A stretch of DNA of 64,000 nucleotides from Paenibacillus sp. HGH0039 (GTDB lineage Bacteria > Bacillota > Bacilli > Paenibacillales > NBRC-103111): positions 3,080,842 through 3,144,841 of the forward strand of contig NZ_KE150412.1 of assembly GCF_000411255.1 (NCBI RefSeq). The letters run 5' to 3'. Position 1 is the stretch's first letter. Every line of letters begins with the position of its first letter. Made by a program: the position numbers and the translations under genes. Under the pieces are notes generated by a model. That model ran no database searches and had not been told where the DNA came from. It saw only the letters and a list, made by a program, of their open reading frames with translations. Positions 1 to 64,000 of this stretch are shown piece by piece.

Positions 1-2559
<2,559 letters not shown>

Positions 2560-2697
2560 TACAAGGTTATTTCCGACAGGAAAGACCGCATCGAAAGCAT
2601 AGGCTATATATGCACCACAAGATCTTTGGATGGATCGGCTGCACGTTTCGCTGCTAGTTTTCAGGGAGCAACCCTGATTTGTCTGAATAGACACCTG

Positions 2698-2814
2698 TTT
2701 GGTGACGATGGCGGAAGGGAACCACGCGTACCCATCCCGAACACGACCGTTAAGCCTTCCAGCGCCGATGGTACTTGGACCGAAGGGTCCTGGGAGAGTA
2801 GGACGTTGCCAAGC
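2698..2814 (+). rRNA. 5S ribosomal RNA
   Basis: This 117-base segment begins tttggtgacgatggcgg and ends ggacgttgccaagc. It contains the conserved cccatcccgaacacg and agcgccgatggtac blocks, closely matching Bacillus-type 5S rRNA. It lies about 140 bases after the 23S gene in the same operon. The ends are set by homology and may be off by one or two bases. Confidence 0.95.
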
Positions 2815-2820
2815 ACAAAT

Positions 2821-2856
2821 AAAACCTTTTCGAATGAGAGTTCGAAAAGGTTTTTT
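2821..2856 (+). terminator. rRNA operon terminator
   Basis: A perfect 14-bp stem (AAAACCTTTTCGAA / TTCGAAAAGGTTTT) with a six-base loop is followed by a U run, right after 5S rRNA. Confidence 0.93.
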
Positions 2857-2911
2857 GTTATAGAAAAGAGACATGCTAGCAGGGAACGCCAAGATTGTCA
2901 TGCTCTGCTTC

Positions 2912-2940
2912 TTGACATGAAAAAACGCCTTATGTATGAT
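2912..2940 (+). promoter_or_regulatory. guaB promoter
   Basis: A TTGACA box at 2912-2917 and TATGAT at 2935-2940 are separated by 17 bases, a near-consensus sigma-A promoter. Transcription would begin around 2947, leaving a leader of about 30 bases before the guaB start. Confidence 0.8.
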
Positions 2941-2955
2941 TGCAATAATATCTAA

Positions 2956-4437
<1,482 letters not shown>

Positions 4438-4458
4438 CTAGAATATTTCGAGCCATAT

Positions 4459-4497
4459 AGGGGACCCCGGTTTCAGGACCGGGGTCTCCTTTTTTTT
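4459..4497 (+). terminator. guaB terminator
   Basis: A GC-rich stem (ggggaccccggt / accggggtctcc) with a six-base loop is followed by seven T residues. Confidence 0.92.
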
Positions 4498-4555
4498 ATG
4501 CCTGGGGAATGGTACAATAAGACTCATCATGAATTTACAAATAGGAGTGTGTGAG

Positions 4556-5848
4556 TTGAAAAAATTTGGTTTCTGGAAAAGAAAAGTATCTTTGGCCCTC
4601 GTTTTTGCAATGCTACAAGTATCCTTCCTTCACATATTTGCGGTTACCGCGTTGGCGGCTGACGGCGAACCCGAATTGGATGTTAGTTCTGCTATTCTGA
4701 TGGAAGCGAGCACAGGACAGATTTTATTTGAGAAAAATGCCGATCAAGTCTTGCCTCCGGCAAGTATGTCCAAAATGATGACAGAATACCTCGTTATGGA
4801 AGCGATTCACAATGGCAAGCTTAAGTGGGAAGATACCGCCACGGCAAGCAAGTACGCGGCCAGCGTAATCGGGTCCGGCCAGCTAATCGCGGAAGGCGAA
4901 ACCCTGACCATCAAAGATTTGTTTTATGCGATGTCGATTTATTCTTCCAACGATGCTTCTATTGTTCTTGCGGAAAAGCTTGGCGGGTCGGAAGAAGGTT
5001 TTGCCAAGTTGATGAACGACAAAGCAAGAGAGCTCGGCATGTCGGATAAAGCCCAATTCATTAATGCGACGGGCCTATCCAGAGCGGATATTAAGGAGAA
5101 TGCCCCTAAAAGTATTCAAGGGGAGACGGTGATGTCAGCGAAGGATGTAGCCATTCTCGCAAGACATCTGGTTACAGAGCATAAAGAAGTGCTGGAGTAT
5201 ACAAAGGTTCCTTCAAAAAAACTACGCGAATCGGATAAAAGTCCGATGATTAATTACAACTGGATGCTTGAAGGCAACAGCAGCAATGTGAATTTCAAGA
5301 AGTATGCTTATCAGGGTCTAGATGGCCTTAAAACCGGTCATACCGATGAAGCCAAGTATTGCTTTACTGGTACGGCCGAACGCAACGGCATGCGCTTAAT
5401 CAGCGTTGTGATGGGTGCGAAAACGGAGCCGGAACGTTTTAACCAGACACGCAAAGTGCTGGACTACGGATTTACCAATTTTGAATTCAAAACGTTGGCT
5501 AAAGCCGGAACTGCTCTCGACGCGCAGAAAACCGTGCCGATTACAAAAGGCGTAGAACTGGAAGCGCCTGCTGTCCTGAAAAACGATGTAGCTTTTGCCG
5601 TGAAGAAGGGAACCGCGGATACGAAGCTGGAAACGAAGGTTGATCTGCTGGCAGCGGACAAACTGGTTGCCCCTCTCAAAAAGGGAGACAAGCTGGGTAC
5701 AGCTACCCTGTCCTTCGGTAAAAACTCCGAAACGGTTGATTTGGTGGCCGAAAACGATATGGAAAAAGCAAGCTGGTTCCGGATGATGATGCGGGCGATC
5801 AAAAACTTGTTCGCAGATCTGTTCAACGGGGTTAAAGGCTTATTCTAA
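4556..5848 (+). CDS. dacA: D-alanyl-D-alanine carboxypeptidase (PBP5 type)
   Basis: This is a low-molecular-weight penicillin-binding protein that trims the terminal D-Ala from peptidoglycan stem peptides outside the membrane. It shows a signal peptide ending at about ALA-A (residues 33-35), the serine acylation motif S70-M-S-K73, the S130-S-N132 motif and K259-T-G261. A PBP5 C-terminal beta domain follows, then an amphipathic tail (about the last 25 residues, with FRMMMRAIKNLF) that anchors it to the membrane. I prefer the TTG at 4556 because AGGAG lies 8 bases before it and it gives a canonical MKK signal peptide. An in-frame ATG at 4529 has no ribosome site. The position between guaB and pdxS matches Bacillus subtilis dacA. 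Confidence 0.93.
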   Translation: MKKFGFWKRKVSLALVFAMLQVSFLHIFAVTALAADGEPELDVSSAILMEASTGQILFEKNADQVLPPASMSKMMTEYLVMEAIHNGKLKWEDTATASKYAASVIGSGQLIAEGETLTIKDLFYAMSIYSSNDASIVLAEKLGGSEEGFAKLMNDKARELGMSDKAQFINATGLSRADIKENAPKSIQGETVMSAKDVAILARHLVTEHKEVLEYTKVPSKKLRESDKSPMINYNWMLEGNSSNVNFKKYAYQGLDGLKTGHTDEAKYCFTGTAERNGMRLISVVMGAKTEPERFNQTRKVLDYGFTNFEFKTLAKAGTALDAQKTVPITKGVELEAPAVLKNDVAFAVKKGTADTKLETKVDLLAADKLVAPLKKGDKLGTATLSFGKNSETVDLVAENDMEKASWFRMMMRAIKNLFADLFNGVKGLF

Positions 5849-5871
5849 GCGGGTTCTCTCAGGAAAAGTTA

Positions 5872-5900
5872 TTGTTTTCACGAACAGGTTCATGTAAAAT
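5872..5900 (+). promoter_or_regulatory. pdxST promoter
   Basis: TTGTTT (5872-5877) and TAAAAT (5895-5900) are 17 bases apart, upstream of pdxS and after dacA. No regulator site is evident. Confidence 0.6.
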
Positions 5901-5963
5901 GTTAGCTTAGAAGTTCATGAACGAAAAATCTAGCTAGGGATATAAATTCCAGGAGGATTTAAT

Positions 5964-6845
5964 ATGGAGACGGGTACTTCGCGCGTAAAAAGAGGCATGG
6001 CTGAAATGCAAAAAGGCGGCGTCATCATGGACGTCATGAATGCGGAACAAGCTAAGGTTGCAGAAGCTGCGGGTGCTTCCGCGGTTATGGCACTGGAACG
6101 GGTACCATCCGATATCCGTGCGGCAGGCGGCGTAGCCCGCATGGCGGATCCGACTGTTCTGGAAGAGGTTATGAAGGTTGTTTCCATTCCGGTAATGGCT
6201 AAAGCGCGTATCGGTCATATTGTAGAAGCACGTGTGCTGGAAGCGCTGGGTGCGGACTATATTGACGAGAGCGAAGTACTGACACCGGCAGACGAAGTGT
6301 TCCATATCGACAAGAAGGACTTCACCGTTCCTTTCGTATGCGGAGCGAAAGATATCGGCGAAGCTTTGCGCCGTATCAACGAAGGAGCTTCCATGCTTCG
6401 TACGAAAGGTGAACCGGGAACAGGCAATATTGTGGAAGCGGTTCGTCATATGCGTCTTATTCAATCTCAAATCCGGAAAATCCAGAGCCTGGCGAAGGAC
6501 GAGCTGTATGCCGAAGCCAAAAACCTGGGTGCTCCATACGATCTGGTTCTATATATTCACGAGAACGGCAAATTGCCGGTCGTTAACTTCGCCGCAGGCG
6601 GTGTAGCGACTCCTTCCGATGCGGCTCTTATGATGGAGCTTGGCGCGGACGGTGTATTCGTAGGCTCCGGTATTTTCAAATCGGACAGCCCTGAGAAGTT
6701 CGCGCGTGCGATCGTAGAAGCGACTACACATTACAAAGACTACAAGCTGATTGCGGAGGTTTCCAAAAACCTGGGAGCCCCGATGAAAGGCATCGAAATC
6801 TCCAAGCTGCATGCTTCCGAGCGGATGCAGGATCGCGGCTGGTAA
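5964..6845 (+). CDS. pdxS: Pyridoxal 5'-phosphate synthase subunit PdxS
   Basis: This is the synthase subunit of the DXP-independent vitamin B6 pathway. It builds PLP from ribose 5-phosphate, glyceraldehyde 3-phosphate and ammonia delivered by PdxT. The 293-residue barrel carries the family residues: Asp23 in MDVMN, the Schiff-base Lys80 in MAKARIGH and Lys148 in [11 protein letters not shown] perfect AGGAGG lies 8 bases before the ATG. It is followed 29 bases later by pdxT, so the two subunits are made together as in Bacillus yaaD-yaaE. Confidence 0.97.
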
Positions 6846-6874
6846 TCAGCCGAGGCAGGAAGCGGGGAAGAACG

Positions 6875-7447
6875 ATGAAAGTTGGCGTATTGGCTCTGCA
6901 GGGAGCCGTAGCGGAACATATCCGCCTGATCGAGGCGGTTGGCGGAGAAGGCGTCGTTGTGAAGCGGACGGAGCAGCTTGCCGAACTGGACGGCCTGATC
7001 ATTCCCGGAGGCGAGAGTACCACGATTGGCAAATTGATGAGACGCTACGGTTTTATCGAAGCGATTCAGGATTTTTCCGATCAGGGAAAAGCGGTCTTCG
7101 GCACATGTGCCGGACTGATTGTGATCGCGGATAAGATTGCGGGTCAGGAAGAAGCCCATCTGGGACTGATGGATATGACCGTGCAGCGCAATGCGTTTGG
7201 CCGGCAGCAGGAAAGCTTTGAAACCGATCTGCCCGTTAAGGGCATTGATCGGCCTGTAAGGGCCGTTTTCATCCGGGCGCCGCTTATCGATCAGGTCGGA
7301 AACGGCGTGGACGTGTTAAGCGAGTACAACGGGCAAATCGTGGCCGCCAGACAGGGTCATCTGCTTGCGGCTTCGTTCCATCCCGAACTGACGGATGATT
7401 CAAGCATGCACGCTTATTTTCTGGATATGATCCGGGAAACCCGTTAA
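6875..7447 (+). CDS. pdxT: Pyridoxal 5'-phosphate synthase glutaminase PdxT
   Basis: This class I glutamine amidotransferase hydrolyses glutamine and channels ammonia to PdxS. The 190-residue protein has the oxyanion strand GGEST near residue 45-49, nucleophile Cys78 in GTCAGL and the His169/Glu171 pair in SFHPEL, completing the catalytic triad. It is co-transcribed with pdxS. A hairpin in the gap before serS may end most transcripts. Confidence 0.96.
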
Positions 7448-7462
7448 TCGATCCAAAAGCAG

Positions 7463-7504
7463 AAGCACCTCTTTTGCTCCATACGAGAGAAGGGTGCTTT
7501 TGTT
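7463..7504 (+). terminator. Possible pdxT terminator or serS attenuator
   Basis: AAGCACC at 7463-7469 pairs with GGTGCTT at 7493-7499, followed by a short T-rich stretch. The 90-base gap is too short for a full serine T-box leader, and no T-box core was seen. Confidence 0.45.
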
Positions 7505-7536
7505 CCATTTTTACAACTTTAGGAGGAGGAGTCTCC

Positions 7537-8820
7537 TTGTTCGATATTAAATTAATCCGTACCGACATAGAAACGGTTCAAACCGCTATGAAAAACCGCG
7601 GAGGCAAGCAGCTCGAAGAAGTTACGCGTATAGCGGAACTTGATGTGAAACGCAGAGAGCTGCTGCAGGAAGTGGAGCAGCTGAAGAACCGCCGGAACAC
7701 GGTATCGCAGGAAGTGGCGATGCGTAAGAAGGCAAAAGAGGATGCGGACGATCTGATCGCCGAAATGAAAGGCGTGGGTGACCGCATCAAAGAACTGGAT
7801 GAGGAGCTCAGGACACTGGAAGTCGAGTTGAATCACCTGCTTCTTTCTATACCGAATGTTCCTCATGAAAGCGTCCCGGTGGGGGCCACGGAAGAGGATA
7901 ACATTGAGATCCGCCGCAATGGGAACGTTCCGGAATTCGGATTCGAGGCGAAAGCTCACTGGGATCTGGCCACGGATTTGGGAATTCTGGATTTTGAAGC
8001 GGCCGGTAAAGTGACGGGCTCACGCTTCGTGTTCTATAAGGGTCTGGGCGCTCGTCTGGAGCGCGCTCTGATGAACTTTATGATGGATCTGCACAGTACG
8101 GAGCACGGGTATGAAGAAATGCTTCCTCCGTATATCGTAAACCGGGACAGCCTTACGGGAACCGGGCAGCTTCCGAAGTTTGAGGAAGACGTGTTCCATA
8201 TCGAGAATTCGGAATATTTCCTGATTCCGACAGCGGAAGTGCCGGTGACCAATTACCACCGGGATGATATTCTTGCCGCGGAGCAGCTTCCGCGTAAATT
8301 CGTCGCGTTCAGCGCATGCTTCCGTTCCGAAGCGGGAGCTGCCGGAAGGGATACCCGCGGCCTGATCCGCCAGCACCAGTTTAACAAAGTGGAGCTGGTC
8401 AAGCTCGTCAAGCCCGAGGAATCGTACGAGGAGCTCGAGGAGCTCACTCATAACGCGGAGCGCGTGCTTCAGCTTCTGAAGCTGCCTTATCGCGTTCTGA
8501 CGCTCTGTACAGGCGATATCGGCTTCACATCGGCTAAGACGTACGATCTTGAGGTATGGCTGCCAAGCTCGGAAGCCTACCGGGAGATTTCCTCGTGCAG
8601 CAACTTCGAGGACTTCCAGGCGCGCCGCGCCAATATCCGTTTCCGCAGAGATGCCAAAGCGAAGCCGGAATTCGTACATACGCTGAACGGCTCGGGGCTT
8701 GCCATCGGACGGACGGTAGCGGCCATCCTTGAAAATTACCAGCAGGAAGACGGTTCGGTTACGGTTCCGGAAGTGCTGGTTCCTTACATGAATGGCGTTA
8801 CGGTGCTGCGTAAAAATTAA
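7537..8820 (+). CDS. serS: Seryl-tRNA synthetase
   Basis: This class II synthetase charges tRNA-Ser with serine. The N-terminal coiled-coil tRNA-binding arm spans roughly residues 25-105 with heptad-like Glu/Lys/Leu runs. The catalytic domain holds class II motif 2 around [20 protein letters not shown] and motif 3 around [18 protein letters not shown] use the TTG at 7537, preceded by aggaggagga, which gives 427 residues starting MFDIKLIR, the usual length and start for the family. A longer in-frame start at 7474 falls inside the upstream hairpin region. The gene is followed by tRNA-Ser, a fitting neighbour. Confidence 0.96.
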
Positions 8821-8823
8821 CAC

Positions 8824-8853
8824 TTGTAAATAGAACTTTGATTGTGATAAAAT
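8824..8853 (+). promoter_or_regulatory. tRNA-Ser promoter
   Basis: TTGTAA (8824-8829) and TAAAAT (8848-8853) are separated by 18 bases. The -10 is preceded by TGA, making it an extended -10. Confidence 0.6.
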
Positions 8854-8902
8854 TTCTCTGTTACAGTTACTGTCTTCTGTGATCGGAAGTCGGTAGCTTT
8901 CT

Positions 8903-8992
<90 letters not shown>

Positions 8993-9020
8993 TTCAACTC
9001 TTATACAATAAGACCTTACG

Positions 9021-9050
9021 AACTGCGAGCTTAAGCGCCGCAGTTTTTTT
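9021..9050 (+). terminator. tRNA-Ser terminator
   Basis: AACTGCG (9021-9027) pairs with CGCAGTT (9039-9045), followed by a run of seven T. Confidence 0.85.
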
Positions 9051-9200
9051 GCGTTCATGTATATTCTTTTAAACCATTGGAAGTGCTTTGGTTGCTTTGA
9101 AGAAAGGTTGCAGCACGGAAATCACCCAGCTTTTGTCGCAACGGCAAAAGAATAAGCGGACCACGCCTTGACGCATGTTAACGGTAGGGGGTGGTGTAGG

Positions 9201-9551
9201 ATGATGATCAAGACGGAAAAGCCGTCTGTGGAAAGAGATCAGCTCGCCAAAGCTTGGATGGAGGAACTGCCTAATACGCTTCCCGAGTCCGATCATGCGC
9301 GCGTATGGCCCGATGAGGCTGACCCGCAGGCAATCCGGATTCATATCACGAACGCGGGCAGGACGCATTACACGTTCGACTTTAAATGTACTTACGTGGA
9401 CTCGCGGGAAGTGAAGGTGGAACTGGTGGATGTGGAGCGTGATGACGTGCACGCGGATGAAACCAGCGAAATTATTCAGGGCCTGGTCAAGGATTATGTC
9501 CGGCATATTCACGAATGTGCTCAAGTGTTGCAAGAGCTCACGCATGCGTAA
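9201..9551 (+). CDS. Hypothetical protein, 116 residues
   Basis: I do not recognise this family. The protein is soluble, charged and acidic overall, without a signal peptide, membrane segment or cysteine-based metal site. A beta-rich middle (IRIHITNAGRTHYTFDFK) is followed by a helical tail (EIIQGLVKDYVRHIHECAQVL). The ATG at 9201 is chosen over an upstream in-frame start at 9168 because the G-rich ggtagggggtgg precedes it. The next two small genes follow in the same direction with gaps of about 30-45 bases, so the three may share a transcript. One of those is a spore-protein gene, which makes a sporulation link possible but unproven. Confidence 0.7.
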   Translation: MMIKTEKPSVERDQLAKAWMEELPNTLPESDHARVWPDEADPQAIRIHITNAGRTHYTFDFKCTYVDSREVKVELVDVERDDVHADETSEIIQGLVKDYVRHIHECAQVLQELTHA

Positions 9552-9582
9552 CTGCTTGTAGCCGAAATGGGGGTGGACTGAT

Positions 9583-9729
9583 ATGACCCGACAAAGAACG
9601 CGGGATAAGAATCTGCAAAATGTGGCCAAAGATTTGAATAAATCGGCTGTAAACAGTCACGATGCCCAGCAAATTCAGCAGCAGACCAATGACCGTCGTC
9701 ATCAGGATGCTTTGAATCACGAAGAATAG
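9583..9729 (+). CDS. Small hypothetical protein, 48 residues
   Basis: A short, very hydrophilic frame rich in Gln, Asn, Asp and Arg that begins MTRQRTRDKNLQ and ends ALNHEE, preceded by a gggggtgga ribosome site. It has no hydrophobic core, like many small acid-soluble spore proteins. It lies directly before an SspP-like gene, where Bacillus subtilis has sspO, but I do not see convincing sequence similarity to SspO. The function is open. Confidence 0.6.
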   Translation: MTRQRTRDKNLQNVAKDLNKSAVNSHDAQQIQQQTNDRRHQDALNHEE

Positions 9730-9771
9730 AAGCGAAAAATTCCGAAAACGGACCGTTTGGGGTGAAAAAAG

Positions 9772-9921
9772 ATGTCCAAGCCGAAGGCGCAACCCGTGGG
9801 GGACAACGTGACGCAGGAGGAACGGGAGAGATACAACACTCCTGCCAATGAGCCTCTGTCGGGATCGAAGAAAGCGAAGAAACGGAATCATTCCCGTCAA
9901 AATCAGGGAGAAGGAAGTTAA
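9772..9921 (+). CDS. sspP: Small acid-soluble spore protein P (SspP)
   Basis: A 49-residue spore-core protein. The segment NEPLSGSKKAKKRNHSRQ closely resembles the conserved half of SspP (also called CotL) from Bacillus, which has a PLxGSKK...NRNHTRQ pattern. The N-terminal half is divergent. A ggggtga ribosome site lies 6 bases before the ATG. Family members are made in the forespore under sigma-G. I did not identify a clear sigma-G promoter here. It is too short for most gene finders. Confidence 0.75.
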   Translation: MSKPKAQPVGDNVTQEERERYNTPANEPLSGSKKAKKRNHSRQNQGEGS

Positions 9922-10302
9922 CGATAAAAAAAACTTCGCGCGGAGTGCATAGCAATTGAGAACCGGGACATACTAGGATTGTCGGTGAACACAGAGAGGT
10001 GTGGTTCCGTTGGAAAAGTCAGCAGAACAATCATCTGAAGGTCATTCGAGCTTGTAAAGCCAAACTGGAGGAGATGTGCCAAAGACACCGGGACGTGTTC
10101 TAAAAGCCGTTTCACTGTGAAGGTTTGTGAACAGCAAGATGTAGAAGATCATCCAAGTAATCACCGACGGAAAGGAACCCTTAGGGGTTCCTTTTTCATT
10201 TTGATATGCATGAAATTTCTTACAATTTGGTAACAAACCGATTCTAACTTCGTCATAAGAGGTACTGATAAGGTATAGTTTATAGTCAAGGAGGGATGAA
10301 TC
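9922..10302 (+). other. Intergenic region ending in a terminator; possible small RNA or long 3' UTR
   Basis: This 381-base gap has no gene I can support. It holds a strong terminator at 10171-10196, well after sspP, so some transcript must cross 9922-10170: either a long sspP 3' UTR or a separate small RNA. A 15-codon frame with a TTG start near 10011 is preceded by gagaggtg and encodes MEKSAEQSSEGHSSL. The last 100 bases contain the redoxin promoter region and its aaggaggg ribosome site. Confidence 0.5.
10171..10196 (+). terminator. Terminator before the redoxin gene
   Basis: AAAGGAACCC (10171-10180) and GGGTTCCTTT (10185-10194) form a 10-bp stem, followed by further T residues. Confidence 0.9.
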
Positions 10303-10884
10303 ATGGGATTTACGTTAGGAATTGGAGACGGGGCCAGGGATTTTCGTTTACAGGGTACGGACGGCAATATTTACACATTAGACAGTTTCCGGCACGCGAA
10401 GGCATTGGTTGTTTTCTTTACGTGCAATCACTGTCCGTATGTCCTGGGTTCAGAGGAGATCACGCGGCGCACGGCGGAGCAATTTACCGAACAAGGCGTC
10501 GCTTTTGTTGCGATTAACAGCAACAGCTCCCAGACTAACCCGGAGGATTCTTTTGAGAACATGGTAGAACGCATGGAGGAAAAGAAATTCCCCTGGGTGT
10601 ATCTTCACGACAAGGGTCAGGAAGTTGCACTTGCTTACGGCGCTCTCCGTACCCCTCATTTCTTTGTGTTTAACGACAGACGTAAGCTGGTCTACACAGG
10701 GCGCGGAGTCGATAACCCGAGGGAAACCGCTAACATGACCGTAAACAACCTCCAGGAGGCTCTAGAAGCGATTTCGGCAGGCAAACCTGTTCCTATCCCT
10801 GTCACTAACCCAATTGGCTGCAATGTCAAATGGGAGGGTCGTGATAAGCACTGGATGCCGGAGGAAGCCTGCGACTTGGTTTGA
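10303..10884 (+). CDS. Thioredoxin-fold peroxiredoxin-like protein (AhpC/TSA superfamily)
   Basis: This is a 193-residue cytosolic thiol protein of the PRX-like1 type. It starts with the redoxin pattern [14 protein letters not shown], and the active site is C41-N-H-C44-PYV, a CxxC pair in the usual resolving position. The cis-proline region is RTPHFFVF near residue 108. Such proteins are thought to reduce peroxides or act as thiol-disulfide oxidoreductases; the substrate cannot be told from sequence. The start is supported by aaggaggg 7 bases upstream. It appears to be a single-gene unit. The hairpin after it is oriented for the convergent minus-strand operon but could work both ways. Confidence 0.85.
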
Positions 10885-10931
10885 ATGGCTAACCGAGGGG
10901 ATAGGTGCGCTTTTCTTGTCTCTAAATTCAT

Positions 10932-10968
10932 GAAAAAAGAAAATCCGCAGGGCAATATGCTCTGCGGA
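10932..10968 (-). terminator. Terminator of the sigma/anti-sigma operon
   Basis: An 11-bp stem (10944-10954 with 10958-10968) and a three-base loop. Read on the minus strand it is followed by a T-rich run (ttttctttttt). Confidence 0.87.
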
Positions 10969-10985
10969 GCTTGGCGTTGGAATTT

Positions 10986-12128
10986 TTAAGATTTCCGGTT
11001 CGGGGAATTGAAGAGCAGGGTTAACCCGCCCCCGATTAAAACCAGGGCGACGATAAACGTTTGGAAGTATGAGGAGATCGAATACGGCCAGTGCCAATCC
11101 GGATAATATCTCCGTAATACGTCGAGCAGTACTTCATTCGTCAGATAGTACAGGCCGACCAGAATGATGAGAAAGCCGATCTTGCGCTGATGGCGTTTGA
11201 TTCCTTTAAAAATCGGCTTGTCTTCGACATATCCGAATTCTTGCCGGGAAATCAGCTGCAGGGCATCGAAAAAGCTGTAAAACCAGAAGATCGGAATCAG
11301 GAACAAAAAGAGCGAGAGGCGGAGGACATCCATAATATAAATGGAGAACAGGAAGCCTGCCATGATTTGAAGCCCTCTCATTTGAAGCCCGAGATACAAG
11401 TGGGCGGCGCCGGGAAATACGGCCAGAACGGTAGCAATCGTCTTGCTCCGTCTGCCTTCCTGACGGCTTTCGCTGAAGTCGTCGAAGAACGTCCGGTCCG
11501 TCAGCTCCATGCCGGCCTGTTTCTTTTCCAACTGCCGGACGGCATCAAAAAGAATATAGATCCAAAGCACGGGCAGCGCGAGCAGGAAGAAGAGAAATTC
11601 TCCGGTATGGGTGAGCGATGCCCCGAAGAAAATCACAATCGCTGCCCCGATAAAGAATGTCATGGCGGAGAGCCCGCGGTACATCATGCCCAGCATGTAG
11701 TGGCCCAGGCCGGGAATAAAGGAAGCCAGGATAATCTTCCGGCGCTCCTCCCTGCGCTGCCATTCGTAGAGTGCCGGATTGAATTCCGGAACGGCGCCAG
11801 GGCCGGGACCATGACTATGACCATGGCCGAGATCGTGTCCCAGGTTTCCATATTCATGGTAACCGGGAGGCGGATACGAAGGCCTGCTGCCGAGTGTAAT
11901 AAACATGTCGACCATGTTAACGACCCAACATGCGGCCGCAAAGAGCAGGAGGAGGACGGCATAGTCTTTAGAGCCGTGCCCATCCACAACAATGAGAAAG
12001 GCCAAAGCGACCGGACCGAAGAAACCGGCTCCGTACAGGAAGGCCCTGAAAATGCGTTTTAAGTACAAATGCCCGAGTCCCGGTATAAACGAGAGCAGCA
12101 GCGCGACTGTGTTGGATCTAGGGTTCAA
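10986..12128 (-). CDS. Polytopic membrane protein with three GLGHLYLG-type repeats
   Basis: About 380 residues with three copies of a TM2-like hairpin module. Each opens with a variant of SFIPGLGHLYL (SFIPGLGHLYLK, SFIPGLGHYMLG and VFPGAAHLYLGL), and a final pair of helices closes the protein. The linker after module one is His/Gly-rich (GHDLGHGHSHGPGPG) and might bind metal. The function is unknown; its position as third gene after an ECF sigma and anti-sigma suggests a regulated envelope or sensory role. The TTG at 12128 is chosen because aaggagg lies 8 bases upstream and it overlaps the anti-sigma stop. A longer ATG frame at 12158 lacks a ribosome site. Confidence 0.8.
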   Translation of the reverse strand: MNPRSNTVALLLSFIPGLGHLYLKRIFRAFLYGAGFFGPVALAFLIVVDGHGSKDYAVLLLLFAAACWVVNMVDMFITLGSRPSYPPPGYHEYGNLGHDLGHGHSHGPGPGAVPEFNPALYEWQRREERRKIILASFIPGLGHYMLGMMYRGLSAMTFFIGAAIVIFFGASLTHTGEFLFFLLALPVLWIYILFDAVRQLEKKQAGMELTDRTFFDDFSESRQEGRRSKTIATVLAVFPGAAHLYLGLQMRGLQIMAGFLFSIYIMDVLRLSLFLFLIPIFWFYSFFDALQLISRQEFGYVEDKPIFKGIKRHQRKIGFLIILVGLYYLTNEVLLDVLRRYYPDWHWPYSISSYFQTFIVALVLIGGGLTLLFNSPNRKS

Positions 12129-12666
12129 GGGGATGTCCTCCTTTTGGTTTCTGGGCATGCAGAGAATCGAAGAAAGCGAAGGTCTGTTCCATAAGCTTAT
12201 CGGACACCGGTGTAGCGAGCGGTTTCTTCTGTTCGGTGTGGACCAGGGAGAACTGGTCCGTCATGCGTCCGAACACGCCGGTGGTCATAAGCAGGAACGT
12301 CGCCGCGGCTGCTATAGCGTAATGGGTCAAGGCCGTCCGTCTCGGGGAGCGGGCTTTCCGGTGTTTTTTCGCTTCCGTCCGGTCAAGGCTTTCTTCGGGT
12401 TCTTCCTGTTTCTGTGCAGCCATCGGAGCCGCTTCCTGTACAACCGGCAGGCTGCCGCTTCGGGCTAGAATTTGATCGATCATGCGTTCAGTATCGGCCT
12501 CATCCGGAAGGGGAAGAGCCGGTGACAAGAATTCCAGGCATTCCGTATATAGCTCCAGGCAAAGGTCACATTCATACAAGTGATCCTCCCAAAGGCCTCT
12601 CTGACGATCATCCGTAATTTCTCCGGCAATGTAAAGCTTCCATTCATCGCGGCTTCTATGACTCAT
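12118..12666 (-). CDS. Anti-sigma factor with zinc-binding ZAS motif
   Basis: This 182-residue protein should hold the upstream ECF sigma factor inactive at the membrane. The N-terminal domain carries the ZAS signature H29-x3-C33-x2-C36, followed by a flexible acidic linker, one membrane helix near residues 110-130 (IAAAATFLLMTTGVFG) and a short outer tail. Its ATG overlaps the sigma stop as ATGA, and its own end overlaps the next gene. Such tight coupling is usual for sigma/anti-sigma pairs. The signal it senses is not evident. Confidence 0.87.
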   Translation of the reverse strand: MSHRSRDEWKLYIAGEITDDRQRGLWEDHLYECDLCLELYTECLEFLSPALPLPDEADTERMIDQILARSGSLPVVQEAAPMAAQKQEEPEESLDRTEAKKHRKARSPRRTALTHYAIAAAATFLLMTTGVFGRMTDQFSLVHTEQKKPLATPVSDKLMEQTFAFFDSLHAQKPKGGHPLEP

Positions 12667-13187
12667 TCGAACTCTTCCTCCTTCCAGTGCTGCTTAATCC
12701 ACTGTTTTGCCCGGTATAGTTTGGATTTGATGGTCTGCACGGTGACTTCCTGCTCGTCGGCAATTTGCTGGTACGATTTATCTTCGTAGTAGAAGGCAAT
12801 AATGACATCTCTATAGTTTTCGGGAAGCTCCTCCAATTTGCGCATAACAAGCGCCTGAAGCTCTTTGCTTAACAGCGGATCTTCGGTATCGGACCCACTC
12901 AGGGAGGGAGGGGGCATTGCTTCTTCCATACCGTCGGTCGCTGTTTCCCGCTGGCGGTAGGCTTTGCGTTTGTAATCGATCGCTTTGTTGACGGCCACGC
13001 GGGAGATCCAAGCTTTCAAGCCTTTTACCTCGGTTTGGGGGAGGGAGGTATACATCTTGAGAAAGACTTCCTGCATGACGTCTTCCGCATCTTTGGGATG
13101 CCGGACGACCGAAAACACAATTTGAAACACGTAATTCCGGTAAGTCCGGACAACCTCACGAAAGGCTTCCTCATCTCCGGCAAGCAT
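12663..13187 (-). CDS. ECF RNA polymerase sigma factor
   Basis: A sigma-70 family factor with region 2 (residues about 5-70, including DAEDVMQEVFLKMY) and region 4 (about 115-170, with LPENYRDVIIAFYYEDKSYQ and a helix-turn-helix). The frame from the ATG at 13187 lacks the usual 8-12 residues before GDEEAF and has no ribosome site. Upstream in frame, an ATT codon at 13223 follows ggagaggggaggga at ideal spacing and would add ILTQQEELLVQG, matching the family. The true start may therefore be the rare ATT. An ECF-type promoter at 13254-13277 suggests it drives its own gene. Confidence 0.9.
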   Translation of the reverse strand: MLAGDEEAFREVVRTYRNYVFQIVFSVVRHPKDAEDVMQEVFLKMYTSLPQTEVKGLKAWISRVAVNKAIDYKRKAYRQRETATDGMEEAMPPPSLSGSDTEDPLLSKELQALVMRKLEELPENYRDVIIAFYYEDKSYQQIADEQEVTVQTIKSKLYRAKQWIKQHWKEEEFE

Positions 13188-13253
13188 GCCTTGGACAAGC
13201 AGTTCCTCTTGCTGCGTTAAAATGTCTTTCTCCCTCCCCTCTCCATCACTATA

Positions 13254-13277
13254 GACGAAACGATTTGATTCGAGTTC
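13254..13277 (-). promoter_or_regulatory. ECF-type promoter, probably autoregulatory
   Basis: On the minus strand GAAC (13277-13274) and CGTC (13257-13254) are separated by 16 bases. This is the AAC/CGTC arrangement and spacing of ECF promoters such as those of SigW, SigX and SigM. It lies about 30 bases before the sigma ribosome site. Confidence 0.65.
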
Positions 13278-13308
13278 TGCACTTCCGGTAAAAATATTTT
13301 TCCAGGTA

Positions 13309-13342
13309 CAAAAAAACCGCCATCCGGTCGAACCAAGGGCGG
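13309..13342 (-). terminator. Terminator of the ABC/sigma operon
   Basis: On the minus strand the CCGCC/GGCGG stem encloses an inner GGT-tcg-ACC helix and is followed by seven T. It ends the six-gene minus operon 13359-19473. Confidence 0.8.
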
Positions 13343-13358
13343 AATTTTATAAAAAATT

Positions 13359-14201
13359 TTACAATAGGCGCCGGGAGCGGATAAAGTACGCGTCCTCGGT
13401 TGTCAGCGGGACTTGGACAAACCCCGGTGCAGGGCATTCGCGGCTGAACACCCGCCATTCGATATGGTCTCCAACCAGCTTGCGGATCATCACGCAAGCC
13501 TCGTCGAAGGGGCAGGCATCAGCACGGGGAAGAATCCCCTGCCAAACACCGAGAGGAACTTGCCTCCAGGCTCCAGGCGTTCCGTAAAATTCCGGCTTGC
13601 CGGCGTTCAGCCATAGGAGCTGGTCGGCTTCCTGCCACTCGTTCAGCTCATGGGCCGCGATAAGCACGATACTGCCGCGGGCATGCCGGTACAAGAGGCG
13701 GATAACCGTTTTGCGCTCGATGGAATCCAGGTAGTTGAGAGGCTCATCCAACAGCAGATAACGGGGAGAGCCGAGCAGAGCCTGCCCGATTGCCAGCCGC
13801 TGCTTCATTCCTTGGGAAAGCGATCCGATCCGCTTTCGTTTGACATCCTCCAGATGCAGCTCGCGCATCAGCTGTTCTCCTTGAGAAGGATCGGCTCCTT
13901 TAAGAAGACACATGTAGTTCATCAGCCGGATGGGTGTCATGTCTTCATGAAGCTCCACATCAGTCGGCACATAACCGATCCGGCTCCGTATCTGGGGAAG
14001 CTGTTCCTTGACGGTCCCTTCCAGATAGCTGATTTCCCCTCCGTCGGGAAAATCAGCGGTAGCCAGCAGGCGGAGCAGAGTGGACTTGCCTGCTCCGTTT
14101 TTTCCGACGAGCAGAATCAGGCCGGGAGCTAGCGTCAGTTGATCTACGTGCAGCCGGATATGACCCTCGTAGAGACGGACGAGCTGATTAAGCCGGATCA
14201 T
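13359..14201 (-). CDS. ABC transporter ATP-binding protein
   Basis: A nucleotide-binding subunit of about 280 residues that would power the membrane protein encoded just upstream. It has Walker A GKNGAGKSTLL, signature SLSQGMKQRLAIGQ (LSQGM instead of the common LSGGQ), Walker B YLLLDEPLNYLD and the switch His in IAAHE. The last 70 residues after the ATPase core are an extra domain with two Cys in ECPAPG and DACPFDEAC contexts. Its ATG at 14201 overlaps the upstream stop as ATGA. An ATG at 14213 is also possible. It is the last gene of the operon. Confidence 0.87.
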   Translation of the reverse strand: MIRLNQLVRLYEGHIRLHVDQLTLAPGLILLVGKNGAGKSTLLRLLATADFPDGGEISYLEGTVKEQLPQIRSRIGYVPTDVELHEDMTPIRLMNYMCLLKGADPSQGEQLMRELHLEDVKRKRIGSLSQGMKQRLAIGQALLGSPRYLLLDEPLNYLDSIERKTVIRLLYRHARGSIVLIAAHELNEWQEADQLLWLNAGKPEFYGTPGAWRQVPLGVWQGILPRADACPFDEACVMIRKLVGDHIEWRVFSRECPAPGFVQVPLTTEDAYFIRSRRLL

Positions 14202-15034
14202 GCCGACCGCCATCCCTGCACGCTTGTCAGCCGCAGACTTTTCCGATAGGCGGATAGAAGGAAAAGAACACCCGCCGCGATAAGCACCGCCTGAAGAATC
14301 AGTGCCCGGTTCCAGTCCGGTCCGGTTAGTTCCCGGCGAAGCCACTCCTCCATGAACAGTTCTACACCCCAGCCTGTCAGAGCGGCCATTATAGCGGAGA
14401 GCATGCCGCGCTTCATCATAAAATATGCGGTTAACCCCGTGACGAGCAGAAGCGGAGCAATCCAGTCGAAAAGAAAAGGAAGCGTCATCCAGGACCTTGA
14501 ATAGCTCATGGTTGCAAACGTGTAGAGAGAGCCGATGAGGCCGAGCACCGCATTCGTAACGAGCAGAACGATTAAGCGGCTGAACATGAGCAGCGCCGGG
14601 GGATAAGGCGTGACGCTTTCGATCATGCGCATCCCTTCATTCCAGCTTCGGTACTGGTACAGAAAGCCGCAAACGAGCAGCAGCGGGAAAGCCAGCGAAT
14701 AAGACGAGCGGCCCGGCAAGGAGCCGGCTATGGTGTAAGGCGAGTTCAGCAGCAGCAGCATGGCAAAGAGCAGCAGGCTAAGCAGCCAGAACCACTTGTT
14801 GTACATAAAAAGCTGGTGGCGGCAAAGCTTCCACAGGGACGGCCGCAGGTCCGCCGAATGTTCAGGCCGGGTTGTACCCGGACTGTTCTCGCGTATGGCA
14901 TCGAAGTGGCTTTGAAGCCTGCCGAGCAGGTTCGCAGTATCTATGCGGTCAGGCGTTTTAACCAGGTATCCGTTCAGCAGGACAGCCGTATCTTTCTCCA
15001 GTTGGTCCAGCTCTTTGTCGTCAGGTTCATACAT
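14198..15034 (-). CDS. Membrane protein following an ECF sigma (possible anti-sigma/permease)
   Basis: A 278-residue protein with a cytosolic N-terminal region (about 75 residues, starting MYEPDDKELDQLEKD) and then six hydrophobic segments. Known sigY-type operons place a small negative regulator and membrane proteins after the sigma gene. This protein could merge an anti-sigma-like head with a permease body, which is an inference from position and topology only. It overlaps the sigma gene by 8 bases and the ABC ATPase gene by 4. The ribosome site aaggagggg lies just inside the sigma gene. Confidence 0.72.
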   Translation of the reverse strand: MYEPDDKELDQLEKDTAVLLNGYLVKTPDRIDTANLLGRLQSHFDAIRENSPGTTRPEHSADLRPSLWKLCRHQLFMYNKWFWLLSLLLFAMLLLLNSPYTIAGSLPGRSSYSLAFPLLLVCGFLYQYRSWNEGMRMIESVTPYPPALLMFSRLIVLLVTNAVLGLIGSLYTFATMSYSRSWMTLPFLFDWIAPLLLVTGLTAYFMMKRGMLSAIMAALTGWGVELFMEEWLRRELTGPDWNRALILQAVLIAAGVLFLLSAYRKSLRLTSVQGWRSA

Positions 15035-15644
15035 AAGGGGTCCCCTCCTTGGTCGGTTTGCCGCGATTTTCTTTCCTTCCGCCGCCGGTATCGGTTAAGC
15101 TCCCGGCTTTGGGGCCGAGGAGAGCTTTGAGTTTACGAAGGCCGCTGTAAAGGTGAGTCTTCGTCGTGCTGAGCGGGATTTGCAGAACTTCCGTAATTTC
15201 TTGAAGCTTCAGATCATGAAAGAAACGAAGAATGACAATTTCCTTCTGAACTTCAGGAAGGGAGCGGAGGGCTCCGATAATTTCTTTGCGAGCTTCCTGC
15301 CGCTCGTAAATTTCAACAACCGAAGGCTGGGTATCCTGAGCCTCGGGCGGTTCAGCCGTCAATTGCTGCTCGTTTCTGTAAGCTAGGCTCTTCCAGTAAT
15401 CCCGGCATAGATTTAAGGCTACCCGGTACATCCAGGGTCGGATGTGATCGGGAATTTTCTGTTGCTGCAGCTGCTTGAGCAGACGCACAAATACTTCCTG
15501 GACCAGATCTTCCGCCTTGCGGGGATCGTGCAGGGTCCGCTCGAGATAATGCTGAAGCGGCGCGTGATAGCGGTGAACGAAGGCCTCAAAAGCGGCCTGA
15601 TCGCCGCGGGCCATGGCTTGGGCCAGCTCTTCATCCGTAAGCAT
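15027..15644 (-). CDS. ECF RNA polymerase sigma factor (SigY-like operon context)
   Basis: About 205 residues with sigma region 2 (DPRKAEDLVQEVFVRLL) and region 4 (LPEVQKEIVILRFFHDLKLQ followed by the STTKTHLYSGLRKL helix-turn-helix). The ATG at 15644 is chosen because agaaaggaaa sits 6 bases before it and it gives the standard opening MLTDEELAQAMARGDQAAFE. A longer frame from 15725 would overlap the upstream gene and lacks a site. No classic ZAS anti-sigma is next to it. The downstream membrane protein may take that role. Confidence 0.88.
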   Translation of the reverse strand: MLTDEELAQAMARGDQAAFEAFVHRYHAPLQHYLERTLHDPRKAEDLVQEVFVRLLKQLQQQKIPDHIRPWMYRVALNLCRDYWKSLAYRNEQQLTAEPPEAQDTQPSVVEIYERQEARKEIIGALRSLPEVQKEIVILRFFHDLKLQEITEVLQIPLSTTKTHLYSGLRKLKALLGPKAGSLTDTGGGRKENRGKPTKEGTPYV

Positions 15645-15687
15645 CTGTCGTTTCCTTTCTCCGGTCACGTCTATGAGGCCGGCTATA

Positions 15688-16404
15688 TTATTCTTCTTCG
15701 GAGACAATCCAGCGGCTGCGGTCATGAACCGTATAGTTCAAGATTACGGTTAAAACGAGTGCAGCAGACAGCAGAACAAGGCGGTTCGGAAGAAAAAGAT
15801 CCGGGATCTCCTTAGACTGCTCCTGAATATGGACCGTATAAATGGTGAAGTAAGGAAGCCAGCTCCCGTGTGAAAGAATATCGAGCATCCACAGGGCGAG
15901 TCCTGCAAAAAGTCCGGCGTAGAGCTTCTTGACCGTAAGCATAACTGTAAGGGTAAGAACGGCGATAAACAGCAGAGCCGGCAGCATCTGGAGCAGAAGC
16001 GGCATGAAGCTGTGCAAGGTACGTATAGAAGACTTACCGGCAGGGCCGTAAGAATACACCAGCGTTGTTACGGCACCGAATTTCGCTTGGTAGGCCGTAA
16101 ACCAGGCAGCCTGATAACCTGTGCAGACGGCCAGCAGGATCAGTCCTTTACGGGCCGCCATCCCTGTCAGGGACTGGGGAAAGGTCGCGTAAATTTCCAT
16201 AGGCCCTCCGAGCTCCCGATGAAACAGCGCGGCACAAAGCATGACAACGAGCGGGTAGAAGGCAAGCTCCCCGTAAAACAATGCATTGCCCGGCTGCTCC
16301 GGATCCGAGCTCCAGATAGCACATCCGAGCATAAGTACATAAAGAAGCGGAGGCAAGCCCCACATGCTTTTAAATCCTCTGAGGTCCTGCAGCCATAGGC
16401 TCAC
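15688..16404 (-). CDS. Multi-pass membrane protein, probable ABC-2 permease subunit
   Basis: About 238 residues, with six predicted membrane helices and short loops, no cysteine-rich or catalytic motif. It fits a second permease half beside the larger permease encoded upstream and the ATPase at 18604-19473. The GTG at 16404 overlaps the upstream stop (GTGA), with aaggtg 8 bases before it. Starts at 16425 or 16437 are alternatives. The function is inferred from neighbours. Confidence 0.72.
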   Translation of the reverse strand: MSLWLQDLRGFKSMWGLPPLLYVLMLGCAIWSSDPEQPGNALFYGELAFYPLVVMLCAALFHRELGGPMEIYATFPQSLTGMAARKGLILLAVCTGYQAAWFTAYQAKFGAVTTLVYSYGPAGKSSIRTLHSFMPLLLQMLPALLFIAVLTLTVMLTVKKLYAGLFAGLALWMLDILSHGSWLPYFTIYTVHIQEQSKEIPDLFLPNRLVLLSAALVLTVILNYTVHDRSRWIVSEEE

Positions 16405-18611
16405 GATCCGAACACCTTTGCCCATTCCCGGTTCCAATCATCAAGGGTGACTACCGGATAGCGGAAAGGGGCGTCGGGAGCGCTAAGCCCTTTTTTATAA
16501 AAAGAGGCCAGCACTTTTTTCACTTCTTCCGTTTTGTCCGCATCCAACGCCTCACGGACTTGTAGGAGAATATGGTTCTTGATCTGTTGGCCGAGACCCC
16601 GGTCACCGGTCATTCGATCTTTCGGAAGAAACTGGTCCGAGAACTGAACGCTCCTGATTTGCTCCTCCGTAAGCTGAAGTCCGTCCCGATAATACAGATA
16701 TAAAAACGCGGCACGGATTTCCATGAAAATGGAAGGCTTGACGGTCTCGTCCGTGTTACCGTTCGCATCTTTGGAAACCTCAGCGTAACTGCTTTGGTAG
16801 GAGTCATCTCCGAACAGGAGAGCATAAGTGGTCCGAATACGCTGATAATCGTCCAGGTTGTGATTTCTGGATTCGTTGATATAATAGCTGCTTCCCGCAA
16901 CCGCCGATTGACGGCTGTCCGGAGAAATCAGATTCCCGTAAGACAGGTACACGATGTTACGCACGGCGCTTAGATTTGTCTGCAGAAGAGCTTCATAATA
17001 AGCTTTCATCCTCAACATATCTTTCCAAAAAAGGTCGGCTTCCAGCCGGTTGCCCGGAGTTGTTTGCAGCTTGAGACTGCCCTTGGGGTCACTGAACTGA
17101 ATAAGGTTTCCCGCTATGAAGGTCAGATGTTTTACACCCTTCTGCTCAAAATGCTGGATGCGCGCGGCACCTTGTTTTTCCGTAATAGAACCGTAGATGA
17201 GGTTGGAAAACCCTTTAAAAGTGACATCGAAATCGGCCGGCTGAGCCAGGGGTTGCGGTCCGCCGTAGAACAGCCCTTTTTTGCGCTCATCGGTAAGGTA
17301 GAGCGGTCCGTTGTTAGGTAAAGGATACCATGCTGCCGAATTGGGCAGGTAAAGATAAGGGTCCATGACGAAAGAAATAATCTGCTCACCCTGCTGCGGT
17401 CCGTATGTCCAATTGATTCCTTTGCTTTCATAGTTGAAGGTAAGCGTCTGGCTGCTTTTGGAGGAGTCAAAATGACGACTCTCGACGGAAACCAAATTGC
17501 CGTGGCGCGTAAACGATACAGGTTGATTATCGAGCAGCAATTGTTCCACGTGAAAATAATCATGCAGGGTAAATGAAACGTCGCCCTGGGGCAAATCCGC
17601 GGGCCGGAGCGACACTTCTACAGAGGCTCTGAGTCCATCCGAAGAAGCAGGGGCCAGCTCCATTTTGTAAGAAGAGACGGTAAACTGAGTAATCGCGCGC
17701 TGATTATAGACCGATTCTGTCGGTGCGTTCCGAAGTTGTTCCCGGTATGCCGCAAAATGCGGAGTCCAGAATCCCACATAGGTGTAATAAGAGCCCGCGG
17801 ACAAGACGGTAAAAAGAATCAGGGCGCCCGCCCATCTGGCGCGTGTTCCGCTCGGACGGACCCATTTCAGAATCGTAACGCAAACGGTAAGCAGGACCAG
17901 GGTGAAACTGAGTACAAACCATCTGGCGAGCCAAGTTTCCCGTTCTTTTATCCACGGTCCCCATGCTTCATTGGCGTAGAAGGAATCGAGCGTTATCCCG
18001 CTGAGATGGAAGGGCTTCAGTACCCGCAGCTCCAGAATGCCGAGACGTTCGATAATGAATTGATCGATAAAAAACGTGCCGAAAACCCACGCGCAAAAGC
18101 CGATCAGATACACGATGCGGTTGCGGATGGAGATGGCCAGAAGCATAGCCAAGGCCAGAGTAACCATATAGGACCATTCGTACTGGACTGCGAAAAAGGA
18201 AAGCTCCCGAAGCATGATAGGCCTGCCGATGCCGTAGTGAAGGGCAAAGCACACATACACGACTGCCATGGCCGCCGTAAACAAGGAAAGATACAAGAGC
18301 CCGGCCGCATATTTCACGCTGAAAAGGACCGCAGGTGAGACGGGAAGGCCCGCCGTCCATTCGTAGGCCGTTTTGGCGGTATCCCTGCGGATAAGCAGGA
18401 TGCCCAGCAGCATGGCCGCACCCAAAGTAAGCGTGTGCTTCACCTTATGAAAGTCATACACGTACAAATAAAGGTCCTGCGATACAGGAGGAGCGATTCC
18501 TGAGAGAGAGTAGACCATCCAGGCTCCGAACAGAACCGGGAGGACCAGAAGAACGGGATTGCTGCGCAGCAGCCGCAGTTCCAGCGAAAAAGCGCGCAGC
18601 CATCTATGCAC
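16401..18611 (-). CDS. ABC-2 type permease fused to a large peptidase-like outer domain
   Basis: About 736 residues. The N-terminal part (to about residue 270) has six or more membrane helices of ABC-2 permease style. The remaining 450 residues form a soluble domain whose strands (for example MDPYLYLPNSAAWYPLP) recall the beta domain of M1 aminopeptidase-like proteins found fused to such permeases. I see no HExxH zinc motif, so peptidase activity is unlikely. The GTG at 18611 is preceded by ggaggtg and overlaps the ATPase gene by 8 bases, so ATPase and permease are translationally coupled. Confidence 0.78.
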   Translation of the reverse strand: MHRWLRAFSLELRLLRSNPVLLVLPVLFGAWMVYSLSGIAPPVSQDLYLYVYDFHKVKHTLTLGAAMLLGILLIRRDTAKTAYEWTAGLPVSPAVLFSVKYAAGLLYLSLFTAAMAVVYVCFALHYGIGRPIMLRELSFFAVQYEWSYMVTLALAMLLAISIRNRIVYLIGFCAWVFGTFFIDQFIIERLGILELRVLKPFHLSGITLDSFYANEAWGPWIKERETWLARWFVLSFTLVLLTVCVTILKWVRPSGTRARWAGALILFTVLSAGSYYTYVGFWTPHFAAYREQLRNAPTESVYNQRAITQFTVSSYKMELAPASSDGLRASVEVSLRPADLPQGDVSFTLHDYFHVEQLLLDNQPVSFTRHGNLVSVESRHFDSSKSSQTLTFNYESKGINWTYGPQQGEQIISFVMDPYLYLPNSAAWYPLPNNGPLYLTDERKKGLFYGGPQPLAQPADFDVTFKGFSNLIYGSITEKQGAARIQHFEQKGVKHLTFIAGNLIQFSDPKGSLKLQTTPGNRLEADLFWKDMLRMKAYYEALLQTNLSAVRNIVYLSYGNLISPDSRQSAVAGSSYYINESRNHNLDDYQRIRTTYALLFGDDSYQSSYAEVSKDANGNTDETVKPSIFMEIRAAFLYLYYRDGLQLTEEQIRSVQFSDQFLPKDRMTGDRGLGQQIKNHILLQVREALDADKTEEVKKVLASFYKKGLSAPDAPFRYPVVTLDDWNREWAKVFGS
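17542..17557. promoter_or_regulatory. Weak parS-like site inside the permease gene
   Basis: TGTTCCACGTGAAAAT matches 14 of 16 positions of the Bacillus parS consensus (TGTTNCACGTGAAACA). It lies in coding sequence, as many true parS sites do. Confidence 0.35.
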
Positions 18612-19473
18612 GCCGGTCACCTCCGATCAACGCGAGGTAGCCGTCCTCCAGCGTGGGCTTCACGGCTGCGGCATTCTCCGCGGGCGGGGTCGCCGACACG
18701 ATGCGGCAGAGCATGCCGTGGTCGGTCCGGCGGGCGGTTACGACCTCATGCGGCTCATAGGCCGCAAATTCCCGCTCGCTGAGCTCCGCTTCCCAGACCA
18801 GACCCTCGGCGCACTCCTGCAGGCCGGCGAGACTTCCCGCGAAGGCGACGCGTCCACGGTGCAGCACCGCTACCCGGCTGCAGCTGCTCTCGATGTCCGC
18901 GACGATATGCGTGGACAGCAGTACCGTCCGGCTCAGGCTGGAGCGGTTCAGGAGATTGCGGAAGCGGACCCTCTCCTCGGGATCCAGCCCCGCCGTGGGC
19001 TCATCTACGATGAGCACCCTGGGGTCCCCGAGGAGAGCCTGCGCAATCCCCAGACGCTGTTTCATGCCGCCGGAGAAGGTTTTGATCTTGGCGCGCGCCT
19101 TGTCGGTCAGATTGACCTGCTGCAGAATCTCGCCGATCTGGGATTTGCGCTCACGGGCGCTTTTGATGCCTTTCATGACGGCCACATAGTCCAGAAATTC
19201 GTAGGCTGTGAGCTGCGGGTAGAGATGAAAATACTGGGGGAGATAGCCCGTGATTTTGCGGATATGCTCCGCATCCGAAAGCAGGTTCAAGCCTCCCACG
19301 CGAACAGTACCTTCCGTAGGCTCAAGCAGAGTGGACAAAATGCGCATGAGCGTTGTTTTGCCGGCGCCGTTCGGCCCGAGCAGGCCGAACATCTCTTGTC
19401 CGATCTCCAGGTTCACCCCGGTGAGAGCCGGGTGATTTTTATATTGTTTAGATAAATTGCGGATCTCAATCAT
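18604..19473 (-). CDS. ABC transporter ATP-binding protein
   Basis: A 289-residue ATPase, first gene of the minus-strand operon. Motifs are Walker A LLGPNGAGKTTLMRIL, signature FSGGMKQRLGIAQALL, Walker B VLIVDEPTAGLDPEE and switch His in LLSTHIV. The architecture (DrrA/CcmA-like core with a C-terminal regulatory extension of about 70 residues) fits exporters of peptides, lipids or drugs. The ATG is preceded by aaaggaag. Its partner permeases are the next two genes, overlapping or adjacent. What is exported cannot be read from sequence. Confidence 0.93.
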   Translation of the reverse strand: MIEIRNLSKQYKNHPALTGVNLEIGQEMFGLLGPNGAGKTTLMRILSTLLEPTEGTVRVGGLNLLSDAEHIRKITGYLPQYFHLYPQLTAYEFLDYVAVMKGIKSARERKSQIGEILQQVNLTDKARAKIKTFSGGMKQRLGIAQALLGDPRVLIVDEPTAGLDPEERVRFRNLLNRSSLSRTVLLSTHIVADIESSCSRVAVLHRGRVAFAGSLAGLQECAEGLVWEAELSEREFAAYEPHEVVTARRTDHGMLCRIVSATPPAENAAAVKPTLEDGYLALIGGDRRA

Positions 19474-19598
19474 GAGGATCTTCCTTTGTGAAGGTTTACT
19501 TTACGCGTATGTACTCTTTCAACGATAGAAGATGTAAAATAGTTTGGACGGCCGGGTGATTGCCAGCTTTTTACCGATCATTTTGCGGAAGAGAAGTA

Positions 19599-19626
19599 TT
19601 GAACTCTTTTGCCGCTGTGCTATAAT
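19599..19626 (+). promoter_or_regulatory. tRNA-Pro promoter
   Basis: TTGAAC (19599-19604), a 16-base spacer and TATAAT (19621-19626) preceded by TGC (extended -10). Confidence 0.78.
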
Positions 19627-19659
19627 ATTTAGTATCGAATTGATCTATTTCCGAGTAAT

Positions 19660-19736
19660 CGAGACGTGGCTCAGCTTGGTAGAGCGCTTGCTTCGGGAGC
19701 AAGAGGTCGCAGGTTCAAATCCTGTCGTCTCGACCA
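19660..19736 (+). tRNA. tRNA-Pro (anticodon CGG)
   Basis: A 77-base tRNA. Acceptor CGAGACG pairs with CGTCTCG, the anticodon loop TTCGGGA gives CGG, the T-arm is GGTTCAAATCC, and CCA is encoded. Confidence 0.95.
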
Positions 19737-19781
19737 TCATTTCCCCCATGAATTGGCTCATTCTCTAATACATGTACATAC

Positions 19782-19806
19782 AGACCGCCGACAGGCGGTC
19801 TTTTTA
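19782..19806 (+). terminator. tRNA-Pro terminator
   Basis: AGACCGCC (19782-19789) pairs with GGCGGTCT (19794-19801), followed by T residues. Confidence 0.9.
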
Positions 19807-19884
19807 GTATGCCGGGAAAGAGGGTTCCGACCCGCCTGACGAAGAAAAAACTTCTTCAATCGCCAAAATCTATCAAATTATCAA

Positions 19885-19913
19885 TTTACCCCGTCCCCAT
19901 GATTCGCTAGAAT
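19885..19913 (+). promoter_or_regulatory. Promoter of the SLH-CAP gene
   Basis: TTTACC (19885-19890) and TAGAAT (19908-19913) are separated by 17 bases. Confidence 0.5.
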
Positions 19914-19952
19914 AGAAGAGCGGCATCATAATTCCGATCAAGGAGTGAGGGT

Positions 19953-21500
19953 ATGAGAACTAGAACAGGCAAAATGTTGATCGGCGGTTTTTTAACGGCA
20001 GCTCTGCTGGCTTCAGGACTGGGCGGGAATGGCTATAAGGCCGCTGCGGCGTCCCAGACGTCCCCTTCCTATAAATCCGCGTTTAAGGACACCAAGGGCC
20101 ACTGGGCTGAAGAAACGATCCGCTGGGCGTATGAGCACAAGATGACGGACGGTTATGCGGACGGCACGTTCCGGCCGGATAAGGCCGTTACCGAACCGGA
20201 GTTTCTGGCATTGCTGCTGCGCGCTTACAACAAAGTGGGGTCCGGAACGGCGGCAGGCTCCCAATGGTTCGATCCCTATTATACCAAAGCGGCTATTTAT
20301 TCCTGGCCGTTGCTTAAAAATACAACCTCCCCTTATTTACGGGGAGATGCAGCCAGACTGATTGCGGCTACGCAGGGCAATCTGCTTTCGACCAAGGAAG
20401 CGGTGCAGCGTTTGCTGGATCAAGGCTTGTCTCAAGGCAAAACGGACGGGAGCGAGAACGGATTCCGCCCCGATGACGCTTTAACCCGCGCGGAAGCGTT
20501 GAAGTTCCTGCAAAATCTGCTCGGCGTACAGAGCGATCTCGTCGCTGTCGCTTATTCGGAAATCCCGAATAATTCCGGCAGCGCCGGCGGGGCCGCACCC
20601 GGTGGAACGGTCGCCGTGCTGGACAATTCGGGTAGTAACGGCAGCCCTAAGACGGAAAGCCTGGGAGCCCGGCATTTTATGATTGAGGGTGCGGCCGTAG
20701 GCGATACGGAAGCGGACCTGACCAAGCGGCTGGGCCAACCCGCCCGCAAAGATACGGGAGGCAGCGGGCTGACCTGGTACATTTACAACACCATGGACTA
20801 CAAACACTACCTGCAGGCGGGAATCAAGAATGGCCAAGTCGCCGCGCTGTATACGGTCACAGGTAATTGGACGGAAGCGAACGGAGTCACGCCGGCTATG
20901 AACGAGGAGACGGTCCGCCAGAAAATGGCGGGCGCCAAAGCCGTCAGCGACTCGGGCAAGGGTGCGGTTTCGTTCGAATCGGGCGGGGTGAACGTCAGTT
21001 TCTACTTCGATGCAAACGATAGCGGGAAACTGATCGGCATGCTCGTCCAGGATACGTCCATGTCCGCCGCAAAAAGCAGCTCCGGCACCTTAGCCTCGCG
21101 CAGTGCGGATCAGCGGATCGCCTACGAGAAGCAGACGTTCGATCTGACGAATGCCATTCGCGTCCGTCACGGCAAGGCGCCGTTCGAATGGGACGAGCCC
21201 ATCGCCTCGACGGCCCGCAAGCATAGCGAAGATATGGCCGTGAACGGATATTTCGATCATACAAACAAGCAGGGACTCTCTCCCTTCGACCGGATGGAGA
21301 AGGACGGGCTGAAGTTCCGGAGTGCGGCGGAAAACATCGCGGCCGGTTACTCGGGACCGATTGAAGTGGTGAACGGCTGGATGAATTCCTCCGGACACCG
21401 CAAAAACATAATGGGCGATACCACCCGCTTGGGCGTCGGAGTTTACTTCGGCGGCTCCATGAACGTATATTACACACAAAACTTTTATACACCGAGATAA
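19953..21500 (+). CDS. S-layer-homology and CAP/SCP domain surface protein
   Basis: A 515-residue exported protein. A signal peptide ends near residue 34 (AAAASQ). Residues about 43-190 contain SLH motifs, clear in FKDTKGHWAEETIRWAYEHK and in GFRPDDALTRAEALKFLQ with a degenerate middle copy; these bind secondary cell-wall polymer. A Gly/Ser linker leads to a CAP-associated domain (about 235-350). A C-terminal CAP domain follows (about 390-515) with the HSEDMAVNGYFDH, SAAENIAAG and SGHRKNIM signatures. CAP proteins of this kind resemble B. subtilis YlbC/YkwD; the role is unknown, often tied to the cell surface. Ribosome site aaggagtgagg. It is a single-gene unit with its own promoter and terminator. 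Confidence 0.9.
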   Translation: MRTRTGKMLIGGFLTAALLASGLGGNGYKAAAASQTSPSYKSAFKDTKGHWAEETIRWAYEHKMTDGYADGTFRPDKAVTEPEFLALLLRAYNKVGSGTAAGSQWFDPYYTKAAIYSWPLLKNTTSPYLRGDAARLIAATQGNLLSTKEAVQRLLDQGLSQGKTDGSENGFRPDDALTRAEALKFLQNLLGVQSDLVAVAYSEIPNNSGSAGGAAPGGTVAVLDNSGSNGSPKTESLGARHFMIEGAAVGDTEADLTKRLGQPARKDTGGSGLTWYIYNTMDYKHYLQAGIKNGQVAALYTVTGNWTEANGVTPAMNEETVRQKMAGAKAVSDSGKGAVSFESGGVNVSFYFDANDSGKLIGMLVQDTSMSAAKSSSGTLASRSADQRIAYEKQTFDLTNAIRVRHGKAPFEWDEPIASTARKHSEDMAVNGYFDHTNKQGLSPFDRMEKDGLKFRSAAENIAAGYSGPIEVVNGWMNSSGHRKNIMGDTTRLGVGVYFGGSMNVYYTQNFYTPR

Positions 21501-21544
21501 CGTAATGTGCATCTCATCTCCTGCGGGAAGACCCGTGGAGCGAC

Positions 21545-21571
21545 GGGTTCCTGAGAAGGAACCCTTTTTTT
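21545..21571 (+). terminator. Terminator after the SLH-CAP gene
   Basis: GGGTTCC pairs with GGAACCC around a short loop, followed by seven T. Confidence 0.92.
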
Positions 21572-21735
21572 CCGGTTAAGAAACGGAAGGGGCGGGCTGT
21601 CTCCCCGCGGGTTCGCTTACGGGCAGTCAAAATGAAACCTATCCCCGCCAAGCTTCGTCTAAATAAGAGATTTATCGACGGCTTATTCACCAGGGGATAG
21701 AGGGGAACCTATTTCGCAGAAGGATGAGGTTGAAG

Positions 21736-23724
21736 ATGACGCAAACGACGGATTCGAGAAAAAAAGAGAGTCAATCACGTACTTATCCCCGTAAGGGAAT
21801 GGGATTAATAAGCGCTTTTTCTTTTCTGCTGCTGATCAGTTTAAGCTGGTGGGCCTGGTCGGCCTGGAAAGGGACGGATACGGTCAAGCCCGGTCAGTCC
21901 CAATCCGTCAAGAAAGTGGCCTCGATTAAAGCGCCCGAGTCCGAATACGACGTGATCGTCGCGGGTACGGACCCGGAAGGCATCACCGCGGCCGTATCGG
22001 CGGCCCGTAACGGGCAGAAGACGCTTCTCGTGGAGAACCGCGACCGGGATGTGCTGGGCGGCTTATTCACCGAGGGCTGGCTTAACAGCCTGGACAACAG
22101 TTTCGCGCCCAACGAAGAAGGGAAATCCGACGCCGGCAAGTTTCTGAATGAGGGAATTTTCCTGGAATGGCGCAAGGGGATTGAAGGCACTTCGTTCGAC
22201 GTGACAACCGCAGCCAACGCGTTCTACGACCTGGTGCGGAAGGAGAAGAAAATCGACCTGCTGATGCATGCCAAGAGCTTTACGCCGATGGTGAACGGAT
22301 CGCAGACCGTAACGGGATTGAATATCACGACGGCGGACGGCAAAGAACACAAAGTGAACGCCCGGGCCGTCATTGACGCCACACAGGACGGAGACGTGGC
22401 TGCGGCCGCCGGCGTGCCTTTTACAATCGGGCGTCAGGATCTTGGGGATGACAAATCGCTCATGGCCGTTACGCTTGTATTCCGTTTAAAAGGAATGACC
22501 GAAGAAATCTGGCAGCAGATGAAAAAGAACGGCGAGAACGACCCGCATCTGCTCAGAGGCATGGGCGCCGATGCCATGAGCGGCTGGGGATACTCGGCCA
22601 TGTGGGATTACAAATCGACGAACCCCGAGCGGGTTCGCATGCGCGGCTTGAACATCGGCCGCCAGAACGACGGATCGATTCTGATCAATGCGCTGCAGAT
22701 CTTCGGGGTTAATCCGCTAGACCCCGCTTCCGTCAAGGAAGGAATGGAAATCGGCCGTGCCGAGCTCCCGCATGTGCTGGATTATATGAAGAAAGAATTC
22801 CCGGAACTTGCGCCGCTCGAACTGGACGGCTCGGCTCCCGAGCTGTATGTCCGGGAAACGCGCCATATGATCGGCGAATACCGGCTTACTATGGTAGACG
22901 CGCTCGATAACCGCGATCAGTGGGACAAGATAGCTTACGGCTCCTACAACCTCGATATTCAGAGTACGGACGCCAAGTATCGCGGGGATATCGTTTTGAA
23001 GCCGAGTCAGTACGCCATCCCGTTCCGGGCTTTGGTCCCGCAGAAAATAAACGGGCTGCTGGTGGTCGGACGTTCGGCGAGCTTTGATTCGCTGCCCCAC
23101 GGATCCGCTCGGACCGTCCCGGTCGGGATGGCGTCGGGCCAAGCGGCAGGTGCCGCGGCCGCGGTGGCGGCCAAAAACAAGGTCAGCTTCCGGGAGCTGT
23201 CCTTGTCGAAGCCGATGGTTACCGAGCTGCAGGAAACCCTGGTGAAGCAGGGCGTGCGCCTGGAGCCTTACAAATTCGCTGCGCCCACGTATACCAAACA
23301 TAAAGCTTACGAAGGCTTGAAAGCTGCCGTAAGTCTCGGTATCGCCGCGGGAGGCGAGAAGAACGAGTTTCAGCTGGACGAGCCGTCCAACCCGCGGCGG
23401 TTTGCCAACCATTTTAACACGATGAAGACGGTGCTTGGCCGGACCTACCCCAAAGCCGTAAGCGGCAGCGCGGATGCGGCGGTCAAGGGATTGACCAAAC
23501 CCGGAGACATTGCATTGACGTGGGATCAGGCGGCCTGGACCATATCCCAGGCGGTGGGAGCTAAAGTAAGACGGAGCGAATCGGCCGCTTATGTGCTGGA
23601 ACAGAAGCTGGTCGAACCGGCGACTTTCGAAGCGATCGAGAACAAATCGAAGCTGACCAACGGAGAAGCTTATATGCTGCTGCGTGATGTGCTTAAAGCC
23701 CAAGCCGGGGTCGTTTACCGGTAG
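21736..23724 (+). CDS. Membrane-anchored FAD-dependent oxidoreductase
   Basis: About 662 residues. One membrane helix near residues 22-43 (ISAFSFLLLISLSWWAWSAW) precedes the FAD domain, so the catalytic part probably lies outside the cell or at the membrane face. The Rossmann entry is YDVIVAGTDPEGITAAVSAA, a GTDPEG version of the usual GxGxxG, followed by LLVENRDRDVLGG. Around residue 455 comes VGRSASFD with GSARTVPVGMASGQAAGAAA, typical of the FAD_oxidored family related to xanthan-lyase-associated enzymes. The C-terminal 150 residues look like a repeat-poor accessory domain. The ATG at 21736 follows ggatgagg; 21724 is an alternative. The substrate is unknown. Confidence 0.8.
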   Translation: MTQTTDSRKKESQSRTYPRKGMGLISAFSFLLLISLSWWAWSAWKGTDTVKPGQSQSVKKVASIKAPESEYDVIVAGTDPEGITAAVSAARNGQKTLLVENRDRDVLGGLFTEGWLNSLDNSFAPNEEGKSDAGKFLNEGIFLEWRKGIEGTSFDVTTAANAFYDLVRKEKKIDLLMHAKSFTPMVNGSQTVTGLNITTADGKEHKVNARAVIDATQDGDVAAAAGVPFTIGRQDLGDDKSLMAVTLVFRLKGMTEEIWQQMKKNGENDPHLLRGMGADAMSGWGYSAMWDYKSTNPERVRMRGLNIGRQNDGSILINALQIFGVNPLDPASVKEGMEIGRAELPHVLDYMKKEFPELAPLELDGSAPELYVRETRHMIGEYRLTMVDALDNRDQWDKIAYGSYNLDIQSTDAKYRGDIVLKPSQYAIPFRALVPQKINGLLVVGRSASFDSLPHGSARTVPVGMASGQAAGAAAAVAAKNKVSFRELSLSKPMVTELQETLVKQGVRLEPYKFAAPTYTKHKAYEGLKAAVSLGIAAGGEKNEFQLDEPSNPRRFANHFNTMKTVLGRTYPKAVSGSADAAVKGLTKPGDIALTWDQAAWTISQAVGAKVRRSESAAYVLEQKLVEPATFEAIENKSKLTNGEAYMLLRDVLKAQAGVVYR

Positions 23725-23762
23725 TAGAAAGTGCAGGGAAAACGAAATGAGTCATATTCGGA

Positions 23763-23796
23763 ACCGGTCGTGATGTGCGGCCGGTTTTATTTCTTT
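23763..23796 (+). terminator. Terminator after the FAD oxidoreductase gene
   Basis: AACCGG (23763-23768) and CCGGTT (23781-23786) pair, followed by a T-rich tract. Confidence 0.65.
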
Positions 23797-23855
23797 TACA
23801 AAAATAAATTTATACTAAAACAAGAGAAATGTATCCCTTTAGGCTAGTAGATATC

Positions 23856-23864
23856 TGCTATAAT
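23856..23864 (+). promoter_or_regulatory. Extended -10 promoter of the GGDEF-EAL gene
   Basis: TGCTATAAT is a consensus extended -10. No good -35 is seen. The start codon lies 57 bases downstream. Confidence 0.6.
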
Positions 23865-23920
23865 GATAATAATTGGTAAATGTATAAAGATTATAATTCC
23901 ATAAGAAAGTGAGCACTTGA

Positions 23921-26077
23921 ATGAGGCAGCTGAGGTCTAGTCCCGTATATCGGCACATTATCCGAAATGGCAAGGCTTATTTATTAACGCTTCTTGTACT
24001 CACTATCGTGAACAACTTGTTCTCGGTCGGACAGGACCACATGATTAAAGTGTTTATATTCCTGACGACCGTTCTATCCGCCGTATTCCTGAGAAAATCA
24101 GTTGTGCTGCAACATATCCTCGCTTCGATAGCCTATATTACCTTGTTTACTCTGCTTCACAACATCGACTATTTCAAACTTCCTTCCATCATGTATACTC
24201 TTCTGCTGCTGTATGCTTTCCTGCTTCCCGGTTTGTGGGTGCCGACGATTGTCGGAGCGGGCTTTCTGCTTTTTCTGCTCACCTATTCAAGCACGGTCCA
24301 GTTCGATTATCTCCGGGCCAATCTGGTCGGTGTCGTATTTAATACGGTCGTTTATGCCGCATTAAGCTATTTCTTCAGGCAGATGATCATAGAACGCGAC
24401 CGGCTTAAAGAAAGCGAGAACCGTTACCGGAGTTTGATCGAAATATGCCCGGAGCCGATTGTGGTCCAGCAGAAGGGCAAGCTCGTCTATGCTAATCCGG
24501 CTGCCGTCCAATCACTGGGTGCGGAAGACGTGAACAAACTTTTAGGGCGGTCGGCCTTGAGGTTTCTCCATCCGGAATCACGCAAGAATGCCCTGGAGCA
24601 TGTGAACGAAGTTTTGGAAAAAGGGGCTTCCGCCCGCATGGAGCAAAGGTATGTCCGTTTGGACGGTCAGGTAAGGAGCTGCGAACTGGTACTCGTTGCA
24701 ACTAATTACGGGGGCAAGCCCGCGTGCATGAGTATCGGCAAGGACATTACGGAACGCAAGAAGGCCGAGGAAAAGATTAATCATATGGCTTACCATGACA
24801 CCTTAACGGGGCTGCCTAACCGCAGCTACCTCAACGAGTGTCTATATATGGCGATCGAGAGAGCAGGGCAGACGGGATCGCAATTGGCGGTGCTTTTTTT
24901 GGACCTGGACCGGTTTAAAAATATTAACGATACCGTCGGTCATATATACGGCGATCTTCTGCTGAGACAGGTTGCCGAACGGCTGCAGGCATGTCTCGGT
25001 ACGTCCGATACCGTATTCAGGCACAGCGGGGACGAATTCGTCATTTTGCTTGAAGGGGTGACGGAAGAGGGCGTCCGTGTCCAGGCCCAGACGGTGCTGG
25101 ATCAGTTCAAGCAGCCATTCCAGCTGCACGGGCACGAGGTCTATACGACCACAAGTATCGGCATCAGTATTTACCCGCAGGACGGCATGGACCGTGATGT
25201 ACTGATCAAACATGCGGACATGGCCATGTACCTGTCCAAAGAAAACGGGAAAAACAATTACCAGTTTTACCGGGTGCACAACAACCGGCTCGCCCGGAAG
25301 CTTAAGCTGGAGAACGGGCTGCGCAGAGCCCTGGAGAAGCAGCTGTTTACCCTTCACTACCAGCCGCAAATTAACCTGGCCAGCGGAGAGATTGTAGGAA
25401 TGGAAGCCCTGATTCGCTGGATGGACCCGGAACTCGGGGTTGTCACGCCAGGGGAGTTCATTCCGATCGCCGAGGAAACGGGGCTTATCGTGCCTATCGG
25501 CAAATGGGTGCTTCACACAGCCTGTCACCAGTACAAACAGTGGAGGGAAGCGGGGCTGCCGGAAATCCGTCTGGCCGTCAATATCTCCGTAAGACAATTC
25601 CAGGATAAACAGCTCGTCTCAACCATCCAAAGCGTCCTCGAAGAATTCGACATGAACCCGGCTCATCTGGAGCTTGAAATTACCGAAAGCATCATGCAGA
25701 ATCTGGATCAGTCTCTCGTGATTTTGACCGCATTGAAGAAGATTGGAGTCAAGCTTTCGATCGATGATTTCGGAACCGGCTATTCCTCCCTCTTCTTATT
25801 GGATAAACTGCCTATCGACCATATTAAAATCGATCGCACCTTCATAGAAGAAATCACGTTCAATGCCAACACGGAAGCTATTGTCCGAACCATCATCGAT
25901 ATGGGCCGGCATTTAAAATTCCAGCTTATCGGAGAAGGCATCGAACATGAGAGGCAGATTCATTTCCTCCAGGAGCATCAATGCACGATCGGACAAGGCT
26001 TTTTCATCAGTCCTCCGTTACCCAGCGAGAAGGCTGGAGAGCTTTTAAGCAGGAAACAGCCATTTGTTCAAGTCTGA
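23921..26077 (+). CDS. Membrane sensor with PAS, GGDEF and EAL domains (cyclic di-GMP turnover)
   Basis: 718 residues. Five or six membrane helices occupy residues about 15-155, then a PAS domain (about 165-285), a GGDEF domain (about 290-450) and an EAL domain (about 465-710). The cyclase motif reads SGDEF within FRHSGDEFVILL, a variant that is often still active, and the substrate-binding DLDRFKNINDTVGH is intact. The phosphodiesterase part has MEALIRW, NISVRQF, ELEITES, DDFGTGYSSL and IKIDRTF, all expected metal and base positions, with GEGIEH in place of the common AEGVET. Both activities are thus possible; direction probably depends on the sensor. It is a single gene. Confidence 0.92.
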   Translation: MRQLRSSPVYRHIIRNGKAYLLTLLVLTIVNNLFSVGQDHMIKVFIFLTTVLSAVFLRKSVVLQHILASIAYITLFTLLHNIDYFKLPSIMYTLLLLYAFLLPGLWVPTIVGAGFLLFLLTYSSTVQFDYLRANLVGVVFNTVVYAALSYFFRQMIIERDRLKESENRYRSLIEICPEPIVVQQKGKLVYANPAAVQSLGAEDVNKLLGRSALRFLHPESRKNALEHVNEVLEKGASARMEQRYVRLDGQVRSCELVLVATNYGGKPACMSIGKDITERKKAEEKINHMAYHDTLTGLPNRSYLNECLYMAIERAGQTGSQLAVLFLDLDRFKNINDTVGHIYGDLLLRQVAERLQACLGTSDTVFRHSGDEFVILLEGVTEEGVRVQAQTVLDQFKQPFQLHGHEVYTTTSIGISIYPQDGMDRDVLIKHADMAMYLSKENGKNNYQFYRVHNNRLARKLKLENGLRRALEKQLFTLHYQPQINLASGEIVGMEALIRWMDPELGVVTPGEFIPIAEETGLIVPIGKWVLHTACHQYKQWREAGLPEIRLAVNISVRQFQDKQLVSTIQSVLEEFDMNPAHLELEITESIMQNLDQSLVILTALKKIGVKLSIDDFGTGYSSLFLLDKLPIDHIKIDRTFIEEITFNANTEAIVRTIIDMGRHLKFQLIGEGIEHERQIHFLQEHQCTIGQGFFISPPLPSEKAGELLSRKQPFVQV

Positions 26078-26100
26078 AGACTTTTCGCCGTCAAACAAAT

Positions 26101-26135
26101 AAAATCCCCCGGCCAAGTAAGGCACGGGGGATTTT
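26101..26135. terminator. Bidirectional terminator between convergent genes
   Basis: AAAATCCCCCG (26101-26111) pairs with CGGGGGATTTT (26125-26135). The A and T ends let it serve both the GGDEF-EAL gene (+) and the five-gene biosynthetic operon (-). Confidence 0.85.
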
Positions 26136-26181
26136 GCTGTATTCGACCCTATCGGGAGTAGACGCCGAACGTTACGACGGT

Positions 26182-27411
26182 TTAAAGCATAACCTCTGCC
26201 GGCTTTACGATGTAAAGCGGCTTGGTGCTGACCTGGCGCTCAACAAGCAGGCGGCGGTCGAAAAGGGCTCCGGGCTCGCCTGGTTCCACAACAACCGGAA
26301 GCTGAAGCCGTTCGGTGAGAATGGACGCAAAACGCGTGAGCACTCCGGCGTCTTTGCCCTGCCATTCGAACGTGAAGTGAAGCCCGTCCTGCGCAGGCGT
26401 TACTTTCCAGGCATCCGGCAGATCCGGCAGCGAATACACGGCGTCGTGAATGTCCGCCGGTTCCAGTATCCGGCCGGCAACCTCCAGCCTGTCCAGCTGC
26501 CGTCCGTAATGGGTCAGCCTGCGTCCGCTTCTCCCGCACGGACAGTTGACTTTTTCGAGGGAGATCACGTCCCCGTTCAAATAACGGAGAAGGGGGGATC
26601 CCTCGTGGGTCAGCGTTGTGATCACGGCAAGACCTTTGCCCCCGCCGGGCTCAACCGCCGCTGACAGGTCTTCTTGCAGCACTTCCACGAAGAAATCGTC
26701 TTCGGCCACATGCAGAATGCCGTGCTCGCACATCGCGGCTATGTTGGCCGTCTCCGTAGAGCCGTACAAGTTGTAAACCGGCACGCCCCAAAGCTCTTCA
26801 ATCTTCTTTCGGCGCGACTCGGCCAGAAGTTCTCCCGCGACGCCGATGGCCCGGAGGTGGGGGAAATCTTCCCGGCAGCCGAGATCGTGCAGCCGTGCGG
26901 TTGCCGCCAATATTTCCATCTCGCGGGGAAGGCCCGTCATCACCGTTACATTCAACTTGCGCAGCAGTTCAATGATGCGCGGATATGGTGTCATCGTATT
27001 CCGGCTGCTGGCCGGAAGCACGCATGCGCCCGCCTGCCGCGCGGCCTGTTGAACCAGGTGAGCCGGCAGGGACAGCGCGTAAGGGAACCGGTTAAGCAGC
27101 CGGTCCCCGGGTCTAAGGCGCAGGCCGGAATCGCCGATCTGACGGCCTCCCGCTTCCAGATCCCGGACTGTGTACCAAGCCGAAGCGGGCAGGCCGGTCG
27201 TTCCGAACGTTTCGAAGTACTGGCAGACTTCCTCCGGCGGCACCGCCAGCAGATTCCAGGGACCTGCTTCACGGAGGTGGTCTTTGGTCGTAAGCGGCAG
27301 CTCGCCGATGCGAGAAATATCTCTTATTTCCCGTTCCTCTGCCGAAAGGTGTTTTCTATAGAAAGGTGATTGTTCCAATCGCTCCATAAGGGCGGTAAAT
27401 TTCACGGACAC
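26182..27411 (-). CDS. PaaK-like adenylate-forming ligase (second of the cluster)
   Basis: 409 residues of the phenylacetate-CoA ligase branch of the ANL superfamily, which activates carboxylic acids as acyl-AMP. The P-loop-like motif is degenerate (FETFGTTGLPASAW, where homologues have a Ser/Thr/Gly-rich loop ending in GKP). The A5-type motif is NLYGSTETANIAA, the A7-like region is LLRYLNGDVISLE, and a CPCGRSGRR zinc-like motif follows. The C-terminal lid is shorter than in the sister ligase encoded at 28785-30134. The GTG start follows aaggggg by 8 bases. It is the last gene of the operon. It may make an ester or thioester from the aromatic acid the operon is predicted to produce, or transfer it on. 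Confidence 0.83.
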   Translation of the reverse strand: MSVKFTALMERLEQSPFYRKHLSAEEREIRDISRIGELPLTTKDHLREAGPWNLLAVPPEEVCQYFETFGTTGLPASAWYTVRDLEAGGRQIGDSGLRLRPGDRLLNRFPYALSLPAHLVQQAARQAGACVLPASSRNTMTPYPRIIELLRKLNVTVMTGLPREMEILAATARLHDLGCREDFPHLRAIGVAGELLAESRRKKIEELWGVPVYNLYGSTETANIAAMCEHGILHVAEDDFFVEVLQEDLSAAVEPGGGKGLAVITTLTHEGSPLLRYLNGDVISLEKVNCPCGRSGRRLTHYGRQLDRLEVAGRILEPADIHDAVYSLPDLPDAWKVTPAQDGLHFTFEWQGKDAGVLTRFASILTERLQLPVVVEPGEPGALFDRRLLVERQVSTKPLYIVKPAEVML

Positions 27412-27476
27412 AGGATGTTCCCCCTTAAATGGGTATGGGCTTGCAGATCCGAAGAATCTGGTTTTAGAGACGACGC

Positions 27477-28766
27477 TTACTGTTCGATAATCAGCTCGTC
27501 GACTTTCACGCCGACATGTCTTCCGGGGTCCATTGTATAGCCCAGCACCTGGTCGCCCGGCTTTAATGTCGTAATGTTGATCGGCTGGCCCTCCGTGCCG
27601 AATACGCGCACGTGCCAGTCCTCTTGCATAATGACATTAAGAGTCGTTCCATCTTCCGCCCGGGCTTCGATATAAAGCAGAGGGCGCCGTTCGATTTTCA
27701 CGCGGCCGACCGAAACGCGTCTCGCTTTGCCGGATGTGCTGACGACGAGGACTTCCATTCCCGATCGCAGATCGGACAAGTACCAGGTCCGGTTATCCGG
27801 CGCCAGCACATAGGTGTGCAGGCTGCCCGCGTTGATGCGGAAAGGTCTCGTCGGCATATACGGAAGCGGATGTGTCTCGCTGCAGGCAAGAATGCCCCCG
27901 CAGGAAAAGGAACCGAGCAGCACACCCTCGTCGAGGCCGAGATAGCTCGTCAGGTCGATACAGGCGCGATCGCCCATGCCGACATGCTCCGTCCGTACAA
28001 TGGTCAGCTTCTGAAGCGGCTGACCGCCTTTTTGGCCCGTTGAAGTAATTACTTCGCCGACCGCATACACTTGGCCGAGATCGCCCGACGCGATCAGGAC
28101 GCCATCCGCCCCGCATTCGAGTACGCCGAAGACGACTTTCGCTTCGATATCGTCGCGTACTTTCATGACCACTTCGGTACCGAAATTCTGGGCGTCCGCC
28201 AGAACGATTTCAAGCGGAATTTTTGTATCGTCGCGGAATTCGACAATTAGCAGAGACACCTCGTGGGTCATGGCTACGGCGAGCTGCAAAGACTCAGGGT
28301 CCGTTACATTCACACTCGTGCCGATTTTACAGGTAATGGCTTCACGGTTGCGTCTGAACCAACTGCTGCCGATCACCGACGGTTCCAAAATAATGATGTT
28401 GTAGGCTTCATTTAAAGCCGCCAGCTTATCGGGAGAAGGGGTGCCCTCGACATAAGTGATTTTATCCAAAGTCGGAGGGAGCTGCTTCACCTGCTGCTCG
28501 TTGGCTACGACGCCGGTGAATTTCTGGTGAGGCAGAGCTTGTACGATAGCGCCCCATTGCTCCGGAGCCGTTAAAGAACTGATATCGAACCACGCGTATT
28601 TGCTGCGCACGGGCGCGATAGGTTTATTTTTGGCCTGATTAAGGCTGGAAACCGGAGTGGCTGTACCGCTTGCTTTCGCTTCGGCCGGTTTTTCGGTTGG
28701 CTGGGTGGTGGAATCGTTAGGTGCCTTCGGATTAATATCAGGCGTTTCTTTCAGCGCTTTACTCAT
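27477..28766 (-). CDS. Type II 3-dehydroquinate synthase (AroB'/GriH-like)
   Basis: 429 residues matching the archaeal-type, NAD-dependent 3-dehydroquinate synthase family, unrelated in sequence to normal AroB. Diagnostic stretches are EHVGMGDRACIDLTSYL, LLGSFSCGGILACSETHPLP and RPFRINAGSLHTYV, followed by a beta-rich C-terminal domain. In methanogens the enzyme acts after ADH synthase on the way to aromatic amino acids. In Streptomyces griseus the relative GriH makes 3-amino-4-hydroxybenzoate. The first 55 residues are a Pro/Thr/Lys-rich low-complexity extension not found in the archaeal enzymes. The matching aldolase lies three genes upstream. Ribosome site gaggagat. Confidence 0.9.
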   Translation of the reverse strand: MSKALKETPDINPKAPNDSTTQPTEKPAEAKASGTATPVSSLNQAKNKPIAPVRSKYAWFDISSLTAPEQWGAIVQALPHQKFTGVVANEQQVKQLPPTLDKITYVEGTPSPDKLAALNEAYNIIILEPSVIGSSWFRRNREAITCKIGTSVNVTDPESLQLAVAMTHEVSLLIVEFRDDTKIPLEIVLADAQNFGTEVVMKVRDDIEAKVVFGVLECGADGVLIASGDLGQVYAVGEVITSTGQKGGQPLQKLTIVRTEHVGMGDRACIDLTSYLGLDEGVLLGSFSCGGILACSETHPLPYMPTRPFRINAGSLHTYVLAPDNRTWYLSDLRSGMEVLVVSTSGKARRVSVGRVKIERRPLLYIEARAEDGTTLNVIMQEDWHVRVFGTEGQPINITTLKPGDQVLGYTMDPGRHVGVKVDELIIEQ

Positions 28767-28784
28767 TTCGCAGATCTCCTCTTG

Positions 28785-30134
28785 TTATAGTCGAATAACC
28801 CGGCGGGCTTTTCCCGCGTCTCGCTCCACGTAATCCACGACTTGAACGTCGCAGGATTGCTGGATGCTCGCTTCGATACGTAGCTTTATCTCCGTTAATA
28901 GCTCCGCCCGGTCTACGCTTGAATCGGAAGCTTCGACGAGTATGGAGAGCTCCCCGTTTTCAACGATAAATTGGTACCAGTTTCCTGTTCCGCCGATTTG
29001 CAGGAGATGCTGTTCCAGATACAGGGGAGAAAAATTCCCGCTGTTAAGGGCGAGCTGATCGCCCATACGTCCTCTCAGCTGCAAACGGCGCAGACGGCAG
29101 CCGCAAGGGCAGGGACCTTCCTCAATGCAGCCGAGATCTCCGGTTTTGTACCGGATTATGGGCATGCCGTCGCGCATCAGGGTAGTGAGAACGACTTCGC
29201 CGACGGTGCCGGGAGCTTGGGGCTCCCCCGTAACAGGATGAACGATTTCGGTATAGATATGGCCTTCTGCCAAATGGTAACCTTGGTGCTCCAGGCATTC
29301 GATCCCGATCAGACCTACCTCAAGCGACCCGTACCAGGTTGTCACCGGTGTATTCCAGATCCGTTCGATCCGTTCGCGAAGAGCGGGTGAAGCGCCTTCA
29401 CCGGTCAAAAACAAATGCTGCAAGTTGAAATCCCGATGAAGGTCCATTCCCAGTTTCTGCGCATGTTCAGCCAGGGTCACGGCGTAGGAAGGAGCAATAA
29501 TCAAGGTTTGCATATCCCAGGCCAGCATGCATTCAAGAGCCTTATCTGGGTGAGAATAAGCTCCCCCTTTGCCGACAGGCAGTACGCAGCAGTCCTGCAT
29601 ATATTGGAACACCCGGTGGAATGAAAGCCCGGACGAGCTCATTTCGTAGGGTAAGGCGTTTCCGACTACGGTATTTCGCGTGTTCTGCATAAGGGATGGG
29701 TAGCGGGGGGCCGTATCCAGCCGATAAAGATCATTCAAAGTATGGCCGATAAAGATCGGCTTGCCTCCGGTTGTGCCGGTCGAAGTATGGATATGAGCCA
29801 GATCAGGCGAGCAAATGATGCAGCGCGGATCATTGCGCAAGTCTTCCTTTGTCAGGAAAGGCAGCTGGGCAAATAAAGCCGGATTGGATGCTTCTTCGGG
29901 AGTCAGACCAGTGATATCCATACGCTGTTTGTAAAACTCGTTGGTTTCATACACAAATTGAAGTAAACTGCGTAAGGCCCTCCGGTGATAAGCATCCACT
30001 TCCGCCTGGCTCAGGTTCTCTACCGACATTCCGCGCTCGGTCAGGCTGTTAAGCCACCGGACGTGCGGCTCGAACCTGTCCGCCGCTTTTTGTCCGGACA
30101 TCAATTCCATTTGGCTTCTGGCTGTTACGGCCAC
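28785..30134 (-). CDS. PaaK-like adenylate-forming ligase (first of the cluster)
   Basis: 449 residues, a full-length phenylacetate-CoA-ligase-type enzyme. It has the phosphate loop STGTTGGKPIFIGH, the aromatic-substrate region YGSLEVGLIG, RYKTGDLG, a CPCGCRLRRLQLRGR zinc-binding-like motif and a C-terminal lid ending in GKARRVIRL. It should activate an aromatic acid with ATP. The GTG start at 30134 follows aaggaggg by 7 bases. It lies 27 bases after the amidohydrolase gene and 18 bases before the dehydroquinate-synthase-like gene. In nataxazole biosynthesis an acyl-AMP/CoA ligase and an amidohydrolase together form the benzoxazole; the pairing here is similar. Confidence 0.9.
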   Translation of the reverse strand: MAVTARSQMELMSGQKAADRFEPHVRWLNSLTERGMSVENLSQAEVDAYHRRALRSLLQFVYETNEFYKQRMDITGLTPEEASNPALFAQLPFLTKEDLRNDPRCIICSPDLAHIHTSTGTTGGKPIFIGHTLNDLYRLDTAPRYPSLMQNTRNTVVGNALPYEMSSSGLSFHRVFQYMQDCCVLPVGKGGAYSHPDKALECMLAWDMQTLIIAPSYAVTLAEHAQKLGMDLHRDFNLQHLFLTGEGASPALRERIERIWNTPVTTWYGSLEVGLIGIECLEHQGYHLAEGHIYTEIVHPVTGEPQAPGTVGEVVLTTLMRDGMPIIRYKTGDLGCIEEGPCPCGCRLRRLQLRGRMGDQLALNSGNFSPLYLEQHLLQIGGTGNWYQFIVENGELSILVEASDSSVDRAELLTEIKLRIEASIQQSCDVQVVDYVERDAGKARRVIRL

Positions 30135-30161
30135 GTGCTTTCCCTCCTTATACGGCGAATA

Positions 30162-30923
30162 TTATAGTCCAAGCAAGCGTGAAATGGTATGATGCAAAAT
30201 CGTTTCCTTATCCGCATCGGAGATGGAGAGACGGTCGATTTTGACCTTTTCTACGAATGGGTCCGACAAGGGAAACTCGGAACCGAACATAAGTTTATCC
30301 GGCCCCGCCAGTTTAACAGCGGTCTGAATCGCCAGCGGGTTGCCCGTAGACGTTTCCAGGTAAACATTTTCCCTTCGTGCCGCTAATTCTATGGCATCTA
30401 TATCGAGCGGGCCGAATCCCATATGGCCGATAACGAAGTTAGTACCGGGAAAAGCTTCGGCGAGAGAACCCAGTGCGGCCGTGTTTGCGGTTGCTTGAAT
30501 GACTAGGTGCGTATAGAAGGGAATTCCATAGTCCCCGCACAGGGCGGCAAGCTCTTTAACGACGTCTCCCATAAGAGAAATCTGATGGACAAGAGGTGAC
30601 AGCTTGAGGCCTTTGAAGCCGTCTCGATAGGCCTTCTCCAGGGAAGCCAGAGCCGCCGGAGCCCCGTCGTTAGGATTAATGCAGCAGATTCCGTAAAATT
30701 TGTCCGGGTATTCACGGATAATATCCAGCACGGTATCGTTGGGCGGATCCGTCAGGATCGGCTTTTCCTCTCCGGTGATGTACCGGGTCATGCGCCTAAC
30801 GTCCAGCATGCCGCCCGGCACCAGGACGGCTTTGTCTATACCCGCTGATTTCATATCGTCCAGCAGCCGTTCGGGGCTGCTGTAATCTTGTCTCGATATG
30901 TGGGCGTGGCCATCAATGATCAT
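30162..30923 (-). CDS. Amidohydrolase-family metalloenzyme
   Basis: A 253-residue TIM-barrel enzyme of the amidohydro_2 group. Metal ligands are visible as H6-A-H8 in DGHAHI, a Lys/Leu-rich strand GFKGLKLSPL, His in FYTHLVI and His in VIGHMGFGP. The position usually read as GSDYP or GTDFP is GSEFPLSDP here, so the catalytic Asp is replaced by Glu or shifted. The ATG overlaps the aldolase stop (ATGA). In this gene setting it is a candidate for the cyclising step of benzoxazole formation rather than hydrolysis; that is inference. Confidence 0.87.
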   Translation of the reverse strand: MIIDGHAHISRQDYSSPERLLDDMKSAGIDKAVLVPGGMLDVRRMTRYITGEEKPILTDPPNDTVLDIIREYPDKFYGICCINPNDGAPAALASLEKAYRDGFKGLKLSPLVHQISLMGDVVKELAALCGDYGIPFYTHLVIQATANTAALGSLAEAFPGTNFVIGHMGFGPLDIDAIELAARRENVYLETSTGNPLAIQTAVKLAGPDKLMFGSEFPLSDPFVEKVKIDRLSISDADKETILHHTISRLLGL

Positions 30924-31804
30924 GCGTATTCCTCCCAGGGGTCAAATTGTACGGCGGCAATTCCGGGGTCGGTCTGCTTCGTGATAAGCGGCATGCGGGA
31001 GGAGGCGGCTAAGTAGGTCTCGTAAGCCTCCTCCGCGCTGCAGTCCTTATGAACAAGATCTCCGAGCGCACGGCACATATCATCGGGGCGGGAATCCTCA
31101 AACAGATTCCGGCCTATGCACAGACCTTTGCCCCCGGCATCGAGCATTTCCCTGATCCCACGGAAAAAAGCCAGTTTGTCGCCGACCGAGCTTCCTCCGG
31201 CCATCAGTACGGGGATGTTAAAAGCGGCTACGGCTTCAGCCGCTCTCTGCGGAGTAACCGGCGTCTGGACTTTGACAAGATCCGCGCCCAATTCTCCGGC
31301 AATACGGACCGCATGGGCTATTTTGTTGGTCGCCGCCGCTCCCCCCGAAAGATCTTCTTCAGGAACGTTCATCATTGCCAGGACCGGAAGGCCCCAAGCA
31401 TAAGCCTCATCACAGACAAGACCGAGGTCGCGCAGCATCTCATGTTCCTGGGGGACGCCCAGGTTAATATGTACGGAAAGGCCGATAGCTCCGATTTGCA
31501 GGCCGTGACGGACAGTCGATACGATTTGCTTATTGGACATATCCGGTGACATTTGAGTGGACGCCGAGAGATGGAGAATAAATTCGGTTCCCCACGGCGA
31601 TTCACTGCTTTCAAGGGCACGACGGATGGCTCCCTTATGAGCAATGATAGCCTGCAGTCGGAACCGGTTGGCCATACGAAGCAAAGCCGGCATGGAGGAG
31701 ATTCCGTTAAGAGGTCCGTAGGTGGTGCCGTGATCAACCGGAAGCATGAAAGCGCGGCCGGATTTCGGATGAAAAATCTTTGAAAGACGCAGCAATTTAC
31801 TCAT
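30920..31804 (-). CDS. Class I aldolase of the ADH-synthase/GriI family
   Basis: About 294 residues of the DeoC/FbaB-type aldolases. The opening KLLRLSKIFHPKSGRAFMLP, followed by VDHGTTYGPLNGI, closely parallels archaeal 2-amino-3,7-dideoxy-D-threo-hept-6-ulosonate synthase. The Schiff-base lysine is Lys178 in LGADLVKVQTP, and the phosphate site is in MAGGSSVGD and GKGLCIGRNLF. Relatives condense aspartate semialdehyde with a sugar phosphate (or DHAP in GriI). The ATG at 31804 follows aaaggagat; the longer in-frame extension to 31975 lacks a site and is not family-like. It is the first gene of the five-gene operon. Confidence 0.9.
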   Translation of the reverse strand: MSKLLRLSKIFHPKSGRAFMLPVDHGTTYGPLNGISSMPALLRMANRFRLQAIIAHKGAIRRALESSESPWGTEFILHLSASTQMSPDMSNKQIVSTVRHGLQIGAIGLSVHINLGVPQEHEMLRDLGLVCDEAYAWGLPVLAMMNVPEEDLSGGAAATNKIAHAVRIAGELGADLVKVQTPVTPQRAAEAVAAFNIPVLMAGGSSVGDKLAFFRGIREMLDAGGKGLCIGRNLFEDSRPDDMCRALGDLVHKDCSAEEAYETYLAASSRMPLITKQTDPGIAAVQFDPWEEYA

Positions 31805-32480
31805 ACATAGATCTCCTTTCCGATGAACATGCAAAATAAGAAAGAACCCCATTCTCTGAACTGTACGAAAATGGAAGTGATACCGGACAGGCCGAAAAGC
31901 GCAAGCTAAAAGATTGTTGCTGAATGTTATGAATGGTCTTGAAGTGAGGATCTCAAAAAATCGTTCTTTTGTCACAGTACGAATAATCCGGAAGATAGGG
32001 GTGAAAAGAGGAAGTAGGCCAATAGATTCGAAATGGATGAAATGTAAATAGATACATAAAGATCCATAACCATCTCTTCAACTATGATTTTACTTTTTTA
32101 GACAAAAAAAGTAAATTAAAATTTCGTTAAATTGCTCAAAAATCTTTAAATTAAGTTTTAGTATTTAATTTTGGCCTGGCTGTTTTTAAATGGCGAAAGG
32201 AAATGATGCGAATGATGCATGAATTCGGAAACCCTGATTGGAGTAAGGGGACGAAGGGGGGAGAACGGCAATAAAGGATCAATTTCGCTATATAAGAAGC
32301 GGAGGGAAGCGAAACGGGAGGGGAATATATTTCTAATCTGAGTTAAAATTTGTAATAAATTGTAAAAATAATTTGTCGGTTGGAGGGAGAAAAGAAAAAC
32401 CGGCTCTACCAAAGAGAAATGCTGCCCAAATTAACCCCGCAAGAAAACGCGCAATCAATGCCGAGTTTAATCTATGCCGT
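31805..32480. other. Gene-free, AT-rich region upstream of the aromatic cluster
   Basis: About 675 bases with no supportable gene. It should hold the promoter of the minus-strand biosynthetic operon; I see no near-consensus one. It includes an A/T-rich inverted repeat at 32089-32115. A plus-strand frame of about 20 codons near 32206-32272 (ending WSKGTKGGERQ) follows a weak aaagga but cannot be supported. The stretch from 32090 to 32180 is markedly richer in A and T than the genes around it. Confidence 0.5.
32089..32115. repeat. A/T-rich inverted repeat upstream of the aromatic operon
   Basis: TTTACTTTTTT and AAAAAAGTAAA are perfect 11-base arms around a five-base loop. This could be an operator or a weak terminator. 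Confidence 0.6.
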
Positions 32481-32515
32481 AAAAAGGAAAAAACCCTTGT
32501 GTACCAAGGGTTTTT
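32481..32515 (-). terminator. tRNA-Arg terminator
   Basis: An 11-bp stem (32489-32499 with 32505-32515) and a loop of five; on the minus strand it runs into a T-rich tract. Confidence 0.85.
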
Positions 32516-32529
32516 GAGCGAATAGAGAA

Positions 32530-32603
32530 CGCGCCCGAGAGGATTCGAACCTCCGACCTGCAGTTTAGGAAACTGTCGCTCTATCCTGCTGAGCTACGGG
32601 CGC
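32530..32603 (-). tRNA. tRNA-Arg (anticodon CCU)
   Basis: A 74-base tRNA on the minus strand. The acceptor GCGCCCG pairs with CGGGCGC, the anticodon loop TTCCTAA gives CCU, and the T-arm is GGTTCGAATCC. CCA is not encoded, unlike the two other tRNAs in this window. Confidence 0.93.
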
Positions 32604-32621
32604 AAATAAATTCCGTTATTC

Positions 32622-32630
32622 AGTATACCA
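32622..32630 (-). promoter_or_regulatory. Extended -10 of tRNA-Arg promoter
   Basis: On the minus strand TGGTATACT, an extended -10 located 19 bases before the tRNA. The -35 is poor. Confidence 0.5.
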
Positions 32631-32684
32631 CAGAATGGTTTGAGGGAGGAAGAATCTCCAAGGCAAAACCTTAGAGGAGCGAGG

Positions 32685-33218
32685 TTACTCCTCCGCTGGA
32701 AGTGCCTTCTTCGCTTCCTTGGCCCGGCGGCGCAGTTCCCGGAAGAAATCAGTCAACTGGGAAGCGCACTCGGGCTGCAGCACCCCGCTGATCACGTCAA
32801 CGCAGTGGTTGAAGCGCTCTTCCTGCAGCAGGTTCATCAGCGTTCCGGCACAGCCCGCTTTGGGATCCGGCGTGCCGTAGATCACCTGGGGAACGCGTGA
32901 CTGGACGATGGCGCCCGCGCACATCGGGCACGGCTCCAGCGTGACGTAGAGCCTGCAGTCCAGCAGCCGCCAGGCTCCCAGCTTCTCGCTGGCTTCGCGT
33001 ATCGCGATAATCTCCGCATGAGCGGTAGGATCAAGCGAGGTTTCGCGAAGATTGTGGCCGCGTCCGATGATCTCGCCGCCGCGGACAATCACGGCCCCGA
33101 TGGGAACTTCCATCAGCGCTTTTGCTTTGTCCGCTTCGAGCATGGCTTCCCGCATCCATTTTTCGTGTTCGGCTTGTATAGGATTATGAGAATCATGGTC
33201 AAACTGTACGGTTTCCAT
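32685..33218 (-). CDS. tadA: tRNA-specific adenosine deaminase
   Basis: This enzyme converts A34 to inosine in tRNA-Arg(ACG). The zinc deaminase motifs are HAE (in DPTAHAEIIAIRE) and PCPMCAG, with the catalytic Glu in the first. The C-terminal RHxx-like part (LMNLLQEERFNH, LTDFFRELRRRAKEAKK) is typical. I use the ATG at 33218, giving 177 residues. The frame extends upstream to 33344 without stop, but that part covers DnaA boxes and has no family similarity. aggag lies 13 bases before 33218, rather far, so a downstream start is possible. It sits next to tRNA-Arg, a sensible functional neighbour. Confidence 0.93.
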   Translation of the reverse strand: METVQFDHDSHNPIQAEHEKWMREAMLEADKAKALMEVPIGAVIVRGGEIIGRGHNLRETSLDPTAHAEIIAIREASEKLGAWRLLDCRLYVTLEPCPMCAGAIVQSRVPQVIYGTPDPKAGCAGTLMNLLQEERFNHCVDVISGVLQPECASQLTDFFRELRRRAKEAKKALPAEE

Positions 33219-33313
33219 AAAGTTGTTTCTGCTCCTTGTCCGGCCTGTTACAGCAGTTATGAGGGAAGAAAATGAAGTTATGCCCCGAACGTTCATTCCC
33301 TTTGTTAACATGT

Positions 33314-33675
33314 TGTGGATAAAAGTGTGGATAACTTCATTCATTGTACCTGTGAATCGTACATTAGTCTATCCAAAATGAGCGACGCAGGCAAACAACG
33401 CTATTTGTAAAATAGGATAAATAAACACAACGTATTTAAGGATAGTAGATAAAAGAAGAGAAAAGTGCGAAGCATAAACCCGCGTGAATACTGAGGAAAA
33501 TTCAGTTTAGTTGCAAAATTCGGAAAATTCAAACACGGTGAAAAAGAACGAAATTCTACTCATCGGGAAACCCGAGAATTCTCAAACGTTACCCACAAGT
33601 GGATAACGTTTTCCGGTGAATATTTGTTAACAACTTGTGGATAACGATGTTAACAAGTGATAAATCTGTGGATAG
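33314..33675. promoter_or_regulatory. Cluster of DnaA boxes
   Basis: Three perfect TGTGGATAA boxes (33314-33322, 33326-33334, 33636-33644) and near matches at 33589-33597 (TTACCCACA), 33598-33606 (AGTGGATAA) and 33667-33675 (TGTGGATAG). They lie in a gene-free, AT-rich stretch of 597 bases between tadA and the alr terminator. DnaA-box clusters outside oriC are known to tune replication initiation in B. subtilis. No dnaA or dnaN gene is nearby, so this is not read as oriC itself. Confidence 0.7.
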
Positions 33676-33715
33676 TGTGTGACTAACTTATTGAATATAC
33701 CATGGCTTGACCACG

Positions 33716-33752
33716 AAAAAAAGAACCCGATCCTTAAAGAGGGAACGGGTTC
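33716..33752 (-). terminator. alr terminator
   Basis: GAACCCG (33723-33729) pairs with CGGGTTC (33746-33752); on the minus strand a run of seven T follows. Confidence 0.88.
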
Positions 33753-33815
33753 GTACTGTTTTATAACTGGGCTCCGGAATACGGGGAGGAACCGGCTCTT
33801 CTATTTTCAAACCTA

Positions 33816-35018
33816 TCAGGACGGAGAATCCTGAGCAGGTATTTCACCGATCAGATTGTTGACCGAGGCTGCGGGCTTCCCTTTATGGAGGTACACTCTG
33901 GGGACCCGTTTTCCGATCAGGCAAACGACTTCGTAATTGATGGTGTCCATCAGTTCCGCGATTTCATCCACATGAAGAAACGCGTCTCCGGATTTGCCGA
34001 AGATCGTCACCAGATCGCCTTCCTCGGTATTCTCCACGTCCGTGATATCCAGCATCGTCTGATCCATGCACACTCTGCCGGCGATTCTGACGCGTCTTCC
34101 GTGCAGGAGCATATCTCCGCGGTTGGAGAGGGACCTGGAGAGGCCGTCCGCATATCCGGCCGGGATAGTGCCGATCCGGGTGGGCCGTTCGGCGACGAAG
34201 GTGCTGCCGTAGCTGACCGGCGTTCCGATCTCGACGTCTTTCACCTGGACGAGCCGAGTCTTGAACTGCATCGCCGGCTTCAGAGGGTGAGTGTCCCGCT
34301 CGGAGGCTACGGAGGGCAGCAGGCCGTACAAGCTGATCCCGACACGGACCATGTCCAGGTGCATGTCGGGATACTGCATCGTAGCGGCACTGTTGCAGCA
34401 GTGGCGCAGCGGGATGTCGATGCCGTCGTCGGAGAGGTGATCGACGATGTCCATAAACCGCCGGAACTGCTCGCGGGTAAAGGTATCGTCTGCGCTGTCG
34501 GCGGTTGCGAAGTGCGTAAAGATCCCTTCAAGAGCTACTCCCGGCGTCTGAATGGCTTGGCGGGCGAAGCTGAGGGCTTCCTCCGCTGTTCTCACGCCGA
34601 TCCGGGTCATGCCGGTATCTACTTTGAGATGGATGCGTGCCGGCGTCCGGGACGACACCGCCGCGGCGGCTCCGACCGCCTCCAGTACGTCGGCCGTAAA
34701 CACCGTGAGCGTCACGCCGGCGCGAACGGCTTTCTTGACGGAACGGGGCGGCGTATAGCCCAGTACAAGCAGCGGCTCCGTGATGCCGGCCGCACGCAGC
34801 TCCAGCGCCTCGTCCAGCAGAGCGACGGCGAGGTATTCCGCGCCTGCGCGGAGAGCGGCACGTGCGGTTTCGTAGGCCCCGTGGCCGTATCCGTCGGCTT
34901 TGACGACAGCCATCAGCTTGCAGTCGCGCTGCAGATTTTTTTTGAACGTACGGGCATTGTGTTCGATCGCGTCTAGCGAAATTTCCGCCCAAGTATCGCG
35001 GTAACTGGCAGGATGCAT
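33816..35018 (-). CDS. alr: Alanine racemase
   Basis: This PLP enzyme interconverts L- and D-alanine for peptidoglycan. The 400-residue protein has the cofactor lysine Lys40 in MAVVKADGYGHG, the phosphate-binding region around RHCCNSAAT and VRVGISLYG, and the second catalytic Tyr in VSYGSTF of the C-terminal domain, with the CMDQTMLDIT segment. The ATG follows ggaggc by about 9 bases. The next gene upstream is alanine dehydrogenase and an alanine-type permease lies beyond, so alanine use is grouped here. The C-terminal tail (last about 25 residues) is longer than needed for the fold. Confidence 0.96.
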   Translation of the reverse strand: MHPASYRDTWAEISLDAIEHNARTFKKNLQRDCKLMAVVKADGYGHGAYETARAALRAGAEYLAVALLDEALELRAAGITEPLLVLGYTPPRSVKKAVRAGVTLTVFTADVLEAVGAAAAVSSRTPARIHLKVDTGMTRIGVRTAEEALSFARQAIQTPGVALEGIFTHFATADSADDTFTREQFRRFMDIVDHLSDDGIDIPLRHCCNSAATMQYPDMHLDMVRVGISLYGLLPSVASERDTHPLKPAMQFKTRLVQVKDVEIGTPVSYGSTFVAERPTRIGTIPAGYADGLSRSLSNRGDMLLHGRRVRIAGRVCMDQTMLDITDVENTEEGDLVTIFGKSGDAFLHVDEIAELMDTINYEVVCLIGKRVPRVYLHKGKPAASVNNLIGEIPAQDSPS

Positions 35019-35071
35019 GCAGAATTCGCCTCCAAAAACATTTTGACGAGAACTAACCCGAAAAGAGGTAA

Positions 35072-35098
35072 ATCCCCCCGAAGCAGCTTCGAGGGGAT
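35072..35098 (-). terminator. Possible ald terminator
   Basis: ATCCCC...CGAAG pairs with CTTCG...GGGGAT. The downstream T content on the minus strand is weak. A separate GC-rich palindrome, CCGCGG-aaa-CCGCGG, lies at 35104-35118. Confidence 0.5.
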
Positions 35099-35173
35099 GA
35101 AAGCCGCGGAAACCGCGGTATATTTTCGTTAAAGTGACGGATGCGCTTGGCTGGCTCTAAGAAAAGGACCGGT

Positions 35174-36307
35174 TTAGGAAGAAACCGAAATTTTGTCCAA
35201 AGCCTTGCCGACCGGCACGTATTCGTAGCCGAGATCGCGGGCAACCGCTTCATACGTAATGGAACCGCCGGCAACGTTGACGCCAAGCTGAAGAGCGGCG
35301 TTGTCTTTCACGGCTTGCAGTACACCTTTGCCTGCGATTTGCAGGGCATAAGGGAGGGTGACGTTGGTCAGCGCCAGAGTAGACGTGCGCGGAACCGCAC
35401 CCGGCATGTTGGCAACCGCATAGTGAACGACTCCGTGCTTCACGTAAGTCGGATTGTCGTGCGTCGTGATTTTGTCGACGGTTTCGATGATACCGCCTTG
35501 GTCGACGGCCACGTCAACGACTACGGAGCCCGGTTTCATGGAAGCGATCATCGCTTCGGAAACCAGCTTAGGCGCTTTGGCACCCGGAATGAGAACGGCG
35601 CCGATCACGAGGTCCGAAGCCGCAACCGCTTCCGCAATGTTCAGCGGGTTGGACATCAGCGTGTTCACCTGATTGCCGAACAGGTCGTCCAGCTGACGAA
35701 GGCGTTCAGGGCTAAGATCGATGATCGTTACGTCCGCGCCCAGACCGACCGCAAGCTTCGCCGCGTTCGTACCTACGACACCGCCGCCGATAACGGTTAC
35801 TTTGCCGCGCTGTACGCCCGGTACGCCCGCAAGAAGGATCCCTTTGCCGCCGTGCGGCTTCTCCAGGAACTGAGCGCCGATTTGAGCGGACATGCGTCCG
35901 GCCACTTCGCTCATGGGAGTAAGCAGCGGAAGCGTACGGTTCACTTCGACCGTTTCGTAAGCGATAGCCGTTACGCCTTTAGCCGTGAGTGCTTTAGCCA
36001 GCTCAGGCTCTGCCGCAAGGTGAAGGTAAGTGAAGAGAATGAGACCTTCGCGGAAGTACTCGTATTCGGAAGCAAGAGGTTCTTTAACCTTCATAATCAT
36101 GTCCGCTCCGGCCCATACATCTGCCGCCTGATCGATCAGGGAAGCTCCTGCTGTTAAGTATTCTTCGTTCGTAAAGCCGCTTCCGATACCGGCATTCTTC
36201 TCCACGAGAACTTCATGACCTGCTTTAACAAAAGCCACAACGCCCGAAGGAGTTACGGCGACACGATTTTCGTTGTTTTTGATTTCTTTAGGAACACCTA
36301 TCCGCAT
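35174..36307 (-). CDS. ald: Alanine dehydrogenase
   Basis: This enzyme oxidatively deaminates L-alanine to pyruvate and ammonia with NAD+. 377 residues, the usual length. It opens [20 protein letters not shown], has substrate residues in MIMKVKEP and FTYLHLA (Lys and His), and the NAD-binding [18 protein letters not shown]. In Bacillus it supports growth on alanine and sporulation. The ribosome site aaggagg is partly buried in a perfect hairpin at 36319-36340. The likely activator AdeR is encoded just upstream in the same direction, as in B. subtilis. Confidence 0.96.
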
Positions 36308-36318
36308 AAGAACTGCCT

Positions 36319-36340
36319 CCTTAGATTAGGAAATCTAAGG
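36319..36340 (-). repeat. Inverted repeat overlapping the ald ribosome site
   Basis: CCTTAGATT and AATCTAAGG are perfect 9-base arms around a four-base loop. The 3' arm in the ald mRNA shares four bases with the AAGGAGG ribosome site (36316-36322). It may be a translational control hairpin or a protein-binding palindrome. Confidence 0.75.
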
Positions 36341-36444
36341 CTAGTATAGTTTTGAAAACGCTTTTTTGCTTCGTGTACTTTCCAGAAAAAAGCGCCCGCT
36401 TTTTGTGTAAATCCACAAAGCTTGCCACAGAATGCCGAATGGCG

Positions 36445-37671
36445 CTACAGTTTTTCGCTTTTCAAATCGAGATATAGGCTGACTTTCTGGTCCATATCTT
36501 TCAGATCGATGTTGCCAATCTCGGAAATCCGTTTCAGCCGATAGTTTAGCGTGTTGGTATGAACGTGGAGAGCATCGGCGGCGTCTTTGACGTTGCTGTC
36601 CTGCAGAAGAAATATTTCCAGTGTATGCAGGAGATTGCCGTTATGCTCCCGGTCGTACTGCCGCAGTTTAAGCAAGGACGGGTTGGTGTGGGCGTGAATC
36701 CGGTTTTCCTCGGCCATAAGAGGAAGAAAGCGATAGAAACCGAGATCCCGGTAATGGACAAACCGTTTCGTTTCCTGGGGAAACTGCCGCTTCACCTGAA
36801 GAACGGAGAGAGCTTCCCGGTAGCTTTTTTCGACAAGGCCGTAGTCTTCATAGATATTGCCGATAGCGGTTTGTCCGGGGGAGACACCGAACCGGTCTTT
36901 CATCTGCTGGGCAAAGAGCCGCAGGAACTCCGAGGAATCCGCCGCAAACTGATTACGGGAAGAAGAGGTCCCGAGCAGAACAAGCTGGGTGCGGTCGACA
37001 ATATGAAGGGCGATCCGGATCCGCTGGGTCGTACTGATAAGGTACCGGATCTGCTGAGCCCTCTGCTCGCTGATATCCGAATCGAATTCGACGACCATGA
37101 CCTGGAAGCAGTCCATGAGAGGAATGCCGAGCTTATCGGACTTTTGCCGGACGGCGTCGCCCGAGGATATATGGCCGGTGAGCAGCTGCCAGAAGAAGTC
37201 CTCGAATCCTTCCTGCTCCTTGCGTTTCTGCTGCTGCAGCTGCAGCAGCTTGGTCTTGGCCGCGCGGGAGGCGTGCTTAAGCTGTAGGAAATCGGCTTCT
37301 TCCAATAAGCGTGCATCCTCCAGCACCCAAATGTAGCCCAGCACCTCGCGGTTGTTGCGGATGGAAATGGCGATGCGGCGGCCGAGTTTGACGTCGTCCA
37401 GCGCTTTGATGGGCACAGGATCCTCGCTTTTCATCAACTGCTGAATAAACCCCTCGCGCCAGAGGCTGGCGATAACCTTCTCGGGCACGCGGCGGCCGAC
37501 GATCGTGGCGATCCGTACGGGGTCGGTCTGAGCTTCGTGCGTGCTGTACGCGATCAGCCGATGGTTGGCGTCTTCTATGGTGATGGCGCAGCCGAGCACC
37601 TCGCTGATGGTATCCGCCAGTGCTTCCAAACTTTCAAAACTTCGGTCGAACGGATTTAATTCGTTGCTCAT
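36445..37671 (-). CDS. adeR: PucR-family regulator, probable activator of ald (AdeR-like)
   Basis: 408 residues with an N-terminal sensory region (about 1-150, GAF-like, with ITIEDANHRLIAYST), a middle CdaR GGDEF-like domain (about 160-300) and a C-terminal PucR helix-turn-helix (about 335-400: VKDAADALHVHTNTLNYRLKR). This matches B. subtilis AdeR (YukF), which activates alanine dehydrogenase and is encoded beside ald. About 137 bases separate it from ald, so ald probably has its own promoter in this gap. Confidence 0.85.
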   Translation of the reverse strand: MSNELNPFDRSFESLEALADTISEVLGCAITIEDANHRLIAYSTHEAQTDPVRIATIVGRRVPEKVIASLWREGFIQQLMKSEDPVPIKALDDVKLGRRIAISIRNNREVLGYIWVLEDARLLEEADFLQLKHASRAAKTKLLQLQQQKRKEQEGFEDFFWQLLTGHISSGDAVRQKSDKLGIPLMDCFQVMVVEFDSDISEQRAQQIRYLISTTQRIRIALHIVDRTQLVLLGTSSSRNQFAADSSEFLRLFAQQMKDRFGVSPGQTAIGNIYEDYGLVEKSYREALSVLQVKRQFPQETKRFVHYRDLGFYRFLPLMAEENRIHAHTNPSLLKLRQYDREHNGNLLHTLEIFLLQDSNVKDAADALHVHTNTLNYRLKRISEIGNIDLKDMDQKVSLYLDLKSEKL

Positions 37672-38023
37672 GCGGGTCTTGACTCCATTTCCTTTGGCTT
37701 GCGAAGCGGTTTATTTTATATAAGTAAGGTTCATTTAATGTCGGTACTTTTATTATAAAACGATTGTGCGAAAAGCCATAGACGGAATGCGCCGGTTTGT
37801 GCATTTGCACAAATCGCGGAAGAAACATTCTCATAATCACACAAAAACAGAGCCTACACAAATATGCTACACTTCTTTTTGTAAATGAAGCGCTTTCAAT
37901 AAACATAAAACTAATGATAACGCTTACTTTTACAGAAATTAGCTACTTTTGGTGGACAGACTTCACGCCCTTAGGGAGGGTATAATCAGTACACGTTTAA
38001 GACGAATTTTTCAGGAGGTACCT

Positions 38024-39451
38024 ATGTCCAAAAAAACTCAGCCCAATGAACTGCAAAGAGGATTGGAACAACGACATATCACCTTGATGTCACTTGGTGC
38101 CGCCATTGGTGTAGGCCTGTTTCTCGGCTCCGCATCCGCGATCAAACTTGCCGGTCCCGGCATTCTGCTGGCTTACGCGCTCGGAGGTCTCATTATTTTC
38201 TTCATTATGAGAGCCCTCGGGGAAATGGCCATTGAAAATCCCGTAGCCGGTTCGTTCAGCCGGTATGCGAGAAATCATATTTCACCTCTTTTCGGATATT
38301 TGACCGGTTGGAACTATTGGTTCCTATGGATAATCACCTGTATGGCCGAAATTACGGCAGTCGGCATTTATATGGAGTACTGGTTCCCGGGAACTCCGCG
38401 CTGGCTCTGGGCCCTTGGTGCGCTTATTCTCATGAGCGCCATTAACCTGATCGCCGTTAAAGCTTACGGGGAATTCGAGTTCTGGTTCGCTTTGATTAAA
38501 ATTGTCACGATTATCGGCATGATTGTTATCGGAGCCGGGATGATCTTCTTCGGACTCGGCAACGGCGGCATCGCGGTCGGATTCAGCAACCTTTGGAGCC
38601 ACGGAGGATTCCTCCCTAACGGGGTAACGGGTCTCTTGCTTTCTTTCCAGATGGTTATGTTCGCTTATCTGGGCGTTGAGATGATCGGGGTAACCGCGGG
38701 CGAAGCCCAGAACCCTGAGAAAACCCTGGCAAAAGCCATCGACACTGTCTTCTGGCGTATTCTTATTTTCTACATCGGCGCACTTGTTGTCATCATGTCC
38801 ATCTATCCGTGGGATGAAATCGGCAAAGCCGGCAGCCCGTTCGTGATGACGTTCGAGAAAATCGGAATTCCGGGAGCCGCGGGCATTATCAACTTCGTTG
38901 TCCTGACTGCAGCCTTGTCTTCCTGCAACTCCGGTATTTTCAGTACGGGCCGCATGCTCTTCAACCTGGCTCAGCAGGGCGAGGCGCCGGATTCCTTCCG
39001 TAAGGTTTCCAAAAGCGGCGTTCCGGGCAAGGCCATCGTCGTATCGGCCATCGCGCTTCTTATCGGCGTCATTCTGAACTATATCGTTCCGGAAAAAGTG
39101 TTTGCCTGGGTAACAAGTATCGCCACTTTCGGAGCCGTATGGACATGGGCGATGATTCTCATCTCCCAAATGAGATACCGTAAGAAACTAAGCCCGGATC
39201 AAGTTCGTAATCTTAAGTACAAGATGCCGCTGGCGCCTTATACATCCTATATCTCTTTGGCATTCCTCGTGCTCGTCATTGTTCTTCTCGGCTTCTCCGA
39301 GGATACGCGCGTCGCGCTGATTGTCGGGCCGATCTGGCTGATCGCTCTCGTTGTCGTTTACTACAGCAGGGGATATCACCGGAAAAACGCGCTTCCCGAA
39401 AAGAACTCCGATAGCGCCGGAATCAGCATTAATCCTCAGTCTGAACTGTAA
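38024..39451 (+). CDS. Amino-acid permease (AlaP/YtnA, CycA family)
   Basis: A secondary transporter of the APC superfamily with 12 membrane helices, 475 residues. The family signatures are near the start: LEQRHITLMSLGAAIGVGLF (helix 1) and the loop GRALGEMA-like MRALGEMAIENP. The ATG at 38024 follows a perfect aggaggt; the frame runs further up without a site. It is divergent from adeR-ald-alr and so probably imports alanine or D-alanine/serine/glycine for the enzymes next door; the substrate is inferred from context. A TATAAT -10 at 37981 lies upstream. Confidence 0.87.
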   Translation: MSKKTQPNELQRGLEQRHITLMSLGAAIGVGLFLGSASAIKLAGPGILLAYALGGLIIFFIMRALGEMAIENPVAGSFSRYARNHISPLFGYLTGWNYWFLWIITCMAEITAVGIYMEYWFPGTPRWLWALGALILMSAINLIAVKAYGEFEFWFALIKIVTIIGMIVIGAGMIFFGLGNGGIAVGFSNLWSHGGFLPNGVTGLLLSFQMVMFAYLGVEMIGVTAGEAQNPEKTLAKAIDTVFWRILIFYIGALVVIMSIYPWDEIGKAGSPFVMTFEKIGIPGAAGIINFVVLTAALSSCNSGIFSTGRMLFNLAQQGEAPDSFRKVSKSGVPGKAIVVSAIALLIGVILNYIVPEKVFAWVTSIATFGAVWTWAMILISQMRYRKKLSPDQVRNLKYKMPLAPYTSYISLAFLVLVIVLLGFSEDTRVALIVGPIWLIALVVVYYSRGYHRKNALPEKNSDSAGISINPQSEL

Positions 39452-39482
39452 GTCCGGTTCTTGAATGAACAAAACGTTTATA

Positions 39483-39530
39483 AAGGTAAGGACGGATTCT
39501 GAAATGGAGTCCGGACTTGCCTTCTTTTAT
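39483..39530 (+). terminator. Terminator after the permease gene
   Basis: A 14-base imperfect stem (AAGGTAAGGACGGA with TCCGGACTTGCCTT) followed by a T-rich tract. Confidence 0.82.
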
Positions 39531-39636
39531 TTTCAGTAAAATTTACGAAAAACCCTTGTTTTTGGAAGCCCGATCTGGAACTTTTAAGGACTTCCGGTCG
39601 TTATAAAACTAAGAGCGTTTTCAGGAGGGGGTCAGG

Positions 39637-40092
39637 TTGTCAGCCAACCGTGAAGCAATGGGACAAAAGCAATTCGCCAAAGGTCATTTCCTGTTCATCC
39701 TTGGAACTTGTCTGCTCAGCTTGCTGCTGGGTATTTTATATACCCCGATATGGGGAGGAGAAACGGCATTCTCCATTCAGTTTATTGCACACGAAATCGT
39801 GGCCGAACCCCGCGGGTTAAAGCTCTGGGCTTATCTTTCCATCGGTCTGGGGGCCATCTTGCTGGCCGGATTGGTCGGACTGATCCGGCCCGGAAAAGCT
39901 TGCGGACTCAGCTGTATCGTCCTGGCCGGAATAGCGGGCGTTCTTGTGCTGATTCAGCTTCCGCCCGTTTTTCTGTGGGGGATGGTGCTTCCGGTAGATG
40001 CCGCTGCCTGGGTCCCGATCTTACTGCATGGGACGGCTCTGTTTGTCGGACTGTGTGCGGCGGGTCTGCTCAAAGGCTTGAAATATAAATGA
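39637..40092 (+). CDS. Small four-helix membrane protein, unknown
   Basis: 151 residues with four hydrophobic segments (about 18-38, 65-83, 90-108, 122-145) and no charged motif in them. I do not recognise the family. The TTG start at 39637 is chosen because aggagggggtcagg lies just before it; an ATG at 39658 is the alternative. It stands alone between the permease and ychF, with its own gap of about 185 bases upstream. Confidence 0.7.
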   Translation: MSANREAMGQKQFAKGHFLFILGTCLLSLLLGILYTPIWGGETAFSIQFIAHEIVAEPRGLKLWAYLSIGLGAILLAGLVGLIRPGKACGLSCIVLAGIAGVLVLIQLPPVFLWGMVLPVDAAAWVPILLHGTALFVGLCAAGLLKGLKYK

Positions 40093-40176
40093 CAGAATGG
40101 AATTCATACATAGAATCGGGTAACGAAGATCAGAATCGGCTTTTCAAAGGAAGCGGAAAACGAAAGCAGGCTAAAT

Positions 40177-40218
40177 GAACATCCTGTCCTTTTTTCTTAA
40201 AATGGGGTCAGGATGTTC
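40177..40218. repeat. Inverted repeat before ychF
   Basis: GAACATCCTG (40177-40186) and CAGGATGTTC (40209-40218) are perfect 10-base arms. The T run lies in the loop, not after the stem, so this is not a normal terminator. Confidence 0.65.
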
Positions 40219-40288
40219 GGTCGTCTATCGGCAAAAAACCCTAATCGGTTAAGCGGAATTCCTCCTTAATCCCCCTGAATTAAGCAAA

Positions 40289-40317
40289 TTGTAACCCCTT
40301 GACGAATGGTTTATAAT
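40289..40317 (+). promoter_or_regulatory. ychF promoter
   Basis: TTGTAA (40289-40294), 17 bases, TATAAT (40312-40317). A TTGACG at 40299 is too close to serve the same -10. Confidence 0.65.
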
Positions 40318-40365
40318 AGAATATGGTGCATTTTTTTAATTTGAGAACCAAGGAGTGTCACATAC

Positions 40366-41466
40366 ATGGCTTTGAAAGCAGGAATCGTCGGGTTGCCGAA
40401 CGTAGGAAAATCGACGCTATTTAACGCGATTACACAAGCGGGTGCCGAATCCGCAAACTATCCTTTCTGCACGATTGATCCGAACGTCGGTGTAGTTGAG
40501 GTGCCTGACGAAAGATTGCAGAAACTGGCCGATATTGTGAATCCGAACCGGATCGTGCCGACTGCTTTTGAATTCGTCGATATTGCAGGTCTGGTCAAAG
40601 GCGCGAGCAAAGGCGAAGGCCTTGGGAATAAATTTTTGGCAAACATTCGCGAAGTGGATGCGATTGTGCATGTCGTCCGCTGTTTTGTGGACGAGAACAT
40701 TACCCACGTGTCCGGTAAAGTCGATCCGATCTCCGATATCGAGACGATTAACCTGGAGCTGATCCTGGCGGACCTGGATTCCGTGGAGAAGCGCATCGAC
40801 CGTTCGCGCAAAAATATGAAAGGCGGCAACAAGCAGTATGCCGCTGAAGTGGAATGCTTCGAGAAGATCAAGGAAGCTTTGTACAACGACCAGCCGGCCC
40901 GCAGCGTGGAGCTGACGGACGAGGAGCGTGTGCTTGTGCGCGACCTTCATCTGCTGACCATGAAGCCCGTGCTTTATGCCGCTAACGTGAGCGAAGCGGA
41001 AGTGGCGGACGGCGATAACAACCCTTACGTGCAGAAGGTCCGCGAGTTTGCGGCTCAAGAAGGCGCGGAGGTTGTGGCCATCAGCGCGAAGGTTGAATCC
41101 GAGATCGCCGAGCTCGAAGGTGAAGACAAAGAAATGTTCCTGGAAGAGCTCGGTCTTCAGGAGTCCGGTCTTGACCGTCTAATTAAAGCGGCCTACAAGC
41201 TGCTCGGTCTTTACACCTACTTCACGGCCGGTGTTCAGGAAGTAAGAGCTTGGACCATCCGCAAAGGAACGAAAGCTCCGCAGGCGGCTGCCGTCATCCA
41301 TACGGACTTCGAACGCGGTTTTATCCGGGCGGAAGTTGTATCTTATGAAGATTTGACCGCAACCGGCTCGATGAACGCGGCCAAAGAGAAAGGCCAGCTT
41401 CGTCTGGAAGGCAAAGAATATATCGTACAGGACGGCGACGTGATGCACTTCCGTTTCAACGTTTAG
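40366..41466 (+). CDS. ychF: Redox-regulated ribosome-binding ATPase YchF
   Basis: A 366-residue Obg-family P-loop protein that prefers ATP and binds ribosomes. G1 is GLPNVGKST (residues 8-16), G3 is [17 protein letters not shown], the G4 position reads YAANVSE (the NxxE that shifts specificity to ATP), and a coiled-coil insert lies around residues 130-200. A TGS domain ends the protein ([14 protein letters not shown]). Ribosome site aaggagtg. It is a single gene with its own promoter. Confidence 0.96.
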
Positions 41467-41521
41467 GGTGCAGATACGGCTGTGTCCTTAGCTTGATACG
41501 GTGTTATATAGAACAGGCGGG

Positions 41522-41607
41522 AACGTACATCCCTCGGCGGTATAGAGGCCCTTGAACGGTTAACCGGTCACCTACGTAAACTATCCTGACCGCTGCCGAG
41601 AGGTGCG
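41522..41607 (+). other. Predicted structured leader before prfA
   Basis: In the 215-base gap between ychF and prfA, CCTCGGCGGT near 41532 can pair with ACCGCTGCCGAGAGG near 41589 (one bulge), enclosing an ACGGTTAACCGGT hairpin. I do not recognise it as a named RNA family. It may be a terminator-like or regulatory structure for prfA-prmC. Confidence 0.4.
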
Positions 41608-41681
41608 TTTAGTATTTAAGCTGTTTGCAAAAGCAGCGCAAGGCCCTGATTATTTTGACATTATGGTAAGGAGTGGTCCAA

Positions 41682-42752
41682 ATGCTGGATCGTTTGCAGG
41701 CTCTGGCGGATCGCTATGAGAAACTGAGCGAGCTGCTCTGTGACCCGGATGTAACGAGCGACACGAAGAAGCTCCGGGAATTCTCAAAAGAACAATCCGA
41801 CCTACAAGAAGCCTACGATGCTTATGTGGAATACAAAGACGTGCTGGAACAGCTGGATGCGGCGAAAGCGATGCAGGCTGAGAAGCTTGATGACGAAATG
41901 CGGGACCTCGTGAAAATGGAGATCGAGGAACTGTCCGGCCGCAAAGACGAGCTGGAAGAGCGTCTGACGGTGCTCATGCTGCCTAAAGATCCTAACGATG
42001 ACAAGAACGTGATCGTGGAAATCCGTGGCGCGGCCGGCGGTGACGAGGCAGCTTTGTTTGCCGGAGATCTGTACCGCATGTACTCCAAGTTCGCGGACGC
42101 CCAAGGGTGGAAAACCGAAGTGCTGGAAGCGAACCTCAACGACCTCGGCGGATTTAAAGAGATTATTTTCATGATTAACGGCAAGGGCGCATACAGCAAA
42201 ATGAAATACGAAAGCGGCGCACACCGCGTTCAGCGGATTCCCGTTACGGAATCGGGCGGCCGTATTCATACATCTACTTCCACGGTCGGCGTAATGCCCG
42301 AAATGGAAGAGATCGATATCGAGATCAAGGACAGCGATATTCGGGTTGATACGTTCTGCTCCAGCGGAGCGGGCGGCCAGTCCGTTAATACGACGAAGTC
42401 CGCGGTCCGGGTTCTCCACGTGCCGACAGGCATTATGGCGACCTGCCAGGACGGCAAGTCTCAGAACGATAACAAGGCGAAAGCGCTGCAGGTTCTGCGC
42501 GCGCGCATTTACGACGTTAAACGTCAGGAAGAAGAAGCGAAGTATGCCGGGGAGCGTAAGAGCAAGGTCGGCACGGGTGACCGCAGCGAGCGCATCCGGA
42601 CCTACAACTTCCCGCAAAGCCGCGTAACGGACCACCGCATCGGTCTTACGCTTCACAAACTGGATACCATCTTGAACGGAGACATGGACGAAATCGTCAA
42701 TGCTCTGACTATGACGGCGCAAGCCGAGCTTCTTGAAAAAGGGGAGCAATAA
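41682..42752 (+). CDS. prfA: Peptide chain release factor 1
   Basis: This factor recognises UAA and UAG stops and triggers peptide release. 356 residues: the stop-reading tripeptide appears as PVT in [14 protein letters not shown] (PxT type, hence RF1), and the catalytic GGQ is in [14 protein letters not shown]. The ATG at 41682 follows aaggagtgg; a GTG 9 bases upstream is in frame but badly placed. prmC, which methylates the GGQ glutamine, follows after 7 bases. Confidence 0.97.
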
Positions 42753-42759
42753 AACCATC

Positions 42760-43662
42760 ATGAACAGGCTTATTTATCAAGCCGGCATGTCAATCCGAGA
42801 AGCCTATACCCAGGCTTCTTCTTTTTTCAAAGAGCGGCAAATCCAGGACGCGGCTATCTGTGCGGAGATTCTGCTTCAGCACGTGCTGGGTCTGAGTCGG
42901 ACGGAATTCTTCTTCCGGATGGAAGAGCCCTTTCCCGCTGCGCATGCGGAGCAGTGGGGCGAGGTCGTGGAGCGTAAGGCCGCGGGCGAGCCGGTGCAGT
43001 ACATCACCGGCGAGCAGGAGTTCTACGGCCTAACGCTCCGGGTCACGGACGCGGTCCTGATCCCGCGTCCCGAAACCGAGCTCCTCGTGGAGGAAATCCT
43101 CCGCGAGGGCTCGCGCCTGTTCCCGCAAGGCGCTCCGCTCCTTGCGGATATCGGCACCGGGAGCGGAGCTATCCCGGTGAGCCTGTTGCATGCGCGCCCC
43201 GATTGGCGCGCGGCGGCATGCGACCTCTCGCCGGAGGCGCTGGAGGTCGCCAAGGGCAACGCCGAACGATGCGGCGTAGGGGAGCGGATCGCCTTCTGCG
43301 AGGGCGATCTGCTCCTGCCCTGCGTCGAACGGGGGCTGCCCGTCGACATCCTGGTTTCGAACCCGCCGTACATTCCGGCGGGGGATTCGCCGTCGCTGCA
43401 GCCGGAGGTGCGCGACTATGAGCCGCATCTCGCGCTGTTCGGAGGCGAAGACGGGCTGGATCTGTACCGGCGGCTGGCCGGCCAGATCCCTCTGCTGCCG
43501 AAGCAGCCGAGGCTGGTCGGGCTGGAAGTCGGCATCCATCAGGCGGAGGCAGTGGCGGACCTGCTGCGCGCAGCGGGGGAGTGGAGCGAGATCCGCTTCG
43601 TTAAGGACCTGGCTGGGATCGACCGGCATGTCATAGCGATACAGGACCCCTCAGAAGCCTGA
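42760..43662 (+). CDS. prmC: Release factor glutamine methyltransferase
   Basis: A SAM-dependent enzyme that N5-methylates the GGQ glutamine of release factors. It has an N-terminal helical domain, SAM motif I LADIGTGSGAIPVSLL and the substrate-amide motif NPPYIP. About 300 residues from the ATG at 42760. The frame remains open upstream into prfA, and the nearest ribosome site (ggggag) is 13-15 bases away, so the exact start is uncertain. The sequence from about 43000 on is clearly GC-richer than its neighbours. Confidence 0.94.
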   Translation: MNRLIYQAGMSIREAYTQASSFFKERQIQDAAICAEILLQHVLGLSRTEFFFRMEEPFPAAHAEQWGEVVERKAAGEPVQYITGEQEFYGLTLRVTDAVLIPRPETELLVEEILREGSRLFPQGAPLLADIGTGSGAIPVSLLHARPDWRAAACDLSPEALEVAKGNAERCGVGERIAFCEGDLLLPCVERGLPVDILVSNPPYIPAGDSPSLQPEVRDYEPHLALFGGEDGLDLYRRLAGQIPLLPKQPRLVGLEVGIHQAEAVADLLRAAGEWSEIRFVKDLAGIDRHVIAIQDPSEA

Positions 43663-44327
43663 CTCTGGCAGGACCCGCACAAAGCAGTCAGAGGCCGGTC
43701 ACAGGCTATGAATCCTTGATTGGAGCGGCGAAGCCCAAGTCCTAGACGACCACGTCGGAGATATTCAGTGAGTTGATGTCGATTTCATGACTGTCCGGGT
43801 TAACAAAGGACTTTGGGCCGCGTCTTGTATCGGCAAACGTTAGTCTGACCGGTAGCTCAAAGGATTTATCGTCGTACGCAAATAGCGTGTGGCTGTGAGA
43901 AATCCGCTTGCTTAGGAAACCGACTGCGTGCAACGGGGGGGAAGGATGGCGAACCCCATTTTTGACGTGGGTATAGCGAAAGAATAGCTTTTAAACAGAG
44001 AGATGCTGAAGGCTTTGCTATTACCCTTCCCCTAACGGGAAATCTATAAACCTCGTATCTAGCGAGCATCAATTTTTTAAGAGATATCAGCACGTTCGCC
44101 ATACAGGCCCACTATGAAAGTCCTGTGCTGCGATAACGTCGCTGCGATTGCCGGTCACTTTCCTAAAGGTTTCTATGTTTCACACCCACAAATTGTTCCA
44201 CGTGAAAAAATCATAGATTGCTAGTTTAAAAGAATTGCCTTTTGACCATACTAACCGTTACAGAGGAAGAAACAGAGAACAGCTTCGAAGCTGGCGCTGT
44301 TTTTCCGGGAAACGGGAGGGAATTATT
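43663..44327. other. Long intergenic region with a parS-like site and a possible gene remnant
   Basis: About 665 bases separate prmC and spoIIR, which are nearly adjacent in related gene orders. A 63-codon minus-strand frame (43742-43933, ending INSLNISDVVV) has no ribosome site and no recognised family; it may be a decayed small gene. A parS-like site lies at 44194-44209. Otherwise I see only the spoIIR ribosome site gggaggg at the end. Confidence 0.5.
44194..44209. promoter_or_regulatory. parS-like chromosome partition site
   Basis: TGTTCCACGTGAAAAA matches 15 of 16 positions of the Bacillus parS consensus (TGTTNCACGTGAAACA). The setting, origin-proximal gene order and non-coding DNA, fits a ParB/Spo0J loading site. 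Confidence 0.6.
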
Positions 44328-45038
44328 ATGGTCATCCGCAAATCATACAAGCACTTGTTTTATACGTTTTTCGCTCTTGCCATCATGATGATGAGCTGGG
44401 AAGGTACACGTTCGAATGCGGCTCTGGCGGAAGGGGCTATCCCGGACCAGTCGATCCGTCTTCGCATACTGGCCAACTCCGATAAGCCGGAGGATCAGGC
44501 CATCAAGCGGCTGGTGCGGGACGCCATTGTCGCTCAGATGAACGAATGGGTCACCGGACCGCATTCCATTGACGAAGCGAGGCAAATTGTGCGGCAAAAC
44601 CTTCCGGTTCTGGAAAAAGTCGTCCGCGATACACTGACATCCCGCGGTCTGGGAGGACTTCCTTACACAGTGGAGCTCGGACAGGTGCCGTTCCCGACCA
44701 AAATGTACGGCAACCGCGTCTATCCGGCCGGGGATTACGAAGCTCTTCGTGTATCTCTGGGCGAAGGGAAGGGCCAGAACTGGTGGTGCGTGCTTTTTCC
44801 TCCACTTTGCTTTGTAGACGGCGTGTCGGGCGAAGCGGTGGCCCAGGCGGCTCCTGCTGAAGACGGCGGGGAAGGACCCGGTGAAGCCAAAACCGCTGGC
44901 ATGCAGAAAAAAACGGCCGATGCTCCCGCCGAAGGATCGGCGGCGGCTGCAACTGCCGGCGGAGATACGGAAGTGAAATTTTTTCTGTGGGAACTGCTTC
45001 AAGGTATCATCGGATTCTTCCTGAATCTGTTCAGATAA
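44328..45038 (+). CDS. spoIIR: Stage II sporulation protein R
   Basis: A forespore-secreted signal that activates SpoIIGA and so sigma-E processing in the mother cell. 236 residues: a signal-anchor helix (about 12-30, FFALAIMMMSW), then the conserved domain with SIRLRILANSDKPEDQAIKR, PYTVELGQVPFPTKMYG and QNWWCVLFPPLCFVD. The C-terminal third is a low-complexity Ala/Gly linker ending in a hydrophobic helix (LLQGIIGFFLNLFR), longer than in Bacillus. The ATG at 44328 follows gggaggg by 8 bases; the longer frame to 44235 is not family-like. Confidence 0.95.
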   Translation: MVIRKSYKHLFYTFFALAIMMMSWEGTRSNAALAEGAIPDQSIRLRILANSDKPEDQAIKRLVRDAIVAQMNEWVTGPHSIDEARQIVRQNLPVLEKVVRDTLTSRGLGGLPYTVELGQVPFPTKMYGNRVYPAGDYEALRVSLGEGKGQNWWCVLFPPLCFVDGVSGEAVAQAAPAEDGGEGPGEAKTAGMQKKTADAPAEGSAAAATAGGDTEVKFFLWELLQGIIGFFLNLFR

Positions 45039-45067
45039 ATTTCGGAAACCAGTAAGGGTGAACAGCA

Positions 45068-46153
45068 TTGACAACGACTAAACTATGGCAGATTCACGAT
45101 GAAGCCGGAACGGGGACGGGGACAAGAGAAACGGCGGATAAAGCGATTGCCGAAGCTGCCGGTCTTCTCGTTCAGGGAGAGACCGTAGCGTTTCCGACCG
45201 AAACGGTATACGGCTTAGGAGCCGATGCGACGAATTCCGCTGCGGTCGAAGGCATTTACCGGGCCAAGGGCCGTCCGTCGGACAACCCGCTGATCGTCCA
45301 CATCGCGGACCGCTCCCAAATGGACGCGTTCGCGGAGGGCGCGCCGGCCGAGCCCCTGCGCAGGCTCATGGACGCCTTCTGGCCCGGGCCCCTGACGGTC
45401 ATCGTGCCGGTCCGCGCGGGCGCGGTTTCCCCGCTGGTCACGGCGGGGCTGTCTACCGTCGGGGTCCGCATCCCCGACCATCCTGTCGCCTTGGCGCTGC
45501 TGCGCGCCGCAGGTTGCCCGGTTGCGGCCCCGAGCGCGAACAGCTCGGGGCGTCCCAGCCCGACGATGGCGGAACACGTCGCCGATGATCTCGGCGGACG
45601 AATCGGCGGCATCGTCGACGGGGGTCCGACGGGCGTCGGCGTAGAGTCGACCGTCGTGGAGTGGGCGTCCGGGGCGGTCTACATCCTGCGCCCCGGCGGG
45701 GTGACGGCCGAGCAGCTGCGCGAGGCGCTGTCGGACGTGCCGGTGCGCGAGCCTGTGCGCACCGGGGAACCGGCCGGGACACCGCGGGCTCCCGGCATGA
45801 AGTACGCGCATTATGCCCCGAAGGGGAGCATGCGCGTGGTGCTGGGCGACGATCCGGAGGCCGTCGCCGAGTGGATGCGGCGTGACCTGGACGCCGCCAA
45901 GACCCGCGGTGAGCGCACGGGCGTGCTCACCTATGACGAGCGCCGCGGTCTGCATCACGCGGACGCCGTAATCTCCTCCGGCCGTCTGGCCGAGCCGGAG
46001 ACGATCGCGCGCGGGCTGTATGCCGCGCTCCGGCAGTTCGACCGCGAGGGAGCGACGTATATTCTCGCGGAAGGCTGCCCGGACACGGGAATAGGCCGTG
46101 CCGTCATGAACCGTCTGCTGAAAGCGGCGGGTCAGGAAGTCATCCGGGTTTAA
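45068..46153 (+). CDS. ywlC: L-threonylcarbamoyladenylate synthase (Sua5/YwlC)
   Basis: This enzyme makes threonylcarbamoyl-AMP from threonine, bicarbonate and ATP, the first step of t6A tRNA modification. 361 residues: a YrdC/TsaC domain (about 25-215) with FPTETVYGLGADA, KGRPSDNPLIVH and APSANSSGRPSPT, then the extra Sua5 domain (about 235-361) typical of the long form. The TTG start follows aagggtga. It is 29 bases after spoIIR. The internal region has high GC with long runs of Arg/Ala/Gly codons. Confidence 0.95.
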   Translation: MTTTKLWQIHDEAGTGTGTRETADKAIAEAAGLLVQGETVAFPTETVYGLGADATNSAAVEGIYRAKGRPSDNPLIVHIADRSQMDAFAEGAPAEPLRRLMDAFWPGPLTVIVPVRAGAVSPLVTAGLSTVGVRIPDHPVALALLRAAGCPVAAPSANSSGRPSPTMAEHVADDLGGRIGGIVDGGPTGVGVESTVVEWASGAVYILRPGGVTAEQLREALSDVPVREPVRTGEPAGTPRAPGMKYAHYAPKGSMRVVLGDDPEAVAEWMRRDLDAAKTRGERTGVLTYDERRGLHHADAVISSGRLAEPETIARGLYAALRQFDREGATYILAEGCPDTGIGRAVMNRLLKAAGQEVIRV

Positions 46154-46394
46154 ACACACAAGGGCAAACCCGGTGCCCGTAGAACGGGCTCTTAAGCTCT
46201 CCGGTTCGTATAAGGTAACTGCCGTCAGAAGCTAAAGCTTCAGACAGTTGCAGGTCCCACGGAACGTCTTTATTCTTTTCCGTTCCGAAAAGCAGCCGCC
46301 TGTATCGGTTATGCAGACAAGTACAAGTCCATAGCATGTTTCCCGGTTTGTCCGCATATCTTGAGAGAGAAAAAGTGGACAGGGGGAAATACCA
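46154..46394 (+). other. Structured leader upstream of mntP
   Basis: The 241-base gap contains at least three hairpins: GCCCGT/ACGGGC near 46182-46196, a strong interrupted stem at 46217-46249 (AACTG, GTC, GAAGCT with complements), and GGAACG/CGTTCC at 46261-46286. mntP genes are often controlled by the manganese yybP-ykoY riboswitch, but I cannot match its consensus here. Confidence 0.4.
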
Positions 46395-46967
46395 ATGGCG
46401 GCACTGGCGGGCGTGTCACCTTTCGTATGGGGCCAACTGGTGACGATCTTCATCATGGCTATTGCGCTTGGTTTTGACGCGTTTTCTTTAGGGATTGGAA
46501 TCGGAATGAGGGGTATACGCCTGCTGCATATTCTTAAAATCAGCATCGTGATCGGTCTCTTTCATATCCTCATGCCGCTGCTCGGCATGTATGCGGGACA
46601 TTATCTCGGTTCTTTACTCGGACAAGTTGCCGTGGCGGCCGGGGGCGGACTGCTCATTTTGTTAGGATCCCATATGATTTACAGCTCGTTCCGGGGAGAA
46701 GATTCCAATGCATTCGATCATCGTACCTTCTGGGGAATGGTCCTGTTTGCGTTAAGCGTGAGCGTGGATTCTTTTTCTGTCGGCGTTTCGCTGGGGATTT
46801 TCGCAACGGATGTGGTTTTGACGGTGCTGCTTTTCGGATTGCTGGGCGGAGGCATGTCGATTCTGGGGCTTATGCTCGGGCGTCATGTGGGAAGCTGGAT
46901 CGGTGAATACGGAGAAGCGCTGGGCGGTGTGATTTTGCTGCTGTTCGGTCTGAAATTTCTGCTGTAA
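46395..46967 (+). CDS. mntP: Manganese efflux pump MntP
   Basis: A 190-residue inner-membrane exporter of six helices made of two homologous halves, each with the conserved Asp motif: FDAFSLGIGIG in the first half and SVDSFSVGVSLG in the second. Ribosome site gggggaaa. The position between ywlC and ywlE is the same as B. subtilis ywlD. The upstream gap holds potential RNA structure. Confidence 0.94.
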   Translation: MAALAGVSPFVWGQLVTIFIMAIALGFDAFSLGIGIGMRGIRLLHILKISIVIGLFHILMPLLGMYAGHYLGSLLGQVAVAAGGGLLILLGSHMIYSSFRGEDSNAFDHRTFWGMVLFALSVSVDSFSVGVSLGIFATDVVLTVLLFGLLGGGMSILGLMLGRHVGSWIGEYGEALGGVILLLFGLKFLL

Positions 46968-47051
46968 AGTGTCCCTGATTTCAAAAAAACGGTACAATAT
47001 ATAGAGAGCGGAATAACCCGTTGGAATACTCTGTAAGGAGGTAGATGAAAC

Positions 47052-47633
47052 ATGAAACAGATCCTTTTTGTCTGTACCGGAAATACATGCCGCAGCCCGC
47101 TGGCTGAAGGGATTCTGCGCCATATGGCCCAGCAGGATAACCTGGAAGTCCATATCCGTTCTGCAGGGGTTTTTGCTTCCGACGGCAGTCCGATTTCCCG
47201 GCAATCTTCCTCCGTTTTGCGTGAAAAAGGCTGTGAAGCTTCTATCAGCTCCAGTCTTCTCAGATCCGCAGACGTGGATTGGGCCGATCTCATCTTAACG
47301 ATGACACAAGATCATAAACGCGCCGTTATTCAGCGGTTCCCGCAGGCGGCGGATAAAACACATACACTGAAAGAATTTGTAGAAGACGATCCCAAGGTTG
47401 TCACGGCTGCCGCGGAATGGGAGAAGCTGATTGCCGAAGTGCAGGTTAAGCATGCCCTTTCCGAAGAAATCACGATAGAAGAGCGGACACGGCTCATCCA
47501 CTTGGAAAAACAACTCCCGGATTACGATATTTCCGATCCTTACGGCGGTTCGTTGGAGCTTTATCGCCATACGGCGGAAGAAATCGAAGAAGCGCTCGTT
47601 AAACTGGTTCAAAAGCTAAAGGAAAGCCGATGA
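47052..47633 (+). CDS. ywlE: Protein arginine phosphatase (low-molecular-weight PTP fold)
   Basis: Removes phosphate from phosphoarginine residues placed by McsB. The active loop is C8-TGNT-C13-R14-S, with Thr12 at the position that selects arginine phosphate over tyrosine phosphate in YwlE. The general acid is the Asp of SDPYGG near residue 157. At 193 residues it is longer than the usual 150: an insert around residues 108-150 (EFVEDDPKVVTAAAEWEKLI) precedes the DPYGG loop. Ribosome site aaggaggt. Confidence 0.93.
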   Translation: MKQILFVCTGNTCRSPLAEGILRHMAQQDNLEVHIRSAGVFASDGSPISRQSSSVLREKGCEASISSSLLRSADVDWADLILTMTQDHKRAVIQRFPQAADKTHTLKEFVEDDPKVVTAAAEWEKLIAEVQVKHALSEEITIEERTRLIHLEKQLPDYDISDPYGGSLELYRHTAEEIEEALVKLVQKLKESR

Positions 47634-47693
47634 GCGTCAAAGGGTCGCAGTATCTTTCTGCCCGGCCTAACAAAATCTTCATTTTTTAGCGGC

Positions 47694-47722
47694 TTTACAG
47701 TTTTGCGGGAATACGGTAAGAT
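47694..47722 (+). promoter_or_regulatory. Promoter of the ZTP riboswitch transcript
   Basis: TTTACA (47694-47699), 17 bases, TAAGAT (47717-47722). Initiation near 47729 places the aptamer right at the RNA 5' end. Confidence 0.72.
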
Positions 47723-47735
47723 AGGGGCATAAAAG

Positions 47736-47854
47736 AAGACCCGGTGTAACTGGCGACGAGTGGGTGTAACCACAGTGGAGCATCGGGGTATACGGCCGGT
47801 CGCCTGGGCAAAAGAGCAGTACATGCGTATTTACGCGTGTCATGCTCTTTTTTT
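47736..47854 (+). ncRNA. ZTP (pfl) riboswitch with terminator
   Basis: The aptamer shows the pfl consensus: gtAACTGGCGA (47746-47756), GTGGG-tgtaa-CCAC, TGGAGC, and the 3' strand CGCCTGGGCA (47801-47810), whose pairing with CTGGCG makes the pseudoknot. An expression platform follows at 47811-47854, AAAGAGCA...TGCTCTTT plus a T run, a transcription terminator. ZTP signals low 10-formyl-tetrahydrofolate. The downstream genes rpiB-ywlG-glyA include glyA, a one-carbon gene, which fits. Confidence 0.88.
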
Positions 47855-47980
47855 CATTGTCTCTTAACGATTATAGAGGTGCAGGTTAAGTCGGAATTTG
47901 CCGGTTTTTTTCTCCGGCTGATCGGTTTGGGTTATAATAGAGCCAAACGCAGTTTATTCCCACCCGAGGAGGGCTTTTCA

Positions 47981-48439
47981 ATGAAAATTGCAATTGGCGC
48001 CGATCACGCCGGATACCGGCTTAAAGATGTTATCGTTCCTTACCTGGAATCGTTAGGTCATGAAGTGAAGGATGTAGGCTGCAACTGTGAACAATCGGTC
48101 GACTATCCGGACTACGCCGTTCCGGTTTGCGATATGGTGCTTAACGGGCAGGCGGACAAAGGTATTCTGATTTGCGGTACAGGCATCGGCATGACCATTG
48201 CCGCGAACAAAATGCCGGGCATCCGCTGCGCGCTTGTGCACGATATGTTCTCCGCGAAAGCAACCCGGGAGCACAACGACACGAATGTGCTTGCTATGGG
48301 AGAACGCGTAATCGGACCCGGCGTGGCGCAGGAAATCGTCAAGATCTGGATTGAGACCGAGTTTTCGCACGGCGAACGTCATGAGAACCGCCTGAACAAA
48401 GTGAAGCTTTTGGAAGAGAAGAATACGATTCATCCGTAA
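47981..48439 (+). CDS. rpiB: Ribose-5-phosphate isomerase B
   Basis: Interconverts ribose 5-phosphate and ribulose 5-phosphate. 152 residues of the RpiB/LacA fold: start MKIAIGADHAGYRLK, the catalytic Cys in ILICGTGIGMTIAANK, and HDMFSAKATREHNDTNVL. The ATG at 47981 follows gaggaggg; the frame extends upstream to 47837 without a site. It is the first gene after the ZTP riboswitch. A second -10-like TATAAT at 47933 may give switch-independent transcription. Confidence 0.95.
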   Translation: MKIAIGADHAGYRLKDVIVPYLESLGHEVKDVGCNCEQSVDYPDYAVPVCDMVLNGQADKGILICGTGIGMTIAANKMPGIRCALVHDMFSAKATREHNDTNVLAMGERVIGPGVAQEIVKIWIETEFSHGERHENRLNKVKLLEEKNTIHP

Positions 48440-48468
48440 GGAGCTCTATTTTAAATGGAGGTGATCGT

Positions 48469-49128
48469 ATGAATGACGGTGAGAAAGCCTGGCTGGACGG
48501 AATAGGGCCTGCGGTTGAGGCCAATTTCCGGGCGCTGATCGAAGCTGGCGGCTTGAAGCGCGGCCAGATCGTCGTGTTCGGTACCTCGACCAGCGAGGTC
48601 CGGGGCCAGAGAATCGGCACGTCCGGTACGCCGGAAGCGGCCGAGCGCATTTTCGCCGCCGCTGTCCGGGTGGCGGAAGAACACGGGCTGCGGCTCGCCT
48701 TCCAGTGCTGCGAGCATTTAAACCGCGCGCTTGTCGTCGAAGAAGCGCTGCTGGAGCAAGACTCCCGGCTAGAGCCGGTGAATGTAGTGCCGGTGCCCAA
48801 GGCGGGCGGCTCGATGGCCGCCCATGCTTACCGGCACCTAGTGCGCGCATGCGTCGTGGAAGAGATCGCCGCCCATGCGGGCATCGACATCGGCGACACG
48901 CTGATCGGCATGCACCTCCGCCGGGTAGCCGTCCCTGTGCGCCCGCCCGTGAAACGGGTGGGTGAGGCGCACGTGACGATGGCGTATACGCGTCCGAAGC
49001 TGATTGGCGGACAACGGGCGGTGTACGAAGCTGCCTCGGAGAGCCCGGGCATTCCCGTACTCGTCGGCGCTGTTGCTCCTGCCCGGACAAGTCCGGGAAG
49101 TGCGGCAGACAGCGGCGCCTGCGAATAA
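48469..49128 (+). CDS. ywlG: YwlG/UPF0340 family protein
   Basis: 219 residues of the TIGR01440/UPF0340 family, whose activity is unknown. Conserved segments are VFGTSTSEVRGQRIGTSG, LAFQCCEHLNRALVVE and PKAGGSMAAHAY, followed by a MHLRRVAVPVR stretch. It lies 29 bases after rpiB and about 100 before glyA, the same order as in B. subtilis, with ribosome site ggaggtgat. The high-GC sequence and an Ala/Ser-rich C-terminal tail are the only oddities. Confidence 0.92.
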   Translation: MNDGEKAWLDGIGPAVEANFRALIEAGGLKRGQIVVFGTSTSEVRGQRIGTSGTPEAAERIFAAAVRVAEEHGLRLAFQCCEHLNRALVVEEALLEQDSRLEPVNVVPVPKAGGSMAAHAYRHLVRACVVEEIAAHAGIDIGDTLIGMHLRRVAVPVRPPVKRVGEAHVTMAYTRPKLIGGQRAVYEAASESPGIPVLVGAVAPARTSPGSAADSGACE

Positions 49129-49231
49129 TGCATCTGGAGCCGAGATAAGCGGGGGACCTTTTTTCCTGCTTATCCGGCTTGTACAAAGTGAAACTGATTG
49201 TGATTTTAAAATCAATGGGAGGTTGTTATAG

Positions 49232-50482
49232 ATGGTAGAATTTTTGCGTAAACAGGACCCGAAAATCGTTGAGGCTATGAACCTGGAGCTTGGCCGTCAA
49301 CGCGACAAAATCGAGCTGATCGCTTCCGAAAACTTTGTAAGCCAGGCGGTTCTTGAAGCTATGGGCACCGTGCTGACGAACAAATACGCGGAAGGCTACC
49401 CGTCCAAGCGTTATTACGGCGGCTGCGAGTACGTGGATATCGTCGAAGATATCGCGCGCGACCGTGCGAAGGAACTTTTCGGGGCCGAGCATGCCAATGT
49501 ACAGCCTCACTCCGGTGCTCAAGCGAATATGGCCGTTTATCTGGCCGCGCTGAAGCCGGGCGACACAGTCCTGGGTATGAACCTGGCGCATGGCGGACAC
49601 TTGACACACGGCAGCCCCGTCAACGCGTCCGGTATCCTCTATAATTTCGTAGCTTACGGCGTAAGCGAACAGGATTCCCGCATCGATTACGACGATGTCC
49701 GCAAAGCCGCGTTCAAACACAGACCACGGATGATCGTTGCAGGGGCAAGTGCTTACCCGCGCATCATCGATTTCGAAAAACTGGGCCAAATCGCGGACGA
49801 AGTCGGCGCCCTGTTTATGGTTGACATGGCTCACATCGCGGGTCTTGTTGCGGCAGGTCTGCATCCGAACCCGGTTCCGCATGCCCATTTTGTCACGACA
49901 ACGACTCACAAAACGCTTCGCGGACCGCGCGGCGGTTTGATTCTGTGCCGCAAGCCATGGGCTGCCGCAATCGACAAAGCCGTATTCCCGGGCTCCCAAG
50001 GCGGACCGCTGATGCACATCATCGCCGCTAAAGCCGTTGCGCTGGGAGAAGCCCTGCAAGCCGACTTCAAAACATACGGAAAGAACGTTATTGATAATGC
50101 CAAAGCGCTGGCTGAAGGCTTGACGGCCGAAGGCATCAACCTCGTTTCCGGCGGTACGGACAATCACCTGATCTTGATCGACCTGCGCAGCCTGAACATC
50201 ACGGGTAAAGACGCCGAGCATCTGCTTGACGAAGTGGGTGTGACCGTCAACAAGAACGCGATTCCGTTCGATCCGACCAGCCCGTTCGTAACCAGCGGTA
50301 TCCGTATGGGTACGCCTGCCGCGACTTCCCGTGGAATGGATACGGAAGCCATGAAGCAAATCGCCAAGATTATCGCCCTTACGCTTAAAAATCCGAGCGA
50401 TTCCGCCGTTCACGAGCAAGCCCGCGGACTCGTTAAAGAAGTTACCTCCAAATTCCCGCTGTACACGGGATTGGAATATTAA
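49232..50482 (+). CDS. glyA: Serine hydroxymethyltransferase
   Basis: A PLP enzyme that converts serine and tetrahydrofolate to glycine and methylene-tetrahydrofolate, the main source of one-carbon units. 416 residues. It has [18 protein letters not shown], the PLP-binding lysine in [15 protein letters not shown], and [11 protein letters not shown]. Ribosome site gggaggt. It closes the rpiB-ywlG-glyA unit under the ZTP riboswitch. A palindromic region at 49144-49174 in the gap before it may pause or process the mRNA. Confidence 0.97.
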
Positions 50483-50530
50483 TTCTTCCATATAAAATAG
50501 CCTGCTTTCCAGTAGGCGGTTTGTGAATCG

Positions 50531-50557
50531 GGGAACCCGTAAAGGGTTCCTTTTTTT
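50531..50557 (+). terminator. glyA terminator
   Basis: GGAACCC (50532-50538) pairs with GGGTTCC (50544-50550), followed by seven T. Confidence 0.93.
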
Positions 50558-50647
50558 ATGAAAAAAAAGAGGGCGGATTGTTCATACAAAAGCAGATTCT
50601 TGTCATAAGAGAGTGTGCTTTTTGGGGAGGATATATAAACAGACATA

Positions 50648-50656
50648 TGATATAAT
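50648..50656 (+). promoter_or_regulatory. Extended -10 promoter of upp
   Basis: TGATATAAT, 66 bases before the upp start. The -35 is not convincing. Confidence 0.55.
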
Positions 50657-50722
50657 GGACGAGGTTTGTGGAAAGTTGGAAAGACATCCAGATCAGCCAG
50701 ATCGATATTCGGGAGGAATACT

Positions 50723-51352
50723 ATGAGTAAGGTGTTCATTTGCGACCACCCCTTGATTCAGCACAAACTCACATACATAAGAGACGTAAATACGAAAACC
50801 AAGGATTTCCGTGAATTGGTGGATGAAGTCGCCACTTTGATGGCGTACGAGATTACGCGTAATATCCAGCTGGAGAACATCCAGGTCAAAACGCCTGTAG
50901 CGACTGCGGACTGCCGGATTATTTCCGGACGCATGCTCGGGATTATCCCGATTCTCCGCGCAGGACTCGGCATGGTGGACGGGATTCTGAATCTGATTCC
51001 GGCTGCGAAGGTAGGCCATATCGGGCTGTATCGCGACCCCGAGACGCTTCAACCTGTCGAGTATTATGTGAAATTACCCACAGATGTACAGGAAAGAGAA
51101 TTGATCGTCGTGGACCCTATGCTGGCGACGGGCGGTTCCGCTAACCTGGCTATCACCGCTTTGAAAAACCGAGGATGCGTGCAAATCAAGCTGATGTGCC
51201 TGATCGCCGCTCCTGAAGGGATCGAAGCCGTCCAGAAAGAGCATCCGGACATTGACATCTATGTGGCCGCTATCGACGATTATCTGAACGACCACGGTTA
51301 CATCATTCCCGGTCTGGGAGACGCGGGCGACCGTTTATTCGGTACGAAATAA
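50723..51352 (+). CDS. upp: Uracil phosphoribosyltransferase
   Basis: Salvages uracil to UMP with PRPP. 209 residues with the PRPP loop [12 protein letters not shown], the uracil-binding [12 protein letters not shown]-type tail (here [17 protein letters not shown]) and RILRAGLGM. The ATG at 50723 follows gggagga; the longer frame to 50666 is before the ribosome site. It sits between glyA and the ATP synthase block as in Bacillus. Confidence 0.97.
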
Positions 51353-51376
51353 AGTATTTTGGGGGGACGTACGTTC

Positions 51377-52513
51377 ATGAAAAGGTTGAAAGTCATTACG
51401 ATTTTCGGTACAAGACCGGAAGCCATCAAGATGGCTCCGCTTATTTTGGAGCTTCAGAAGCATCCGGAACAGATTGAATCACTCGTGGCCGTAACGGCCC
51501 AGCATCGTCAAATGCTGGATCAGGTGCTTGAGTTGTTCAATATCCAGCCAGATTTCGACCTCAACGTCATGAAGGACCGTCAAACACTCAACGAAGTTAC
51601 TATCCGGGTTCTTCAAGGCCTGGAGCCTGTTTTCCGCGAAGCGAAGCCGGACCTGATTCTGGTGCACGGCGATACGCTGACCACCTTCCTTGCGAGCTAT
51701 GCGGCCTTCCTGCAGCAGATCAAAGTCGGCCATGTGGAAGCGGGCTTGCGGACCTGGAACAAGATGTCGCCGTATCCGGAGGAGATGAACCGTCAGTTGA
51801 CGGGCGTCCTCGCGGATTTGCACTTTGCTCCGACCCAGTTGTCGGCGGGCAACCTGCGCAAAGAGAATAAATCGGAAGACACGATTTATGTTACCGGCAA
51901 CACCGTAACGGACGTATTCCAGTACACCGTGAAGAAGGACTTCCACCATCCGGTTCTGGACTGGGCGGAAGGCAAGCGTCTCATCTTGATGACGGCCCAC
52001 CGCAGGGAAGCGCAAGGCGAGCCGCACCGCCAGATCTTCAACGCGGTCAAGCGCATTGCGGACGAATTCGAGGATGTCGCGATCGTGTATCCGGTTCATC
52101 CGAGCCCGGCCGTTAAGGAACCGGCTTATGAGATTCTGGGCAACCACCCGAGAATTAAACTGATTGATCCGCTCGACGTGTTCGAATTCCATAATATTTA
52201 TCCGCATACTTATATGATTTTGACAGACTCCGGAGGTATGCAGGAAGAAGCCCCGTCTTTCGGAATTCCGACCTTGGTTCTTCGTGACACTACGGAACGT
52301 CCGGAAGGCGTAGAAACCGGGAACTTGGAAATGGTTGGTACAGACGGGGAAAAAGTTTACGAGCGCGCACGCGCATTGCTCACCGATCCGCAAACGTATG
52401 ATCGTATGAAAGACGCTGTGAACCCTTATGGGGACGGACAAGCTTCCCGCAGAATCGTGCAGGGAATCCTTCACCATTTCGGCTATAAAACGGAAAAACC
52501 GGACTCTTTTTGA
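51377..52513 (+). CDS. mnaA: UDP-N-acetylglucosamine 2-epimerase (non-hydrolysing)
   Basis: Interconverts UDP-GlcNAc and UDP-ManNAc, feeding wall teichoic acid or other ManNAc polymers. 378 residues: start RLKVITIFGTRPEAIKMAPL, VHGDTLTT, HVEAGLRTWNKMSPYPEEMN, and the C-terminal LTDSGGMQEEAPSFGIP. The ATG at 51377 has a G-rich but rather distant site (ggggggacg). It is 24 bases after upp and probably co-transcribed. ManNAc-containing secondary wall polymer would suit the SLH protein encoded at 19953; that link is inference. Confidence 0.94.
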   Translation: MKRLKVITIFGTRPEAIKMAPLILELQKHPEQIESLVAVTAQHRQMLDQVLELFNIQPDFDLNVMKDRQTLNEVTIRVLQGLEPVFREAKPDLILVHGDTLTTFLASYAAFLQQIKVGHVEAGLRTWNKMSPYPEEMNRQLTGVLADLHFAPTQLSAGNLRKENKSEDTIYVTGNTVTDVFQYTVKKDFHHPVLDWAEGKRLILMTAHRREAQGEPHRQIFNAVKRIADEFEDVAIVYPVHPSPAVKEPAYEILGNHPRIKLIDPLDVFEFHNIYPHTYMILTDSGGMQEEAPSFGIPTLVLRDTTERPEGVETGNLEMVGTDGEKVYERARALLTDPQTYDRMKDAVNPYGDGQASRRIVQGILHHFGYKTEKPDSF

Positions 52514-52585
52514 CGCAACTCTTTCGACATTGTGACGATGCAATGACAAAGGTCACACTGTACAGTTCCACTGTTTGGTTTTAAA

Positions 52586-52620
52586 TGCTGAAATCCCTTG
52601 ATATACAAGGGATTTCGGCA
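52586..52620. repeat. Long hairpin between mnaA and the atp operon
   Basis: TGCTGAAATCCCTTG and CAAGGGATTTCGGCA form a 15-bp stem with a five-base loop. No T run follows, so it may be a weak terminator or an mRNA-stabilising structure. Confidence 0.6.
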
Positions 52621-52653
52621 GTGCTGTTCACGAAATGTTTGATTTTATACGAA

Positions 52654-52683
52654 TTGACAAAGTAGACTTTGCTCCGATACAAT
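52654..52683 (+). promoter_or_regulatory. atp operon promoter
   Basis: A perfect -35 TTGACA (52654-52659), an 18-base spacer and TACAAT (52678-52683), 27 bases before atpZ. Confidence 0.82.
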
Positions 52684-52710
52684 ATATGAGGATTGATAGG
52701 GGTCAAAGCC

Positions 52711-52944
52711 ATGAAAAACAAAGGAAACCGCGATAATCCTTGGAGGGCGGCCGGCCTTGTAGGCGCACTCGGGCTTGATATCGCTATCTGTACACTGCTC
52801 GGCTACTTCGCCGCGAACTTCGCAGTCCAGCGTTTTGGCGGTCCGAGAAGCTGGATAGTAGCAGGCGTGATGCTTGGTCTCTTCGCGGGGATCGCTTCGG
52901 TTATCATGCTGCTTAAGAAGTTTCTGGAGGAACCCGATGAATGA
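52711..52944 (+). CDS. atpZ: AtpZ/AtpI-family protein
   Basis: A 77-residue protein with two membrane helices (about 14-33 and 46-68), of the family often found first in Firmicute atp operons and linked to Mg2+/Ca2+ transport or assembly of the synthase. The core GLDIAICTLLGYFAANF and the glycine-rich turn fit. The ATG at 52711 follows aggggtc. It overlaps atpI by 8 bases. Confidence 0.83.
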   Translation: MKNKGNRDNPWRAAGLVGALGLDIAICTLLGYFAANFAVQRFGGPRSWIVAGVMLGLFAGIASVIMLLKKFLEEPDE

Positions 52945-53305
52945 CCTGCTCAAGAAAGCTATGCGTATCGCACTTCTGCTTCTCGCCGCATGTTTACTGG
53001 TCTGGGCGCTTGTCCCTTCCGTACGCACGGTAGTTGCAGGATTATCAGTAGGTGCGGTTGCAAGCGGCATCAATGCTTTGCTCCTTCAGCGCAGAGTCGA
53101 TTTGATCGGCAAAACTGTTGCAGAGCGGGGCGCACAGCGCATGAGTCTCGGATTTTTAAGCCGTCTGGCTACCGTGCTCCTTGCCGTTATGATTGCGCTT
53201 AAATTTCCACAACATCTTGATATCGCCTCAACCATTATTGGTTGCTTTTTGGTTCCATTTATACTTTTGCTAGTCGGCATTTTGAGTCGTCCACACAAAC
53301 CGTAA
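52937..53305 (+). CDS. atpI: ATP synthase subunit I
   Basis: A 122-residue membrane protein with four hydrophobic segments, matching AtpI, which helps c-ring assembly. The ATG at 52937 follows ggagga and overlaps atpZ. The frame upstream of it is a shadow of atpZ. Sequence conservation in this family is low; the assignment rests on size, topology and position. Confidence 0.85.
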   Translation: MNDLLKKAMRIALLLLAACLLVWALVPSVRTVVAGLSVGAVASGINALLLQRRVDLIGKTVAERGAQRMSLGFLSRLATVLLAVMIALKFPQHLDIASTIIGCFLVPFILLLVGILSRPHKP

Positions 53306-53331
53306 TGCATGGAAAGGGGTGAAATTGGAAA

Positions 53332-54111
53332 ATGCATGAGTTTCCCGTGCTACACTTCGAAAATGGTATCGATATTGACATTTCAACCTTTTTGGCGATT
53401 ATCGTATCCTGCGTGGTTGTGTTAGTCCTGGCTCTTCTGTCCGTGCGGAATCTGTCCGTCGACAAACCTTCCAAATTGCAAAACTTTATGGAATGGGTCG
53501 TTGAGTTCGTTCATAACACGATTGCGAGTACGATGCCGCTCAGCAAGGCAAAGTCCTACATTTCGTTAGGATTGACATTAATTATGTTTATCTTTGTCTC
53601 CAACCTTCTCGGTCTTCCGTTCGGTATCGTAACCGACCATCATAATGGATTTACGCTATTCGGTCAGCAAGTCTTGACGGATGCCCGTATTCATGAGCTG
53701 GAGGCAGCAGGCAAGCATGCTTCTGTGGCTTGGTGGAAATCACCGACAGCCGACCTTTCCGTAACGTCCGCACTCGCCCTGATGGTGTTTGTTATGACGA
53801 ATACACTCGGTTTGACACAGAACACGAAACATTATCTGAAGCATTACTTTGAGCCGTTCTGGTTCTTCCTGCCGCTGAACATCATTAAAGAGCTTTCCAA
53901 GCCGTTGACGCTTGCTCTTCGTTTGTTCGCGAACATCTTTGCGGGTGAGGTTCTGATCTCCACCATTATGATGCTGGGTGTTGTAGGGATACCGCTGCTC
54001 GCCGTTTGGCAGGGCTTCAGTATCTTCGTAGGTGCCATCCAGGCATTCTTGTTCACCATCCTTACCATGGTTTACATTTCCCAGGCTACCGTTCATCATG
54101 AAGATCACTAA
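53332..54111 (+). CDS. atpB: ATP synthase Fo subunit a
   Basis: The 259-residue proton-channel subunit. The essential arginine is in LALRLFANIFAGEV, and the last helices carry GAIQAFLFTILTMVYIS. An inserted loop after helix 2 (GQQVLTDARIHELEAAGKHA) is longer than in E. coli but common in Bacillales. It starts 26 bases after atpI with an aaggggtga site. Confidence 0.97.
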   Translation: MHEFPVLHFENGIDIDISTFLAIIVSCVVVLVLALLSVRNLSVDKPSKLQNFMEWVVEFVHNTIASTMPLSKAKSYISLGLTLIMFIFVSNLLGLPFGIVTDHHNGFTLFGQQVLTDARIHELEAAGKHASVAWWKSPTADLSVTSALALMVFVMTNTLGLTQNTKHYLKHYFEPFWFFLPLNIIKELSKPLTLALRLFANIFAGEVLISTIMMLGVVGIPLLAVWQGFSIFVGAIQAFLFTILTMVYISQATVHHEDH

Positions 54112-54115
54112 ATGA

Positions 54116-54430
<315 letters not shown>

Positions 54431-54540
54431 TTCGCATAGCCTCGGTTGGGCGGGGAAGGCCTGAGCCATCCGCGCCTTCGCTATGAATTAGGTTTTTGAA
54501 GAATCGCCCCAGCACACAGTTACGGAAAGGAGTGACTCGA

Positions 54541-55026
54541 ATGTCTTGGAATTGGGAATCGTTCGTATTCGCGCTTGTCGCGTTCGGAATTCTATACTGG
54601 GTGCTCAGCAAATACGCCTTCGGTCCGTTGCTCGCAACGATGGAAGAGCGCAGAAAGCTGATTGCCGACCAGATGAACTCTGCTGACGCAAGTCGTGTTC
54701 AAGCCGAGCAAATGCTCGAAGAACAGAAGCAGGTAATTCAAGAGGCACGTAAAGAAGCTTACCAAATGATCGAGCAAGCTAAATTGACGAGCTCCAAGCA
54801 AGCCGAAGAAATCGTCGATAAAGCGAAAGGCGAAGCGGACCGCGTGAAAGAAGAAGCGGTACGCGAGATCGAAAGCGAGAAAAACAAAGCGGTTGCAGCA
54901 CTGCGCGGTCAAGTTAGCGCTATGTCCGTTATGATCGCTTCTAAAATTATTGAAAAGCAAGTTGACGAAAAGTCACAGGAAGAATTGGTGAACCATTACC
55001 TGAATGAGGTAGGGGGATCTAAATGA
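54541..55026 (+). CDS. atpF: ATP synthase Fo subunit b
   Basis: A 161-residue stalk subunit: one membrane helix (about 6-25, FVFALVAFGILYWVLSKY) and a long, highly charged coiled coil. The ATG at 54541 follows aaggagtga. It overlaps atpH by 4 bases. Confidence 0.96.
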   Translation: MSWNWESFVFALVAFGILYWVLSKYAFGPLLATMEERRKLIADQMNSADASRVQAEQMLEEQKQVIQEARKEAYQMIEQAKLTSSKQAEEIVDKAKGEADRVKEEAVREIESEKNKAVAALRGQVSAMSVMIASKIIEKQVDEKSQEELVNHYLNEVGGSK

Positions 55027-55571
55027 GTGACATCGTGGTAGCGAAAAGATATGCGAAAGCACTTTTTGAAGCTGCGAAGGAGCAGAACACGGTCGCTCAA
55101 GTTGAAACTGAACTGACCGAGATTGTTCAGACGATCCAGGATCATGCGGAACTGCGCAGCGTTCTGGATCATCCGAATATCGACGTGCCTGCGAAACGTC
55201 AGCTTTTGTCGAACATCTTTGCGGATCGGATTTCTCCGCTCGTTATGAATACGATTAAACTCCTGATCGATAGAAGACGGCAATCCCTGCTTCCTATTGT
55301 ACTGTCCGACTTTGTTCAGATTTCCAACGAGTCGCTTGGCCAGGCAGACGCTACGATTTACACAGCCCTGCCGCTGTCTGAAGTACAAGTCAAGGAAATT
55401 GCAGACAACTTTAGCCGTATGACCGGCAAACAAATTCGTGTACAGACGGTAGTCGACCCGAGCTTGCTTGGCGGCATTACTGTTCGGATCGGTGACCGTC
55501 TATACGACGGCAGTTTGGCTGGCAAACTCGAACGTTTGGAAAAATCGCTGAAACAAGCTCAAGCAATGTAG
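55023..55571 (+). CDS. atpH: ATP synthase F1 subunit delta
   Basis: 182 residues joining the b-stalk to the alpha3beta3 head. It starts VAKRYAKALFEAA, the family N-terminal motif, and ends with the GGITVRIGDRLYDGSLAGKL signature. The ATG overlaps the atpF stop. Confidence 0.96.
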   Translation: MSDIVVAKRYAKALFEAAKEQNTVAQVETELTEIVQTIQDHAELRSVLDHPNIDVPAKRQLLSNIFADRISPLVMNTIKLLIDRRRQSLLPIVLSDFVQISNESLGQADATIYTALPLSEVQVKEIADNFSRMTGKQIRVQTVVDPSLLGGITVRIGDRLYDGSLAGKLERLEKSLKQAQAM

Positions 55572-55581
55572 ATAGGGGTGA

Positions 55582-57102
<1,521 letters not shown>

Positions 57103-57150
57103 TTATGAGAATTTGCGATTCCATAATCAAGCTGCAGGGGGTGAAACAGT

Positions 57151-58014
57151 ATGGCTAAGGGTATACGCGAGATTAAGCGTCAGATTAAGAGCAAACAGAA
57201 CACGAGGCAGATCACTAAAGCGATGGAGATGGTCGCGGCTTCCAAGCTGAAGCGCGCCCAGAACAATGCGGAGGCATCCCGTCCTTATGCGGATAAGATC
57301 CGCGAAGTGGTGTTTAGTGTGGCTGCAGGCTCGAAGGGCGTTCAGCATCCGATGCTCCAGGTTCGTGAAGTCAAACGCACGGGATATCTGGTTTTGACTT
57401 CAGACCGCGGACTCGCTGGCGGTTTTAACGCCAACGTGCTTCGGAAGGCGTTAAATGCTATTCGTGAGCGGCATAAATCTACGGATGAATATGCGGTTTT
57501 CGTTGTTGGCCGCAAAGGCAAGGATTTCTTCAAGCGGAGAAACATCCCGGTCTTTGACGAAGTCTCAGGTCTCAGCGATTCTCCGACGTTTGCCGATATT
57601 AAGCAGCTCGCTTCGTCCGCTGTACAGAACTTCATCGACGGCAATTACGACGAGCTGTACGTCTACTACAACCAGTTCCATAACGCAATTACGCAAACGC
57701 CGGTTGAGAAAAAGCTGCTGCCGCTCGAGCAGCCGGAGTCCGGCAGCAGCGCTGTCTCTTCTTACGAATATGAGCCCTCCGCCGAAGGCGTTCTGGAAGT
57801 ACTGCTTCCGAAGTATGCGGAAACGGTCATTTTCAGCGCCGTGCTGGAAAGCAAAGCGAGCGAATTCGGCGCGCGTATGACCGCTATGGGCAGCGCGACG
57901 AAGAATGCGACGAAGATGATTGCAGAGCTTACACTTTCCTACAACCGTGCACGTCAGGCGGCAATTACCCAGGAAATCTCGGAGATTGTTGCCGGTGCCA
58001 ACGCATTGAACTAA
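57151..58014 (+). CDS. atpG: ATP synthase F1 subunit gamma
   Basis: The 287-residue central rotor shaft. The N-terminal helix has [20 protein letters not shown], followed by [13 protein letters not shown], and the C-terminal helix has the family signature near the end ([20 protein letters not shown]) with [13 protein letters not shown]. Ribosome site agggggtga. Confidence 0.97.
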
Positions 58015-58040
58015 TGCGCAGTGCGGAACTAAGCATTTGA

Positions 58041-59468
<1,428 letters not shown>

Positions 59469-59580
59469 GCAATCGGGTCATGCGGGCATCTGCCTGCTTT
59501 CCCGGGTTTGAGCCGAGTCGGGGAGAGGATCTCTCGCAGAGCGCTTCTTTCTGACAAGGTGAAAAGCTTACGAAGCGAAC

Positions 59581-59600
59581 GAACTTTCTAGCGAAAGTTC
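59581..59600. repeat. Intercistronic hairpin between atpD and atpC
   Basis: GAACTTTC and GAAAGTTC are perfect 8-base arms around tagc, ending 2 bases before the atpC ribosome site ggggagg. It may adjust epsilon translation or mRNA stability. Confidence 0.65.
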
Positions 59601-59615
59601 TGGGGAGGAATGAGC

Positions 59616-60020
59616 GTGAGTACTTTCCTTTTGGAAATCGTAACTCCGGAGCGCATCGTATATACCCAGAATGTTCACATGGTAAGTGTCGACGGCATCG
59701 AAGGCCAACTTGGCATTCTTCCAAACCACATTCCGTTTGTGACACCCTTGAAAATCGCACCCGCCACGATCAAATTTGAGAATGGCAAACAAGAAACTGT
59801 CGCTTTGAACGGCGGTTTCATGGAAGTGCGCAAAGATAAGGTTGTCATCCTGGCGGAAAGTGCGGAGCTGCCTGGCGACATTGACATCGAACGTGCGAAG
59901 TCTGCGAAGGAACGCGCCGAGAAACGTTTAACGGGTAAGAAGGATGAAGCTGATTTCCAGCGCGCCGAACTTGCTCTTAAACGGGCGTTGAACCGGATCG
60001 GGGTTTACGAGCATAAATAA
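59616..60020 (+). CDS. atpC: ATP synthase F1 subunit epsilon
   Basis: A 134-residue regulatory subunit with an N-terminal beta sandwich (FLLEIVTPERIVY, GIEGQLGILPNHIPFVTPL) and a C-terminal two-helix tail. I prefer the GTG at 59616, which lies 8 bases after ggggagg; the ATG at 59610 overlaps the site. It is the last gene of the atp operon and is followed by a terminator. Confidence 0.95.
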   Translation: MSTFLLEIVTPERIVYTQNVHMVSVDGIEGQLGILPNHIPFVTPLKIAPATIKFENGKQETVALNGGFMEVRKDKVVILAESAELPGDIDIERAKSAKERAEKRLTGKKDEADFQRAELALKRALNRIGVYEHK

Positions 60021-60028
60021 GCAAGAAG

Positions 60029-60060
60029 AACAGAGGACGTTCATGCGTCTTCTGTTTTTT
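60029..60060 (+). terminator. atp operon terminator
   Basis: AACAGAGGACG (60029-60039) pairs with CGTCTTCTGTT (60046-60056), then a T run. Confidence 0.9.
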
Positions 60061-60125
60061 ATTTTCTCAGGAAAGTATACGCTTACATCTAAAATCATTT
60101 TCATTAGACACATTTTTTGAGCGTA

Positions 60126-60134
60126 TGCTATAAT
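60126..60134 (+). promoter_or_regulatory. Extended -10 promoter of the nuo operon
   Basis: TGCTATAAT, 76 bases before nuoA. A TTAGAC at 60104-60109 is a poor -35 with 19-base spacing. Confidence 0.6.
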
Positions 60135-60209
60135 TGGAAAGGCGTTACATTACCAAATTTTATGAGATGATTCAAGATTTCTTATGAAAATGGAGGCGGT
60201 TTCAAGCAG

Positions 60210-60575
60210 ATGTACGCGGTAAAGTATGTGATCGTAGCCATTTTCGTCGCACTCGGCATTTTGCTTCCGGTTGCAGCTCTTACGATCGGCAGATGGCTTA
60301 GACCCAATAAGCCGAACGAAGACAAGGCGACCACTTACGAAAGCGGAAATGAGCCGGTAGGGGAAGGTCAGGTCAGGTTCAATATCCGGTATTATCTTTT
60401 CGCCTTAATGTTTGTCATTTTCGATGTAGAAACCGTATTTTTGTATCCGTGGGCCGTGGCGTATAACAAGCTGGGGCTGTTTGCACTGGTGGAAATGTGT
60501 ATTTTTGTCCTGCTTCTCGGTGTCGGGCTACTTTATGCTTGGAAGAAGAAGGTGCTGCAATGGACTTCAATTTAG
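60210..60575 (+). CDS. nuoA: NADH-quinone oxidoreductase subunit A
   Basis: 121 residues with three membrane helices. The family loop [19 protein letters not shown] is followed by the [20 protein letters not shown] motif. It is the first gene of the complex I operon and overlaps nuoB by 16 bases. Ribosome site ggaggcggt. Confidence 0.96.
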
Positions 60576-61078
60576 AGTCGATAACTCCGGAGGATCGTGC
60601 TGAACTGGATCGTAACGTGTTTATGACAACCCTGGAGCAGGTCAAAGCCTGGGCAAGGAGCAATTCCTTGTGGCCGCTCACTTTCGGTCTTGCCTGCTGT
60701 GCCATCGAAATGATGGGTACGGGCGCATCGCATTATGATCTGGACCGTTTTGGCGTTATTTTCAGGACATCTCCCCGCCAATCCGATGTGATGATCGTGG
60801 CCGGCACGGTGACGAAGAAAATGGCTCCGCTGCTGCGCCGTCTGTACGATCAAATGCCGGAACCGAAGTGGGTCATTGCGATGGGGTCCTGCGCTACAGC
60901 GGGCGGTCCGTACGTAAAATCTTATGCGGTTGTAAAAGGCGTCGATCAGGTGGTTCCGGTTGATGTCTATATTCCGGGCTGTCCGCCGAATCCGGCGGCA
61001 TTGATTTATGGAATCAATAAGCTTCAGGAGAAAATCCGTTACGAGGCGAAAACCGGAAAGCAGGTGACGAACCTGTGA
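60560..61078 (+). CDS. nuoB: NADH-quinone oxidoreductase subunit B
   Basis: 172 residues holding the N2 iron-sulfur cluster next to the quinone site. Cluster ligands are C46-C47 in [11 protein letters not shown]111 in MGSCATAGG and C141 in PGCPPNP. The ATG at 60560 gives a normal start [13 protein letters not shown] and follows agaaggtg; the longer frame into nuoA is not family-like. Confidence 0.97.
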
Positions 61079-62046
61079 CCGATAAGGAAAAGGAAAATCC
61101 GCAGGAAACCGATATTCGATCAAAACCGACAAAATCAGACGAAAAATTGGAAGCGAATACAATTGAATATAAGGAAAAACAAGGGATTTTGTCGAAAGAG
61201 GAAAAAGACGAGTTACATACAAGTTTAGAGAGCACAGGATCAGCGGGGGACGGCACGGCGCCTCGGGTCCCTTCGCCCGAGCAGAGCGCCTCGGCAGCGG
61301 GCACCGGCGAATCGGCGCCGGAGACCCCGGCGTCCGGTGCTGCACAGCGCCCGGACGCAAACCGTGCGGCAGCGCGAAGCACCGCTGCCGCTGAAGCCGG
61401 CGGCACCGCTGCGGCCGCGGTGAGCGGCGCTGCTCCGACTGAGGGCGCAGCGGCCGAGGACGGCGGCGACAAAGCGAAAGTCGCCGCCGAAGCTCGCGCA
61501 GCCCGTGCGGCGGCCCGCGCCGCCAAAACCGCGGCTCCGGCGGAGGATGCCCCGCCGAAGCCGCCGTCCCCGAACCAGCCGCTGCTGGACCGGCTGGTCG
61601 AGATCCTGAAGGGAGAGGTGGCCGAAAACGCCGTTGATGAAGCGTTCATCAACGAGATCGACGGCCACCGTCCCTTCGTGGTTATCCACGGCGAGCACTG
61701 GGTGCGTGCCGCGGAGGTCTTCCTGCAGCACGAGGAGCTGCAGTGCGGCTACCTGCGCAGCGTGAGCGGCGTAGACCTCGGCAGCCAGCTGGAAGTGGTT
61801 TACCATCTGCTCTCTATCCCGCTGCGCAAAGAATACGGAGTCCGCGTGCGCACAGAGCGGGAGGCTCCGTCCGTTCCCTCTGTCGCTTCCGTATGGCCGA
61901 CCGCGGACTGGAACGAGCGGGAAATCTATGACCTGCTGGGCATTGATTTTCCCGGCCATCCCAACCTGACGCGCATCATGATGCCGGACGAGTGGGTCGG
62001 CCACCCGCTGCGCAAAGATTACGAAGCGTACGACCCGGAGGTGTAG
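61075..62046 (+). CDS. nuoC: NADH-quinone oxidoreductase subunit C with long N-terminal extension
   Basis: 323 residues. The conserved 30-kDa domain is only the C-terminal part (about 180-323), with [18 protein letters not shown] and [20 protein letters not shown] plus [17 protein letters not shown]. The first 175 residues are a charged then Ala/Pro/Gly-rich low-complexity region (many AAA and GGT stretches) of very high GC, unlike the rest of the operon. The GTG start overlaps the nuoB stop. Confidence 0.95.
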
Positions 62047-62050
62047 CGTT

Positions 62051-63148
62051 TTGTTACGGACAGAAGAACTGCTGCTTAACGTAGGGCCTCAGCATCCCAG
62101 TACCCACGGGGTATTCCGGATTATCGTCAAGCTGGACGGGGAGATTATCCGGGAGGCGATCCCGGTAATGGGTTACCTGCACCGCGGTACCGAGAAACTT
62201 GCGGAAAATCTCAATTACACACAAATTATTCCTTATACGGACCGGATGGATTACGTTTCGGCCATGACAAACAATTATGTGCTGGTCAATGCGGTCGAAC
62301 GGATGCTTGGCCTGCAAATACCGGAAAGAGCCGAATATTTGCGTATTCTGGTCATGGAGCTTCAGCGGATTGCCAGTCATCTGGTCTGGTGGGGAACTTA
62401 TTTGCTGGATATCGGGGCGATGAGTCCGTTTCTTTATGCGTTCCGCGACCGGGAGATGATCATCGACTTTTTCAATGAACTGTGCGGCGCCAGGCTTACC
62501 TACAATTATATGCGTGTCGGCGGGGTCAAATGGGATGCTCCGGAAGGCTGGCTGGACAAAATCCGGGCATTTATTCCTTACATGAAGAGTAAGCTGGAAG
62601 AGTATGACCGTCTTGTCAGCGGCAATGAAATTTTTCTCGCTCGGATCAAAGGCGTAGGCCGTTACGATGCCGATACGGCTATCGCTTACGGATTAAGCGG
62701 GGCGAACCTGCGTTGTACCGGCGTGAAATGGGACTTGCGTAAGGATCAGCCTTACTGCATCTATGATCGTTTCGATTTTGACGTACCGGTGGGAACCAAT
62801 GGTGACTGCTACGACCGTTATCTCATTAGAATGGAAGAGATCGTTCAATCCCTGCGTATCATCGAACAGGCGCTGGATCAGATTCCCGAAGGCGATACGA
62901 TGGGAAAAGCTCCCCGGGTCATCAAGCCGCCGGAAGGCGATATTTATGCGCCGATCGAATCACCGCGGGGGGAAATCGGCTGTTTTATTATGTCCAAAGG
63001 GCGGCCCGAACCGTTCCGGCTGAAGTTCCGCCGCCCCTCCTTCGTGAATCTTCAAATTTTACCGAAGCTGCTGGTCGGGGAAACCATGACGAACCTGATT
63101 ACCATTCTCGGCGGGATTGATATCGTTGTAGGGGAGGTGGACGGCTGA
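62051..63148 (+). CDS. nuoD: NADH-quinone oxidoreductase subunit D
   Basis: 365 residues of the 49-kDa subunit forming the quinone pocket with NuoB. It opens LLLNVGPQHPSTHGVFRIIV and has the LHRGTEKLAE, TDRMDYVSAM and RGEIGCFIMSKG motifs. The TTG start follows ggaggtg by 6 bases. It is directly followed by nuoH, not by nuoE-F-G. Confidence 0.97.
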   Translation: MLRTEELLLNVGPQHPSTHGVFRIIVKLDGEIIREAIPVMGYLHRGTEKLAENLNYTQIIPYTDRMDYVSAMTNNYVLVNAVERMLGLQIPERAEYLRILVMELQRIASHLVWWGTYLLDIGAMSPFLYAFRDREMIIDFFNELCGARLTYNYMRVGGVKWDAPEGWLDKIRAFIPYMKSKLEEYDRLVSGNEIFLARIKGVGRYDADTAIAYGLSGANLRCTGVKWDLRKDQPYCIYDRFDFDVPVGTNGDCYDRYLIRMEEIVQSLRIIEQALDQIPEGDTMGKAPRVIKPPEGDIYAPIESPRGEIGCFIMSKGRPEPFRLKFRRPSFVNLQILPKLLVGETMTNLITILGGIDIVVGEVDG

Positions 63149-64000
63149 TGCTGGATCTGGTCGGACAACCGCTGACATGGACGACGGGGCTTATTTTCGC
63201 GGCCTACGGCGTTGTGCTGCTTCTTATCATCCTGGGATTCGTAACGTATGCCATCTACTTTGAGCGAAAAGTCATCGGCTGGATGCAGGGGAGATACGGC
63301 CCGAACCGTGTAGGCCCGCTGGGACTGCTGCAAACGGTCGCTGACGTGTTTAAGCTGCTCATCAAGGAAGATACCATTCCGCGCAAAGCGGACCGGGAGC
63401 TGTTCATTCTCGCGCCTGTGCTTACGTTTATCCCGGCGTTCGTCGTTGTGGCGACGATTCCGTTCACGGCGAATCTCATTCATGCCGATCTTGATGTCGG
63501 CCTTCTTTATTACGTAGCGCTGTCCGGTATTTCTACCCTGGGAATGATTCTCGGCGGTTGGGCTTCCAACAACAAATATGCCCTGCTCGGCGGCATGAGG
63601 TCAGCCGCCCAAATGATCAGCTACGAGGTTCCTCTCGTCATTTCCGTGATCGGGGTCATCATGATGACCGGCACCTTGAACCTTCATAAAATCGTGGAAG
63701 CCCAGGGCGATAACTTCTGGAACTGGAACTTCCTCCCCCAGATCGTCGGTTTTATCGTCTTCGTCATTGCGGGCGTGTCCGAGCTGAACCGCACCCCGTT
63801 TGACCTGCCTGAAGCCGAATCGGAGCTTGTAGCCGGCTACCATGTCGAATACAGCGGATTCCGTTTCGCTTTCTTCATGCTTGCGGAATATGTGTACGTC
63901 TTTGCGATCGCTTCTTTAACGACGGTCCTTTTCCTGGGCGGCTGGCACGCTCCTTTTGCTTTTCTCACTTTTATTCCCGGCATTGTCTGGTTTCTGCTTA
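63148..64000 (+). CDS. nuoH: NADH-quinone oxidoreductase subunit H (3' end outside window)
   Basis: A membrane subunit at the junction of the arms, 284 codons present. It begins MLDLVGQPLTWTTGLIF and shows the YFERKVIGWMQGRYGPNRVG loop and the quinone-site motif SELNRTPFDLPEAESELVAG followed by YHVEYSG. The ATG overlaps the nuoD stop by one base (TGATG), with gggaggtgg upstream. The frame is open to the window edge. Confidence 0.95.
   Translation, partial: MLDLVGQPLTWTTGLIFAAYGVVLLLIILGFVTYAIYFERKVIGWMQGRYGPNRVGPLGLLQTVADVFKLLIKEDTIPRKADRELFILAPVLTFIPAFVVVATIPFTANLIHADLDVGLLYYVALSGISTLGMILGGWASNNKYALLGGMRSAAQMISYEVPLVISVIGVIMMTGTLNLHKIVEAQGDNFWNWNFLPQIVGFIVFVIAGVSELNRTPFDLPEAESELVAGYHVEYSGFRFAFFMLAEYVYVFAIASLTTVLFLGGWHAPFAFLTFIPGIVWFLL

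Follow-up and report, generated by a model that had tools for sequence, protein, structure and literature searches.

A probable closoxazole-type biosynthetic operon with an operator-like palindrome in Paenibacillus sp. HGH0039

The window, a stretch of 64,000 nucleotides from Paenibacillus sp. HGH0039, carries five intact open reading frames on the minus strand at positions 26182-31804. Read 5' to 3', they encode a DeoC/ADH-synthase-type aldolase, a small Amidohydro_2 enzyme, a PaaK-like ligase, a DHQS-II and a further PaaK-like ligase. A five-gene minus-strand operon had been described here in the first-pass annotation, and all five frames and their Pfam families agreed with that description. 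The features of the locus are as follows.

30920..31804, minus strand: ClxE-like aldolase (DeoC/ADH-synthase/GriI type), first gene, ATG at 31804; PF01791
30162..30923, minus strand: ClxD-like, putatively condensing amidohydrolase, 253 aa; PF04909; Glu216 signature
28785..30134, minus strand: second PaaK-like ligase, proposed ClxC/PfxA-like role; PF14535/PF00501; closest PDB chains are PaaK ligases
27477..28766, minus strand: ClxB/GriH-like DHQS-II, proposed 3,4-AHBA synthase; PF01959; NF002625
26182..27411, minus strand: ClxA/PfxC-like AMP ligase, last gene, GTG start; best PDB match 9s3l
32089..32115, minus strand: likely operator, perfect inverted repeat with 11-bp arms and a 5-nt loop
26101..26135, no strand assigned: terminator-like inverted repeat separating the operon from the convergent GGDEF/EAL gene

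The aldolase and amidohydrolase frames overlap by 4 nt, and the spacings that follow are 27, 18 and 65 nt in operon order. The terminator-like repeat is made of perfect 11-nt arms (AAAATCCCCCG/CGGGGGATTTT) around a 13-nt spacer. The operon is flanked by a tadA-like gene at one end and by GGDEF/EAL and FAD-oxidoreductase genes at the opposite end; the FAD-dependent oxidoreductase (PF12831, 21724-23724) stands on the opposite strand, beyond the GGDEF/EAL gene. The scan covered ten neighbouring ORFs in the interval 10986 to 37671, apart from those at 12118-16437, and revealed no PKS, NRPS or adjacent exporter, as had been claimed in the first-pass annotation. No resistance or exporter gene was found adjoining the operon, and the nearest ABC ATPase in the scan is encoded at 18604-19473, past three plus-strand genes.

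The palindrome is situated about 285 bases upstream of the first gene and overlaps the -35 (TTTACT) and -10 (TAAAAT, to 32087) elements of a sigma-70-type promoter-like match, matches of this kind being equally frequent in shuffled sequence. A repeat of its length arises in 1 of 1000 Markov shuffles. Across five species of the genus the palindrome is invariant while the flanking sequence diverges, and the exact site occurs once in each of the five genomes, in front of the operon. When up to three mismatches were allowed, the search of these genomes for a wider regulon gave two further sites only, both in the same genome (G061). Outside the genus, with upstream regions counted from the most upstream start codon, 11 of 13 clx loci showed no perfect repeat with arms of at least 8 in the 500 bp upstream; of the other two, L007 has a short repeat and L008 a long unrelated hairpin. 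An RNA leader or riboswitch was rejected, since Rfam gave no match at the operon at the gathering threshold and a 371-nt stretch including the leader folds no better than its shuffles (z 0.33). The palindrome is likely to be an operator. The first-pass annotation, which saw no dedicated regulator next to the operon, did not mention this site, and is to be corrected in that a conserved operator-like element precedes the genes.

Among 104 genomes of the GTDB family, five gave a DHQS-II hit, and each of these belongs to the genus of the window. Four further species of this genus carry the five genes in identical order and with the same neighbours. Such a conserved arrangement goes beyond chance and, because all five same-genus genomes carry the operon with the same flanks, it is probably kept by selection. 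Clusters of all five gene types also exist in the Lachnospiraceae-type loci L010 and L124, arranged A-B-C-D-E, in several Bacilli, and in Nannocystis L013, whose gene order is the one given for P. fallax; related two-ligase loci without any amidohydrolase exist as well. ClxD-like genes were found in 1 of 29 Nannocystaceae genomes and 2 of 200 genomes of the L010 family, each count including the starting genome; the 0 of 206 obtained for Clostridiaceae comes from a survey without a positive control and is hence uninformative.

The clx cluster of Clostridium cavendishii DSM 21758 and the pfx cluster of the myxobacterium Pyxidicoccus fallax DSM 14698 contain the five gene types of our operon (PMC12118335). 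Our operon is transcribed as E-D-C-B-A, provided that the clx lettering reflects gene order, and the pfx order differs. In vitro, the pfx enzymes carry out ligation, cyclisation and third-unit addition, with evidence for an ester as the amidohydrolase substrate in the P. fallax pathway (PMC12118335). The gene-for-gene match rests on the descriptions in PMC12118335 and on the sequences of relatives (Nannocystis L013 for pfx), the direct sequence comparison being that with 9s3l, taken as ClxA. As to the first-pass suggestion that the compound may be a small one new to this lineage, no report of a closoxazole or benzoxazole cluster in Paenibacillus was found in the open-licence literature; the 2022 closoxazole discovery paper, which lay outside that search, surveyed related clusters according to PMC12118335.

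The amidohydrolase (PF04909, 117 bits) was modelled by AlphaFold as a single barrel of 253 residues (pLDDT 85.6), for which 3cjp, resorcylate-type decarboxylases and ACMSD were the first-listed solved folds. Its candidate metal-site residues H6, H8, H139, H167 and E216 are present in all 18 aligned rows, the comparison set being relatives in clx-type loci. Position 216 is Glu in 18/18 clx-type enzymes and Asp in the 22 other relatives aligned. Identity is at least 70% within the genus and 41% with the Nannocystis L013 enzyme.

For the ligase encoded at 26182-27411 (PF00501, 66 bits), the best PDB match was 9s3l (E 6e-72), which we take to be the ClxA structure, followed by AjiA1 (5e-53) and NatL2 (~3e-50). 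ClxA residues S118, P120, Y219, T222, N226, D281 and H301 are conserved, positions M198, Y218 and K140 differ, and the C-terminal Lys397 aligns with NatL2 K418. N226 contacts the para-hydroxyl of 3-amino-4-hydroxybenzoate (3,4-AHBA) in ClxA. As evidence for 3,4-AHBA use it is weak: the ligases of Nannocystis type lack it, even though 3,4-AHBA is the unit used by P. fallax, and it is found in 4/4 ligases of loci without any 3,4-AHBA gene. By tree path and by identity, our ligase is nearer to these ligases, its closest full-length relatives outside the genus, whose loci have no amidohydrolase (49-54% identity), than to any extra-genus clx-locus ligase (at most 48%).

The second ligase (28785-30134) matched PF14535 with 27.5 bits and PF00501 with 24.7 bits, the latter under the cut-off of 29.9. 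Every row of its clade adjoins a clx-type amidohydrolase. The clade is separate from the Lachnospiraceae/Nannocystis type, to which it is sister at 85/85 in one tree, another tree giving no resolution; at columns 119, 186, 192 and 271 its residues match those of this type. These common residues and the trees weakened the view that it is an odd paralogue, with the Bacilli 'before' ligase as the ClxC orthologue. By analogy, we propose for it a ClxC/PfxA-like role, in which it would add a third aryl unit. The first-pass expectation that the aminohydroxybenzoate is dimerised or cyclised was supported, but the presence of two ligases suggests that the pathway goes beyond a dimer and adds a third unit.

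Taken together, the five gene types side by side, a ClxA-type ligase with nucleotide and 3,4-AHBA contacts (Y219, T222, D281, H301, N226) and a small amidohydrolase with an intact metal site support assignment to the closoxazole type (clxABCDE) and not to the nataxazole type. The ligase-plus-amidohydrolase logic is shared with NatL2/NatAM of nataxazole, but NatL2 acts on 3-hydroxyanthranilate and not on the 3,4-AHBA proposed here, and NatAM is a two-domain enzyme whose structure extends to residue 494 and places Asp345 close to the zinc (PMC7204872), where our single-barrel enzyme has Glu in the presumably corresponding motif. Nataxazole-type membership was rejected on this difference in size and domains. 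Of the pathway first envisaged, the coupling and cyclisation of an aminohydroxybenzoate on the closoxazole precedent fitted our tests; the nataxazole match was not borne out. With GriI/GriH and BagB/BagC, which make 3,4-AHBA in Streptomyces, the operon shares the aldolase/DHQS-II pair, but both proteins score below the cut-offs of the Bag models (BagC_FevH, 320 bits, cut-off 750; BagB_FevI, 152 bits, cut-off 500). Grixazone/bagremycin-type clusters combine the pair with an o-aminophenol oxidase, a copper chaperone and an FAD-dependent oxygenase (PMC6692506). Neither oxidase nor chaperone was found among the five genes and the ten scanned neighbours, and this type was set aside.

It is unlikely, in our estimation, that the main product is a linear aryl amide or ester oligomer, or one built with an outside acid such as 4-aminobenzoate, instead of closoxazole A. 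A ClxA K140A variant yields longer oligoamides (PMC12519233) and our ligase has Ser at this position; PfxC and ClxA accept other acids, and the related two-ligase loci lack any amidohydrolase. Against this, Ser at K140 is common (12/17 clx-locus ligases, Nannocystis included, or 13 when L112 is counted), and the amidohydrolase is conserved across the genus with its metal site intact.

The aldolase (PF01791 DeoC, 102 bits) has ADH synthases as its best NCBIfam models, below their cut-offs (223 against 241; 206 against 299), and is 27% identical to the Nannocystis L013 aldolase. It matches the MJ0400 structure 2qjg (E 3e-43), whose D33, Y153 and K184 we assume to be functional residues, with Y153 catalytic. 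For the aldolase, the active-site check suggested at the outset was made through MJ0400 and succeeded only in part: Asp24 and Lys178 preserve D33 and K184, but Asn146 stands at Tyr153. Asn fills this column in 9/9 Bacilli-branch aldolases, against Tyr in MJ0400, 3/3 Streptomyces plasmid aldolases and 7/7 other clx-type aldolases, the Lachnospiraceae type among them. The Asn-bearing enzymes might perform another aldol reaction, giving a benzoxazole from a first precursor other than 3,4-AHBA or with a different substitution; judged by their relatives, the two pathways that have been studied by experiment seem to belong to other branches. We regard this as distinctly improbable, since the Asp and Lys are kept and the DHQS-II has 51 positions (without the start Met) in common with all 21 others aligned, Streptomyces included; the retained para-hydroxyl contact of the ligase points the same way but is not decisive.

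The DHQS-II (PF01959, 332 bits) clears NF002625 (388.5, cut-off 375) and is the single PF01959 match of the genome. Its low-confidence model (pLDDT 71.3, pTM 0.47) has an extra, probably disordered tail at residues 1-54 (pLDDT ~33). Two AroB-type PF01761 loci lie elsewhere in the genome, one of them under the aroB cut-off and in a differing gene context; because these other candidates for shikimate entry exist, the chromosome is not left to the aldolase/DHQS-II pair for aromatic amino acids, a situation the first-pass annotation had named as fatal to its reading. That the pair is an archaeal-style shikimate entry beside unrelated catabolic genes, as the NCBIfam names of both enzymes would allow, is hardly credible and was rejected, given these loci, the absence of a DHQS-II hit in 99 of the 104 family genomes and the occurrence of the pair beside ligases and an amidohydrolase in a myxobacterium and in further families.

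We consider it probable that this is a closoxazole-type biosynthetic operon with the corresponding chemistry, closoxazole A or a near relative as product, and a single operator-covered promoter. What we observed directly is which genes are present, how their families are related, the residue tables, the conservation and the palindrome. All of the chemistry, the identity of the product and the function of the promoter we infer from characterised relatives. The aldolase and DHQS-II would convert aspartate semialdehyde and dihydroxyacetone phosphate to 3,4-AHBA. The ClxA-type ligase would adenylate one 3,4-AHBA and link it with another, probably through an ester at first; ring closure of this dimer by the metal-dependent amidohydrolase would give a 2-arylbenzoxazole carboxylic acid. 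This acid would then be activated by the second ligase, which would attach a third aryl amine, closoxazole A or a close relative being our best guess for the product. Transcription would start from one promoter whose core lies under the palindrome, its regulator being encoded away from the locus. The gene match, the ligase (9s3l, N226), the clusters of relatives, the sole DHQS-II next to two AroB-type loci, the conservation and the operator-like site favour this reading; the aldolase Tyr-to-Asn change, the weakness of N226, the ligase affinities, the second-ligase clade and the lack of an adjoining exporter or resistance gene count against it.

This kind of pathway is already known, work on it to date concerning a Clostridium and a myxobacterium; the single-copy palindrome, the Bacilli aldolase Asn, the amidohydrolase Glu signature and the second-ligase clade are new here. 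We tentatively suggest, as a possibility only, that the closoxazole pathway of the Bacilli forms a branch of its own, marked by a modified aldolase with Asn for the presumed catalytic Tyr, lineage-specific second ligases and two to four ligases per cluster, whose number and type would set oligomer length and linkage and whose products would be undescribed benzoxazole oligomers; the window would hold the minimal two-ligase form, with a dedicated palindromic operator. If ClxD and PfxB also carry Glu, Glu-for-Asp would be a simple sequence test to distinguish ring-forming (condensing) amidohydrolases of this type from the rest of their relatives. Benzoxazole is a structure type found in approved drugs (PMC12118335). 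The present analysis assigns to Paenibacillus a probably complete benzoxazole pathway that involves neither PKS nor NRPS and was present in each genome examined of one genus, so that product and role become accessible to experiment; the replacement of Tyr by Asn in the aldolase and the varying number of ligases offer testable starting points for new benzoxazole chemistry.

The first-pass annotation had placed a five-gene minus-strand operon at 26182-31804, and all five genes were found there, each of them intact. They are listed below in transcription order, together with an inverted repeat on either side.

30920-31804, minus strand: aldolase gene, transcribed first
30162-30923, minus strand: amidohydrolase gene, second
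28785-30134, minus strand: ligase gene, third (ClxC/PfxA-like role proposed)
27477-28766, minus strand: type II dehydroquinate synthase (DHQS-II) gene, fourth
26182-27411, minus strand: ClxA-like ligase gene, fifth
26101-26135: perfect inverted repeat with 11-nt arms, 3' of the last operon gene
32115-32089, minus strand: inverted repeat TTTACTTTTTT-TGTCT-AAAAAAGTAAA, upstream of the aldolase gene

According to the excerpts of PMC12118335, ClxE and ClxB form 3-amino-4-hydroxybenzoate (3,4-AHBA) in closoxazole biosynthesis, ClxA couples two units, ClxD closes the ring and ClxC attaches a third unit. In Pyxidicoccus fallax, the same excerpts give pfxA as ClxC-like, pfxB as an amidohydrolase, pfxC as ClxA-like, pfxD as ClxB-like and pfxE as ClxE-like. 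The Nannocystis locus L013 has the P. fallax gene order pfxA-E. Two Lachnospiraceae-type loci (L010 and L124) read ligase A, DHQS-II, ligase C, amidohydrolase and aldolase, that is A-B-C-D-E, whereas the window operon reads E-D-C-B-A in the same letters. The operon is a well-defined further member of the closoxazole-type (clx) cluster family; literature searches turned up no experiment on the features of its Bacilli branch.

For the aldolase, Asp33, Tyr153 and Lys184 of the reference enzyme MJ0400 were taken by us to be the catalytic residues. Asp33 and Lys184 are conserved in every aldolase row aligned, and the Tyr153 position is occupied by Asn in nine of nine Bacilli-branch aldolases (window, L002, L004, L006-L009, L112 and L115; L003 and L005 were left out). 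Tyr is present there in the seven other clx-type rows, in three Streptomyces plasmid aldolases and in MJ0400; the Streptomyces plasmid aldolase/DHQS-II pairs were used as stand-ins for GriI/GriH. An alignment of 22 DHQS-II sequences shows 51 invariant positions, not counting the start Met. The window DHQS-II has 429 residues, with an N-terminal tail ahead of residue 55; the length is 428-477 aa in the genus (as read) and 367-385 aa in other clx loci, L013 excepted (423). The tail (residues 1-54) has low confidence in the predicted structure; in the genus it is rich in Ala, Pro and Thr and differs in length among species. Elsewhere in the window's own genome, at L068:98-3322 (C1 near 219160), an AroB-like cyclase scores 236 bits against an aroB cut-off of 305, next to a class-III aminotransferase-like gene and a gene with no family match, a set that presumably resembles an aminocyclitol cluster.

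Compared with solved structures, the ClxA-like ligase matched 9s3l (E 6e-72), AjiA1 (5e-53) and the nataxazole ligase NatL2 (about 3e-50). As residues 226 and 140 fit the excerpts of PMC12519233, 9s3l was taken as the ClxA structure of that paper. S118, P120, Y219, T222, N226, D281 and H301 of ClxA are unchanged in the window ligase, which has Leu for M198 and Y218 and Ser for K140; its Lys397 aligned with NatL2 K418, which these excerpts give as the counterpart of ClxA K393. N226 occurs in 11 of 17 clx-locus ligases and is missing from L007 and from the five Nannocystis-type ligases, although P. fallax uses 3,4-AHBA according to the excerpts of PMC12118335. It is also found in four of four ligases whose loci have neither 3,4-AHBA genes nor an amidohydrolase gene. 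By tree path these four are the nearest to the window's ClxA-like ligase (49-54% identity), the best clx-locus ligase outside the genus being that of P. solani (48%). Given this N226 pattern and the closer non-clx ligases, the ligase by itself is no proof of the pathway; the argument for a closoxazole-type pathway is carried by the five genes jointly.

A second locus type was observed in the order (L152, L153, L154 and L155, in genomes G011, G309, G205 and G123), in which a LigC-type ligase lies beside a LigA-type one with 49-54% identity to the window's ClxA-like ligase. In the 14-15 kb read at these loci, amidohydrolase, aldolase and DHQS-II were all unmatched. The L152 pair adjoins a gene for a DAHP synthase with a chorismate mutase domain, of which L155 has a 75% identical homologue; this suggests chorismate-derived acids as substrates, from which an aryl ester or amide would be made. 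The LigA-type ORFs of L154, L155 and L112 encode 577-591 aa, a ClxA-type ligase with a C-terminal extension that looks TPR-repeat-like by eye.

The window's second ligase grouped in two trees with the ligase 3' of the amidohydrolase in L007, L008, L009, L112 and L115 (L009 from one tree only). This clade is starred, with 100/99 in both trees, and every row in it adjoins an amidohydrolase gene. Another starred clade, in the later tree, contains the Bacilli 'before' and 'third' ligases, ligases from loci without an amidohydrolase gene and the sole C-type ligase of P. solani. Bacilli clusters carry two ligases (window genus, P. solani), three (L007, L115) or four (L008, L009, L112). Six columns separate the ligase groups, and at 119, 186, 192 and 271 the window clade agrees with the Lachnospiraceae/Nannocystis types against the other Bacilli ligases. 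On account of this agreement, a ClxC/PfxA role, not settled by the trees, is proposed for the second ligase. ABC-2 transporter and TPR proteins adjoin the expanded clusters L007 and L008 and are absent beside the window operon.

The upstream palindrome is identical in five species, in DNA that has otherwise diverged, and one exact copy is present in each of five genomes. When the 500 bp upstream were shuffled 1000 times (first-order), one shuffle gave a perfect repeat of such length. The palindrome overlaps a -35/-10 pair, TTTACT-17-TAAAAT, and the transcript leader would be about 275 nt. Since promoter-like matches were no commoner than in shuffles (5 found, 4.7 expected), weight was placed on conservation. 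Of the scanned genes that look like regulators, the closest is a PucR-type one (36445-37671), past genes for alanine racemase and alanine dehydrogenase.

Paenibacillus chitinolyticus NBRC 15660 is a close relative, its five operon proteins being 94-98% identical to those of the window. Of 104 genomes in the window's GTDB family, five had a DHQS-II (PF01959) match, namely the window genome and four congeners; with completeness of at least 90% and contamination of at most 5%, the figure is 5 of 71. DHQS-II is confined to one of 22 genera of the family, the non-matching genomes being listed in part, and is present in every genome displayed as the window's genus. At all four congener loci (L002-L005: P. 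chitinolyticus, UNC499MF, FJAT-26967 and P. lutrae), a tadA-like gene precedes the five operon genes and GGDEF/EAL and FAD-oxidoreductase genes come after them, as in the window. In the two more distant congeners, operon proteins (69-81% identical to the window's) and flanking proteins (67-77%) have similar identities, which speaks for vertical inheritance of the operon. In an order-wide draw, the amidohydrolase reached at least 224 bits in 8 of 392 genomes, including five of the window's genus, and 18 more matched as looser relatives at 93-111 bits; a class-wide draw gave 4 of 398 at the same threshold, the window's own counted. Clusters with these gene types occur in P. solani, Mesobacillus, Sporosarcina, Neobacillus, Nannocystis, one Lachnospiraceae genome and several more.

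The window amidohydrolase is a single Amidohydro_2 barrel of 253 residues, whereas the nataxazole enzyme NatAM, in the excerpts of PMC7204872, has two domains and is traced to residue 494. The AlphaFold model of the window enzyme (pLDDT 85.6, from 13 sequences) has 3cjp as nearest solved fold, followed by resorcylate-type decarboxylases and ACMSD. The same excerpts describe a NatAM zinc held by H75, H77 and H253, with Asp345 2.7 A away and the proton donated by H290; from motif order, H6, H8, H139, H167 and E216 of the window would correspond to these residues. A ClxD-type amidohydrolase was also observed at L113:7077-18253, with two divergent PaaK-like ligases and without 3,4-AHBA genes, beside acyl-CoA ligase-like, luciferase-like, tRNA-synthetase-like and ABC transporter genes; it keeps the Glu, has Asp for H113, and possibly belongs to a different benzoxazole-type pathway. 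Position 216 is Glu in 18 of 18 rows of window-type amidohydrolases and Asp in all 22 other relatives aligned, taken from 51 remote loci. The Glu rows comprise the window, 11 loci from the relative search, L112-L116 and L124 (L113 being without 3,4-AHBA genes and L011 ended by its contig); as near-copies or partial loci, L003, L005 and L012 did not enter the alignment. Should the assignment be right, benzoxazole closure would have drawn in a second branch of amidohydrolases, in which one carboxylate residue at the metal site is exchanged for another.
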